A stretch of DNA of 51,683 nucleotides, from contig CALENB010000041.1 of NCBI GenBank assembly GCA_937910235.1, forward strand, positions 1-51,683, written 5' to 3'. This document shows positions 1 to 51,683 of this stretch, one piece after another; position 1 is the stretch's first letter; each line of letters starts with the position of its first letter. The notes beneath the pieces are model-generated. The model saw nothing but the letters and a program-made list of their open reading frames with translations, searched no databases and had not been told where the DNA came from. Origin of the DNA: an uncultured Myxococcales bacterium. Its GTDB lineage: Bacteria; Myxococcota_A; UBA9042. The translations under genes and the position numbers were made by a program.

Positions 1-2142
1 GGTCAAACCTGCGAGCTGCTGCGCGATCCCCTGCAAGGGTTCGACCTCGGCGCTGGCGGCGACGCTATCTCTGGACCGACGCCCGCGACCAGCACCATGG
101 CGACGCCGCAGCGTTACTGCCTGGCCAGCTGCACCGCCGACAGCGACTGCCCAGGCGACTTCGAGTGCCGCGCGGTGTCATTGACCACCAACGCCCCGGT
201 CTTCCGCTGCACGCCGCGGATCGGCGTCGCGCAGACCCGGTGCGAGACGTCCTCGCCCTCGATGTGGGGCGGCAATCCGGCTCCGGGGGTGGGTTATGTC
301 GCCGATGGATCGGGCAAGTTCACCATCAAGAGCCGCCTCGGCGACCTCGCGGTGTACTGCCGCTCAGGGTACACCGAGAAGGGCTCGGGCGACTTCATCC
401 CGTTGATGATGGGCATCACCCGCGGGGTCCATGTGCTCCCTGGTGCCACGGTGGAGAACGTCAACGTCACCCTGACGACGCCGATGAGCCGCACCGTCCG
501 AGTGCGCCTCGACCGAATCCCGATGGGCGACGACGTGAAGGGGTCGATGCGCTACATGGTGGCCGCGCTGAACTTGGACCCAGAGGGCTATATCCAGTTA
601 GCGAATGTGGAGACGATGTTGCGTACGGACGTCATCCATCTGCCACGCCAGCCGTGGTCGTTCACGGGCGTGCTGGCCAACCTCAACTACGACTTATACG
701 GCGGATTAGCGAACGCAGCGGGGGGTGCGCCGACCACCATCGCGGCCCGCGAGGACGTGAAACCAGCGGACGCCGACCAGCTCGCGTGGTGGCCAGTGGG
801 CGAAGCGAAGCCCCTGAAGGCGGAGGCTTGGGCGGTCCCCGTCAACGCGGCGACGTCGGACGGCTACTCGACGGTGGCGGTGGGGGACAAGGGCTGGATC
901 GGCGTCTGGGGTGGCACGGCGTTCACGCAGCAGCAGAGCCCCGTGCAGCACGACCTGTACGCGGTGTGGATGGCCCCCGACGGTAGCGGGGACGGCTGGG
1001 CGGGTGGCGAAGGCGGCGCCCTGTTGCGGCGCAACAACCTCACCGGATGGCAAGCTTCACCGACCCCGTTGGCGCTCCCACCGGCTGGGTCACCCGTTGA
1101 CGCCGGTCGCATCCGCGGCATCCACGGCCGCGCGAAAGACGACGTCTGGCTGTTGAGCGGTCGCAACGAGCTGTATCACTGGGACGGGGAGACGTGGACC
1201 GGCCCGCTCACAGGTCCGATGGCGCCACCGAAGCCCAAGCCCAACACATGGGGGGTGTGGCAGGAGTCACCGCGTCTGCGCGCGCTCTTTCAAGGCAACG
1301 ACGGCGCGATCGTCGTGGTTGGCGATGACGGCTACGTGGTGCGCGGCACGTTGGCGCCAAAGGCCACCAACATCACGTGGCAGCTCATCACCAGCTTCAC
1401 GCCACACACCTTCCACGCCGTGTGGGGCAACACCAGCGACGACTTCTGGGTCGTTGGCGACGCTGGGACGATGAAGCACTACAGCAACGGCGTGATGACG
1501 ACGGTACAGACCAAGTTGTTGCGACCGCTCTACGCCGTCGTCGGTACGAGCACGGGGGTGCAGGCCGTCGGCGGTCTCGGCGCGTGGGTGAGCGTCGATC
1601 TGAGCGGCAAGGCCGCCGATGTCACCGTCAAGGACCTGTCCGTCGACCTGAAGGCGGTGGCGCTGATCTCAGGGGGCACGGTGGCCGCTGGTCAGCCGAT
1701 GATCGTCATGGGCCCTTACCTGGAGCTGCCGTACTTCGTCTTGCCGCAGATCAATGGACCGATGGGCAAGAAGTTGAAGTGGACCGCCGCGCCGGGGGTG
1801 GTGCCGACGCTCCACATGATTCGCATCACGGACTTCAACTACAACACGTTGTGGGAGCTGTACGTGAAGGGCGATGTGTCCGAGATCGACCTGCCAGACT
1901 TCAGCAAGCTCGGCGCTTTTGACCCACTCCCCGGGGGAAAACTCCGGATCCGAATCTGGCGGATCTACGCGCCGGGGCTGACGATCGACCACTACAATCA
2001 CAAGCAGTTGAGTGTCTGGAAATGGGTGAGTTACGCCTACAACTGGATGTTGACCAGCCAGTTCAAGGACCTGTCGGGCGTCGGTCTGCCGCCTGCCGGC
2101 GCACCCGGCGGCGCCGAACCCGGCAAGTTGCCCGCACCTTGA
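1..2142 (+). CDS. Partial secreted beta-propeller-like protein (5' end outside window)
   Basis: The frame is open from base 1 through the first in-window ATG at 97, so the gene starts upstream and only its C-terminal 713 residues are visible. The first part has a short Cys cluster (C-x3-C-x5-C-x5-C spacing in CLASCTADSDCPGDFEC) typical of extracellular myxobacterial proteins. Next comes a beta-sandwich-like stretch, then from about residue 280 repeated segments of the kind YAVWMAPDGSGDGWAGG, DDVWLLSGRNELYHWDG and DDFWVVGDAGTMKHYSNG. These look like blades of a beta-propeller with an alternating V-W/W-G pattern. No catalytic motif is recognised. It is probably exported, but the signal peptide would lie outside the window. 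A second exported propeller-like gene follows 65 bp downstream and may be co-transcribed. Confidence 0.75.
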   Translation, partial: GQTCELLRDPLQGFDLGAGGDAISGPTPATSTMATPQRYCLASCTADSDCPGDFECRAVSLTTNAPVFRCTPRIGVAQTRCETSSPSMWGGNPAPGVGYVADGSGKFTIKSRLGDLAVYCRSGYTEKGSGDFIPLMMGITRGVHVLPGATVENVNVTLTTPMSRTVRVRLDRIPMGDDVKGSMRYMVAALNLDPEGYIQLANVETMLRTDVIHLPRQPWSFTGVLANLNYDLYGGLANAAGGAPTTIAAREDVKPADADQLAWWPVGEAKPLKAEAWAVPVNAATSDGYSTVAVGDKGWIGVWGGTAFTQQQSPVQHDLYAVWMAPDGSGDGWAGGEGGALLRRNNLTGWQASPTPLALPPAGSPVDAGRIRGIHGRAKDDVWLLSGRNELYHWDGETWTGPLTGPMAPPKPKPNTWGVWQESPRLRALFQGNDGAIVVVGDDGYVVRGTLAPKATNITWQLITSFTPHTFHAVWGNTSDDFWVVGDAGTMKHYSNGVMTTVQTKLLRPLYAVVGTSTGVQAVGGLGAWVSVDLSGKAADVTVKDLSVDLKAVALISGGTVAAGQPMIVMGPYLELPYFVLPQINGPMGKKLKWTAAPGVVPTLHMIRITDFNYNTLWELYVKGDVSEIDLPDFSKLGAFDPLPGGKLRIRIWRIYAPGLTIDHYNHKQLSVWKWVSYAYNWMLTSQFKDLSGVGLPPAGAPGGAEPGKLPAP

Positions 2143-2207
2143 CGGCGCCGAAGCCGGCCCAGGCGCGCGCCGCCGTGGATCGAACCACCTCGCGCGCAGG
2201 GACCACC

Positions 2208-3653
2208 GTGCGGCGCTCAAGGACGTGCACGCGCTGGGCGCTGGGCATGACGCTGTGGGCGGGTGCGTGGCTTGGCGGGCAGGCCGACGCGATGGCGCCG
2301 CCGCTGCGACCGGCGCCTGCCGCAGAGCCGGCTCCGGCCGCGAAGTCTGGACCGGCCGCGAAGCCGGCACCTGTCGACAAACCAACAGTCGACTGGCGCG
2401 GGCTAGATCGCATGGATGCCTCCGGCCAGACCAAACCGCACGACAAGCCGCCGCCGAACCCCGTACAACAGCTGGTCCAGAACGCTCCGTACCGCGTCTA
2501 CGTCGCGACGACCAACGGCACAAAGGTCGTGATCACCGACGCCTACACGCTCGAGCGGCGCCGCGTCTTTGTTGCGGACGCTGTCGGCGGCTACGCCTTT
2601 TCGTCCGATGGACACTGGCTCTACGTCGTACACGGCGGGGGACGCAGCCGCACCGTGAGCGCCGTCGCGGTGAACACAGCCAAAGCGCGTGTTTTGGCGA
2701 CGATCCGGCTGCATCGCGGCGAAGACGTGGTGGAGGTGCTCGGCCACGGCGACGAAGCGGCGGCTTTTGTGACGGTGGTGGTTGGTCGTGGCGTGCCGTG
2801 GCGTGCAGGCCAAGGCTGCACGAAGCCCACCCATCTACGCCGGATTCGACTGCGCGAGACCAAGGGTTCGCTGCGACGCGAGGAGATTCTGGGCGCGCAC
2901 GACCTGACGTTTCCGGCTCGTCACCGCGTCGTCTCGCCAAACACGCGGTACACCGCCCAGCTGGGCGCGACGCTGACGATCCACGGCAGATTCGGCGGCG
3001 ACGGCGTCGGGCGTCTCAACAAGCGGCCGTTGCCGGCCCACCCGCTCGGCGTACGCTGGATGCGGGATAGTCGCGGCGTGTTCCTGCCGATCAAGCGGCC
3101 AGGTACCTGCCCGCACCTCAAAGGACTCGCCACCTTTCGGCAGCCCCAGAGCCAGTTCGCGAGCTGGCGGCGGCAACATGACTGGCTGGACTGGCGCGTG
3201 GGCGAAAACGTGCAGCTCGTGCGCGGAGATCTCATCCACCAGGATCTCTCCTGGGCGCCGGACGGCATGCGGCTGGTCGGGATGACGACCCGCGGCGTGG
3301 TGCTGGTCGAGCCGCTGGTCCGGCACGCTGATCACATCTCCCTGATCGCGCCGCCATCGACGTTATGGCCGGCCGTGCGTCCGGGTGTGCGCACGATCGC
3401 CTCTGGAAGTGGGGAGCTGCGCCACGCCGAGATTCTGCTCGAGCAAGGCAGCCTCGACGCCGCCGAGGCGCGTTTGCGGGGAGCGCCGGTGGGTCAGGCG
3501 CGCGCCCGGCTGTTGTCGCGGCTGGCGAAGCTACGGTCTGTCTTGGCACGCAGAACCGCCGAGTTTGCTGCGTTGCAGGATGCGGCGGGCGGCGCGAGCG
3601 ACAGTTTGAACACCGTCGTGCCGCCAGCGACCGCGACACCCGCGACACGATAG
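2208..3653 (+). CDS. Exported WD40/YVTN-like propeller protein, function unknown
   Basis: I choose the GTG at 2208 because AGGGA lies 5 bp upstream and because it gives a clean signal peptide: basic RRSRTCTR, then a hydrophobic WALGMTLWAGAWLGG core ending QADA. A longer open frame exists, but it runs back into the preceding gene. The mature 481-aa protein begins with a Pro/Ala/Lys repeat linker (residues about 30-65) and continues with segments such as YRVYVATTNGTKVVITD, GYAFSSDGHWLYVVHGG and DLSWAPDGMRLVGMTT, typical of beta-propeller blades of the YVTN or Tol-Pal-associated type. The last 90 residues are predicted helical and Ala/Arg-rich, perhaps a TPR-like helical hairpin. No enzymatic motif was seen. 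Function is unknown; the product is periplasmic or surface-located by inference. Confidence 0.75.
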   Translation: MRRSRTCTRWALGMTLWAGAWLGGQADAMAPPLRPAPAAEPAPAAKSGPAAKPAPVDKPTVDWRGLDRMDASGQTKPHDKPPPNPVQQLVQNAPYRVYVATTNGTKVVITDAYTLERRRVFVADAVGGYAFSSDGHWLYVVHGGGRSRTVSAVAVNTAKARVLATIRLHRGEDVVEVLGHGDEAAAFVTVVVGRGVPWRAGQGCTKPTHLRRIRLRETKGSLRREEILGAHDLTFPARHRVVSPNTRYTAQLGATLTIHGRFGGDGVGRLNKRPLPAHPLGVRWMRDSRGVFLPIKRPGTCPHLKGLATFRQPQSQFASWRRQHDWLDWRVGENVQLVRGDLIHQDLSWAPDGMRLVGMTTRGVVLVEPLVRHADHISLIAPPSTLWPAVRPGVRTIASGSGELRHAEILLEQGSLDAAEARLRGAPVGQARARLLSRLAKLRSVLARRTAEFAALQDAAGGASDSLNTVVPPATATPATR

Positions 3654-3770
3654 GCGGTGCAGCCCCAAAACACGCGCCGCTAGCGCGATCGGTTGACCCC
3701 GTGGCACCCCTGGGCTAGACCGTTCGCGACGTCATAAGACGCCGCAACATTCGATCGTGGAGGACAGCGC

Positions 3771-5078
3771 ATGAGCACCTTGAAGGGCCGTTTGGCTGAC
3801 AAAATCCCCGCCTGGCGCGAGGACGTTCGCACCCTGATCAAAGAGCACGGCGACGTCGTCATCGGCGACGCGACCATCGGCAAGGCCCTCGCTGGCATGC
3901 GTGGTCTCAAGGCGCTCGTCTGCGACACCTCCTACCTCGACCCGGACGAGGGGATTCGCTTTCGTGGGTACACGATCCCCGAGGCGCGCGCCGCGCTGCC
4001 GAAGCCGGGGTCGGGCCTCGAAGCTTATCCGACCGGGCTCTGGTTCCTGCTGCTGACGGGTGATCTGCCGACCGCAGACGAGGTCGCTGAGCTTGAGGCC
4101 GACCTGAAGGCGCGCGCGGTGGTGCCGTCCTACGTCTTCGGTGCGCTCGACGCGTTGCCGATCGACACCCACCCCATGGTGCAGTTCTCGATGGCCATCA
4201 CCGCGATGTCTAATGAGTCGAAGTTCAGCGCCGCCTACGACGCCGGCCTCGGCAAGGGTGACTACTGGCAGGCCACGCTCGAAGACGCGCTCGATCTCAT
4301 CGCCCGCCTGCCCGTGATCGCGGCGTACATCTATCGCCGCGCGTACAAGGGCGGCGATCGGATCGAGGCTGATCAGACGCTCGATTGGGGGGCCAATTTC
4401 GCCCACATGATGGGGGTCGACAACGACGACTACAAAGATCTGATGCGCCTGTACCTCCTGATCCACACGGACCACGAGGGTGGCAACGTCAGCGCGCACA
4501 CGTCGCACGTGGTCAGCTCGGCGCTCTCGGACGTCTACTTGTCGGTGTCGGCTGGTATCAACGGCCTCGCCGGCCCGCTGCATGGACTCGCCAATCAAGA
4601 GTGCCTGAAGTGGATCGTCACGCTCATGGATCACTTCGGCGGCAACGTTCCGACCGAGGAGCAGGTCCGCCAGTACGCGTGGGACACGCTCAACGCCCGC
4701 CGGGTCATCCCTGGCTTTGGCCACGCCGTGCTTCGCAATACAGATCCCCGCTATGTCGCCCAGCGCGAGTACAGCCTCGCCAAGGGGATGGGCAGCCACC
4801 CTGTCGTGGCGACGGTGCATCGCGTGTTCGACGTCGTCCCAGGCGTGCTCAAGGAGCACGGCAAGGCGAAGAGCCCGTGGCCCAACGTCGACGCCCACTC
4901 CGGCGCGTTGCAGGTGTACTACGGCGTCACCGAAGCTGACTTCTACACCGTGTTGTTCGGCGTTTCGCGGGCCATGGGCATCACCGCGCAGATCGTGTGG
5001 GATCGTGCCATGGGCCTGAGCCTTGAGCGCCCGAAGTCCGTCACGGTCGCGATGCTGAAGGCCGCGGCCGGCATCTAG
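3771..5078 (+). CDS. gltA: Citrate synthase, mitochondrial (eukaryote-like) type
   Basis: Condenses oxaloacetate with acetyl-CoA to citrate at the entry of the TCA cycle, in the cytoplasm. The 435-aa protein keeps the three catalytic residues of the family: His271 in GPLHGLANQE, His318 in GFGHAVLRNTDPRY and Asp374 in PWPNVDAHSG. The segments DPDEGIRFRGYTIPE, IHTDHEGGNVSAHTSH and RLPVIAAYIYRRAY are almost those of animal mitochondrial citrate synthase, and the length matches that form rather than the hexameric NADH-inhibited GltA of enterobacteria. A eukaryote-like citrate synthase is known from Geobacteraceae, so this fits a delta-proteobacterial lineage. A strong GGAGGA lies at 3759-3764, 6 bp before ATG. 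It is transcribed alone and is convergent with the gamma-glutamyltransferase gene. Confidence 0.97.
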   Translation: MSTLKGRLADKIPAWREDVRTLIKEHGDVVIGDATIGKALAGMRGLKALVCDTSYLDPDEGIRFRGYTIPEARAALPKPGSGLEAYPTGLWFLLLTGDLPTADEVAELEADLKARAVVPSYVFGALDALPIDTHPMVQFSMAITAMSNESKFSAAYDAGLGKGDYWQATLEDALDLIARLPVIAAYIYRRAYKGGDRIEADQTLDWGANFAHMMGVDNDDYKDLMRLYLLIHTDHEGGNVSAHTSHVVSSALSDVYLSVSAGINGLAGPLHGLANQECLKWIVTLMDHFGGNVPTEEQVRQYAWDTLNARRVIPGFGHAVLRNTDPRYVAQREYSLAKGMGSHPVVATVHRVFDVVPGVLKEHGKAKSPWPNVDAHSGALQVYYGVTEADFYTVLFGVSRAMGITAQIVWDRAMGLSLERPKSVTVAMLKAAAGI

Positions 5079-5098
5079 CCCCGCCAGCCTAGCGCCTG

Positions 5099-5128
5099 CC
5101 CCAGCTCAGCGTGCCCCAGCTCAGCGTG
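5099..5128. repeat. Two tandem 15-bp units between convergent genes
   Basis: Two exact copies of a 15-bp unit (CCCCAGCTCAGCGTG) lie at 5099-5113 and 5114-5128, in the short gap after the citrate synthase gene and running into the last codons of the convergent gamma-glutamyltransferase gene. No function is evident; this is probably local slippage or duplication. Confidence 0.6.
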
Positions 5129-7181
5129 CCCCGGCGCTGCCGCCCGCGCGGCCGTCGCTCACCGCCTCCACCTGCCAGCTGTCGTCAGGGCCAGCGGGCT
5201 TGGCGCGACCTCCGTTTTTGGCAGGACCGCCGGCCTTGGCCGCCCTGCCCTGCCCGGCCGGACCGCGCCGGATCCGCACGGCCTGAACGTCGCACCACGG
5301 CTCCTTGACGACGACCCGATGGCCGAGGGCTCGCAGCCCCTTGCGCCAGCGCTGCTCACCCACGCCGGCTTCAACCCAGACTTCATCGGGAAAGGCTTGG
5401 TGGTGCAGGCGCGGCGCGTCCACTGCCGCACGCAGCGTTTGACCCGCCACGAGCGTCCGCCACGCGACCTGGAACACAGCCGTCGGGATGCGCGTGCCGC
5501 CTGGCGAGCCGATGATGAGCGCGGGTTTGCCGGCTAGTAGGAAGATCGTCGGCGTCATGGACGACACCGGCCGCGCGCCCGGCCTAAACAGGTTGGCTTT
5601 GCTGCCAGCGAGGCCGAAGGCGTTGCTCTCGGTCAGGGTGAGCGAGAAGTCGTCGAGCTCGTTGTTGAGCCACACGCCCGTTTTGGCGGCGACGATGCCG
5701 CTGCCGAAGAGCAGGTTGATGGTGTGCGTCGAGGCCACCGCCATGCCGTCTCGGTCGATGATGGAGACGTGGCTCGTGTTGGTGTGACCTTCGAGCTTGC
5801 CGCCAGCGCCAGTGGGGGTGGGCGTGGCTCGCTTGGGGTCGAAGGTGGACGCGAGCTTCGAACGCACCGCCGCAGGGTAGACGTCGTCGAGCGCGGCGGC
5901 GGGCGTCAGCGTGTCGCCGCTGTAGGCGAGTCGCAGCTGAAAAGCGCGGCGCATCGTCTCGACCAGCGCATGGGCGACGGAGAGCTGGGTCGTCGGGTCC
6001 AAGCGGAGATGAGTCGCGCCCGGGGCGACGACCGGCTGCGATTTCCGGGCGCGCAGCCGTCCGCGAACCGCGTCTTTGGCCCCGGTATTACGGCCTGATT
6101 GCGCGCCCGCGCCGGTGAACCGATCCATGAGCTCCGCCATGGCGACGAGCTGCGCGCCGCCAGCCGAGGGCTGCGGCATGGTCAGCACATCCAGGCCCAG
6201 GGCTCTGCCGACGAGCGGCTTGCGCCACCGCGGTGCGTAGCTGCTGAGATCTGTCAGCGACAAGTGGCCGCCGGCCGCCTGAACGGTGGCGACAACGTCG
6301 GCCGCCACAGCGCCGGCGTAGAACCCCATTGGTCCGTCGATGCCGATCAGACGCAGGGTCCGTCCGAGCGCGGGCTGCCGCAACACCGCGCCCTTGGTGG
6401 GCGCGGCGCCCCGCAGCCCGATGAGCGCCTTGGCGTGCGGGTGCAGCACCTTCCAAGTGGCGTCGGCGGCCGCGACCACGGCGTCGCCCATGACGAAGCC
6501 GCGCTCCGCGATGGCGACGGCCGGCGTGACCAGACTGGCCCACGGTCGCCTACCCCAGCGCTTGTGCAGCGCCCAGAGCCCCGCCACGTAGCCGGGCACG
6601 CCCACCGCCAAACCGTGGCGTCGAGACCGCTTCGCGACAGCGTGGCCCTTCTCGTTGAGGTACTGCGCGCGCAGACCGGCGGCGGGCGCCTGCTCACGGA
6701 AGTCGAGGGCGTGGGCCGGCTTGCCGCCACCGGGCCAGACGATGGCAAAACCACCGCCACCGATGCCCGTCGACTGTGGCGTGACGACGCTGAGCACAAA
6801 ACTCGCGGCGACCAGCGCGTCAACGGCGTTGCCGCCGGCGTCCAAGGTCTGTAGTGCGGCCTGCGTCGCGAGAGGGTGGGCGGTCGCGACGGCGTCCCGG
6901 CTGCCCGTCGCGCGACGCTGGCGCGCGGGCGTCGGGATGACAGCTCCCACCGTGCGACCGGTTGGCGCGGCGCCAGCAGCGCCCGACGTCACACCCAGGG
7001 CGAGGGCCACGCCCATCTGGTTCAGACCAAACTGCTCGCCGGCGTGGCCCACCGCCGCGATGGCCTCGGCCGCGGTGTGGGGCGCCTCCTGTGGTGCCGC
7101 TGGCGCAGGTTTGGCCTTGCAGCCGGGCTGGAGCAGCGCGCAGGCAGAGACGATGAGGGGGAGAAGGCGTGGGAGGCGCAT
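5121..7181 (-). CDS. ggt: Gamma-glutamyltransferase precursor
   Basis: Cleaves or transfers the gamma-glutamyl group of glutathione and related peptides in the periplasm. The precursor is made as one chain and cuts itself in front of a Thr nucleophile. That Thr is residue 469 in GHTNTSHVSIIDRDG, equivalent to Thr391 of E. coli (TTHYSVVD). Further family motifs are HPLATQAALQTLDAGGNAVDA near the N-terminus, STGIGGGGFAIVW, LLFGSGIVA, LNNELDDFS and RPVSSMTPTI with GSPGGTRI. At 686 aa it is about 100 residues longer than the E. coli enzyme. The excess lies in an Ala-rich N-terminal linker, an Arg-rich insertion around residues 370-395 just before the small subunit region, and a Gly/Ala/Lys-rich C-terminal tail. 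The N-terminus is a signal peptide ending LLQPGC, an imperfect lipobox, so lipid anchoring is uncertain. Confidence 0.95.
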   Translation of the reverse strand: MRLPRLLPLIVSACALLQPGCKAKPAPAAPQEAPHTAAEAIAAVGHAGEQFGLNQMGVALALGVTSGAAGAAPTGRTVGAVIPTPARQRRATGSRDAVATAHPLATQAALQTLDAGGNAVDALVAASFVLSVVTPQSTGIGGGGFAIVWPGGGKPAHALDFREQAPAAGLRAQYLNEKGHAVAKRSRRHGLAVGVPGYVAGLWALHKRWGRRPWASLVTPAVAIAERGFVMGDAVVAAADATWKVLHPHAKALIGLRGAAPTKGAVLRQPALGRTLRLIGIDGPMGFYAGAVAADVVATVQAAGGHLSLTDLSSYAPRWRKPLVGRALGLDVLTMPQPSAGGAQLVAMAELMDRFTGAGAQSGRNTGAKDAVRGRLRARKSQPVVAPGATHLRLDPTTQLSVAHALVETMRRAFQLRLAYSGDTLTPAAALDDVYPAAVRSKLASTFDPKRATPTPTGAGGKLEGHTNTSHVSIIDRDGMAVASTHTINLLFGSGIVAAKTGVWLNNELDDFSLTLTESNAFGLAGSKANLFRPGARPVSSMTPTIFLLAGKPALIIGSPGGTRIPTAVFQVAWRTLVAGQTLRAAVDAPRLHHQAFPDEVWVEAGVGEQRWRKGLRALGHRVVVKEPWCDVQAVRIRRGPAGQGRAAKAGGPAKNGGRAKPAGPDDSWQVEAVSDGRAGGSAGAR

Positions 7182-7511
7182 CGTTGGGCTCCGCCGCGAA
7201 GACGCGGGATGGTGACGCTGCGCTGGGCTTCGTCGGCGCCCCGATGCTAACCCGCCGAGCCGCGTCGGTCTCGCTCACCCCGCGCCATGAGGCGTTCATG
7301 GCCCGCCGACCACGCCAGCGCCCCGCAAAATAGGGCTTTTTGGCACCCAGGAGCGTCCTCATGGCCGCGGTCAACGCGGCGGCGCAGGGGCGAGCGGCAG
7401 GGCGTTCGCCTTGTCAGCACGCGCACGTGGGCGTAGCCTTCGCCGCCTCTCGCGCTCCACACCAGCCGCGGTCAAAGCGCACCTGGCACGCCTCAAGCAC
7501 TCGGAGACACC
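7182..7511. other. Intergenic region upstream of divergent ggt and acyl-CoA dehydrogenase genes
   Basis: This 330-bp stretch separates the divergent start codons of ggt (-) and the acyl-CoA dehydrogenase gene (+), so both promoters should lie here. GGAG at 7502-7505 is the ribosome binding site of the + gene. An AT-richer spot near 7327-7340 is the only visible contrast. A small open frame inside (7340-7561) has non-coding composition and overlaps the start of the dehydrogenase. I see no gene, RNA or clear operator. Confidence 0.5.
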
Positions 7512-9293
<1,782 letters not shown>

Positions 9294-9325
9294 CGCGCAG
9301 TGGCGTGAATGGGCACAGGGCGGCG

Positions 9326-10387
9326 CTAGGCGAGATCGGCCGGCACAAACACCACGGGATCGGACACCGTTCGATGCGATGGCCAAGCGGCGACCAAGTC
9401 ACGTAGATCGCCGCTATCCGGCAGGCCCATCGACCGCGCCAACCAACGTCGCACACGACCAGCGCTCACGCCCTCGGCGGCCAGCTGCTGCACGTGCACC
9501 GAGCGATTGCGCTTGGCTAGGCGTCGACCGTCCCCTCCCAACACCAGGGGCACGTGGGTCCACGACGGCATGGGGCTACGAGGGTCGGCGCCGCCAAGAT
9601 CCTGCGCGTCGCAGTGCGTGGCGATGGCCTGGTAGACGGCGACTTGCTGGGCCGTGCAGTCGAGCAGGTCGTCACCGCGGATGACCTCCGTGACGCCCAT
9701 GGCGAGGTCATCCACGACCACCGAGAACATGTAGGCGTAATCCCCGTCCTTCTTCCGCAGCACAAAATCGCCGCAGTCGTCGGGCAGCCGTGTCGCTTGC
9801 GGCCCATGAATCCGGTCTGAAAACAGCACTGGCGCGCTCGGGACCCGCAACCGCAGGGCGCATCCCAGCGGCCGACGCCCCCTGCGCAGCGCGTTGGCGC
9901 CCTCCCACCGGATCGCGGCGCCTTCGTCGGCGAATCGTCCCCGACAGGTGCCGGGGTACGGACGTCCCTTGTCTTCAGCGTGCGGCGCGCGGCTGGCGAG
10001 CTCGATGTCTTTGCGGGTGCATATACAGGGATAGACCATCCCGGCCCGGGTCAGCCGCTGCATGACCCGGCGATACAGCTCGAATCTCTCGCTCTGGAGC
10101 ACCACCGCGGGCAACCCAGCCGCGGCAGGCAGCAGCTCCCCTGGGTCAACCGCTCCCTCAGTCCGAGGAGCGGGCGCGTCCCAATCCAAGCCGAGCCAAA
10201 GCAGGTCCGACAGCACCGACGCGAGGTGTTCCTGAGCGCCTGGCAACAGATCTTCAATGCGCAACAGCACCTGTCCCTGCGCTGATCGGGCGGATAACCA
10301 GGCCCACAGCAGGGTTCGTGCGTTGCCGAGATGCAGCACACCGGTGGGACTCGGCGCGAGGCGGCCCACAACCACAGGCGACGTCAT
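9326..10387 (-). CDS. gluQ: Glutamyl-Q tRNA(Asp) synthetase
   Basis: A truncated GluRS paralogue that activates glutamate and attaches it to queuosine in the anticodon wobble position of tRNA-Asp. The 353-aa protein has the HIGH-type motif GRLAPSPTGVLHLGNART, a KMSKS-type RRLAKRNRSV, the zinc site of the family (CICTRKDIE followed by YPGTCRGRF), and no anticodon-binding domain. It is slightly longer than the roughly 300 aa of the E. coli enzyme. I take the ATG at 10387 because its A is the last base of the TGA stop of the preceding gene (TGATG), implying translational coupling; the open frame upstream of it lies within that gene. The link between a tRNA-modifying enzyme and a Ca-binding surface lipoprotein has no obvious functional logic and may be only genome compaction. 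Confidence 0.92.
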   Translation of the reverse strand: MTSPVVVGRLAPSPTGVLHLGNARTLLWAWLSARSAQGQVLLRIEDLLPGAQEHLASVLSDLLWLGLDWDAPAPRTEGAVDPGELLPAAAGLPAVVLQSERFELYRRVMQRLTRAGMVYPCICTRKDIELASRAPHAEDKGRPYPGTCRGRFADEGAAIRWEGANALRRGRRPLGCALRLRVPSAPVLFSDRIHGPQATRLPDDCGDFVLRKKDGDYAYMFSVVVDDLAMGVTEVIRGDDLLDCTAQQVAVYQAIATHCDAQDLGGADPRSPMPSWTHVPLVLGGDGRRLAKRNRSVHVQQLAAEGVSAGRVRRWLARSMGLPDSGDLRDLVAAWPSHRTVSDPVVFVPADLA

Positions 10388-13143
10388 CAGTGGCAAGTCT
10401 GGGTACGGCCGCTCGTGGCGTGATCGCACTTGAACCAGCCGATAGTGCACTTGTCGAGCCAAGTTCCCTTCGCGCCGCAGCCCGGCACGGTGCCGTTCCA
10501 GCCGTTGTTTGTACCGAAACACGCCGTCTTGCAGCTACCCGAATCGCCCCACTGCTTCTCCGCGCCGGACTTACAATTGTAGTCGAAGCTGCCATCGCCA
10601 CGATGCGTCGCGAACCAAGCCGCTTGGCCGGGGTAGACGAGCTTGTTCTTGTCGTAGCAATCACCGCCCTTGAGCGCATTGCGGGTCCCGACTGGCGCAC
10701 ACAAGCAGAGCGCCGTGCCAACGCCGAAGCCGTCCTTGTCCTCATCCACAAAGTACTTCTTGCAGCCCTGTGCGTTGGGCTCATCCACACCATCGGCGCA
10801 GTTGTTGTCGATCTTGTCGCCGCAGATCTCGACCGCGCCCGGATGCGCGTTCTTGTCGAGCGGCGCGCAGTCGATCTTGCTGATGTCGGTGACGGTCCAG
10901 ACCTGGTCCGGCTTGCACAGGCAGCGCGATGGCGCCTTGATGCCGTAGCCGTCCTTGTCCGTGTCTGGGTAGTAGACCTTGCAGCCGGACGCGTCCTCGG
11001 GATCGATGTCCTTGTCGCAGTCGTTGTCCTTGCCGTCGCAAATCTCCGTCGCGCCCTTGTGGATGGTCTTGTCGAGCGGCGCGCAGTCCGTGACGTCAGG
11101 GTCGCCGTCGCCGTCGTCGTCGTCGTCGCACGCGTCGCCCGCTTTGTCGCCGTCGGTGTCCGTCTGATCTTTGTTTTTCACCTTCGGGCAGTTGTCCGCC
11201 ACGTCCGGCACCTCGTCGTTGTCGGAGTCGGGGTCGCACAGATCGCCGATGCCGTCCTTGTCGGTGTCGGTCTGATCCTTGCCGGCCTTGAAGGGGCAGT
11301 TGTCGTCCACGTCGAGCACGCCGTCGTCGTCGTCGTCCGGATCGCAGACGTCGCCCTTGCCGTCCTTGTCCCAGTCCGCCTGCGTTGGGTTCGCCATCAT
11401 CGGGCAGTTGTCTTTGCCGTCGGTGACCGTGTCGTTGTCGTCATCCTCGTCGCACGCGTCGCCCTCGCCGTCTTTGTCGTTGTCTTCCTGGTTCTTGTTG
11501 GCCGTCAGCGTGCAGTTGTCGGTCAGGTCGAGCACACCGTCGGCGTCGTCATCGTCATCGCACGCGTCACCTAGCTTGTCCTTGTCCGTGTCGAGCTGGT
11601 TTGGGTTCACGCTGAGTGGGCAGTTGTCCACGCCGTCAGGCACCTTGTCGTTGTCGTCGTCGGCATCACAGGCGTCGCCTTCGCCGTCCTTGTCGGTGTC
11701 GAGCTGGTCCTTATTCGCCGTCAACGTGCAGTTGTCGCTCAAGTCAGCCACGCCGTCCGCGTCGTCGTCGTTGTCGCACGCGTCGCCCTTACCGTCCTTG
11801 TCCGTGTCGAGCTGGTCAGCGTTCGCGGCGAGCGGGCAGTTGTCCTGGCCGTCTGGCACCTTGTCGTTGTCGTCGTCGTCGTCGCACACGTCGCCCTGGC
11901 CATCGCCATCGTTGTCGCTCTGATTGGGGTTCACCACGAGCGTGCAGCTGTCGGCGGCGTCCAACACCCCATCGCCGTCATCGTCGGGGTCACAGGCGTC
12001 TCCCAGCCCGTCTTTGTCGGTGTCGAGCTGATCGGGGTTGGCCGTGGCGGTGCAGTTATCCGCGGCGTCGAGGACGCCGTCGTTGTCGTCATCGGGGTCC
12101 ACGCAGTCCGCGATCTTGTCGCCGTCTAGGTCGTCGAATCCCTCGTCGGTCTTGTCGTCACAGTCGTTGTCTTTGCCGTCGCAGATCTCTTTGGCCGGCA
12201 TCGCGGCGCCGCACATCAGCTTTCCGTCCGTGCAGACCTCTTTGCCGTAGCAGATCCCCGCGTCGCCTTTTTGCGAGCAGGCTTCGAACGTGAGCGCTTC
12301 GTCCGTCTGTCCGTCGCAGTTGTTGTCTTTGCCATCGCACAGCTCGGCCGTCGGCGCCGCCCCACCACACGCTGGCAGGCCGTTTTCGCCGCATGCGCGG
12401 GTGCCTGGGCAGGCCCCCTCCGAGTTCTTGACGAGGCACTGCGTCGCCGCCTTGACGTGGATCGCCCACGCCGAGCAGAGGCACTCACCGGCGGTCGGCA
12501 CGCACTGCTTGTCGGCGCAGGTGAACCCCTTCGGGCAATCCGCCGCCACCGCACACGCCGTGGCGCAGAAGCTGCCGGCGCCGTCCGCGGACTTGCGGCA
12601 CGCGCCGCCTCCCAACCCACAGTCGGCGACCGTCTCGCACGGCCGGCAGAGGTTGAGGTGTTTACCGACACACGCCTGAGCGCTCTTGGTGTCGGACGGG
12701 TCGCTGGCGCCGCACATCCAGCCAGCGTCACACTTGCCGGCGACGCACGGCGCCGCGCAGACCTGACCATTGCGGTCCCAAGCGCACAGCTTCGAGGCGC
12801 ACGCTGCGGCCGTCGTGCAGGCGGCGCCAACGGCCTTGCCTGCCGCGCCGCCGTCCGTTAGTTCGGTAACGTCCTGCCCCGGTGCGCCGTCGGCGGCGGC
12901 GACAGTGTCCGTCGTCGCGTCCCCGGTGACGCCACCGTCGGGGCCGACGCCATCGCTGTTGACCGACACATCGGCGGCAGGGCCCGCCACGACGCCTTCA
13001 TCGCCGCCGCAGCCAGCGACCAACGCGCCTAGGAGCAGCGCGATCAGGGTCGCCGCGCAGAAGCGCCGGACGGACCCAGCCGGTGCGCGCACCTGAGACG
13101 CGGACGACAGGGCAACATCGGTACACAGACGACACGTAGGCAT
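10387..13143 (-). CDS. Surface lipoprotein with thrombospondin type 3 and MopE-like repeats
   Basis: I choose ATG 13143, preceded by GGGAG, giving 918 aa with a signal peptide and a perfect lipobox (ALVAGC). After a Asp/Thr/Ala-rich linker come Cys-rich modules (residues about 100-260). Four copies of a MopE-type metal-binding motif follow the pattern EICDGKDNDCDxxxDE: two before and two after nine consecutive 36-aa thrombospondin type 3 repeats (pattern DxDxDGxxDxxDNC...DxDxDGxGDxCD). The Asp-rich repeats should bind many Ca ions and form a stiff rod. The C-terminal 150 residues are Cys- and Trp-rich and end KCDHATSGRTQTCH, perhaps a small surface domain. Such proteins are common in myxobacteria; the role (adhesion or metal binding) is not known. 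Its stop overlaps the gluQ start by one base. Confidence 0.9.
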   Translation of the reverse strand: MPTCRLCTDVALSSASQVRAPAGSVRRFCAATLIALLLGALVAGCGGDEGVVAGPAADVSVNSDGVGPDGGVTGDATTDTVAAADGAPGQDVTELTDGGAAGKAVGAACTTAAACASKLCAWDRNGQVCAAPCVAGKCDAGWMCGASDPSDTKSAQACVGKHLNLCRPCETVADCGLGGGACRKSADGAGSFCATACAVAADCPKGFTCADKQCVPTAGECLCSAWAIHVKAATQCLVKNSEGACPGTRACGENGLPACGGAAPTAELCDGKDNNCDGQTDEALTFEACSQKGDAGICYGKEVCTDGKLMCGAAMPAKEICDGKDNDCDDKTDEGFDDLDGDKIADCVDPDDDNDGVLDAADNCTATANPDQLDTDKDGLGDACDPDDDGDGVLDAADSCTLVVNPNQSDNDGDGQGDVCDDDDDNDKVPDGQDNCPLAANADQLDTDKDGKGDACDNDDDADGVADLSDNCTLTANKDQLDTDKDGEGDACDADDDNDKVPDGVDNCPLSVNPNQLDTDKDKLGDACDDDDDADGVLDLTDNCTLTANKNQEDNDKDGEGDACDEDDDNDTVTDGKDNCPMMANPTQADWDKDGKGDVCDPDDDDDGVLDVDDNCPFKAGKDQTDTDKDGIGDLCDPDSDNDEVPDVADNCPKVKNKDQTDTDGDKAGDACDDDDDGDGDPDVTDCAPLDKTIHKGATEICDGKDNDCDKDIDPEDASGCKVYYPDTDKDGYGIKAPSRCLCKPDQVWTVTDISKIDCAPLDKNAHPGAVEICGDKIDNNCADGVDEPNAQGCKKYFVDEDKDGFGVGTALCLCAPVGTRNALKGGDCYDKNKLVYPGQAAWFATHRGDGSFDYNCKSGAEKQWGDSGSCKTACFGTNNGWNGTVPGCGAKGTWLDKCTIGWFKCDHATSGRTQTCH
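11125..12096 (-). repeat. Nine tandem 108-bp units encoding thrombospondin type 3 repeats
   Basis: Nine head-to-tail 36-codon units, first base of unit 1 at 12096 and last base of unit 9 at 11125, each coding the pattern DDDxDGVxDxxDNCxxxxNxxQxDxDKDGxGDxCD. A partial tenth unit leads into the MopE-like part. Odd and even units partly alternate (DNCTLTANK type versus DNCPLxxNP type), suggesting that duplication occurred as pairs of units (216 bp). Confidence 0.95.
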
Positions 13144-13216
13144 GGTGAACTCCCTTTTCTCGTCGCGCAGCGTAGCAGACCCCGGCGCGCGCGACTGCCC
13201 CGAATCGGGGTCGCGC

Positions 13217-13519
13217 TCACGCATCCGCGTCGCCGCGGCTGCTTTTGTCACGACTGAGGTGGTCGGCGACCAGGCGCGACCGCAGGCGCCAGCGCGCGCG
13301 TGCGTCTTGTAGCCCATCAAACCGCTCCGGGTCGACACCTTGCCAGTCGTAGGGGCAGTGCAAGCAGGCGTTGCCACAGCAGCGCCCGCGCGCGAGATGG
13401 TGGCGCGCGGTTTGGACGGGAAACCCGGTACGTGGATCGTCGTAGAATCGATCGGATCGACCCAGCGCGTCGCGATGGGCGCGTGCGGCGGCGAGCTCGT
13501 CCGACGAAGGCGCGTCCAC
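13217..13519 (-). CDS. Small Cys-containing protein, DUF5522-like
   Basis: A 100-aa cytoplasmic protein without signal peptide. The central part FYDDPRTGFPVQTARHHLARG followed by RCCGNACLHCPYDW closely resembles the DUF5522 pattern (hydrophobic strand, HLxRGxCCxxxCxHCPY). Four Cys in CCx3CxxC suggest a metal or Fe-S site; function of the family is not known to me. It begins 5 bp after the stop of the preceding minus-strand gene and 73 bp before the start of the repeat lipoprotein, so all probably belong to one transcript. Confidence 0.75.
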   Translation of the reverse strand: MDAPSSDELAAARAHRDALGRSDRFYDDPRTGFPVQTARHHLARGRCCGNACLHCPYDWQGVDPERFDGLQDARARWRLRSRLVADHLSRDKSSRGDADA

Positions 13520-13524
13520 GTCGC

Positions 13525-14478
13525 CTACAGCAGCCGGCCGCGCCTGGCACGCGGCGGCATGTTCAACGTCTGACGGATATCCGCGATCTGAGCCGCGGCG
13601 AGTCGGAAGTGGCGCAGCACCTGATACGCCGACAGCACGTTGCGCTCCCGGGCCACGCCTTCACGCGGATCGAGCGTAATCAGCAGCGAGACCCCGTTGG
13701 CGTCGGTGCGGTCGCTGACCACCGCAAACATCTGTCGCCGCTGCCGCGCGCGCGGATTGTGTACCTGCACCAAGACCAGATCTCCGGCTCGATAGCTGTC
13801 TCCAGAGCCGCCGTCCCAGCGCGTGGGCAGCTGCTCGGCGAAGCGGTCGAGGAACACGCGCAGCGTCTTGGTCGTCAACGCTCGTTTGCTGTTGGCGGGG
13901 CTCGCCTGCGGCCGACGCCGCAGCCCGTAGCGGCGAGGGGCTTTGAACCGGTGGCGCACAATCGCCTCGCGGAGCGGGAAATTCGCGAGGTGCAGACCAC
14001 GCTCCACGAGGTCGACATCGGCGCCTTTGACGGCCTCGAGGTCAGGTACAGAACCCCACGCGGCGTGCACGCCGCGGGCCACGTGATCGCGAGCCGCGCT
14101 CAGCAGCGCGTGGCTGATGGGGGCGTGGGTCTGCAGCGAGTTGGGGAGCGGTTGCACCGGCGCGAGCTGCGGTGCCGTCACGCCACCCGGACCCGCCGGC
14201 CGCTGACCGCCGTGGTGATGGACGCCGCCCGCGGGCGTCGGCGCCGCGATGCTGAGCGCTGGTTTCGCGACGCGCGTGGCCGCCTCAGGCCGAAGATCAG
14301 GGCCGATCACCAACACCCAAGACGCGGCCGCGGCGGCGAGGGTCAGCGGCACCAAGGCGCTGCGCCAACCGACACCGGACCGTCGCCGCTCGAGGCGACG
14401 TGTACCCAGGCCCACCAGGGGTCCGCGCCCTGTCGGACGAAAACGTGTGGTCGGCAGCGATTTTCGGCGGCTCAACAT
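13525..14478 (-). CDS. Membrane-anchored DUF1287-like protein, catalytic residues apparently lost
   Basis: 317 aa: Arg-rich N-terminus, one hydrophobic segment (residues about 41-62) serving as signal anchor, a Pro/Ala/Gly linker, then a soluble domain from about residue 115. The soluble part can be laid over the DUF1287 (NlpC/P60-like) layout: ADVDLVERGLHLANFPLREAI for the region that normally holds Cys-Thr-Asp-Val-Val, PRRYGLRRRP for PxxWGLxxPD, YRAGDLVLVQV for YxxGDIVxW, and VSDRTDANGVSLLITLD ending AYQVLRHFRL for the HIGIV...HN...ITGHYR end. The Cys and His expected of an active member are not there (residues 150-160 read KGADVDLV; the HIGIV position reads MFAVV). This alignment is from memory, so the family is tentative. 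The first gene of the minus-strand run; weak ribosome site. Confidence 0.5.
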   Translation of the reverse strand: MLSRRKSLPTTRFRPTGRGPLVGLGTRRLERRRSGVGWRSALVPLTLAAAAASWVLVIGPDLRPEAATRVAKPALSIAAPTPAGGVHHHGGQRPAGPGGVTAPQLAPVQPLPNSLQTHAPISHALLSAARDHVARGVHAAWGSVPDLEAVKGADVDLVERGLHLANFPLREAIVRHRFKAPRRYGLRRRPQASPANSKRALTTKTLRVFLDRFAEQLPTRWDGGSGDSYRAGDLVLVQVHNPRARQRRQMFAVVSDRTDANGVSLLITLDPREGVARERNVLSAYQVLRHFRLAAAQIADIRQTLNMPPRARRGRLL

Positions 14479-14721
14479 GACAGCTCGGCTCAGATATGCT
14501 TGTGATCGTTACTGATCTGGACCACGGCTACGCGGAACGGAGATCGCGGTCAAGCCGCGGGCCGCAAGTGATCGAAATCATTAGTTGACGGATAACACCG
14601 TGTGCGATCTGATACTTAGCTAGATCTACAACCGATCGAAGGTATTGATGGTTCCGGCCAGAAGCGCCGCCGTGCTACAAGGCGGCACTTCGCAGGCCGA
14701 GACCACGACGAGAGGTGATGC
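14479..14721. promoter_or_regulatory. Divergent promoter region of the two large operons
   Basis: 243 bp between divergent start codons, visibly more AT-rich than the surroundings (14505-14660). A TTGACG at 14585-14590 followed after 19 bp by TGATAC is the best -35/-10-like pair toward the + strand, but the spacing is long. The ribosome site for the + gene is AGAGGTGA just before ATG 14722. No operator is convincing. Confidence 0.35.
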
Positions 14722-17013
14722 ATGCTCCAGGTATCGTTTCGACAGGGCGCTCCCCGCATCGGATTGCGCCAGGCGAACACGTCGCTGGCGCTAGGGCTCT
14801 TGCTGACGACGCTCGCGTCGCTCACGATCTCAGGCTGCGGCGGCGACGACGAGAAGGCCGCGAGCACGGCTGATGCGACGAGCGGCGACGTGACGGCCGA
14901 CGCCAGCGCGACCGACACGAGCGGCTCCGCCACCGACGGCGTGAGCAGCACCGACGGTGACGCAGCGGCGACGACAGACGCCACGACTGGCGTCGATGGC
15001 CTGCCCGCGGTCGATCCCAACCCGGACTGCGACCCGCTGCAGCCGTCGTGGTGCGCCCTGCCGTGGCCCAGCAACCGGTTCCTCGCCCCGGACGCCAAGC
15101 GCAAGACCGGCGTGCGGCTCCAGTTCGGCCAGACCACCCTGCCAGCGAACCTGCAAGGGCTACACGTGCTGCCGACGCGCTTCAATCGCTGGGATGGCTA
15201 CGCCGTGTCCACCATGCTGCTGGTCCATTTTCCCGGCATCGACATCAGCAAGATGGGCGCGGAGACCAACCTGAGCCCCTCTCTGGCCGCCGACGCGCAG
15301 GTCGTTCTGCTGGAGGTCGCCAAGGACGGCAGCGTCGCTCGCGTGCCGACCTGGGCCGAGCTCGACAGCACCGCGGGCGTGCCGAGCAAACGGGCGCTCT
15401 TCGTCCGCCCCGGCGTCATTTTGAAGGAAGCGACCCGCTACGTCGTGGCCTTCCGCAAGCTGACCACGACCCAGGGCGAGGCCATCGCGCCGAGCCCAGC
15501 GTTCGCCGCGCTGCGTGACAACCAGACGAAGGGGACCTTCCTGGCGCCGCGACAAGCCCGGTTCGACGCGCTCTTCGCGCTGCTGAAGAAAGACGGAGTC
15601 GCCCGAGAAGACACGGTGTTGGCCTGGGATTTTGTGACGGCGAGCAGCGAGATGATGCACAGCGACATGCTGCAGATGCGCGACACCGAGCTCAAAGCGC
15701 TGCCCTTGGGCGCTGAGCTGACGATCACGAAGGTCGAGTCCTTCACCCCGCAGGAGCACCCCGACACGGCCCTCTTGCTCACCGGCGAGATGACCGTTCC
15801 GAGCTATCTGGAGACCTTCACCGTTGGCGAGCGTCTGCCGAAGGGCATGTTCGAGCCGCTGGCGACCAGTGAGCGCTTGGCCCGCGACGCCGAGGGCCGG
15901 CCGAAGAAGACGGGCACGCGCAAGGCGACGTTCTGGGTCACGGTCCCGCATAGCGCGATGGATGGATCGCCGCATGGCATCGTGCAATACGGTCATGGGC
16001 TGTTGGGCCGCGGCAGCCAAGTCAAAGGCGGCTTCAATCGCAAGATCGGCAACGACTACAAGGTCATCCACTTCGCCTGCGATTGGACCGGCATGGCGGA
16101 GGAAGACGAGTCGCCCATTACGCAGATGGTCTTCGAGTTCAGTGACTTCTACATGCTACCGGAGCGGATGCACCAAGGTTTTCTTGAGGCGCTGCTCCTG
16201 GGGCGGGCGATGCGGGAGCGTTTCGCGACGCTCGACCACGTCAAGAACGCCGTCAATAAGGCGACCGGCGCGAAGGTGGCGATCAGCATCGATAAGAAAC
16301 GCTTCTACTATACGGGAATTAGCCAAGGCGGCATCTACGGCGCGACGTACATGGCGCTGAGCACGGACGTCGCGCGCGGGCACCTCGGCGTACCCGGTCA
16401 GAACTACAGCCTGCTGTTGCACCGCTCGGTCGACTTTGCGCCCTTTTTTGTCGTGATGATCGCGGCCTACAACGAGAGCATCGACCGCGCGCTGCTGTTG
16501 GCGTCGGGTCAGATCCTATGGGATCAGGTCGATCCGGCGAGCTACTACCGGCACATCAAGGCCGAGCCCTTCGCCGGCAATCAGGCGCATGACGTGCTGC
16601 TCGCGTCGGCCAAAGGCGATTGGCAGGTCGCGCTGGTGACGAACGAGGTGACCGCGCGCACGGCCATCGGCGTCAAGCTGATGGCGAACTACGGCAAGGA
16701 CGTATCGTTGGTGAAGACGCAGGCTTACCCCTACAAGGGCTCCGGCATCGTCAACTACGACATCGGCAACCCGTGGCCCAAGCCGGGCAACCTGCCGGAT
16801 GACACCACGCTTCCTGGCATGCTCTGCGGCGAAAAGGGCCAATGTTGGGGCGAAAAGCACTGCAGCACGACGGGCACCTTCGCCGCCTGCACCCTCAAGG
16901 ACCCGCACGGCCGCATCCGCTATCTGGATCACCACAACGCGCAGCTGATGCACTTTCTCGACACCGGCGAGATCAAGGATGTCTGTGGCGGCGACGCGTG
17001 CACCCCTCTGTGA
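14722..17013 (+). CDS. VolA-like alpha/beta-hydrolase lipoprotein (lipase/esterase)
   Basis: 763 aa with signal peptide and lipobox (LTISGC), then a Thr/Ser/Asp/Ala linker of about 70 residues. The N-terminal domain starts CALPWPSNRFL, the PFPSD-type opening of bacterial virulence-factor lipase N-terminal domains (VolA/Lipase_bact_N type), and contains FVRPGVILKEATRYVVAF and DTVLAWDFVTAS, the usual Ig-like domain endings. The hydrolase domain has an oxyanion-type YGHGLLGRG and the nucleophile elbow GISQGGIYG with Ser534. The C-terminus carries a pair of Cys-containing loops (CGEKGQCWGEKHCS). It should be an outer-membrane or surface-anchored esterase. It opens an eight-gene run; the next gene overlaps its stop (GTGA). 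A larger relative lies at 33164-36175. Substrate unknown. Confidence 0.8.
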   Translation: MLQVSFRQGAPRIGLRQANTSLALGLLLTTLASLTISGCGGDDEKAASTADATSGDVTADASATDTSGSATDGVSSTDGDAAATTDATTGVDGLPAVDPNPDCDPLQPSWCALPWPSNRFLAPDAKRKTGVRLQFGQTTLPANLQGLHVLPTRFNRWDGYAVSTMLLVHFPGIDISKMGAETNLSPSLAADAQVVLLEVAKDGSVARVPTWAELDSTAGVPSKRALFVRPGVILKEATRYVVAFRKLTTTQGEAIAPSPAFAALRDNQTKGTFLAPRQARFDALFALLKKDGVAREDTVLAWDFVTASSEMMHSDMLQMRDTELKALPLGAELTITKVESFTPQEHPDTALLLTGEMTVPSYLETFTVGERLPKGMFEPLATSERLARDAEGRPKKTGTRKATFWVTVPHSAMDGSPHGIVQYGHGLLGRGSQVKGGFNRKIGNDYKVIHFACDWTGMAEEDESPITQMVFEFSDFYMLPERMHQGFLEALLLGRAMRERFATLDHVKNAVNKATGAKVAISIDKKRFYYTGISQGGIYGATYMALSTDVARGHLGVPGQNYSLLLHRSVDFAPFFVVMIAAYNESIDRALLLASGQILWDQVDPASYYRHIKAEPFAGNQAHDVLLASAKGDWQVALVTNEVTARTAIGVKLMANYGKDVSLVKTQAYPYKGSGIVNYDIGNPWPKPGNLPDDTTLPGMLCGEKGQCWGEKHCSTTGTFAACTLKDPHGRIRYLDHHNAQLMHFLDTGEIKDVCGGDACTPL

Positions 17014-17504
17014 GCCTGCTACGCCACCCGCTCTGGTTGCTGGTGCCTGCGTGTATTGGCGTCTGGACGCTCGTCGGCGTCGTGTCGGTGCCCGCGCTGG
17101 CGCCGCTCGTGGCGGTCGGCGAGCAGCGCTACAGCATGAACGCGCTGCAGCGGCGGCAGATTTTTGTCGAGATCGCCGGTCACGAGAATCGCTGGCGTGG
17201 GTACGGTGCGCGCAAGTTTCCCGAAGCGCCGTGGTCGGCCGAAGACGACTACCATTGGCACGTGCAGGCCCACATCGAGCGCACCCTGGCCCGGCGTCAC
17301 AAGCTCCCGAGCAGCCACATCTGGGCCTTGTACGACGAGGCGGTGCATGACAGATGGCCGCACGTGGGCATCCCGGCTGGTGCTGGCTTCGTGCATCCAC
17401 ACTTTCTGGCCGCCAGCGCCACGCTGACGACCACGCCGACGACCGCGGCCCCGACCGCAGCCCTGCGCGCCGCCGTGGTGCCGCTGCGCCCACGCCAACA
17501 CTAG
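17010..17504 (+). CDS. Small membrane-anchored His/Trp-rich protein, unknown
   Basis: I take GTG 17010, which overlaps the stop of the lipase gene (GTGA), giving 164 aa; GTG 16998 is possible too. Residues 4-35 are a signal anchor or signal peptide (LLRHPLWLLVPACIGVWTL). The soluble part carries HENRW, DDYHWHVQAHIE, SSHIWALYDEAVHDRWPH and FVHPH, that is an unusual density of His and Trp, followed by a Thr/Ala/Pro-rich tail. I do not recognise the family. The His content might bind a metal, but this is only a suggestion. The following gene starts 12 bp downstream. Confidence 0.7.
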   Translation: MSLLRHPLWLLVPACIGVWTLVGVVSVPALAPLVAVGEQRYSMNALQRRQIFVEIAGHENRWRGYGARKFPEAPWSAEDDYHWHVQAHIERTLARRHKLPSSHIWALYDEAVHDRWPHVGIPAGAGFVHPHFLAASATLTTTPTTAAPTAALRAAVVPLRPRQH

Positions 17505-17516
17505 CCAAGGAAGCCT

Positions 17517-19391
17517 GTGCCGATGCCGCCCGACCGCGACCTGTCACACGCTGATCGCCCGCTGTTGCGGACCGCGCGGAGCGTCAGCCGCGCGATTGTG
17601 GACATCACCTGGGTGCGGTGGAGCTTCTGGTTGCTGCTGGCCGCTTGGTTCCTCGGGCCCGCCCTGGCGCTGCCGTACCACGTCGGCAAGGCGCAGGATT
17701 GGGCCTACTTCAACCAACACGCCACGAGCGCTTGGCTGAGCTGGACGGTCTACGGTCAGCTGCCGCAGTGGGAGCCCTTCAGCTGCGGCGGGATCCCCGC
17801 GATCGGCAACCTGCAGGGCACGCCGGTGGGCCTGACGCAGCTCTGCGCCGCGCTCTTCGGGCTGATGCCAGGTCAGCGGATCGCGTCGCTGCTCTTTGTG
17901 CTGCTGGGCCTGGAGGGTGGTTTTCTCTACGCGCGGCATCGCGGTGCGCACGGTTTTGGCGCGCTCGCGGCAGGCGTGCTGTTTGGCTTGTCGGGGCGGT
18001 TTGTGCAGCTCTTTCACGACGGACAGCCCGTATTTCTAAGCTTTGAGCTGTTGCCCTGGGCGCTGCTCTGTCTGGAGCGGGGCTGGCGACAATGGCGCTT
18101 TGCGGTGGCGGGCAGCTTCGTGATGGCGCTGTTGTTTCTCGAAGGCGGCGCTGTGCCGACGCCGCTCGTGAGCGTGCTGCTCGGTTTCATGGTGCTCCTG
18201 CGGACCGGGATCAGCCTGTGGCGCCGCGCGCACGACATCGACGACCTGCCGTGGTGGCGGCCGATGGCGACCCTGGGGCTCATGGCGACCATCACGCTGG
18301 GGCTGACGCTCTGGCGCATCCTGCCGGTGGCGGAGAGTCTGATTCGCTACCCGCGCGTGTGGCATGGCGTCGACAACTACAGCGTCGGGCACGTGCTCAA
18401 CATGCTGCTGCGGCAGGGCAGCAAACAGGGCTACACCAATGACGGTTCAAGCCTAGTTGGTATGGGCGCAGCGCTGCTCTTCGCGGTCGCGCTCATCGGT
18501 CGTGACAAGCGCACACCCTGGCTCTTCGCGCTCACTGTGGTGTGCCTGGATCTGGCCACGGGTCGCAGCGAGGGGCTGAGCCTGTTTCCGCTGCTCAAGG
18601 CGATGCCGGTGCTGGAGAACCTGCGTAACCCCTTCCGATTCGGGATTTTCGCTGGGTTCTTCATCGCCATCGGCGCAGGCGTCGGCATCAGCGTCGTCGA
18701 GGAGCGGCTGCTGGGTCTGATCGACCGACTTGGCCCGAAGCTGACGACCGGGCGCGCGGCGCACACCGCGCACCGTGCGGTGCGGCTGGCGGGTGGCGGC
18801 GCGGCGTTCCTGACGCTGGGGCTGGCGCTCGGACCTTGCTGGCAGCTCGCCACCTTCGGCCACGGCCGACTGCAGCAGGTGTTCATTCGAGAGACGCCGC
18901 GGCATGTGGTGCGCCCCTTCCAACAGGGCATCGGCAATCGCTGGGTCGCCGACGTCTGGCCGGCGCAGCATCGTGGCAGCCTGTCGTGTTTCGAGGAGCA
19001 ACCGTTCCCGCAGGCGCCCGGGTTGCGCGCCGACCGACCGCAAGAGGCGTTCCTCGACCTCCCCAGCGCGGGTACGGTGACCCAGGTCAGCTGGTCGCCC
19101 CATCGCATCGTGCTCGACGTGGCGTTGGAGCGCCCGGCGCGCTTGTTGGTCAATCAGAACTACCACAGGGGTTGGGGCAGCAGCGTTGGCGAAGCGATAC
19201 GCCATACCGGACACATCGGCGCGGACGGGAGACCGGATGGGGAGGGCCTGATCGCGGTCGCGTTGCCGGCTGGGCGGCGACAAGTCGTGCTGCGCTACTC
19301 GGATCCCTTGGTGCTCGGCGGCCTCGGCGCGACGGCCCTGACGTTGATCTTGCTGGGCGTCGCTGGTTGGCGGCGCCGGAGGTCGTGGTGA
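17517..19391 (+). CDS. YfhO-like polytopic membrane protein (GT-C type)
   Basis: 624 aa with around ten hydrophobic segments, beginning with WSFWLLLAAWFLGPALAL. The first loop holds QDWAYFNQH and GQLPQWEPFSCGGIPAIGNLQGTP, where GT-C-type glycosyltransferases and YfhO proteins keep acidic and aromatic residues. The large C-terminal periplasmic part ends in LLVNQNYHRGWGSS followed by VALPAGRRQVVLRYSDP and a last membrane helix, the signature end of YfhO-family proteins (odd-shaped beta-domain after a yYpGW motif). YfhO-type proteins are linked to glycosylation of envelope polymers; the donor and acceptor here are unknown. Spaced 12 bp from the preceding gene; its stop overlaps the dusA start (GTGA). 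Confidence 0.7.
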   Translation: MPMPPDRDLSHADRPLLRTARSVSRAIVDITWVRWSFWLLLAAWFLGPALALPYHVGKAQDWAYFNQHATSAWLSWTVYGQLPQWEPFSCGGIPAIGNLQGTPVGLTQLCAALFGLMPGQRIASLLFVLLGLEGGFLYARHRGAHGFGALAAGVLFGLSGRFVQLFHDGQPVFLSFELLPWALLCLERGWRQWRFAVAGSFVMALLFLEGGAVPTPLVSVLLGFMVLLRTGISLWRRAHDIDDLPWWRPMATLGLMATITLGLTLWRILPVAESLIRYPRVWHGVDNYSVGHVLNMLLRQGSKQGYTNDGSSLVGMGAALLFAVALIGRDKRTPWLFALTVVCLDLATGRSEGLSLFPLLKAMPVLENLRNPFRFGIFAGFFIAIGAGVGISVVEERLLGLIDRLGPKLTTGRAAHTAHRAVRLAGGGAAFLTLGLALGPCWQLATFGHGRLQQVFIRETPRHVVRPFQQGIGNRWVADVWPAQHRGSLSCFEEQPFPQAPGLRADRPQEAFLDLPSAGTVTQVSWSPHRIVLDVALERPARLLVNQNYHRGWGSSVGEAIRHTGHIGADGRPDGEGLIAVALPAGRRQVVLRYSDPLVLGGLGATALTLILLGVAGWRRRRSW

Positions 19392-20503
19392 CAAGAACGG
19401 ACACATCGACGACGGCATCGCGGTCGCCATCGCGCGCCGCGCCGCACCCCCTCAGCGTCGCGCCCATGATGGACCGCACCGACCGCCACTATCGCGCGTT
19501 CGCGCGGGTGCTGACACGACGGACGCTGCTCTACACCGAGATGGTCAGCATGGGCGCCATCCTGCACGGCGACAAATCGCAACACCTCGGCTACGACGCC
19601 GCTGAACATCCCGTCGTGTTGCAGCTCGGCGGTGACGACCCGGTCGCCCTGGCCGAATGCGCTCGCATCGCAGCGGATTGGGGCTACGACGAGATCAACC
19701 TGAACGTCGGGTGCCCAAGTGACAGGGTGCAGCGCGGTAACTTCGGTGTGTGCCTCATGGCGCAGCCCGAGCTGGTCGCGCGCTGTGTGGCGGCCATGCG
19801 CGCGGCGGTGCCCTTGCCCGTCGGCGTCAAACACCGGCTCGGGTTTGACGACCAGGACTCCTACGAGTCGATGCGCAACTTCGTGGACATCGTGGCGGAC
19901 GCCGGCTGCGACCGCTTCAGCGTGCATGCCCGAAAAGCGTGGCTCAAAGGCCTGAGCCCCAAGGCGAATCGCAACATTCCACCGCTCCGCTACGACCTAG
20001 TCTGGCGCCTCAAATCGGAGCGACCGGACCTGCTGATCGAGATCAACGGCGGCATCCTCGACCTCGCCACGACGCAGCAGCAGCTCGCCCACGTTGATGG
20101 CGTCATGGTCGGCCGCGCGGCCTGGGATACGCCCTGGACGCTGCACGACGCGGACACCCGCCTCTACGGAGAGGCCGAGAATCCGGCGTTGACGCGCCAT
20201 GACGCCGTGCTGGCACACCTGCCCTATGTGGAGAAGATGCTGGCCGAAGGGGTCCGCCTGCACCACCTGACACGCCCGATGTTGCTGCTCTTTCATGGCC
20301 AACCCGGCGGGCGAGCTTGGCGGCGACACATCAGCACCACGGCGCACCACACCGGCGCTGGCCTTGAGGTGATCATCGACGCGCTCGCGTTAGTGCCGCG
20401 CCCGGCGCCCCCAACCGCTGCGAACGAGGCCGCTGCGAACGAGGCCACTGCGCAGGAGGCAACTGCGCAGGAGGCAACTGCGCAGGAGGCAACTGCGCGA
20501 TGA
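19388..20503 (+). CDS. dusA: tRNA-dihydrouridine(20/20a) synthase
   Basis: FMN enzyme reducing uridine in the tRNA D-loop. The TIM-barrel protein has the DusA motifs LSVAPMMDRTDRHYR, NLNVGCPSDRVQRGNFG, and KHRLGFDD; the proton-donating Cys122 is in GVCLM, and the FMN-phosphate motif is DGVMVGRAAWDTPW. I take GTG 19388, which overlaps the preceding stop by four bases, giving 371 aa. It is about 35 residues longer than usual because the C-terminus ends in a pentapeptide repeat (A-N/Q-E-A-T) encoded by a 15-bp tandem repeat. Its stop overlaps the next ATG (ATGA). Placement among membrane and lipoprotein genes is unusual for dusA. Confidence 0.95.
   Translation: MTRTDTSTTASRSPSRAAPHPLSVAPMMDRTDRHYRAFARVLTRRTLLYTEMVSMGAILHGDKSQHLGYDAAEHPVVLQLGGDDPVALAECARIAADWGYDEINLNVGCPSDRVQRGNFGVCLMAQPELVARCVAAMRAAVPLPVGVKHRLGFDDQDSYESMRNFVDIVADAGCDRFSVHARKAWLKGLSPKANRNIPPLRYDLVWRLKSERPDLLIEINGGILDLATTQQQLAHVDGVMVGRAAWDTPWTLHDADTRLYGEAENPALTRHDAVLAHLPYVEKMLAEGVRLHHLTRPMLLLFHGQPGGRAWRRHISTTAHHTGAGLEVIIDALALVPRPAPPTAANEAAANEATAQEATAQEATAQEATAR
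20420..20494 (+). repeat. Five 15-bp tandem units at the 3' end of dusA
   Basis: Five in-frame units: two of GCGAACGAGGCCG/ACT type and three identical GCGCAGGAGGCAACT, coding A-N-E-A-A, A-N-E-A-T and three times A-Q-E-A-T. Identity of the last three copies suggests recent expansion. The repeat adds a disordered or helical Ala/Glu tail after the normal DusA end, right before the overlapping start of the next gene. Confidence 0.9.
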
Positions 20504-20949
20504 GCAAGACCACCACGCAGACCCGCGCCCTCGTCATCGCGACCGCGGTCGCCGCCCCAGCAGCGTTGGCGTTTGAGACCACCGCCCGCCTGCTGCTGCT
20601 GCCGCCCGAGTTTGAGCGACTGCGCGCCGTGCTGCGGCCGCAGCTGTCGGTCATGGCGTGGTTGTTGGTGTTCGTCAGCGCCCTGTCCATCGCCGCGGGA
20701 TTGCTGGTGCATCAGCGCCTCTTCGACAAGATGATGGCGCGCACCCCGGCCGAGCTGCGCACCGCGCGACACGTCGCGGAGGCCCACGCTGCGGCGTTTT
20801 TGCTGTCTGCGTCGGTCCCACAGCTCCCGACGCTGCTGTCGACGCTCACCTTCACTTTTGGCGCGGCGCTGCTACCGGTCGCCTTGAGCCTGTCCGTCTC
20901 TTCCGTGGGTGTCGTCATCCTCGGTCTGAAGGCTTGGCGTGGTCACTAG
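20500..20949 (+). CDS. Small membrane protein, unknown
   Basis: 149 aa with four likely membrane helices (about residues 10-28, 50-70, 97-115 and 120-142) and a short cytoplasmic or periplasmic loop with RLFDKMMARTPAELRTARHVAEAHAA between the second and third. I do not recognise the family. ATG overlaps the dusA stop (ATGA), so its translation is probably coupled to dusA. The next gene begins 25 bp after its stop. Confidence 0.75.
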   Translation: MSKTTTQTRALVIATAVAAPAALAFETTARLLLLPPEFERLRAVLRPQLSVMAWLLVFVSALSIAAGLLVHQRLFDKMMARTPAELRTARHVAEAHAAAFLLSASVPQLPTLLSTLTFTFGAALLPVALSLSVSSVGVVILGLKAWRGH

Positions 20950-20974
20950 TCGCCCTTCGCTCACGAGGTTCATC

Positions 20975-22303
20975 ATGGCACCACCGCGCCTGCAGCCCCG
21001 CCGCTCCGCCGTCCTGGTCGGGCTGCACGTGGTTCTCCTGAGCCTCGGCCCACTGAGCGGCTGTGGATCGGACGCGCCGGCGAAGCCAAAGGCCGACCTC
21101 TGCAGCGGCGCGCTCGCGGAGAAGTTCGCGACCCTGGTGGGCGGCACCGCGGACGACGTCGCGTTCAGCTTGGTGCAGGCCCCAGACGACGGTTTTGTGC
21201 TCGCCGGCCGCAGTGACTCGCTCGCCACCGGCGCGAATCGCGGCTGGGCGGCGAAGGTCGACAAGTACGGGCGCTTCATCTGGGGGACCGACCTGGGCCC
21301 GACGGCCGGCTTCGGCGCCGCAGACGTCACGTCGGCGACGGGTGGCGGCTACTTGGTCGCACACGGCGCGATGGCGGTCATGAAGCTGGACGAAGCTGGC
21401 GCCGTGCAATGGCAACGGACCCACGCCGACACGAGCAAGCTGCCGCGCATCGCCTACGCCATCGCCCGATCGGCGACGGGCGGCGGCGTCATCGCCGGAG
21501 CGGCGTACACGGCGGCCGGAGGGACTACGGCGGCGCGCGAGGCGTTACTGGTCCGATTTGGTGACAAGGGCGAGCAGGTGTGGTCGCAGACCTATAAGAG
21601 AGACGCGCTGACGCAGCCAGAAGACGTGGCCACGGTGGACAAGGGCTTCCTCCTCGTCGGTTGGACCGAAGGCAAAATCGGCGCGACTGGCCGGGATTTC
21701 TGGGCGTTGCGCACCGGGGACACGGGCAATGAGCTCTGGAACAAGCGTTGGGGCGGCAGCTTCGACGACGAGGCCAAGGCCGTGGCCATCGCGCCGGACG
21801 GCGGCTTTGTGCTGACCGGGTTGACGCACTCGATCGGCGCGGGCGGCGCCGACCTGTGGGTGATGAAGGTCGACGCCAACGGCGGGCAGCTGTGGAGCCG
21901 CAGCTACGGCGGCGAGGAGGCTGACGAGGGCCACGGCATCACACGCGTCGGCGACAACTTCGTCATGACGGGGCGACGCAACAGCCTCGGCGTCGGCCCA
22001 GGCGGGCTGTGGCTCCTGGAGATCTCAGGCAGCGGCGATCTGGTGTGGCAGGCGACGTACGGTGCCGCCTGGAAAACCCAGGGATTCGCGGTTATCGCGC
22101 TGCATGACGGCTACGCCGTCGCCGGCTCAAGCATCCGCAACAGCATGGGAGGCAATGATTTCTGGCTTGTTCGCAGTGACAAGATCGGCCAGCACAAGTG
22201 CCCGGGCGCCCTATGTTTTGGCGCAGATGATCTCAGCTGCGGCGCCGCGCTCCGCTGCGACACGGCGACCGATCCGGCGACCTGCGCGACCATCGCCAAG
22301 TGA
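20975..22303 (+). CDS. Lipoprotein with beta-propeller (WG/delta-60-like) repeats
   Basis: I choose ATG 20975 (GAGG at 20965-20968) over an upstream in-frame GTG, because it gives a 442-aa protein with a classical signal peptide and lipobox (LGPLSGC). The body is made of about six repeats of the kind GGTADDVAFSLVQAPDDGFVLAGRS, WGGSFDDEAKAVAIAPDGG and YGGEEADEGHGITRVGD followed by DFWLVRSDKIG, each with xGG...D(D/E)xAxxxxxxxDGGFxLxG, which form a beta-propeller seen in many secreted myxobacterial and flavobacterial proteins. A Cys-rich end (CPGALCFGADDLSCGAALRC) closes the protein. Function unknown; surface-located by inference. The same propeller type forms the centre of the 1609-aa lipoprotein at 37322-42151. 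Confidence 0.8.
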   Translation: MAPPRLQPRRSAVLVGLHVVLLSLGPLSGCGSDAPAKPKADLCSGALAEKFATLVGGTADDVAFSLVQAPDDGFVLAGRSDSLATGANRGWAAKVDKYGRFIWGTDLGPTAGFGAADVTSATGGGYLVAHGAMAVMKLDEAGAVQWQRTHADTSKLPRIAYAIARSATGGGVIAGAAYTAAGGTTAAREALLVRFGDKGEQVWSQTYKRDALTQPEDVATVDKGFLLVGWTEGKIGATGRDFWALRTGDTGNELWNKRWGGSFDDEAKAVAIAPDGGFVLTGLTHSIGAGGADLWVMKVDANGGQLWSRSYGGEEADEGHGITRVGDNFVMTGRRNSLGVGPGGLWLLEISGSGDLVWQATYGAAWKTQGFAVIALHDGYAVAGSSIRNSMGGNDFWLVRSDKIGQHKCPGALCFGADDLSCGAALRCDTATDPATCATIAK

Positions 22304-22314
22304 GGGAGTGACCC

Positions 22315-23307
22315 ATGATGGCGTTCATCTTGCTCCTCCTGTCGGTGTTGGCCGCCGCGCTGCCGATGATCTCGTTTCTAATCGCGGTCTGGTGGATGGA
22401 TCGCTACGAGCGAGAGCCGCCCGTGCTCGTGCTGGCCGTGTTTGGGTGGGGTGCCGTCGGCGCTGTGATTCTCGCGCTCGGCGGCTCCGGGGTCTTGGGT
22501 GTGCCGGTGCAGCTGATGGTGCCCGAAGCGGGGGCGGTGGTCGGCCCAGTGCTGATCGCGCCGCTCGCAGAGGAGCCGGCCAAGGCCCTGGTGTTGCTGC
22601 TGCTGCTGCGCTCGCGTCACTTTGACGGGATGACCGATGGCTTCGTGTACGGCGCCGCAGCGGGCCTCGGATTTGGGATGACCGAGAACTTCTTGTATTT
22701 TCTGAGCCCCGCCATTGCGGGTGACGCGGGCGGTTGGGTCGCCCTGGTCATCATGCGCACGTTCTTCTCGGCGGTGATGCACGCCATGTCGACGAGCGTG
22801 GTGGGCGCCGCGCTCGGCTGGGCCCGTTTTCGTGGCACGCGCACGCTGATTGTCGCCGGCAGCTGTGGGCTCGCCGTTGCGATGACGATCCACGCGCTGT
22901 GGAATGGACTCATCACGTTCGATCCGGTGCTGGCGGCCGGGGGCTCCCTCGCCCTCCTCGATGTGGCGCTGCTGCTCGCCGAGATGGGCCTCGTCTTCGT
23001 CGTTTTTCAGGCCTGTGTGCTGGTTGAGAGCTTGGCGATTCGGCGCCAGCTGCTCGACGAAGCGGATCGCGGCCACTTGAGCGAGCAGACCGCGCGCACC
23101 GTCTCCTCCTGGACCCAACGCACGTTTCGGCGATGGGCGCCGGTCGGCGTCGATCAGCGAGGCTACACAACGCTCGCGATGACCCTCGCGCTGCGCAAAG
23201 AGCAGGCGATGCTGCTCGATCGGCGCGGCCTGGGTGGGCAGCTACAACGCGAGATTCAAGGGCTGCGAGACGCCATGAACGCCAGCTATCCGCGGAGGGA
23301 TCAATGA
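22315..23307 (+). CDS. PrsW-family intramembrane metalloprotease
   Basis: 330 aa with about eight membrane helices. All signature residues of the PrsW/CAAX-protease-like superfamily are visible: Glu86-Glu87 in LAEEPAKALVLL, the second conserved Glu in GLGFGMTENFLYF, His in AVMHAMSTSVVG and His/Asn in IHALWNGLITF. PrsW cleaves anti-sigma factor RsiW in Bacillus; no anti-sigma factor is seen nearby, so the substrate here is open. The C-terminal 90 residues are soluble and charged, longer than in simple PrsW. Starts 11 bp after the propeller lipoprotein; the GloB start overlaps its stop (ATGA). Confidence 0.9.
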   Translation: MMAFILLLLSVLAAALPMISFLIAVWWMDRYEREPPVLVLAVFGWGAVGAVILALGGSGVLGVPVQLMVPEAGAVVGPVLIAPLAEEPAKALVLLLLLRSRHFDGMTDGFVYGAAAGLGFGMTENFLYFLSPAIAGDAGGWVALVIMRTFFSAVMHAMSTSVVGAALGWARFRGTRTLIVAGSCGLAVAMTIHALWNGLITFDPVLAAGGSLALLDVALLLAEMGLVFVVFQACVLVESLAIRRQLLDEADRGHLSEQTARTVSSWTQRTFRRWAPVGVDQRGYTTLAMTLALRKEQAMLLDRRGLGGQLQREIQGLRDAMNASYPRRDQ

Positions 23308-24188
23308 ACCATGTCGTCCAGCACCCGAGCGCACCTTTTCCAATCGCAGGCGGCGCGCTGGTGGTGCACCAGATCCCAATGGGCCACGACAACCTGGGCT
23401 GGCTGCTCGTCAGTCCGCGGACAGGTGGCTGCGCCGTCGTGGATGGCCCCAACGCGCTGCCGTACCTTGATCGCATCGCCGCAGAGGGATGGCAGCTGAG
23501 AGCGGTGTTCAATACACACATTCATGGCGACCACATTGGCGTGAATCACGCCCTCGGCGACCAACTCCGCGACCTGCAGGTGTACGGCGCGGCAAAGACA
23601 CGAGACCACATTCCCGGGCTCACCGATCCGTTGGAAGAGGGCGACAGCGTCACCTTCGAGGGCGCAAACATCGACGTGTGGCTCACGGAGGGCCACATCA
23701 ACGGGCATCTCTCATTCATCACCGACGGCGCTGTGTTCTGCGGTGACACCTTGTTTGCGGGCGGCTGCGGCTACCTGTTTGACGGCCCTCCGGCGACCAT
23801 GCACGCGAGCTTGCAGCGCCTCGCGCAGCTGCCCGGCACGACCCGGGTCTGCTGCGCGCATGAATACACCATGGATAATCTTCGCTTCGCGTGGACCGTT
23901 GAACCGAGCAATCCCGACCTCGCAGCACGGATCCGGGCCGTTTGGCAGCTGCGCGCGGCGGGTGGCTGCGCGGTGCCGTCGACCATCGCGCAAGAGCGAG
24001 CGACCAACCCGTTCCTGCGCGTGAACTCCCGAACAATTCGCAGTCGCGTCGGAGCTTTGAGAGAATCACAGACATCGAACGATGGCGCAGAGGTGTTTCG
24101 TATGCTACGCGAACACAAGGATCTCGGCCGCCACAAGACGCTCGCAGATTCCGCGTTGCCGCTGCTTGACAGGCGCAGGAATGGTTGA
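23304..24188 (+). CDS. gloB: Glyoxalase II-like metallo-beta-lactamase hydrolase
   Basis: Hydroxyacylglutathione hydrolase-like enzyme that would hydrolyse S-D-lactoylglutathione. The 294-aa protein has the metallo-beta-lactamase motif THIHGDH (His72, His74, Asp76, His77), a third metal His in EGHINGHLSF, Asp in FCGDTLFAGGCG, His in CCAHEYTMDNLRF, and the GloB end NPFLRVNS. It is somewhat longer than the usual 250 aa because of about 30 extra residues at the C-terminus. I take ATG 23304, which overlaps the PrsW stop (ATGA) and has GGAGG at 8 bp distance. It is the last gene of the run. Confidence 0.9.
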   Translation: MNHVVQHPSAPFPIAGGALVVHQIPMGHDNLGWLLVSPRTGGCAVVDGPNALPYLDRIAAEGWQLRAVFNTHIHGDHIGVNHALGDQLRDLQVYGAAKTRDHIPGLTDPLEEGDSVTFEGANIDVWLTEGHINGHLSFITDGAVFCGDTLFAGGCGYLFDGPPATMHASLQRLAQLPGTTRVCCAHEYTMDNLRFAWTVEPSNPDLAARIRAVWQLRAAGGCAVPSTIAQERATNPFLRVNSRTIRSRVGALRESQTSNDGAEVFRMLREHKDLGRHKTLADSALPLLDRRRNG

Positions 24189-24367
24189 CGCGTTGGGGTG
24201 CGAGGACTAGCCTCATACGGACATATAACCTTGCCTACCCCTGGGATGAATAATCCACGCGAAGTTTGCTGTCCCGCAGAAACTGTAGAGCCGGTGCCTG
24301 CGTAGAACTGTGCGCCGCACGTGCCCCCCGCCCGAGGGACGAGCACGGCAAGAGAGAGGAAGTGACT
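24189..24367. promoter_or_regulatory. Intergenic region before the MarR-like gene
   Basis: 179 bp, AT-richer at 24215-24260. TATAAC at 24224-24229 is the best -10-like hexamer, without a good -35 at 17 bp. The long purine tract GAGAGAGGAAG just before ATG 24368 is a strong ribosome binding site. No clear inverted repeat operator is seen. Confidence 0.35.
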
Positions 24368-25159
24368 ATGGCGGAGAACAAAACGATGAGACGCGGCCGG
24401 ACCAGCAGCGTTCGACGCAGCCGAGGCGGGCGACGACGTCTGGCTGACACGGGCACCGGCATCCACTACGACGTCGACGAATTGCCCAATATCGATCTGA
24501 TGGCGAGCCTCGACCGCGTGGCGAAGATGCTGGCGCGCGTGGTTGGCGAAGTGGCCCGAAAGAACGGCGCCACCACGAGCCAGCTGCAGGTCGTCGCCGC
24601 GCTGGCCCGCACGCCCGATGGCCTCACCGCCAAGCATCTGGCCGCTGCCCTCGCGATTCGGCCTGGATCGCTGACGGGCATGCTCGACACCCTGGAACGC
24701 CGCGGGATCCTGCAGCGTGAGCGGGTCAAGGGCGACGCGCGCCAGCAGCGCATCGTGTTGCTGGAGGGCGCGCGGCCGCTGATCGAGGCCTTGTCTGAGG
24801 TTGAATCGCGCATCGATGGGCTCTTCGAGGGCACCGGCGAAGGCACACGGGACGAGCTTAGCGTCTTGTCGGACCGGACAGAGACGCACTTGCGCCACGA
24901 CTCATCGCTGCCGATGCCCGCGGTGCTGCGGATCACGTCGCCAGTCAAGCTTCATCGGCTGCGACGGCGCGTCGGCGCCGAGTCTGGGGTCGCGGACAAC
25001 CCGGGGGTCGCGGCGCCAACGATGTCGTCGCCGATGGCGTCAGTCGCAGTCGAGCAGACCGCGGTCACGGACGCGAACCGCAATCGACGTGGAATGCTCA
25101 GCCTGTCGTCTCGGGTCTTGAGCGCGGTGGACGCGGTTCGCAAACTCCGCGACGACTGA
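24368..25159 (+). CDS. MarR-like winged-helix regulator with long C-terminal tail
   Basis: I choose ATG 24368, which follows GAGAGAGGAAG; the open frame upstream lacks a ribosome site. 263 aa. The N-terminus is strongly basic (RRGRTSSVRRSRGGRRR). Residues about 45-155 form a MarR-type winged helix: an N-terminal dimer helix (SLDRVAKMLARVVGEVARK), then TTSQLQVVAALARTPDGLTA, recognition helix region RPGSLTGMLDTLERRGILQR and the wing RVKGDARQQRIVLLEGA. The C-terminal 95 residues are unlike MarR: disordered, with RLRRRVGAESG and a last helical stretch SRVLSAVDAVRKLRDD. Probably a DNA-binding repressor or activator; ligand and targets unknown. Confidence 0.8.
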   Translation: MAENKTMRRGRTSSVRRSRGGRRRLADTGTGIHYDVDELPNIDLMASLDRVAKMLARVVGEVARKNGATTSQLQVVAALARTPDGLTAKHLAAALAIRPGSLTGMLDTLERRGILQRERVKGDARQQRIVLLEGARPLIEALSEVESRIDGLFEGTGEGTRDELSVLSDRTETHLRHDSSLPMPAVLRITSPVKLHRLRRRVGAESGVADNPGVAAPTMSSPMASVAVEQTAVTDANRNRRGMLSLSSRVLSAVDAVRKLRDD

Positions 25160-25207
25160 CCGTCGTGGAAATCGAACGCCATCGCACGCCTCAGCGGGCC
25201 AACCCTG

Positions 25208-25714
25208 ATGTCCGGTAGACACCGCGTCGGGATGTCGCGCGCCCAGACGCCGCTGAGCTTGTCGATCGTCGTGGTCTGCGCGCTCTGCTGCGCGTTGTCA
25301 CCGCCCCGAGCCGCGAGCGCGCAACGTCGGTCGACACACCCGCCCGCCGCGCATGTGGCGACGCTGACGACGCCCAGGGCGGCGCCAACGAGCCCCCCCA
25401 CGAGCCACGCAGCCAAGCCGACGTCGGGTCGCACCTGGGCGGACTCCACCAGCGCGCTTGGCCCGGCGCCTCCGCCGCCAATGGCTGGCCCGATGCGCAG
25501 CCGACCGCTGGTCGGTGCGCCGGTGTCGCAGCTCCGGCTACCATCGCACATCCCGTATTGGCGACTTGGACTCTCTGGGGCCTGCGCCATCGCCGCGCTC
25601 TCGCAGCAAGGTTCGAGCGAGAAGTTCGGTTGGACCGCGCTTGGCACGGGGTTGCTCACCTGGGCGTTGATCGACTGGTTTGTGCCGCAGCTTCGCAGCG
25701 CGGCGGGGTCTTAG
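25208..25714 (+). CDS. Small exported Pro/Thr-rich protein, unknown
   Basis: 168 aa from ATG 25208; an in-frame ATG at 25232 gives a tidier signal peptide (SLSIVVVCALCCALS...AASA). The middle is Pro/Ala/Thr/Ser-rich and looks disordered. The end has two hydrophobic stretches (YWRLGLSGACAIAALSQQ and GWTALGTGLLTWALIDWFV) that could be membrane helices. I do not recognise it. It ends one base before the rsuA start, so the two genes are likely co-transcribed. No strong ribosome site at either start, so coding is likely but not certain. Confidence 0.55.
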   Translation: MSGRHRVGMSRAQTPLSLSIVVVCALCCALSPPRAASAQRRSTHPPAAHVATLTTPRAAPTSPPTSHAAKPTSGRTWADSTSALGPAPPPPMAGPMRSRPLVGAPVSQLRLPSHIPYWRLGLSGACAIAALSQQGSSEKFGWTALGTGLLTWALIDWFVPQLRSAAGS

Positions 25715-25715
25715 G

Positions 25716-26474
25716 ATGCGGCTGGATCGTTTCGTCAGCATGGCGGCCGGAATTGCACGCCGTGAGACCGCGGCGTGGATTCGCGATGGGCGTGTGCAAG
25801 TGCAAGGCCGCGAGGTCCGCAACGCGCGGATGCAGGTCGCTGCGTCAGGTGAGGAGGTGCGCCTGGACGGCGAGCTGCTGCGGGCACCGGGTCACGTAAA
25901 CCTGATGATGAATAAGCCGGCGGGGTGCATTAGCGCGACGACCAGCCACGAACACGAGACCGTGATCGACCACGTTCCGGCCGCGCTCTACCACCCGAAA
26001 CTGGCGCCGGTAGGGCGACTCGACAAGGACACCACGGGGCTGATGCTGCTGACGACGGATGGTGGGCTGAGCCACCGCATCACCCATCCGAAACGCAAGG
26101 TGGCCAAGGTCTATCGGGCGACGCTCAAGGGGCCGCTGGAGCCCGACGCCGCGGCGCGTTTTGCCGCGGGGATTGTGCTGGCGGATGGCACAGTCTGTCG
26201 TGAGGCGGGGCTGGAGACGATGAGCCCCGAGCAGGTGCGCGTCGTGCTGACCGAGGGGCGGTTCCATCAGGTCAAGCGGATGTTGGGGCGTGTCGGTGGT
26301 CATGTGATCGCGCTGCACCGCGAGCAGATCGGGCCGCTCGCGCTCGATCCCAGCCTCGCCTTGGGCGCGGTGCGGCCGGTCACCGACGCAGAGCTGCGCG
26401 CGCTGATCGACGCGCTGGCAGCGAACGCCGAGACGGGTGTGGCGCCTGAGCCCGCCTCCGAAGTTCCGGCGTGA
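25716..26474 (+). CDS. rsuA: 16S rRNA pseudouridine synthase, RsuA type
   Basis: Converts a specific uridine (U516 in E. coli 16S rRNA for RsuA) to pseudouridine. The 252-aa protein has an S4 RNA-binding domain at the N-terminus (MRLDRFVSMAAGIARRET...IRDGRVQV) and the RsuA catalytic domain with Asp103 in VGRLDKDTTGLMLLT. Other family marks are MMNKPAGCIS, THPKRKVAKVYRATL and EGRFHQVKRMLGRVGGHV. The ATG at 25716 lies one base after the previous stop; the S4 domain starts right there, which settles the start. RluB/RluE-type specificity cannot be excluded, but the length and the ALHREQIGPL ending fit RsuA best. Confidence 0.9.
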   Translation: MRLDRFVSMAAGIARRETAAWIRDGRVQVQGREVRNARMQVAASGEEVRLDGELLRAPGHVNLMMNKPAGCISATTSHEHETVIDHVPAALYHPKLAPVGRLDKDTTGLMLLTTDGGLSHRITHPKRKVAKVYRATLKGPLEPDAAARFAAGIVLADGTVCREAGLETMSPEQVRVVLTEGRFHQVKRMLGRVGGHVIALHREQIGPLALDPSLALGAVRPVTDAELRALIDALAANAETGVAPEPASEVPA

Positions 26475-26643
26475 ATCTCATCCACCCGACGATTTTGGTT
26501 CGCTGTGACGTTGTAGCTATGGGTTGGCGCGATTGTGTACACACGGCGTGACACGCGCGGCCGGCAACCCGAAGGAGCCCGCCTTGCATGCCACCGTCGC
26601 CTATGCCACACCCTCGCCGCCCTCGCTGCGCAGAGATTCCAAC

Positions 26644-28752
26644 ATGCCCACACCCACCGACCGCCTGCTTGAGGTGCTGCAACAGCAGTTCGGTCACAGC
26701 ACGTTTCGTCCGCATCAACGCGGCGTGTGTGAGTCCGTGGTCGCGGGGGAAGACTGCCTGCTGGTGATGCCGACGGGCGGCGGAAAGTCCCTCTGTTATC
26801 AGCTTCCCGGCCTAGTTCGCGGCCGTGGCACGCTGGTGATCTCACCGCTCATCGCGCTGATGGAAGACCAGGTCGCCGGGCTTCGCGCGAACGGCATTCG
26901 CGCCGATCGCATCCACAGCGGCCGCAGTCGCGACGAGCAGCGCGCGACGTTTCGACAGTGGCTCAACCGCGAACTCGACTTCTTGTTGATCGCGCCCGAG
27001 CGCCTGCGCGTGCCTGGTTTCGCGGAGCGACTCGCCCTCGACCCGCCGGGGCTGATCGCGGTGGATGAAGCCCACTGCATCTCGATGTGGGGGCATGATT
27101 TTCGGCCGGACTACCGGCTGCTCGGCGAGCGCCTGCCGCTGCTGCGCGGCGATGGACCCGACACGCCGCCCATCATCGCGATGACCGCGACCGCGACGGT
27201 GCGGGTGCAAGCGGACATCCTGCGCCAGCTCGGGATGACGTCTGCCAACGCGCATATCCGGGGTTTTGTGCGCGAGAACCTGGCGATCGAGGTGGTGGAG
27301 TGCAGCACCAGCGTACGGCCGGAGCGTGTCGCGCGGCTGCTGCTCGCGGATGAAGCGCGCCCCGCGATCGTCTACGCGCTCAGCAAGCGCGAGGTCGACG
27401 CTTTGGCGACGACGCTGAAGGAAGATCACGACCTGCGCGCGGCGGCGTACCACGCTGGCATGCCAACGGACCGACGCAACGCAGTGCAGGAGCGCTTTCT
27501 CGCCGGTGAGCTCGACGTCATCGTCGCGACGGTGGCGTTTGGCATGGGCGTCGACAAGGCCGACATCCGCACCGTCTTCCACATGGGCTTGCCGGCGACG
27601 GTGGAGGGCTACTATCAAGAGATCGGTCGCGCCGGTCGTGATGGGCTGCAGTCACGCGCCATCGTGTTCTATAGCTGGGCGGATCGGCGCCTGCATGACT
27701 TTCTCCGCGACCGCAGCTACCCGCCGATGAGCGCGCTGGACGCCGTGCTGCGAGAGGTCAGTGATCACCCCGTGCCGCGCGATTGGCTGATGCAGCAGGT
27801 CCGCATTGAGCGCGATCAGGCCGAGGCGGCGCTCGACAAGCTGCGGATTCATGGCGCGCTCGCGTTTACCCAGCACGACGAGGTGGTGCGCCTGCCCGAC
27901 GCGCACGGCCGGGCGTGGTGTGTGCAGTACGAAAAGCAGCTGGCCTGGCGCATGGCGCAGCTCGACGACATCTTTCGCTTCGCGGCGACGAGCCAGTGTC
28001 GGATGCAGGAGCTGGTGCGCTACTTCGGCGACACCGCGGTCTCCAGACCTTGCGGCGTCTGCGATGTGTGTGCGCCGGAGGACTGCACCGCGCGCTCGTT
28101 CCGCAGACCGACGGACGACGAAACGCAGCTGCTGGAGCGGATCGTAGGGGGCCTCGCGGGCGCCGGTTGGCGCAGCGCTGGGCGTGTGCACAAGGACGCG
28201 GTGGGGGAGCATCTCGCCGATCGGCGCACGTTTGACGGGCTGCTCGACGGTCTGGGGCGGGCAGGAATCGTGCACACCCGCACGTCGAGCTTCGACAAAG
28301 ACGGCCGCACCATCACCTATCGCGAGATCTGTTTGGAGCGCGGCAGCTGGGCGCCTGGCGGCAAGTGGCTGCGGTCGATTCAGCTCGATGACGACGCGAT
28401 GGCGCCCAAAACCAAGAAGAAACGCGCGACGCGCAGCACCAAGGCCAAGACCGCCGGCGGGCGGAAGCTGGCCGGGGGGGCGAAGAAGACCGCGGTGGCC
28501 GACGACGACCTCGAAACGCTGACCACCCGCGCAGACGCGACGCTGGTCGATGAACTCAAGGCCTGGCGCCTCGCGCGGGCCCGCACTGAGGGCGTGCCCG
28601 CGTATGTGGTGCTGACCAACAAGGCGCTGCTCGCCGTCGCCGCGAACCTGCCCACCTCGGAGGCGGAGCTGCTCGCGATCTCGGGCATTGGCCCAGCGAA
28701 GGTGGAGCGCTATGGCGCGGATTTGCTCGCAGAGCTGCAGTCGCGGAGCTGA
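26644..28752 (+). CDS. recQ: ATP-dependent DNA helicase RecQ
   Basis: 3'-5' SF2 helicase of recombination and repair. From ATG 26644 it has 702 aa. Walker A is MPTGGGKSLCYQLP with Lys48, the DEAH box is at 141-144 with the aromatic-rich loop ISMWGHDFRPDY, and motifs V-VI read VATVAFGMGVDKADIR and GYYQEIGRAGRDG. The zinc-binding Cys are in CRMQELVRYFGD and CGVCDVC, followed by the RQC winged helix. A Lys/Arg-rich linker (about residues 580-615) then leads to a single HRDC domain (ending LLAISGIGPAKVERYGADLL). The preceding 169 bp holds a 10-bp palindrome TGTGTACACA at 26534-26543, which could be an operator but is expected by chance. murB starts 3 bp after its stop. Confidence 0.97.
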   Translation: MPTPTDRLLEVLQQQFGHSTFRPHQRGVCESVVAGEDCLLVMPTGGGKSLCYQLPGLVRGRGTLVISPLIALMEDQVAGLRANGIRADRIHSGRSRDEQRATFRQWLNRELDFLLIAPERLRVPGFAERLALDPPGLIAVDEAHCISMWGHDFRPDYRLLGERLPLLRGDGPDTPPIIAMTATATVRVQADILRQLGMTSANAHIRGFVRENLAIEVVECSTSVRPERVARLLLADEARPAIVYALSKREVDALATTLKEDHDLRAAAYHAGMPTDRRNAVQERFLAGELDVIVATVAFGMGVDKADIRTVFHMGLPATVEGYYQEIGRAGRDGLQSRAIVFYSWADRRLHDFLRDRSYPPMSALDAVLREVSDHPVPRDWLMQQVRIERDQAEAALDKLRIHGALAFTQHDEVVRLPDAHGRAWCVQYEKQLAWRMAQLDDIFRFAATSQCRMQELVRYFGDTAVSRPCGVCDVCAPEDCTARSFRRPTDDETQLLERIVGGLAGAGWRSAGRVHKDAVGEHLADRRTFDGLLDGLGRAGIVHTRTSSFDKDGRTITYREICLERGSWAPGGKWLRSIQLDDDAMAPKTKKKRATRSTKAKTAGGRKLAGGAKKTAVADDDLETLTTRADATLVDELKAWRLARARTEGVPAYVVLTNKALLAVAANLPTSEAELLAISGIGPAKVERYGADLLAELQSRS

Positions 28753-28755
28753 CCG

Positions 28756-29949
28756 GTGGCGCTGACGATCAGACGGGCCGTGCCGCTGGCGACCCTCACG
28801 ACCTTGGGACTAGGCGGACCAGCGCGTGTCCTCGCCGAGATCCGCCACGTCGAAGACGCCCGCGAGGCCCTGCGTGCGGCGCGGTCTGAAGGCGCGGCGT
28901 GGGGGATTTTAGGCGGCGGGAGCAACGTGATCGCGGCGGACCCGGACGCCGCTGGCTGGGGCTTTGACGGCTGGTTGCTGCATCCGGTGGGTTCGGCCAT
29001 GACGGTGGTTCGCAGAGATGCAGACCACGTCTGGCTGCGTGCAGACGCGGGTGTGGTGTGGGATGCGCTGGTCGCGTTCGCGGTCGATGAAGGGTGGGCC
29101 GGCATCACGTGCCTGTCGGGGATTCCGGGCAAAGTTGGCGCGGCGCCCATTCAAAACATCGGCGCCTACGGCCAAGAGCTCGCGGCGGCCTTCGACACGG
29201 CGGAGGTGCTCGACACGGTCACAGATCAGGTCGCCACGTGGTCGGCGACCGACTGCGCGTTTCAGTACCGCGACAGTCGGCTCAAGCGCGCGGCGGGCCG
29301 GTACCTCGTGCTGTCCGTCACGCTAAGGCTCCAGATTGGTGGGGCGCCAGCGCTGCGCTACGGCGAGCTACGCGATCGACTCGGTCTGGCCCGGGACCCT
29401 GCCCCGGAGTCGGCTGCCGCGTCGCTCGACGTCACACAACCAGACGCAACAAGGCCGGACGCGACGAGGCCGGACGCGCAGCCCCGGTTGGCGACTGTGC
29501 GCGAGACCGTGCTGGCGATCCGCCGCGCCAAGGGTATGGTGCTGGACGCGGCCGATCCCGACAGTCGCAGCGCCGGCTCTTTCTTCATGAACCCGATCGT
29601 GCCGACCACCGCGGCTGACGGCGCCCTCAGCGGCCTCGAGCGGCGTCACGGCGCCACCCTAGCCATGCCGCGCTACCCTGCCCCCCCGGCGGTGGACGGC
29701 ACCGCGCGCGTCAAGCTGTCGGCGGCGTGGCTGATCGATCGGAGTGGCCTTCGCCCCGGCTACGATCACCCCGACCACGGCGGGCGGCGGGTTGGGCTCA
29801 GCGCCAAACACACGCTGGCGCTGGTAAACCGCGGCGGCGCGTCGACGGCGGACCTGCTCGCGTTCGCGGCCCACGTGCGTGAGCGGGTACGAGACACGAC
29901 CGGGATCGTGCTGATGCGCGAGCCCGTGTTGCTGCAGCCGGCGCGATAA
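28756..29949 (+). CDS. murB: UDP-N-acetylenolpyruvoylglucosamine reductase
   Basis: FAD/NADPH enzyme of peptidoglycan precursor synthesis, reducing enolpyruvyl-UDP-GlcNAc to UDP-MurNAc. The 397-aa protein has TTLGLGGPARVL, the FAD motif LGGGSNVI, GIPGKVGAAPIQNIGAYGQE, QYRDSRLK, and the catalytic Ser275 in AGSFFMNPIV and Glu389 in MREPVLL, as in the type I (E. coli-like) enzyme. A 40-residue insertion (about 215-255) is rich in Ala/Thr/Pro/Asp and contains a 15-bp tandem repeat. It starts with GTG 3 bp after recQ, so it is probably translated from the recQ mRNA, far from a cell-division gene cluster. No other peptidoglycan precursor gene is visible in the window. Confidence 0.95.
   Translation: MALTIRRAVPLATLTTLGLGGPARVLAEIRHVEDAREALRAARSEGAAWGILGGGSNVIAADPDAAGWGFDGWLLHPVGSAMTVVRRDADHVWLRADAGVVWDALVAFAVDEGWAGITCLSGIPGKVGAAPIQNIGAYGQELAAAFDTAEVLDTVTDQVATWSATDCAFQYRDSRLKRAAGRYLVLSVTLRLQIGGAPALRYGELRDRLGLARDPAPESAAASLDVTQPDATRPDATRPDAQPRLATVRETVLAIRRAKGMVLDAADPDSRSAGSFFMNPIVPTTAADGALSGLERRHGATLAMPRYPAPPAVDGTARVKLSAAWLIDRSGLRPGYDHPDHGGRRVGLSAKHTLALVNRGGASTADLLAFAAHVRERVRDTTGIVLMREPVLLQPAR
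29434..29478 (+). repeat. Three 15-bp tandem units within murB
   Basis: Three in-frame units coding T-Q-P-D-A, T-R-P-D-A and T-R-P-D-A, inside a low-complexity insertion absent from ordinary MurB. The last two units differ by one base. Confidence 0.85.
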
Positions 29950-29984
29950 CCCCGAGATTCCGGCTTGTCAGGCGGGCCTCGGCG

Positions 29985-30995
29985 TCACGCGCCGGGCTCG
30001 GCGACCTCGGCGACATCGTCCGGTGCGACGGGTGCGGGCGCGTCGTAGGTCGGGACCGTTCGTTGCAGCCCCAACGCGCGCAGCAGCCCCATGTCGAGCG
30101 GCGGCAGGTCGTCGATCAAGGCCTGTAGCTGGCGCCGCGCCGCGCCATTCGAGCGCTGGTGACGCCGCGCTAGGATCAGCTCGTTCTTGAGGCTGTGCTC
30201 CCAACCGGCGAGCTCCGTGACGGTGACCTTGTACCCCCACGCCTCCAGCACCAGCGCGCGGATCACGTTGGTGAGGTGGGCGCCGAACTCGCGGCGATGC
30301 CACGCGTGGCGCCACAGCGGATGCGACGCGTGGCCACGGCCCTGGCCTTTCAGCAGATTGAACACCTCGGCCTGGCAGCACGGCACCACGGCGATAAAGG
30401 GCGCGCCGCTCTGCAAGCCGAGGAGGATGGCTTCGTCGGTGGCGGTGTCACACGCGTGCAAGCTGATGACCGCGTCGACTTTGCCCGTCGGCGACCAGCC
30501 CAATGGTTCGGGTGTGTCGTCTCCAATCGGCATCCCCGGCAGCAGCTCGGCGACGCTGGCGCGCGCGAACTTCATCCGTGTGTAGCCGAGGCGTTCGGCG
30601 CGGGACTCGCCGCGCTGCACCAGATCGTTACGGCGGTCGACATTGACGATGTGGCCACGCTCCCGGTTGTGCAGGAACACCTCGTAGAGGATGAACCCGA
30701 GGTAGGCGTTGCCCGCACCCGCGTCGAGCAGCACCGGATCGCGGTCGCCCTCGAACAGCGCCTCGATGTCCTGCCGCAACGTCGCGCAGTAGTGGTTGAT
30801 CTGCTTGAGCTTACGGCGCGCGTCCGCGTTCAGGTCACCGCGCCGCGTGAGCAGATGCAGCTCGCGCAGCAGCTCGGTGCTCTGCCCCTCCATGAGCTCG
30901 TGGTGCACATCTTCCGCGACCACTTTGTCGCGCGCGCGCACGTCACTCGCCGTCAGCTTGTCTTTCGACTTGTCTTTGTTCTTGTTCTTGACCAT
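29985..30995 (-). CDS. SAM-dependent methyltransferase (Methyltransf_32-like)
   Basis: I choose ATG 30995, preceded by GAGGTGAT, giving 336 aa; a longer frame lacks a ribosome site. The start is a charged Lys/Asp repeat ([11 protein letters not shown]). Residues about 70-230 form a Rossmann methyltransferase: [13 protein letters not shown] before the domain, SAM-binding [17 protein letters not shown] (motif I), [21 protein letters not shown], and a [14 protein letters not shown] segment that matches the LHPCGDL motif of the Methyltransf_32/METTL25/TRM13 group, followed by [12 protein letters not shown]. Members of that group act on RNA or are uncharacterised; I infer an RNA or protein substrate without proof. 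It is divergent from the ABC exporter and convergent with murB. Confidence 0.8.
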
Positions 30996-31170
30996 GACAT
31001 CACCTCGCGCGGCGCAGCCTACGCTTGCATGCCGACGCCTGCACCTCACAGCCCGCGTTTATCGGCAAATAGCGCAGATCCCGGCGAGCCGAGTTCGCCA
31101 GCGGTCTCGCCGAGGCCCGCGCCTGCGCTTGGCCGACGGCCCTGCTGCTGCCATCCTGCGTCGTCACGCC

Positions 31171-31182
31171 AAGGAGTCTCCG

Positions 31183-31185
<3 letters not shown>
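31171..31185 (+). promoter_or_regulatory. Ribosome binding site and apparent CTG start of the ABC exporter
   Basis: AAGGAG (31171-31176), six bases, then CTG (31183-31185) in the frame of the exporter. No ATG is found downstream before the middle of the membrane domain. The upstream ATG at 30994 in this frame overlaps the opposite-strand methyltransferase start and has no ribosome site. A TTG at 31129 is the other candidate. Thus the sequence argues for the rare start codon CTG. Confidence 0.5.
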
Positions 31186-33018
<1,833 letters not shown>

Positions 33019-33163
33019 GCTCCGTGCGCGCGTGAAGCCACCGCGCGGCGGCAACACGTACGGTGCGAACCACGCCGCGGCTGTGGTAAACAGCGACGGA
33101 CTCACCTCACGTGAGCTTGCGCCGCGTCCGCCCAAAGACGCAGTCCTTGTTGGAGACACCCAA

Positions 33164-36100
33164 ATGTACCGATTTGCTCGCTTGGCACCGCCCCCCCGAC
33201 TGCGCTCCGCCATCGCGCTGAGCGTCGCGCTCCTGGCCTCGGCCTGCGTCTCCACGCCGCCCACCGGCCTCGCCGAGACCCCGGCTGGCACCGGCGCAAT
33301 GGTGCGCTTTGACACGTTCCACAGACCGCTGCCCGAGATCCCGCTGCCCAACGATTTCGCGACGCGCTACGACGCGACCTCGCCGACGCTGCGGCGCATC
33401 AACGCCAGCCTCGTCGCGCCGACGGTGTGGGAGCAGAAGACCCGCGCCAACCTCGATGAGTTGGATGGCTGGGGCACGCTCGCGCCGATCACGGTGAGCT
33501 TCGACGCGCCGCTCGACGTCGAGAACATCCTCACCCGCCACGGCGATCGCTACGTGCCGGGCAACGACGTGATGCTCGTCATCGACATCACCAAGGGCTC
33601 GGCGGACCGCTGCAAGCCGATGCCCATCGATCTCGGCGCGGACCTGTTCCCGCTCGCCCTCGACCGCGCCGACTACTACCCCGACGACCCCCGCGGCCAC
33701 TTGGGCCAGATGGTGTTCGAGGAGGTCGAGGAAGATCTGAACAAGAACGGCGTGCTCGACCCCGGTGAGGACACCGATATGGACGGCGTGCTGGACCACC
33801 CCAACACCCGCAGCGCGACCGACAAGACGATCCTCAACTTCTACGAACGCGAGACCAACACGCTGATCGCCAAACCGGTCATGCCGCTGCGCCAGGGCAC
33901 GACGTACGCGGTTGTGCTCACGAAGAACCTGCTCGACGAGCAGGGTCAGCCGATTCGGTCGCCCTTCGATTACGTGAACCACACCGGCCAGACCGCGGCG
34001 CTCGAGCCGCTGCCCGAGTGCCTGAAGGCCCTTGATCTCGGGGTTTCAGACGTCGCCTTCGCCTGGACCTTCACGACCCAGGTCTTCACCACACCCTTCG
34101 TCGCTGTGCGCGACGGCTTGTACGGTATGGGCCCGCTGAAGCGCCTCGCCACCGAGTTTCCGGCCACGATGGACCTGATGGATCTACAGGAGGGCAAACA
34201 CGGTCCGTACAAGAAGGTGCTGTCGAACGACGCGTACATGCCGGTGGCCGAGACGCTATTTAGCAGCTTCGGCCCGACCAGCGACAAGGACGAGCTGGCG
34301 GTGTTCTTCGACAACTTCGCCTTCATCGACTTCCACGCGCTCGGCACGATCGACTCGCCGCAGTTTTTCCAGCGCCGTGACGCGGACGGCAAGCTGCTCT
34401 CGCTCAACGACCAGGTCTGGAAGCTCAACGCCCAGACCGGTGAGGCGTACGTGCGGCATGAGGGCGTCAACTTCTGGCTGATGGTGCCGAAGTTCCGCAA
34501 GGGCCCCGCGCCGGTGGCGATCTTTGTGCACGGTCATGGCAGCACCAAGTTCGACGCCATGAACTTCGCCGGATTCCTCGCCCGCCACGGCATCGCGACT
34601 TTGGGTGTCGACGCGGTCAGTCACGGCGTCGACGTCAGCCCGGTCGAGGAGATCCTCGCGCTGGCGATGTTCAAGAAGGGCGCTATCGAAGGTATGGGCA
34701 AGGCCATCCTGGCTGGGCGCGCGCTCGATCAGAACGCCGACGGCCAGGTCGACTCTGGCGTTGATTTTTGGACCTCGTACATCTTTCACACCCGCGACGT
34801 GGTGCGCCAGACGACCGTCGACATCATGCAGGTGGTGCGCACGCTGGCGTCGTTTGATGGCGTGCGAACCTGGAAATACGACGCCAACGGGGATGGCAAG
34901 GACGACCTGGCTGGCGACTTCGACGGCGACGGCAAGGTCGACGTGGGCGGGACGGCGCCGATTCACATGGTCGGCGGCTCGCTGGGCGGCATCATGGCGA
35001 GCATGCTCGCGGGCCTGGAGCCAAAGATCGAGACGGCGGTGTCGATCATCGCGGGCGGCGTGCTCAGCGAGGTCGGTACCCGCAGCTCGCTCGGTGGCGT
35101 GCGCGACGCGATGATCCTGCGGATGATGGGGCCGCTGTTGCTGGTGCGTGATGGGTTTCTGTACCAGGCGTTCCCCGATCTGGTGAACTACAAAGAGGTG
35201 AAGGTTGGACCCATCCCCGCGCTGACACCCGGTAAAATCGCGGTTTTGCAGAACCTGACGAGCGGTGAGCACCGCTGCGCCCGGGTCCAGGCGAACGGCC
35301 ATCTTCGGGTCGCGGTGTCGTCGGATAAGGGGGACAAGCTGCGTCTCTCCGTCTTCGATGAAGAGCTCCCGAGCCGTGAGCGCGAAGGCTGCGAGATGGT
35401 CGGGACGCCGTCCATCGTCATCGACAAGTTCGCCGCCCCGGTGACCCACGCCACCGAGACCCACGTGGCCGGCACGCCGCTGGTGGCGCTCGGCGACGGC
35501 TTCGGTCTGCGCCGGGGTAACCCGGAGTTGCGCCGCATGCTGGGCATCGCGCAGGTGGCGCTGGACGGCGCTGATCCCGCCAACATGGCGCCGTTCATCC
35601 ACCGCGACCGCACGCTCACGTACGGCACGGGCGAGACGGTGGGGTCGCGGATCTTCTACATGAACACCCTCGGCGATCCCGGCGTGCCAACCGCGACCGG
35701 CGTGGCGTTGGCCCGTGCGGCGGGCCTGATCAACTTCCGCGACATCGACCCGCGCTACGGCAAAACGGTGCAGCAGGTGTTGGTGGACACAGGGGTGGTC
35801 CAGGGCGTCGACGGCACGAAGCAACACGTCAACAAGGCCGGCGTAGGCGTGCTGCTCGACGTCGACAACCTCGCCAACTTGGTGCCGAAGGGCGACGGTT
35901 TCGACCAGCCCCGCTTGGATGTGCCGCTGCGCATCATTCGCGACAACGACGCCAAAGTAGGGGGTAAGAGCGCCATTCTGTTTCCGAACATGACGCCACA
36001 CGGCACGCACGGCTTCCCGGTGCCGTCGCCGAAGAAGAGCTTCGACATGGGCTCGCTGCTGACCAATCAGCTGGGTCACTACATGGCGAGTCACGGTGAG

Positions 36101-36175
36101 GCGCTGGATTTCAACCTGTGCCACATCGACTGGTCCTGCGTGTGGATCCCGGCGCTGCTACCGAAGAAGCCCTGA
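33164..36175 (+). CDS. Large VolA-like lipase lipoprotein with Ca-binding loops
   Basis: I choose ATG 33164 (GGAG at 33152-33155), giving 1003 aa with signal peptide and lipobox (LASAC). The N-terminal domain has IPLPNDFATRYDATSP, NLDELDGWGTLAPITVSFDAP and MPLRQGTTYAVVLTKNL, the layout of the bacterial virulence-factor lipase N-terminal domain; FAWTFTTQVFTTPF follows. The hydrolase domain has VAIFVHGHGSTKFDA (oxyanion) and the nucleophile elbow MVGGSLGGIMAS with Ser606. Three EF-hand or dockerin-like Asp-rich loops are embedded: DLNKNGVLDPGED from residue 191, DQNADGQVDSG from 522 and DANGDGKDD...DFDGDGKVD from 573, the last directly before the nucleophile elbow. Probably a surface esterase whose activity depends on Ca; substrate unknown. 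It is a paralogue in layout of the 14722-17013 protein. Confidence 0.82.
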   Translation: MYRFARLAPPPRLRSAIALSVALLASACVSTPPTGLAETPAGTGAMVRFDTFHRPLPEIPLPNDFATRYDATSPTLRRINASLVAPTVWEQKTRANLDELDGWGTLAPITVSFDAPLDVENILTRHGDRYVPGNDVMLVIDITKGSADRCKPMPIDLGADLFPLALDRADYYPDDPRGHLGQMVFEEVEEDLNKNGVLDPGEDTDMDGVLDHPNTRSATDKTILNFYERETNTLIAKPVMPLRQGTTYAVVLTKNLLDEQGQPIRSPFDYVNHTGQTAALEPLPECLKALDLGVSDVAFAWTFTTQVFTTPFVAVRDGLYGMGPLKRLATEFPATMDLMDLQEGKHGPYKKVLSNDAYMPVAETLFSSFGPTSDKDELAVFFDNFAFIDFHALGTIDSPQFFQRRDADGKLLSLNDQVWKLNAQTGEAYVRHEGVNFWLMVPKFRKGPAPVAIFVHGHGSTKFDAMNFAGFLARHGIATLGVDAVSHGVDVSPVEEILALAMFKKGAIEGMGKAILAGRALDQNADGQVDSGVDFWTSYIFHTRDVVRQTTVDIMQVVRTLASFDGVRTWKYDANGDGKDDLAGDFDGDGKVDVGGTAPIHMVGGSLGGIMASMLAGLEPKIETAVSIIAGGVLSEVGTRSSLGGVRDAMILRMMGPLLLVRDGFLYQAFPDLVNYKEVKVGPIPALTPGKIAVLQNLTSGEHRCARVQANGHLRVAVSSDKGDKLRLSVFDEELPSREREGCEMVGTPSIVIDKFAAPVTHATETHVAGTPLVALGDGFGLRRGNPELRRMLGIAQVALDGADPANMAPFIHRDRTLTYGTGETVGSRIFYMNTLGDPGVPTATGVALARAAGLINFRDIDPRYGKTVQQVLVDTGVVQGVDGTKQHVNKAGVGVLLDVDNLANLVPKGDGFDQPRLDVPLRIIRDNDAKVGGKSAILFPNMTPHGTHGFPVPSPKKSFDMGSLLTNQLGHYMASHGEALDFNLCHIDWSCVWIPALLPKKP

Positions 36176-36197
36176 GTTCCGGGGTTTCAGCGGGCGG

Positions 36198-37124
36198 TTA
36201 CTCCGACGACGGCGGGCAGCGTTTTGGTGTGATCCGCGGCCGCACGCCAGCGACGACGTCGTCCCAATGCCACAAGAGGACCGTGCCGATGCTCCACTGC
36301 GACTGGTCCACCCTTGTGTCGTTGGCCGCGCCGGCCAGGATGCCGATCTCGGCGGACTCGCCGAGGTGGAAGGACAACATCGCACCGACGCGCCAGCCGA
36401 ACTGATAGTCGACGTCCCAGGTCACCGCTTCATCGACGAGCTCGTCGACCGACTTGTGCTTGTTCGCTTCGGTGATCTTGAAGTCCTTGTGGGCGCGGGC
36501 GTCGAAATCCACGGACGGCGTGAACTCGACGAACGGCGTGATGGTCAGCCAGCTCGCGGGCGTCAGCGGCACGCCCAGCCCGAGGACGAAGGGCACCGTG
36601 AACGAGCCAAAGAGCGAGCCGCCGAGGAACGTCGGCGCCGGCCCGCCGTATAGGGCGACGGAGACGGCCGGCAAGCCCGCGGGGCCGCGCTTGCCGACCG
36701 GGAGGATCAGCATCGTCACGGCGCTGGCCGAGGCGCCGTAGCCGGTTGGCTGCCCTGCCGCGGATCGGTAAGCAAATCCGACACCAAACTGGGAGCTCAG
36801 GCGCCCGCTCGTGGAGCTGAAGGCCGAGGTGTACATGACGTGATCGAGCGAGCCTGTCTTGTGGGTGAAGTGCCGAAACGTCACGGCGATGGACGACGCG
36901 CGTGGATCGTAGGTGGACACGGTCGGGCCGTGGGTGCCTGACCTCGCCAGCGCGGGCGCGGGGCGGCCGATCGCGCCGAAGACGAGGACGAGGACAAGGA
37001 CAAGGACAAGGACAAGGACGAAGACTAGGCGCGTGACCAACCGTCGCGGGCGGAGAGAGACCTTGGCCAGAGCAGAGATTCGACCGGTGATTACGGCGTC
37101 CGTCGTGGGTTTCGGGTTCCGCAT
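36198..37124 (-). CDS. Outer-membrane beta-barrel-like protein
   Basis: 308 aa. ATG 37124 follows GAGGAGGG, a strong ribosome site. The long basic N-region (RPRRLVTR) is followed by an extraordinary signal-peptide core that is almost purely alternating Val-Leu, encoded by a hexanucleotide repeat, and a cleavage site PALA-R. The mature part has alternating strands with Gly/aromatic residues (SSQFGVGFAYRSAAG, VSVALYGGPAPTFLGG, WLTITPFVEFTPSVDFDARA, DYQFGWRVGAMLSFHLG and SIGTVLLWHW), consistent with a small beta-barrel of 8-12 strands. No family recognised. It is divergent from the 1609-aa lipoprotein gene and convergent with the VolA-like gene. Confidence 0.75.
   Translation of the reverse strand: MRNPKPTTDAVITGRISALAKVSLRPRRLVTRLVFVLVLVLVLVLVLVFGAIGRPAPALARSGTHGPTVSTYDPRASSIAVTFRHFTHKTGSLDHVMYTSAFSSTSGRLSSQFGVGFAYRSAAGQPTGYGASASAVTMLILPVGKRGPAGLPAVSVALYGGPAPTFLGGSLFGSFTVPFVLGLGVPLTPASWLTITPFVEFTPSVDFDARAHKDFKITEANKHKSVDELVDEAVTWDVDYQFGWRVGAMLSFHLGESAEIGILAGAANDTRVDQSQWSIGTVLLWHWDDVVAGVRPRITPKRCPPSSE
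36981..37025 (-). repeat. Hexanucleotide repeat coding the signal-peptide core
   Basis: Seven and a half 6-bp units on the + strand: two GACGAG, four identical GACAAG, one GACGAA and a final GAC. On the minus strand this reads GTC-CTT/CTC, coding (Val-Leu) repeats flanked by Val-Phe. Gain or loss of a unit would keep frame and change the hydrophobic length by two residues. Confidence 0.9.
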
Positions 37125-37321
37125 GACGCCCTCCTCAGACGATGCCGCTTGCCTTTGAGCGAGCGACTTACCTAAGGTAGCCTCGGCCCCGACCGCTGAC
37201 CGTCCGATCTCCTGGTGGTGGGGCGAACCACTTGGAAGTGGTAGGCTCGACCGCGCAGCACACCGATGATCGCGGCTCCGTCGTCAGGGTCACATGGCGA
37301 TCCGCCGCCACGGAGGATCCG
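37125..37321. promoter_or_regulatory. Divergent promoter region with an inverted repeat
   Basis: 197 bp between the divergent outer-membrane protein and 1609-aa lipoprotein genes. It contains ACCACTT-GG-AAGTGGT (37227-37242, perfect 7-bp arms) and the shorter TACCTAAGGTA (37169-37179). Either could be an operator, but repeats of this size occur by chance a few times in a window this long. GGAGGAT at 37312-37318 is the ribosome site of the lipoprotein gene. Confidence 0.35.
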
Positions 37322-40300
37322 ATGCGTACTCCAATCATGACCGCGCTTGCGCTCGCCGTCCTGCTCATCGGCGCAGCGTGCAGCGAAGATCCCGATGGCG
37401 GCGCCGATGGCGCCACAGCCCCCGGGACCAAGGACGCCAGCGCAAACGACCAAGTCACGGGTCTGGGTGACGGCGCGACGAGCGGCTGCCAAGGCGCGGC
37501 GGACGGGACGCCCTGCGACGACGGGCTGCCGTGCAGCGCCAATGATCACTGCAAAGCGGGCGTCTGCAAGGCGGGCGACAACGTCTGCGCCTGCTCAGCG
37601 GACGCCAACTGCGCCCTCTACGAAGACAACGATCTGTGCAATGGCACGCTCTACTGTGACCTCAAGGTGTTTCCGTATCGCTGCGTGCTCAACCCCGCCA
37701 CCGCCGTCACGTGCAAAGGCGCCACGGGGCCCTGCACCACCGAGCGGTGCGAGCCGACCACGGGCAAGTGCACAAGCGTAGCGGTGACCGACGGCACCGT
37801 CTGCCTCGACGACAGCCCGTGCACCGTCGACAGCAGCTGTCAGAGCGGCGCATGTGTGGGCGGGCAGGCGTCGTGGTGCGCCTGCGAGGCCGATGCGGAC
37901 TGCAATCAGGGTGGCGACGACACAAACCTGTGTGATGGCAGCTTGTACTGCGATAAATCGGCGTTTCCGCACACCTGCAAAGTGGTCGCATCGACGGTGG
38001 TGCTCTGCGCGACCGGCTCGGACTCGGCCTGCACCAAGAACGCATGCCAGCCCGCGACTGGTCAATGTGCGGCCGCTGCGGTGGAGACCTTGGCGCATGT
38101 CTGTGATGCGGCCGGGGTCTGTCGGTGGCGAACGCCCGCCAAGGGCACACCGCCCACCAGCGTCAGCTGTGACGATGGCAACGCCTGCAGCCAGAACGAG
38201 ACGTGCGCGGCCGGGCAATGTGTCGGCGGACTCGACGTGTGTATTTGCGCCAAAGACGCGGACTGCGACGCGCAGGAGGACGGCGACCTGTGTAACGGCA
38301 CGCTGTACTGCGACGTGGCGACGGGGGGCTGCAAAGTGAACCCCAAGACGCCGGTGACGTGCGCGTCGGCGGCGGACACGACCTGCACCCAGAACACCTG
38401 CAACCCGCTGACGGGCACCTGCGCGTTGACGCCGGTGAAACCAGGCAAGGTGTGCGACGACGGCGACCCCTGCACGACCGGTGAGATCTGCAAGGGCGGC
38501 GTCTGCACGGCGGGCGTCGTCCTGTGCCAGTGCAAGACGGACGTGGACTGTGTCGCCAAAGACGACGGCGATCTGTGCAACGGCACGCTGTTCTGCAACA
38601 CGGCGACCGGCAAGTGCCTGCCGAACCCGGCGTCGGCCGTGACGTGTCCGAGCGTGGGAGACACCGACTGCCTCAAGAATACGTGCGTCCCGCAGACCGG
38701 AAAATGCAGCTTTGAGACCGTAAAATCAGGCGAGAAGTGCGACGACGGCGACGCCTGCACCGTCGGCGACTGGTGCCTGAGCGGTGCGTGCAAGAGCGGC
38801 GCGAACACCTGCGAGTGCCAGCAACACGCGGACTGCGCCGGCAAGGATGATGGCGATCTCTGCAACGGCGTCTGGTTCTGCGATACCAGCGGCAAGGCGC
38901 CTGCCTGCAAACCCAACCCCGGCTCCATCGTCTGGTGCGCCAAAGACAACGACGGCGCGTGCGTGAAGAACCTGTGTGATAGCAAGACCGGAAAATGTGG
39001 CTTGCAGCCAGCGATCGACGGCGCCAGCTGTCCGGCCACGGGGCCGTGTGTGAGCAAGGCTGTGTGCGCCGCGGGGAGTTGCACGGTCGCGGTCAAGTCC
39101 GATTGCGATGACGCCAACCCCTGCACGGTGGACAAATGCGACGCCAAGCTAGGGTGTCAGCACAACAACGTGCCTTGTGAGGACGGCAACGCCTGCACGC
39201 TCGACACCTGCGACGCCAAGACGGGCAAGTGCGCCTCCAACGCGGCTCCGATGCAGGGCAAGAGCTGCGACGCCGATGGCGACGGCTGCACCGTCAATGA
39301 CTTCTGCAAGGCGGGCAAATGCGTCGGCGGCGGCCAGGTGCTGTGTCCGAAAGCGACCAACCCCTGCGCGCAGGCTCAGTGTGTCTCGGTCACCGCGCAG
39401 AGCCATACGTGCGTGGTGGTGCCGAGCCAAGAGGGCAGCGCCTGTGCCGGCGATCATCCGTGCCTGCTGGGGTCGACCTGCAAGGCGGGCAGCTGTGTGC
39501 CAGGGCAGACGGAGAAGCTGTTTCGCCACACACGCGCGCTGACTGGGCAGCTCGTGTCCTATGCGGACGTGACGGCGCACCCGAACGGCGGCTACGTGGC
39601 CGTCGGCAGCGTGCGGGCGGCGAGCGGCGCGGGGGGCGCGAGCTGGCTGGTAGACCGATTTGACGCGGCTGGCGCGCTGATGGCCGGCCAAGGTGCGAGC
39701 GGCAAACCGCTGCTGGTGACCTCTCCAGTCGCCGACGTGGGCGCTGGCGCGGTTGGCGTGCACGCGACGGCCGATGGCGTCGTCGTGCTGGGCACCGTTC
39801 GGACCACCAAAGACGGCCGGCAGGTGCGGATGCTGGCGCTCGCGGCCGACACGCAGACGGTCGTTTGGGATCGGGTGCACGGCGGCGGCCAAGACGAGGT
39901 CGCCCTTGCGCTGGCGCCGCTCGACGGCGGCGGCTGGCTAGCGGCGGGACAGATTGGCAGCGCGGCGGCGAGCGACGGCCTCGCGCTGCGCTTGTCAGCG
40001 ACCGGGCTGCTGCTCGCGACCTGGACACAGCCAGAGACTGGCGCCCAAGCGCTGCTGGACGGCGTCGGCACGTCGGATGGCGGCGCGCTCCTCGTCGGCT
40101 GGCGCACGCCGCCGAGCGGCAAGCAGCAGGCCTGGGTGCTGCGCCTCGATGGCGGCTGGAAGACGGTGTGGAGCCACCCCATCGGCGACGCGGCGGCGCA
40201 AGCGCTGACGACGGTGCAGCGCGTCGGCACGACGACGATCGCGGCGGGTTGGCAAGGCGCGCCGGTGCCGCACGCGTGGTGGCTCGATCTCGACGCGCTC

Positions 40301-42151
40301 GGCAAGATCCGCTCGCAGCACACCACGACCCTACCCTCCGCGGCGTTGTCGATCGCGCCGCTAGGTGGCGGCAGCTTCGCGCTGGGCGGGCGCATGGTCG
40401 CCGCCGTCAGCAGCGGCTGGATGGCCGGCGTCGACGGCAGCGGCCACCTGTTTTGGCAGCGAGAGATGAGCGAAGGCGGCGACGAGCAGGTCACGCGCCT
40501 TGCCGCGACGGTGAACGGCGGCCTCGTCACCGTCGGCGCTGTCGGCACCACCGGCAAATCGAGCGGAGTGCTCGCGCGCACCGACGCGTGGGGGCGGGCC
40601 ACCTGCGCGGCGTCGGGCGCTTGCGCGGCAAAAAACCTGCCGGCGTGTGGCGACGGCAACGTCTGCACCGACGACCTGTGCGACGCCAAGCAAGGCTGCG
40701 CGCCCGCGCACAACGCGATTGGCTGCGACGACGGCGACGCTTGCACCACCGCCGACGCATGCCAGAGCGGAAGCTGCTTAGGCGGCGGAAAAACAGCCTG
40801 CGACGACGCCAACACCTGCACCACGGACGCCTGCGACACCAAGAAGGGCTGCGTGCACAGCCCAGCGATCGGCGCCACGTGCGCCGACGGCAGCGTCTGC
40901 ACCAGTGACGAGAAGTGCGTCACTGGGGTGTGCCAAATGACCGTCAAAAACTGCGACGACGGCGAGGTCTGCACGGTCGACGCGTGCGACGCGATCAAAG
41001 GCTGTCTGCACCAAGCCAAGGCAGACGAGACCCCGTGTGGCAGCGGCAAGGTCTGCCTGTTGGGGACGTGCAGCAAGCGGTGGGCGACGGCGATCGTGGC
41101 TGGCGACGGCATCACGATCGCGATCAGCCCGAGCGGGGAGGTCCGCTCTTGGGGCTACGCCGCCTACGGCACGCTGGGGCGCTCCGGCGTCGCTCACCTC
41201 CCGGGCTTGGTACCGAACCTGCCGCCGAGCGTCCGCGTCTCGTCCGGCGGCTTGCTCAGCTGTGCGGGCACGGTAGCTGGCCAAGTGTACTGCTGGGGCG
41301 CGGGTCCGCACGGGATCGGCTGCAGTGTTCCGTACCAGACGGCGCCCGTCCCTATCGTCAACTTCACGGACACCGCGATCGGACTGACGACGGGCGTCGG
41401 CTCGCGCGTCTGCGCGGCCGCAAAATCGGGCCTGACGCGCTGTTGGGGCGACAACGCCTGGGGCGGCTGCGGCATCGGCGTCGCAGGCGCTCCGGTGTGC
41501 ACGCCCGGCAAGGCGGTGCTCGATCTAAGCGACACGGTGCAGATCAGCGCGGGAGACAAACACACCTGCGCCCGGGCGGCCGGCGGAAAGGTGCGCTGTT
41601 GGGGGACCAGCCCATCGGGCGAGCTCGGCGATGGCGGTGCATTCGGCTATGCCAACAAGACAAGCACGCCCCGCGACGTCAAGGGCCTCGTCGACGCGAT
41701 CGATCTCAGCGCGTCGGGCAATCACGCCTGTGCTGTGCGCGCCGGTGGCACCGTCGTGTGTTGGGGAAACAATGAGTCGGGCCAGCTCGGCGATGGCAGC
41801 CTCACCAACCGCAACGCGCCGACGCCAGCCTTCGGACTCAGCGACGCGATCGCCGTTGATGCTGGCGGCGATCATACGTGCGCGCTGCGAAAGACCGGCC
41901 AGGTCGTGTGTTGGGGCAACAACAGCTACGGGCAGCTCGGGACGGGGACGACATACAAGTCGATCGCGCCACTTCCAGTTCCAGCGCTGGACGCGGTCGT
42001 CGCCATCAGCGCCGGAAAGCACCACACGTGCGCAGTGCGCAAGAACGGCGAGGTCCGCTGCTGGGGCCTCAATGGTTATGGCGAACTTGGCAGCGGAAAG
42101 ACAGGCGGTCAATCCCTGTCACCAGTCACGGTGGTCGGCTCCAAGCCCTGA
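37322..42151 (+). CDS. Giant modular lipoprotein: Cys-rich repeats, WG propeller, RCC1 propeller
   Basis: 1609 aa from ATG 37322 with signal peptide and lipobox (IGAAC). Domain order: Asp/Ala linker (20-55); Cys-rich region (about 55-725) with five copies of a roughly 95-residue unit containing DGDLCNGTLYCD and CDDGDxCTxxxxC; a beta-propeller (727-1095) of WG/delta-60-like repeats such as AVGVHATADGVVVLGT; a second Cys-rich region (1100-1250) of short CDDGxxCTxDxCDxxxGC units; and seven RCC1-type repeats (1252-1609), each holding a VxCWGNNxxGQLGDG core, which should close a seven-bladed propeller. RCC1 propellers often bind proteins or chromatin in eukaryotes; in bacteria they are mostly secreted with unknown roles. 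Anchored outside the cell by inference. It is transcribed alone or with the helicase-like gene 29 bp downstream. Confidence 0.9.
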   Translation: MRTPIMTALALAVLLIGAACSEDPDGGADGATAPGTKDASANDQVTGLGDGATSGCQGAADGTPCDDGLPCSANDHCKAGVCKAGDNVCACSADANCALYEDNDLCNGTLYCDLKVFPYRCVLNPATAVTCKGATGPCTTERCEPTTGKCTSVAVTDGTVCLDDSPCTVDSSCQSGACVGGQASWCACEADADCNQGGDDTNLCDGSLYCDKSAFPHTCKVVASTVVLCATGSDSACTKNACQPATGQCAAAAVETLAHVCDAAGVCRWRTPAKGTPPTSVSCDDGNACSQNETCAAGQCVGGLDVCICAKDADCDAQEDGDLCNGTLYCDVATGGCKVNPKTPVTCASAADTTCTQNTCNPLTGTCALTPVKPGKVCDDGDPCTTGEICKGGVCTAGVVLCQCKTDVDCVAKDDGDLCNGTLFCNTATGKCLPNPASAVTCPSVGDTDCLKNTCVPQTGKCSFETVKSGEKCDDGDACTVGDWCLSGACKSGANTCECQQHADCAGKDDGDLCNGVWFCDTSGKAPACKPNPGSIVWCAKDNDGACVKNLCDSKTGKCGLQPAIDGASCPATGPCVSKAVCAAGSCTVAVKSDCDDANPCTVDKCDAKLGCQHNNVPCEDGNACTLDTCDAKTGKCASNAAPMQGKSCDADGDGCTVNDFCKAGKCVGGGQVLCPKATNPCAQAQCVSVTAQSHTCVVVPSQEGSACAGDHPCLLGSTCKAGSCVPGQTEKLFRHTRALTGQLVSYADVTAHPNGGYVAVGSVRAASGAGGASWLVDRFDAAGALMAGQGASGKPLLVTSPVADVGAGAVGVHATADGVVVLGTVRTTKDGRQVRMLALAADTQTVVWDRVHGGGQDEVALALAPLDGGGWLAAGQIGSAAASDGLALRLSATGLLLATWTQPETGAQALLDGVGTSDGGALLVGWRTPPSGKQQAWVLRLDGGWKTVWSHPIGDAAAQALTTVQRVGTTTIAAGWQGAPVPHAWWLDLDALGKIRSQHTTTLPSAALSIAPLGGGSFALGGRMVAAVSSGWMAGVDGSGHLFWQREMSEGGDEQVTRLAATVNGGLVTVGAVGTTGKSSGVLARTDAWGRATCAASGACAAKNLPACGDGNVCTDDLCDAKQGCAPAHNAIGCDDGDACTTADACQSGSCLGGGKTACDDANTCTTDACDTKKGCVHSPAIGATCADGSVCTSDEKCVTGVCQMTVKNCDDGEVCTVDACDAIKGCLHQAKADETPCGSGKVCLLGTCSKRWATAIVAGDGITIAISPSGEVRSWGYAAYGTLGRSGVAHLPGLVPNLPPSVRVSSGGLLSCAGTVAGQVYCWGAGPHGIGCSVPYQTAPVPIVNFTDTAIGLTTGVGSRVCAAAKSGLTRCWGDNAWGGCGIGVAGAPVCTPGKAVLDLSDTVQISAGDKHTCARAAGGKVRCWGTSPSGELGDGGAFGYANKTSTPRDVKGLVDAIDLSASGNHACAVRAGGTVVCWGNNESGQLGDGSLTNRNAPTPAFGLSDAIAVDAGGDHTCALRKTGQVVCWGNNSYGQLGTGTTYKSIAPLPVPALDAVVAISAGKHHTCAVRKNGEVRCWGLNGYGELGSGKTGGQSLSPVTVVGSKP
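37490..39060 (+). repeat. Five divergent ~285-bp units of the Cys-rich region
   Basis: The motif D-L-C-N-G-T-L-Y-C-D (or a close variant) begins at 37631, 37925, 38285, 38570 and 38855, so the last three units are spaced by exactly 285 bp (95 codons) while the first intervals are 294 and 360 bp. Each unit also holds a CxCxxDxDC and a CxxxTGxC segment. Copies have diverged at the DNA level, so this is an old duplication. Confidence 0.85.
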
Positions 42152-42180
42152 ACTCGCGTCGGTTGCGGTAGGCTGCAGCG

Positions 42181-44085
42181 ATGACAGACCCCACGAGCGA
42201 CGCCGGCGCGGCGCATCCCAACCTGGCTCGCGACGTCGGCCCCGCGTGCGTGGGTGCCCAAGCCTACGTCTGGCGCGATGAGCGCCTCGCTGGCATCGAC
42301 GTATCGACGCTGGTCGCCTCGCGCCAGACGGCGCTTGACGCCACCGCACACGCCGCCGAAGACCGACTCACGGCGCCGTCGTTGCGGCGTGACGGGCAAC
42401 AGCTCGCTCAGCGTGCGCTGCTGCTCGCCCTCGGCGAGAGCGACCGTCTCATTCCGTGGCACGAGCGCGCCTTGGATGCTCGCGCATGGCACGCGGCGAC
42501 GGCGCTGTTGCTGGATGGCGCGGCGCTGCGGCCGCACAAAGCCGGGCTCGCAGCGGAGTGCCTGGCCGCCGGCGCCCAGCTGTTGGCTGACCTCCACGCT
42601 GACCCACGAACACGAGACGACGCCGCATATGACGACCTCTGGGTCGCGGCGGCAGCGGCGCATGCGGCCAATGACGTGGCGCTGTGGGCGCGGCTTAGGG
42701 CGGCGCTGCGCGCCGCGCCGCCTCCGGCGTCCGAGATTGCGGGCACGATGCTGCAGGCGTGGCCGCGGCTGCTGGCGTGTCCGACCGGCGACGCGCTGCT
42801 GTCGACGGCGCCGGCGCCGGCGCCCCCCGCGTGGTGCGACGCCGAGTTGCTGGCCAAGAGCGACCTCCGCCTCACCGGTCCATTCGCCGCGGCGTGGGCG
42901 GCTACGTTGGCGCGCCGCCACCGGGACACCGTCCTGCTACCAAGCGTCGCGATGACCGGCGAGGGCGCCGGGCTAGACGCCGGGCTAGACGCCGGGCTAG
43001 ACGCCGGGCTAGACGGCGAGTTGGCCGCCGAGCTGCGTCAAGAACAGCGGCGCGCGCGTCATACGCACAGCGTGGACGTCGACTCCGACCACGGCGCCGT
43101 CCCCGTTGGCGGGACGCTGGTGTGGACGGGAAACCGGATGCGTGTGGGGCTGCTCGACCCGCTTGAGACGTTCTTGCCGAGCTTCGTGGTCCGTATGAAC
43201 GGCGCCGCAGGTGGGTTTCCGGCGGGACGCAACGAGGCGATGGCGGCGGCGGCGTGGCGATTGGCGACACGCGGCCAGGTCGTGCTGGTGTGTGGCGCGT
43301 CGCGTGCGCTGGTGGAGGCGGCTGACGCCCTGTTGCGGTTGGCCCAGACAAACCCGCTGCCCGCCGCAGAGCGCTGGTTGACGCGCCGTGACACGCCCGC
43401 CAACACGTCGCCCGAGGCCGCGAATTCAGCGCCGGAGCGCCGTGGCCCGGGACGTCGGCGGCGTCTGGACCCAACGCGGGTGCAGGACTTGGCGGTCGCG
43501 GGCGTGATGGTGTGGTCCCCGGACTTGGAGCGCATGACGCCAGGCCTCAGGCAGCGCGCGGCGGACGGACCGCGGCTCCTGCTCACGACGACGGCGTTAC
43601 CGCTGGTCGCCTGGCCGGCAGCGACGGCGCTGATCCTGACGGCACCGGAGGCCGATGGCCTCGCGGTGTCGCAGTCGTGGCTGCACGCGGCTGGGCGCAC
43701 GCTCGCGCCGTGGCCTCAACCGTTGGTGTGCATCGGCGTCGACGGCCGCAAAGGAAGGCAGCGCGTAGTGCGTGAGGTGGAGCTCGCGGAGTCGCTGCTG
43801 ATGGCACCCGCGCCGCCAGCCAGCCCGTTGGTGCGCCTGCTCACCGCCGCGCTGCCCGACGAACGGCCGAGCACGCTGCCCGACCAGCTCGCGCGCGGCG
43901 ACCTCAGCGTCTTGGGCGCCGACGCCGAGTGGGTCGCTTCACTGCTCGGCCAGGCGACCGCCATCGGTCCGATCGACCCGCATCGCACCGCGGCTTGGCG
44001 CAGCACCAGCGACCCGTGCGTGCGGGCGCTGCTGCTGCGCGCTTGGCCGGCGCTGCTGGTCCAGCCTGCGCCGCCGGCGTCGTGA
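42181..44085 (+). CDS. Unknown protein with degenerate helicase domain-2-like segment
   Basis: 634 aa, no signal peptide, Ala-rich. The N-terminal 270 residues look all-helical. From about residue 300 a second part can be read as the RecA-like domain 2 of an SF2 helicase. LATRGQVVLVCGASRALVEAADALLRL (361-387) fits the motif IV strand-helix, and PRLLLTTTALPLVAWPAATALIL (about 464-486) fits motif V (TTTALxxGVxxP). SQSWLHAAGRT (about 497-507) fits motif VI without its arginine finger pair. No Walker A or DEAD/H box and no RecA-like domain 1 is present, so ATPase activity is not expected. The likeness is from memory and needs a profile search; otherwise the protein is unknown. A 12-bp repeat lies in the middle. 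It starts 29 bp after the giant lipoprotein and ends 45 bp before phaC; no clear ribosome site. Confidence 0.7.
   Translation: MTDPTSDAGAAHPNLARDVGPACVGAQAYVWRDERLAGIDVSTLVASRQTALDATAHAAEDRLTAPSLRRDGQQLAQRALLLALGESDRLIPWHERALDARAWHAATALLLDGAALRPHKAGLAAECLAAGAQLLADLHADPRTRDDAAYDDLWVAAAAAHAANDVALWARLRAALRAAPPPASEIAGTMLQAWPRLLACPTGDALLSTAPAPAPPAWCDAELLAKSDLRLTGPFAAAWAATLARRHRDTVLLPSVAMTGEGAGLDAGLDAGLDAGLDGELAAELRQEQRRARHTHSVDVDSDHGAVPVGGTLVWTGNRMRVGLLDPLETFLPSFVVRMNGAAGGFPAGRNEAMAAAAWRLATRGQVVLVCGASRALVEAADALLRLAQTNPLPAAERWLTRRDTPANTSPEAANSAPERRGPGRRRRLDPTRVQDLAVAGVMVWSPDLERMTPGLRQRAADGPRLLLTTTALPLVAWPAATALILTAPEADGLAVSQSWLHAAGRTLAPWPQPLVCIGVDGRKGRQRVVREVELAESLLMAPAPPASPLVRLLTAALPDERPSTLPDQLARGDLSVLGADAEWVASLLGQATAIGPIDPHRTAAWRSTSDPCVRALLLRAWPALLVQPAPPAS
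42970..43017 (+). repeat. Four 12-bp tandem units coding Gly-Leu-Asp-Ala/Gly
   Basis: Four consecutive units of GGGCTAGACGCC (the last ending GGC) in frame within the helicase-like gene, coding G-L-D-A three times and G-L-D-G. They sit in the linker between the helical N-terminal part and the helicase-like part, and include the CTAG tetranucleotide, which is otherwise uncommon in the window. Confidence 0.9.
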
Positions 44086-44130
44086 CGCGGCCTGCGTTGC
44101 TGGGATCGCCAACCGCGCTACACTGCTGCC

Positions 44131-45363
44131 ATGAACGATGCACACGAGCCGCGCGACACAGCCGAAACCCAGACGAAGCGCGGTCGGTCCGGGGCCGACG
44201 GGACCCGGCCACCGCGGCCGCCCCGCGCGGCCACGGGCGGTCGCGGCGCCGGTCGGACGTTGGGACGCGCGCGCCGCAGCTTGAATCGACGCGCCGCGCG
44301 CGCCGCCAAGGGCTTCGTCAACGGGTTGGACTGGTTCTTGCGGGATCCCGAAGACGTCGTTGGACCGACGTCGTGGCACCCGGCGCTGCAGCGCGACAAG
44401 TTGACCGTGCGGCGCTACGAACGCCCCGACGCCGCGCCACGAGCCCACAGATCCGGGCCAATGGCGACCCGGGTGCCTGTGCTGCTCATCCCGCCGCTGA
44501 TGGTCAAGCCCTACATCTTCGACCTGACCGAAGAGCGCTCCTTTGTGCGCCACCTGCTCGCCGCGGGGTTTGACACGTACCTGGTCGACTTCGGTGAGCC
44601 CGACGAAGACGACTCGCGCGTCAGCCTCGACGACTACGTGTTGGACTGGATGCCGGCCGCCGTCGACGCCGTGTGCGCCGCCGCCGACACCGAGCGCATC
44701 TTCCTCACTGGGTACTGCATGGGCGGACTCTTCGCCTTGATGCACACCGCCGCCAACGACGACACGCGGGTCGCCGGCATCATCACGATCGGCTCGCCCA
44801 TCGACAGTCACAAGATGGGGGTGCTCAGCGTCCTGAGCCGCGGGCTACATCGCGAGGTGGATTTTCTCGCCAGCCACATCGGCAACGTCCCCGGCGAGTT
44901 GAGCTCGCAGATGTTCAAGCTGATGAGCCCGATGAAGCAGGTGACGCGCTACGCAGATCTGTTCATGAACCTGTACGACGAGGAATACGTGAAAGGCTTC
45001 GACGCGCTCAGCGCCTGGACCGGTAACTTCATCGACTACCCGCAGGACGCCTTCCGCCAGCTGTTTCGCGACTTCATGCGGGACAACAAGCTCAAAGATG
45101 GTCGTTTCGTTGTCGGCGCAAGGCGGCCGGAGGGGCCCATCGTCGCGGACCTCGCCAAGATCACCGTGCCGGTCCTCGCGTTCGCCGGTGCGACGGACAA
45201 CGTGGTGCGCGAAGCGGCCGTGCGGGAGATCTGCGCGGCGGTGGGCACGGCCGACGTCACGGTGCGTGTCGCGCCGGGCGGCCACATGGGCGTCTTCGCT
45301 GGCCGCCATGCACCAGCGTCGGTGTGGCAACCGACGGCAGACTGGATGACCGACCACGCCTGA
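44131..45363 (+). CDS. phaC: Polyhydroxyalkanoate synthase, class III PhaC-like
   Basis: Polymerises (R)-3-hydroxyacyl-CoA to storage polyester. The 410-aa protein has the class III PhaC core: PVLLIPPLMVKPYIFDL, RSFVRHLLAAGFDTYLVDFG, the lipase-like box GYCMGG with the nucleophile Cys196, HIGNVPGELSSQMFKLMSP, DYPQDAFRQLFRDFMRDNKL, the Asp of FAGATDNVV and the His of APGGHMGVF. Class III PhaC is normally about 360 aa and works with PhaE; here an extra basic, Arg/Ala/Pro-rich N-terminus of about 60 residues precedes the core and no phaE, phaA or phaB lies in the window. Related alpha/beta-hydrolases of uncertain role cannot be fully excluded. ATG lacks an obvious ribosome site. The next gene begins 104 bp downstream. 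Confidence 0.82.
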   Translation: MNDAHEPRDTAETQTKRGRSGADGTRPPRPPRAATGGRGAGRTLGRARRSLNRRAARAAKGFVNGLDWFLRDPEDVVGPTSWHPALQRDKLTVRRYERPDAAPRAHRSGPMATRVPVLLIPPLMVKPYIFDLTEERSFVRHLLAAGFDTYLVDFGEPDEDDSRVSLDDYVLDWMPAAVDAVCAAADTERIFLTGYCMGGLFALMHTAANDDTRVAGIITIGSPIDSHKMGVLSVLSRGLHREVDFLASHIGNVPGELSSQMFKLMSPMKQVTRYADLFMNLYDEEYVKGFDALSAWTGNFIDYPQDAFRQLFRDFMRDNKLKDGRFVVGARRPEGPIVADLAKITVPVLAFAGATDNVVREAAVREICAAVGTADVTVRVAPGGHMGVFAGRHAPASVWQPTADWMTDHA

Positions 45364-45467
45364 ATGAACGGACGCGGCGGCGTTGACCTTTGCCGCAGGC
45401 GACAATTCGCGCTATTTGGTTGCGCACCGCGCCCACACGGGCGCCCCACTCGCACAGGAGCACCCTC

Positions 45468-46421
45468 ATGAATCACGTTCGCACTTGGACCCTGCTACTC
45501 ACCTGCAGCTTGCTTACCGCGGGCTGCGGCAAAGCCGCCACGCCCGCCAAGGCCGCCGCCGTGAAGGTCGGCGAAGCCGCCGAGAAGGCCGGTGAGGCCG
45601 CAAAAGTCGGCGCTACGGAGGCAACCGATCGCGCCAAGGCCGCCGCTGCGGCAGCGCAGAAGGTGGCGCTTGTCGCGAAAGACGAAGCGATGAAGACCGC
45701 CAAGGTGGCCGCCGACGGCGCCGAAGCGACGGCGCGGGCGGCCAAGGCGGGCGCGGAGAAGACCGCCGAGGCAGCCAAGGCAGCCGCGGCTGGCGCCGCC
45801 GCGCCCGCTGGCGAAGCCGCTAACGTGCCGGCAGATTGGACCGCCGTGCTGAAGGACCCGAGCAAGGCCACCGCCACCGCGCCAGCCGTGTTCAGGGTCA
45901 AGTTCACGACGACCAAGGGCGACTTCGTCATGACGGCGCACCGCGACTGGGCGCCGAAGGGGGTGGACCGCTTCTACAACCTCGTCAAAGCGGGGTTCTA
46001 CACGGACATCGGGTTCTTCCGAAACATCGGCGGTTTCATGGTGCAGTTCGGTATCCACGGCGACCCGGCCATCAACAGCGCCTGGAAACCCGCTCGCATC
46101 GACGACGATCCGGTCAAGCAGAGCAACAAGCTGGGCTACGTGACGTTCGCGACGTCGGGCAAAGACTCGCGCACGACGCAGATCTTCATCAGCTACAAGG
46201 ACAACAGCTTCCTCGATCGGATGGGGTTCACGCCCTTCGCGATCATCGACGCGGAGGGCATGGCGGTCGTGGACACGCTGTACAAGGGCTACGGCGAAGG
46301 CGCGCCACGCGGCAAAGGCCCCGACCAGGGACGGCTCCAGAGCGAGGGCAACACCTACTTGAAGGCCGAGTTTCCGCTCATGGACTTCTGCAAGAGCGCG
46401 ACGGTGCTCGACGGAAAGTAG
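45468..46421 (+). CDS. Lipoprotein cyclophilin-type peptidyl-prolyl isomerase
   Basis: Catalyses cis-trans isomerisation of prolyl bonds in the cell envelope. I take ATG 45468 (AGGAG at 45456-45460), giving 317 aa with signal peptide and lipobox (LLTAGC). Residues about 25-115 are almost only Ala, Lys, Glu, Thr, Gly and Val in an amphipathic pattern (AEKAGEAAKVGATEATDRAK and similar), probably one long helix or coiled coil like LEA or apolipoprotein helices. The cyclophilin domain follows (about 140-317) with the active-site set Arg185, Phe190, Met191 and Gln193 in FFRNIGGFMVQFG, then ATSGKDSRTTQIFISYKDN. The layout suggests a lipid-anchored foldase held away from the membrane by a helical stalk. 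Confidence 0.92.
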   Translation: MNHVRTWTLLLTCSLLTAGCGKAATPAKAAAVKVGEAAEKAGEAAKVGATEATDRAKAAAAAAQKVALVAKDEAMKTAKVAADGAEATARAAKAGAEKTAEAAKAAAAGAAAPAGEAANVPADWTAVLKDPSKATATAPAVFRVKFTTTKGDFVMTAHRDWAPKGVDRFYNLVKAGFYTDIGFFRNIGGFMVQFGIHGDPAINSAWKPARIDDDPVKQSNKLGYVTFATSGKDSRTTQIFISYKDNSFLDRMGFTPFAIIDAEGMAVVDTLYKGYGEGAPRGKGPDQGRLQSEGNTYLKAEFPLMDFCKSATVLDGK

Positions 46422-46445
46422 CCCCAACTCGGGCTGCGTTAGCTG

Positions 46446-46465
46446 CCGCGCGGAGCTGCGCGCGG
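46446..46465. terminator. Hairpin between convergent genes
   Basis: CCGCGCG-GAGCTG... pairs with CGCGCGG as a 7-bp GC-only stem (46446-46452 with 46459-46465), loop of six bases, in the 51-bp gap between the cyclophilin gene and the convergent endopeptidase gene. There is no T-tract, so it is only a candidate bidirectional terminator. Confidence 0.35.
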
Positions 46466-46472
46466 GGTCACG

Positions 46473-48515
46473 TCAGGTGCGCAGCGTGACCCTGCGCCCG
46501 CGGGCCCGCCACCACGCGCTCCAATGGCGCTTCAGGCTGCGTTTGTCCGTCTGACGCAGCCAGGGCCGATGGCCGGTCAACCGCGTCAGCACCTTCGCGG
46601 CGTTGCGAGCCACGGGGTCCTTGGGCGACGTCAGCGCGCGAATCAGCCGCGGCACATCGCGCCGCACAAAGCGCTGGCCGCGGGCGAGCCGTACCCCGTG
46701 GCTGCGAAATCCGGCCTTCATCCAGAGTAACCAGCCTTGGGCCTGACTCTGCGTCCAGAACTGCTGCCACGCCGCGATGGTGCGCTGACGCTGTTTCGCG
46801 TTGCGGCTCAACAGGTGGCGCGAGCGGATCGATTGATTTGTCAGGGCTACGAGGGCCTTGTGTGCCGCCAGCCGCAGCTCGGGCGTGGGCGCGCTCAGCG
46901 CCGCGATGAGCGCAGGCACATCGCCCGGGCGACCGCTCTCGGCGAGCAGCTGCATCGAACGGAGCGCGATGGCGGCTCGGGCAGACTTGGGCAGATCCTT
47001 GTGGAGCCCGGGACCGGGATGGCGTAGCAGCTGCACCGCGACGTCCGCCATCCCCTCTGGCGCCAACCCCACCCAGGCCTCAAACAGCGCGACCGCCCAC
47101 GTGCCGCGGCGGGTGCGGCGCACGGCCTCCAGCACGCCGGGTCCAGCGTCCTTCAGCCGCAGCGCGACGATGTTGCGCAACGCGGCCTCCCGAACCCGGC
47201 CGTCGGCGTCGGCGAGACGCGCCAACAGCGCGTCACCAGCGCCGCGCGCTTCGATGCGACCGAGCAGCTCGACCGCTTGCAAGCGCAGCTTCGCGTCGGA
47301 CACCGTGGACGCCTCGGCTACGCGCGCGACGTGGGCGGCGAACGCATCGTCGAAGCGATCGACCCAGGCGCGCTGTGGCCCGCGATCCAGGCAGCCGTGT
47401 TTGCGGTCTTGCAGCGAACAGAACAGCCGCACGTGAAAATGATCGTCATGCGGCGCCGAGTCGCCAGGCTGGCGCAGCAACTTGGCCAACCGCAGGCGGG
47501 TGGGCTCGGCGACGCCGCGTTTCTCCGCGGCGTTGAGCATCCGTCGCTTCAGCCAGCGGGCCACAAAGACCCACTGCACCGGCGTCTCCTCCTGGGCCAG
47601 CATCGCCAGCGCGACGTCGAGGTTGCGTTCGTCGTCAAACACCAACTCGCCGTCTCGACTGTAGCCGGTGCGACGAAACTTGCGGAAGTCGTCCATCTTC
47701 ACTGGCTGTCCAGCGCGATCGCGGGCGTAGAAGCAGATGTCGACGTCGCGGCCGGCCTGATGGCTGTGATGCCAAGGCGAGCGACCGCCGCCATGCAGGC
47801 TGATGTTGCCGATCCGCATCTCGGCGCCTTTGTGGCGGCGGGCCACGGCGGTTGAGACGCGCGAGATGAAGCGCTGCATCTCATCGGTGCCCCACACGGT
47901 GTCTCGCTCGGCGATGTGCGGAAAGAAGCGGTAGTGAGGCCCTTGTGGCTTGATTTTACGGGCTGAGAGCAGGCGGCCCCTGCTGGTGACCCCGAGGCTC
48001 ACGCTGCCCTTCGGCCGGCGCAGCAGCCGCCGCGCGGCGCTCACAGACAGCGGCCCAGCGGCGGGAACCCAGCCGCCTTGCACCCGGATCGCCTCGTGCC
48101 GCAGTTGTTTCGCGGCTTTGGAGAGGGTCTCGACGCTGAAGCCTGCCAGCGCGCTCTCCTCGACCCCTCCGTCGTCAATCCCCCCAGCGTCGTGCCCTTC
48201 AGCGTCAGCAGCGATCGCGGCCGACGTCTTGCAGGGCTTGGCCACGACGGGCTTGACTGCGACGGGCTTGGCCACGACGGGCTTGACTGCGCCGGGGTTG
48301 ACTGCGCCGGGCTTGGTGCTGGCCGGCTTGCCTGCGCCGGGCTTAGTGCTGGCCGCCGAGGTAGCCGTTGTCGACGCCGGCTGGGTCGCGTTTGTCGGCC
48401 GTGGGGTGAGCGCTACGGCCACCACGCCAAGGGCAATCGCCCAGACCATCGCGCGGTTGGTCGCGGCGGTCGGTGCCAGTGTGAGGCGGAGGCGGGGCAT
48501 GGTGCGGGTGTTCAT
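46473..48515 (-). CDS. Penicillin-insensitive murein endopeptidase (MepA-like) fused to HEAT repeats
   Basis: 680 aa from ATG 48515 (a GTG at 48569 is possible but gives no better signal peptide). After a signal peptide (MVWAIALGVVAVALT...NA) and a Lys-Pro-rich repeat linker, residues about 150-385 form a MepA/M74 LAS metallopeptidase that cuts D-Ala-mDAP cross-links in peptidoglycan. The metal and catalytic residues are all present: His252 and Asp259 in HSHQAGRDVD, and His356, His359 and His361 in HDDHFHVRL, equivalent to His113, Asp120, His206, His209 and His211 of E. coli MepA. Residues about 395-680 are HEAT-like helical repeats (LQAVELLGRIEARGAGDALLA, VREAALRNIVALRLKDAG and more). The HEAT part is not in ordinary MepA and may dock the enzyme to a partner. 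It is the last gene of a minus-strand run. Confidence 0.9.
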   Translation of the reverse strand: MNTRTMPRLRLTLAPTAATNRAMVWAIALGVVAVALTPRPTNATQPASTTATSAASTKPGAGKPASTKPGAVNPGAVKPVVAKPVAVKPVVAKPCKTSAAIAADAEGHDAGGIDDGGVEESALAGFSVETLSKAAKQLRHEAIRVQGGWVPAAGPLSVSAARRLLRRPKGSVSLGVTSRGRLLSARKIKPQGPHYRFFPHIAERDTVWGTDEMQRFISRVSTAVARRHKGAEMRIGNISLHGGGRSPWHHSHQAGRDVDICFYARDRAGQPVKMDDFRKFRRTGYSRDGELVFDDERNLDVALAMLAQEETPVQWVFVARWLKRRMLNAAEKRGVAEPTRLRLAKLLRQPGDSAPHDDHFHVRLFCSLQDRKHGCLDRGPQRAWVDRFDDAFAAHVARVAEASTVSDAKLRLQAVELLGRIEARGAGDALLARLADADGRVREAALRNIVALRLKDAGPGVLEAVRRTRRGTWAVALFEAWVGLAPEGMADVAVQLLRHPGPGLHKDLPKSARAAIALRSMQLLAESGRPGDVPALIAALSAPTPELRLAAHKALVALTNQSIRSRHLLSRNAKQRQRTIAAWQQFWTQSQAQGWLLWMKAGFRSHGVRLARGQRFVRRDVPRLIRALTSPKDPVARNAAKVLTRLTGHRPWLRQTDKRSLKRHWSAWWRARGRRVTLRT
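48234..48350 (-). repeat. Pentapeptide-coding 15-bp imperfect repeats in the endopeptidase linker
   Basis: Seven to eight 15-bp units code the Lys-Pro linker (units A-V-K-P-V, V-A-K-P-V, S-T-K-P-G and variants). A 30-bp supra-unit (GACGGGCTTGACTGC with GACGGGCTTGGCCAC) is repeated almost exactly. Confidence 0.85.
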
Positions 48516-48549
48516 CACGGAGAGAACATACCGGATCTCGCTGCGACCG

Positions 48550-49854
48550 CTAGGAAAAATGGGGTTCACCCGGCTTCGCGACGCCGAGACCGAACGCTGG
48601 GTCGACGACGTCGCGCTGCAGGACTGTAATCGCGTCGCCGCGCAGCGTCGCGTCTGTCAGCCCACGGTCGACCGCACCGAGCCACGCCTGCGCATGTTCC
48701 GCGCCGACGGGACGCGCGGCGACGATGAGGCACGCGCTCACGCTAAACTCGGTGCCGTCCCCAGCGAGGAAGATCTCAGCCCGCAGCTCTTCGCGCAGCC
48801 CCACCGCGACGGACCGTGCGTCTTGCACGGCCATGTTCGGCAGCAAGAAGGCGAACTTGTCGCCAGTCAGGCGCGCGGTGAGGGCCGTGTCGCCCAGCCG
48901 ATCCTCCAGCAGACCGGCCAACCAGAGCAGCACCTCGTCGCCAGCGTCGCGACCGTGCGCGCCATTGATGGCTTTCAGGCCGTCGATGTCACAGACGCCC
49001 AGCACGTCCTCGCAGGTGCCGCACTCGCCGAGACGGGCTTCGACGGCGTCGACGAAGGCGGCGCGACCGAGCAGCCCGGTCAGGCTGTCGTGCCGATCGG
49101 CCCAGGCCACCCGCTGCGCGGAGACCTTCTCGACGGTGATGTCTTCCTGCGAACCCACCAACACGAAGTGGTCGGACGCGACTTTGGTCAGCTCCAGGCG
49201 CAGACCAGCCCACAGCCAGCTTCCGTCCCGATGCTGCAGGCGATAGTCGAGCTCAGCCACCGGTCCGGCGCCGTCTAAGACGCCCCGCAGTCGCTGCCGC
49301 AGCGCCGTCTGATCAGCCGGATGAACCCGCGAGAACCAAGCCGTCGTGTCGTCGCCGTGCTCGTCGTCCGCGTACCCGAGCATGGCTTTCCAGCCAGGAT
49401 CGAAGGTCATGCTGTGGTCGGTCAGATCCCATCGCATGGTCCCCGCGCCCGCGCTGTGCACGGCGGCGCGATAGCGTCGGCGGATCTCCGCGAACCGTTG
49501 CTCCATCTGGGCACGGTAGGCGCCGAGCCGCAACGACCTAGCGATCGCGCGTGCAGGCTCCTCCGGCGCCAGGACGTCGTGCGCCCCATCGAGCAAGGTC
49601 GCCTTCAGGTCGGGGCCATCGTCGTCGGCTAGAACGACGCGCGTCGCGAAGGGGTAGCTGGCGCGCAGGCGGGCCAGCGTGCCGCGCCACCCGGCGGCGC
49701 CTACCACGATGACCTCTGGTGGCGCTTGGTCGACGGCGATCTCAGCGCAAACGTCGAGCACCAGACCGCACGCCAGCACACGCGTCAGCGCGGCCGGGTG
49801 GTCGCCTGGGGCGACGGCGAGTAGAACGCGGATGGACTCGGACAGGTCGTGCAT
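48550..49854 (-). CDS. Receiver-like/PAS/GGDEF protein with degenerate active site
   Basis: I take ATG 49854, giving 434 aa. Residues 1-115 have the layout of a response-regulator receiver but without the usual phospho-acceptor Asp (PEVIVVGAAGW). Residues about 125-245 are a PAS domain (AGTMRWDLTDHSMTF, WFSRVHPADQ, DYRLQHRDGSWLW). Residues about 265-420 are a GGDEF domain: DSLTGLLGRAAF and CDIDGLKAINGAHG are recognisable, but the signature reads TGDKF (330-334) instead of GGDEF, with Lys333 where the catalytic Glu should be, and no RxxD inhibitory site. It is therefore probably not an active diguanylate cyclase and may be a c-di-GMP/GTP or partner-binding sensor. It lies between the heme/copper lipoprotein (17 bp) and the endopeptidase gene (34 bp). 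Confidence 0.85.
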   Translation of the reverse strand: MHDLSESIRVLLAVAPGDHPAALTRVLACGLVLDVCAEIAVDQAPPEVIVVGAAGWRGTLARLRASYPFATRVVLADDDGPDLKATLLDGAHDVLAPEEPARAIARSLRLGAYRAQMEQRFAEIRRRYRAAVHSAGAGTMRWDLTDHSMTFDPGWKAMLGYADDEHGDDTTAWFSRVHPADQTALRQRLRGVLDGAGPVAELDYRLQHRDGSWLWAGLRLELTKVASDHFVLVGSQEDITVEKVSAQRVAWADRHDSLTGLLGRAAFVDAVEARLGECGTCEDVLGVCDIDGLKAINGAHGRDAGDEVLLWLAGLLEDRLGDTALTARLTGDKFAFLLPNMAVQDARSVAVGLREELRAEIFLAGDGTEFSVSACLIVAARPVGAEHAQAWLGAVDRGLTDATLRGDAITVLQRDVVDPAFGLGVAKPGEPHFS

Positions 49855-49871
49855 GCCGTCAAATAATATGC

Positions 49872-51353
49872 TTATAACTCGGAGATGTACAAGTTTGCGA
49901 CACACATCTCCTGCAGCGACCCCTCGCCCCAGTACACGTCCTTCGGGGTTCCGGGGGGTTTGCCGTCGATGACGGCCTGGTTGCCTGCCGAGTTATCCCA
50001 GTTGCAGCGCACGGTCAGCTTGTCGCCTTCGTGGAAGATGATCGGCTCGGTCAACATGTAGAGCCGCTGCCAGTTGAAGTCGTACTTCGGCGTGCGCAGA
50101 ATCATGACTTTCGACCCGTCTTTCCGGGTGATGAAGGCCTCCGCCCAGCTGCCGAGGGTGTGCATGTGCAACAAGCCGCCGTGGATGACGAACCCCTTGC
50201 TGACATCGACGCCACCAACAAAGGCCTTCCAGAAGCCCCGCGGATCGGCGGTGTGTTCGTGGGTGACGCTGGCGTTGCCGGCGGGGATCTTCATCAGATC
50301 ACCGATCCAACCGGCGTTGAGCCACGGCGCGAAGGCGCCTTTACGGTCGATCGCGGCGGGTTTGTCGAGCTTGAGCTGGATCTTGGTCTGATCCGGGCCG
50401 GGCTTGGCGAAGTCCATGTTGTAGTGCATCTGCAGCACGATCTTCGAGCCCGGCGGAACGCGGATGCCGGTGCCGGTGGGGAAGTCATTGCCCTGTTGGC
50501 CTGGCACCCACTGGCCCAGCTGCTGAATCGGCACAATCAACTCGGCCGCGCCCGACGGTCCGCCGTAGCAGGCGTAACCGGGACCCGGCTCCTTCTTGGC
50601 GAGGTCGGCCAAGTCCGTCATCGCGCCAGCGGCGCCGAGCGCATCGGGCGAGAGCAGAAACGCGGCGACGTGGTGCACGATGTTCTTGTTGTCGGGCACG
50701 ACGTTGAAGCCGGTGACGTACAGCTCCTCGGTTTCGGGCCAATCGAGCAGAAAACAGCGGTAGTCGTCGGCGATGTCCTTCGCGGTGTAGGCCACCGGCA
50801 CCCCGAGCGTGAGGTCGACGCGGCTGATCTTCTCGGCCACATCCGGCAACTCCGGGCCCGGCTGACTCGCGTCACCCTCTGGCATGCCGCCGTCGACCCA
50901 CGAGCCGATGGTCGCGATCTGGGCGTCGGACAAGCTCGGATCGCCCTTGTAGGCCTGCTCTGGGCCGGCGTGCCACGGCGGCATGGCGCGGCTGGCGATC
51001 GCGAATTTGACGGCGGCGCCGGTCTTTTTGACCGCGGCGAACGTGCTCAGGTCGAAGGGACCAATGCCGCCGGGCTTGTGGCAGCCGGCGCAGCGGGCCG
51101 CGATGATCGGACGAACGTCGCGGTGCCAAGTCTTCACAGCTGCCGTGCTGGCGGCGCCATCGGCGGAGTCACTGCTGCTCGCGTCGGCGGCGGCCGTCGT
51201 GGTGGCGATGTCGTCGCAGCCCGCGGGCAGCAGCATGGCCAACGCAGCCAGCCAGCGCAGCGCCTGTCTGGGCGGCGACGTTCTCTGCGGGCGCTGCGAC
51301 GACGCGGTGGCGGCGGCGACGCAGGTGTGACGAGGCGATGGGCGGTAGCGCAT
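49872..51353 (-). CDS. Lipoprotein with c-type heme and copper type II monooxygenase domains
   Basis: 493 aa. A long basic N-region precedes the signal core and lipobox (LLPAGC). Residues about 70-160 are a single cytochrome c domain: CAGCH (Cys88, Cys91, His92) with the probable axial Met in RAMPPWH. Residues about 175-493 are a PHM/dopamine-beta-hydroxylase-like copper type II monooxygenase fold. The first copper site is His227, His228 (IVHHVAAF) and His310 (LQMHYN); the second is His396, His398 (LLHMHTLG) and Met483 (QEMCVANL), matching His107/108/172 and His242/244/Met314 of PHM. In PHM the electrons come from ascorbate; here a covalent heme on the same chain could deliver them. Substrate unknown; periplasmic or surface-anchored. 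It begins 14 bp after the M67 peptidase gene. Confidence 0.9.
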   Translation of the reverse strand: MRYRPSPRHTCVAAATASSQRPQRTSPPRQALRWLAALAMLLPAGCDDIATTTAAADASSSDSADGAASTAAVKTWHRDVRPIIAARCAGCHKPGGIGPFDLSTFAAVKKTGAAVKFAIASRAMPPWHAGPEQAYKGDPSLSDAQIATIGSWVDGGMPEGDASQPGPELPDVAEKISRVDLTLGVPVAYTAKDIADDYRCFLLDWPETEELYVTGFNVVPDNKNIVHHVAAFLLSPDALGAAGAMTDLADLAKKEPGPGYACYGGPSGAAELIVPIQQLGQWVPGQQGNDFPTGTGIRVPPGSKIVLQMHYNMDFAKPGPDQTKIQLKLDKPAAIDRKGAFAPWLNAGWIGDLMKIPAGNASVTHEHTADPRGFWKAFVGGVDVSKGFVIHGGLLHMHTLGSWAEAFITRKDGSKVMILRTPKYDFNWQRLYMLTEPIIFHEGDKLTVRCNWDNSAGNQAVIDGKPPGTPKDVYWGEGSLQEMCVANLYISEL

Positions 51354-51367
51354 GGCGGAGCTCCGGG

Positions 51368-51683
51368 CTAAGTGCTCAGCTCTTCTGCCACAAAGCCGCC
51401 GCGATCCGTATCGAAATGAAACATTTCGCTGGCACGCACCGCGCCGCCCATCACGCTGACGACGAGATAACCCACGCCCGGATAGAGCGGTTCGCCCTCG
51501 GGCGCGGCGCTGCGCACGTCTTCGTGGGAGAAGTAGGCGCCCGCGTCACAATGGCTGTGATAGATGCTCACCAGCGCGTCACCGTCCTCTTCCAAACGCG
51601 CGATTTTCCGGGCGTTGAGCTTGAAAGCGGCGCGGGCGGTGCGCACGTAGGTCTCCGGTTCGAGGGCGTGATACCGGTCCTGC
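51368..51683 (-). CDS. M67 (JAB/MPN) metallopeptidase, 5' part outside window
   Basis: Open to the window edge on the minus strand, so the N-terminus is missing; 104 codons are visible. The zinc motif of JAMM proteins is present as SIYHSHCDAGAYFSHED (HSH-x-x-x-x-x-x-S-x-x-D pattern), preceded by QDRYHALEP and followed by GEPLYPGVGYLVVSV, the usual bacterial M67 arrangement. Such enzymes are often found near ThiS/MoaD-like sulfur carriers or cysteine synthase genes; that context would be beyond the window edge. It is the first visible gene of the minus-strand run with the heme/copper lipoprotein. Confidence 0.88.
   Translation of the reverse strand, partial: QDRYHALEPETYVRTARAAFKLNARKIARLEEDGDALVSIYHSHCDAGAYFSHEDVRSAAPEGEPLYPGVGYLVVSVMGGAVRASEMFHFDTDRGGFVAEELST

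What the first reader, a model, noticed from the sequence alone, without database searches (positions are those of the whole stretch)
42181..44085. Helicase domain-2 remnant without Walker A or DEAD box
The second half looks like RecA-like domain 2 of an SF2 helicase (motifs IV, V and VI recognisable, arginine finger not intact), while the first half is all-helical and carries no nucleotide-binding motif. It could be a domesticated, catalytically dead helicase module used for binding, sitting between a giant lipoprotein and a PHA synthase gene.
Basis: inference. Interest (0 to 1): 0.55.

Follow-up and report, generated by a model that had tools for sequence, protein, structure and literature searches.

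The report
Motorless relic of a phage-defence helicase
A few related bacteria carry a fast-changing protein that appears to descend from HamB, the DNA-sensing motor of the Hachiman anti-phage system, but has lost the part of the motor that burns ATP, so it can probably only bind partners.

Summary
The 634-aa ORF at 42181-44085 has a helical first half and one RecA-like domain 2, no Walker A, no DEAD/DExH box and a broken motif VI. PADLOC HamB matches at 1.7e-8. Profile-profile comparison finds HamB RecA2 (score 53.5; best of 100 shuffles 20.6) and, more weakly, HamB's N-terminal helical domain NAH, which holds the HamA nuclease (25.7; best 17.4). RecA1 and the HamB C-terminus are not recognisable. 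I accept relatives in 3 other genomes, two of the same genus, one of another genus of the family. In one, nine residues join NAH to RecA2, so RecA1 is gone there. HamA was not found in these genomes while controls rang. The gene sits among conserved genes under weak purifying selection. I call it a domesticated HamB-derived pseudohelicase, probably a binding protein; its partner is unknown. The phaC link is not constant.

The parts
42181..44085 (+). HamB-derived protein without RecA1 (634 aa)
   Evidence: ORF; PADLOC HamB 1.7e-8; profile-profile match
42325..42714 (+). N-terminal helical domain, residues 49-178, probable HamB NAH
   Evidence: hhalign score 25.7 against HamB 1-300; 0 of 100 column shuffles and 0 of 150 block shuffles reach it; model helices 41-178
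42451..42486 (+). family block IPWHxxxLDARA (residues 91-102), IPWH and LDARA invariant in 4 of 4 sequences
   Evidence: alignment A1
42715..43098 (+). low-confidence linker (residues 179-306) in the place of RecA1
   Evidence: pLDDT block means 28-43 for 181-300; no similarity to HamB RecA1 (14 of 100 shuffles score as high)
42966..43015 (+). 12-bp tandem repeat, 4.2 copies, coding GLDA repeats inside the linker
43099..43815 (+). RecA-like domain 2 (residues 307-545)
   Evidence: VIA Z 13.5-17.6 to domain 2 of Hel308 and Pol theta; hhalign 53.5 to HamB RecA2, 0 of 100 shuffles
43111..43188 (+). GTLxWTGxRxR...DxxxTxxP hairpin (residues 311-336), start of RecA2, equivalent of the HamB sheet that touches NAH
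   Evidence: PADLOC stretch 311-391; HamB HMM alignment; HamB chain 503-530
43585..43626 (+). motif V place, TTTALPLVAWPAAT (residues 469-482); the glycine of HamB (SPTLAQGLNLSA) is lost
   Evidence: hhalign alignment and HamB sequence
43684..43704 (+). motif VI place, HAAGRTL (residues 502-508); arginines not conserved
   Evidence: alignment A1
43816..44082 (+). C-terminal helical tail (residues 546-634), no match to the HamB C-terminus
   Evidence: model helices; 87 of 100 shuffles score as high; 46% identical to G001
44131..45363 (+). class III PhaC-like gene downstream (neighbour)
   Evidence: TIGR01836 1.7e-62, but 211 bits, under its 365-bit cut-off
29985..31049 (-). Methyltransf_32 gene, divergent neighbour of the relative in G001 and G003; here 11 kb away
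   Evidence: Pfam; gene order

Best explanation
A domesticated pseudohelicase derived from HamB of Hachiman. Shown by comparison: RecA2 of HamB kept, NAH probably kept, RecA1 with the ATP site not recognisable (absent in G014), HamA not found, and the gene in the same neighbourhood in the three genomes of the genus that have it. Inferred: without an ATP site it cannot move on DNA; the NAH-RecA2 pair, which in HamB moves to control the nuclease, now serves as a docking platform for another protein (or DNA), probably a host partner, since the blocks conserved in this family (IPWH...LDARA, WTG...) are its own.
For: PADLOC HamB1 1.7e-8 and 3.2e-5, the only models under 0.01 for the window protein; 2 of 4 members match. 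hhalign against 14 HamB or HamB-type proteins: RecA2 score 56.2, E 8.6e-6, and a colinear second hit to NAH, 30.4; the 8 close HamB alone 50.6, the 6 divergent ones alone 33.1; reversed HamB at most 17.3, PriA 16.1, six other helicase clusters at most 27.1. Segment tests with shuffles. Fold search: HamB 8vxa is Foldseek rank 1 (3.1e-5); VIA aligns model 48-544 to HamB 1-736 (Z 17.4, rmsd 17.2, 357 residues); the separately folded G001 relative gives HamB as its three best VIA rows (Z 12.8-15.2, rmsd about 20). G014 has 9 residues between the last NAH invariant and RecA2. HamA (PF08878) not found in G000, G001, G002, G003, G014, found in G193 and two HamB plasmids by the same search. Codon positions 1 and 2 diverge at 0.68 and 0.56 of random, position 3 at 0.90. 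NAH binds HamA and touches RecA2: PMC12278908, sections 8 and 16 and passages read.
Against: The binding role is inferred only. No Pfam, NCBIfam or PHROG match worth the name. Four sequences only, two cut by contig ends. Low-confidence models; Foldseek alone gave nothing under E 0.5 for the G001 model, HamB at E 2.0. The HamB HMM found P0001 (5e-7) and G001 (0.005) but G014 only at 0.17 and G003 not at all, in a search of four sequences. tblastn of the protein against plasmids: no match. G002 of the same genus, 67% complete, has no match. The gene evolves faster than its neighbours (42% identity to G001, against 71% PhaC and 79% isomerase; the MurB-like gene is also low, 57%), which also fits decay. 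The Arg-rich stretch near 393-432 is 20% identical to G001 and missing in the held part of G003, so a conserved DNA-binding loop is not supported.
Confidence: 0.6

Rival explanations
1. Decaying relic: a HamB gene that lost HamA and RecA1 and now drifts towards loss, with no function.
For: Fast divergence, repeat-expanded linker, clear match in only 4 of 22 family genomes (a fifth match at E 0.11 has stops).
Against: Open frame and alignable blocks in four genomes; codon position 2 at 0.50-0.59 of random divergence in three pairs, and the C-terminal tail as conserved as RecA2.
Confidence: 0.2
2. Decoy or antidote: free NAH captures HamA nuclease brought in by plasmids or prophages with Hachiman and keeps it inactive.
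For: NAH is the HamA-binding domain of HamB (PMC12278908); no HamA found in these genomes; 58 of 131 matching plasmid records hold at least 80% of the HamB query.
Against: The NAH sequence is strongly diverged; no interaction test; no mobile genes seen next to it.
Confidence: 0.07
3. PHA-related accessory protein, co-transcribed with the PhaC-like gene.
For: Same strand, 45 bp before the PhaC-like gene here and 71 bp in G001, with start codons of my choice.
Against: In G003 phaC has another upstream ORF; 0 of 12 further phaC stretches of the family hold the gene.
Confidence: 0.08
4. Not HamB: domain 1 of another helicase, such as a degenerate PriA, with GRxxA for the Walker A.
For: By eye, GRNEAMAAAAWRLATRGQVVLV resembles a Walker A helix (my reading); a weak second hhalign hit aligns it to the Walker A of HamB (score 20-21.5).
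Against: PriA profile score 16.1, the level of reversed decoys; PriA over the curated cut-off in 22 of 22 family genomes, some in pieces; fold and PADLOC agree on RecA2.
Confidence: 0.04

Closest known systems
HamB, helicase of the Hachiman anti-phage system (E. coli ECOR31, 8vx9/8vxa; PMC12278908)
   Same: RecA2 with W-hairpin and AAAWRL block; probable NAH at the N-terminus; same order
   Different: About half the length; RecA1 with Walker A and DEGH not there; motifs V and VI broken; WH*, CAH and OB not recognisable; no HamA found; chromosomal neighbourhood of conserved genes
Hel308 / Pol theta helicase (Ski2-like SF2)
   Same: Fold of residues 302-545 matches their domain 2
   Different: They have both RecA domains; NAH is absent from related Ski2 helicases (PMC12278908)
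Deinococcus radiodurans PriA, a pseudohelicase (PMC4504706, abstract read)
   Same: A helicase that lost ATPase and unwinding and keeps binding to DNA and a partner
   Different: Other family, with a known role; the abstract reports broken motifs, not a lost domain
Utp25 pseudohelicase (PMC9539457, abstract and figure legend read)
   Same: Dispensable helicase motifs in a retained fold
   Different: Yeast DEAD-box-like protein with both domains

Membership tests
HamB (Hachiman) | RecA2 domain of HamB type | tested here: met
   PADLOC 1.7e-8; hhalign 53.5, 0 of 100 shuffles
HamB (Hachiman) | N-terminal NAH helical domain | tested here: met
   hhalign 25.7, 0 of 100 and 0 of 150 shuffles, other controls at most 19.3; E 0.005, so weaker than RecA2
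HamB (Hachiman) | RecA1 with Walker A and DEGH | tested here: not met
   No GK[ST] or DE[ACGHV][DHQ]; segment score 11.7, 14 of 100 shuffles reach it; 9-residue join in G014
HamB (Hachiman) | WH*, CAH and OB after RecA2 | tested here: inconclusive
   Tail of 89 aa only; segment score 9.0, 87 of 100 shuffles reach it; VIA of the G001 model extends to HamB 869, but at rmsd 20.6
HamB (Hachiman) | HamA nuclease gene next to it | tested here: not met
   PF08878 not found in 5 of 5 genomes of the group, found in 3 of 3 controls; a divergent HamA could be missed
SF2 helicase (active) | Two RecA domains with motifs I, II and VI | tested here: not met
PriA | PriA profile | tested here: not met
   No NCBIfam match, hhalign 16.1
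Pseudohelicase (works like) | Retained binding without ATPase | not testable with these tools
   Needs biochemistry

The most novel reading that the evidence does not exclude
A phage-defence sensor was turned into a motorless cellular regulator: the NAH-RecA2 unit of HamB, cut free of its ATPase domain and of its nuclease, now controls another effector or neutralises incoming HamA.
Probability: 0.3. Interest if true: 0.7.

Novelty: new variant of a known kind. Interest (0 to 1): 0.47.

Why it matters
It would be a case of an immune helicase taken over by the host after losing its motor, and a natural experiment on what the NAH-RecA2 contact of HamB can do without ATP. It also warns that HamB descendants can hide in proteins without a Pfam or NCBIfam match. 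The group is small and the function unknown, so the weight is moderate.

Tried and rejected
Two scripts that tried to build a PriA alignment were faulty (wrong frames, then no sequence selected); nothing is concluded from them; one search replaced them (17 PriA sequences).

The scan of genome contigs with the single protein found nothing; with the alignment it gave the same three relatives. Helicases of the phylum that PADLOC HamB scores at 173-190 bits (L094, L095, L125-L128) do not align well to the protein (two of them tested by BLAST and HMM; cluster score 27.1, still the best non-HamB control). L124 is a HamB N-terminal part with HamA next to it on its contig.

Matches dropped after reading: L005 in G053, whose locus carries other genes; L146 in G272, a 665-aa ORF without the other family blocks; L147 in G186, antisense to an aldehyde-dehydrogenase-like ORF (name recalled); a match in G019 at E 0.11 with two stops. 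Undropped, the counts are 5 of 89, 5 of 22 at E 1 and 6 of 377; I use 4 each time.

The first HamA search had no positive control; it was repeated with controls. RecA1 remnants in the linker were looked for by eye and by profile and not supported. A DNA-binding Arg-rich loop was considered and not supported by conservation. No sigma-70-like promoter was found in 41900-44300. Literature: four searches listed no paper that I recognised as about a HamB without RecA1; I saw listings, two outlines with abstracts and two sections plus passages of PMC12278908.

Full report
WHAT IS THERE. The ORF at 42181-44085 (+) codes 634 aa. Pfam, NCBIfam and PHROGs give nothing over a cut-off (best: DUF1173 at 0.041), and sequence search of the PDB nothing under 0.05. 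It has no GK[ST] and no DE[ACGHV][DHQ]. An AlphaFold2 model from four sequences (pLDDT 57.6, pTM 0.38) is helical from 41 to about 293 and then alternates strands and helices from 309 to 541.

RELATIVES. The protein occurs once in its own genome. Among 89 relatives the protein search matched 5 genomes, one of them dropped; in 52 genomes of the class the alignment matched 4; in 377 of the phylum 6, two of them dropped. The members are G000 (window), G001 and G003 of the same genus and G014 of another genus of the family. G002, of the same genus and 67% complete, has no match. G001 is full length (627 aa, 42% identical); G003 and G014 stop at contig ends. A scan of genome contigs with the alignment returned the same three others, one titled 'Myxococcales bacterium'.

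IDENTITY. PADLOC's HamB models match residues 311-391 and 311-393 at 1.7e-8 and 3.2e-5; 2 of 4 members match HamB. Foldseek against the PDB ranks HamB (8vxa) first at 3.1e-5, TM-score 0.25 by query. VIA places residues 302-545 on domain 2 of Pol theta and Hel308 (Z 13.5-17.6) and 48-544 on HamB 1-736 (Z 17.4, rmsd 17.2, as expected of two bodies). The G001 relative, folded separately (pLDDT 54.5), gave no Foldseek match under 0.5 but HamB entries as the three best VIA rows, Z 15.2, 15.1 and 12.8, the next row 9.4.

I fetched 14 HamB or HamB-type helicases from plasmids; 9 of the 14 have a gene annotated HamA or DUF1837 directly upstream. The profile of the family against all 14 scores 56.2 (E 8.6e-6) on RecA2 and 30.4 on NAH in the same order; the 8 close ones alone 50.6, the 6 divergent ones alone 33.1; reversed HamB at most 17.3, PriA 16.1, six clusters of other helicases at most 27.1, this last being a cluster that itself scores on PADLOC HamB. 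Segment by segment with 100 column shuffles: NAH 25.7 (best shuffle 17.4), RecA2 53.5 (20.6), RecA1 11.7 (14 of 100 reach it), C-terminus 9.0 (87 of 100). Shuffles in blocks of seven columns, which keep helix periodicity: 0 of 150 reach the NAH score, and other controls reach at most 19.3. HMM of nine HamB sequences against the four members: P0001 5e-7, G001 0.005, G014 0.17, G003 none.

ANATOMY. HamB of E. coli reads FGEVIWSAPAGRLNLSVGYEAAWVSRFI at 503-530, and a plasmid HamB GVLRWTGSAARLEVVVEEENPFVPRFV...NELTLAAAWRFVEQKKDVLIFCP; the window protein reads GTLVWTGNRMRVGLLDPLETFLPSFV...NEAMAAAAWRLATRGQVVLVCG. Residues 521 and 525 of HamB contact NAH according to PMC12278908 (passage; the paper names Tyr525 and Trp521, the chain has Y521 and W525). 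The motif V place is TTTALPLVAWPAAT against SPTLAQGLNLSA; the motif VI place HAAGRTL here, QAAAATL in G001. In G014 nine residues lie between the last NAH invariant (L168 of the window) and the RecA2 start (G311), where the window has 142. So RecA1 is absent in G014 and not recognisable in the others, and the window's linker with its 12-bp repeat is probably filler.

SURROUNDINGS. Gene order RecQ, MurB-like, methyltransferase (-), this gene, PhaC-like, peptidyl-prolyl isomerase, M74 peptidase (-) is shared with G001. In the window about 11 kb lie between methyltransferase and the gene, with an ABC transporter, two ORFs without Pfam match and the RCC1 ORF; G001 lacks these, and G003 keeps the end of RecQ, MurB-like, methyltransferase and the gene up to a contig end, so I take the 11 kb for an insertion. 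Between the start codons I chose, methyltransferase and gene are 86 bp apart in G001 and 59 bp in G003. PhaC follows at 45 bp in the window and 71 bp in G001; in G003 phaC has another upstream ORF, and 0 of 12 further phaC stretches of the family hold the gene, two of them with little upstream sequence. So the gene belongs to a conserved block, and its tie to phaC is not constant.

SELECTION. Between window and G001 the codon positions differ at 0.463, 0.410 and 0.597, or 0.68, 0.56 and 0.90 of the random expectation; two other pairs behave alike. Neighbours are more conserved: PhaC 71% and isomerase 79% identity, though the MurB-like gene is at 57%. The protein is under selection, but weak or fast changing.

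FUNCTION. In Hachiman, HamB holds the nuclease HamA by NAH; DNA loading and ATP move RecA2 and NAH and activate HamA (PMC12278908). HamA was not found in five genomes of this group, while the same search found it in G193 and two plasmids. With neither motor nor nuclease this protein cannot do what HamB does. The most likely role is a binding platform made of NAH and RecA2, kept for a host partner (confidence 0.6 for the whole statement, about 0.9 for descent from HamB). Decay, a HamA decoy and a PHA role are the rivals.

NOVELTY. Pseudohelicases are known (PMC4504706, PMC9539457, abstracts). I saw no report of a HamB without RecA1 in four searches, which cover only the open papers of that library and were read as listings.

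Noticed in passing
window 37322-42148: Giant ORF with Dictyostelium-type CTDC cysteine repeats and RCC1 repeats (5-6 stretches), lipoprotein by its signal (my reading); it lies in the 11-kb stretch between methyltransferase and the HamB relic.
   Followed up: partly
window 44131-45363: PhaC-like protein with a GYCMGG box scores 211 bits on class III PhaC, under the 365-bit cut-off; close homologues at 48-75% in 14 other family genomes.
   Followed up: partly
window 46473-48569 (-): M74 murein endopeptidase fused to HEAT repeats.
   Followed up: no
window 33032-36175: 1047-aa ORF without Pfam match in the 11-kb stretch.
   Followed up: no
L054 (G014), 7671-16505 (-): Stop-free stretch of 2945 codons, similar to the window's cysteine-repeat ORF, on the contig that carries the G014 relic.
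   Followed up: no
L130, L141, L142, L143, L144 (plasmids): HamB or HamB-type helicases with a gene not called HamA in HamA's place: SAVED domain protein, aminotransferase, or hypothetical protein; possible divergent partners.
   Followed up: no
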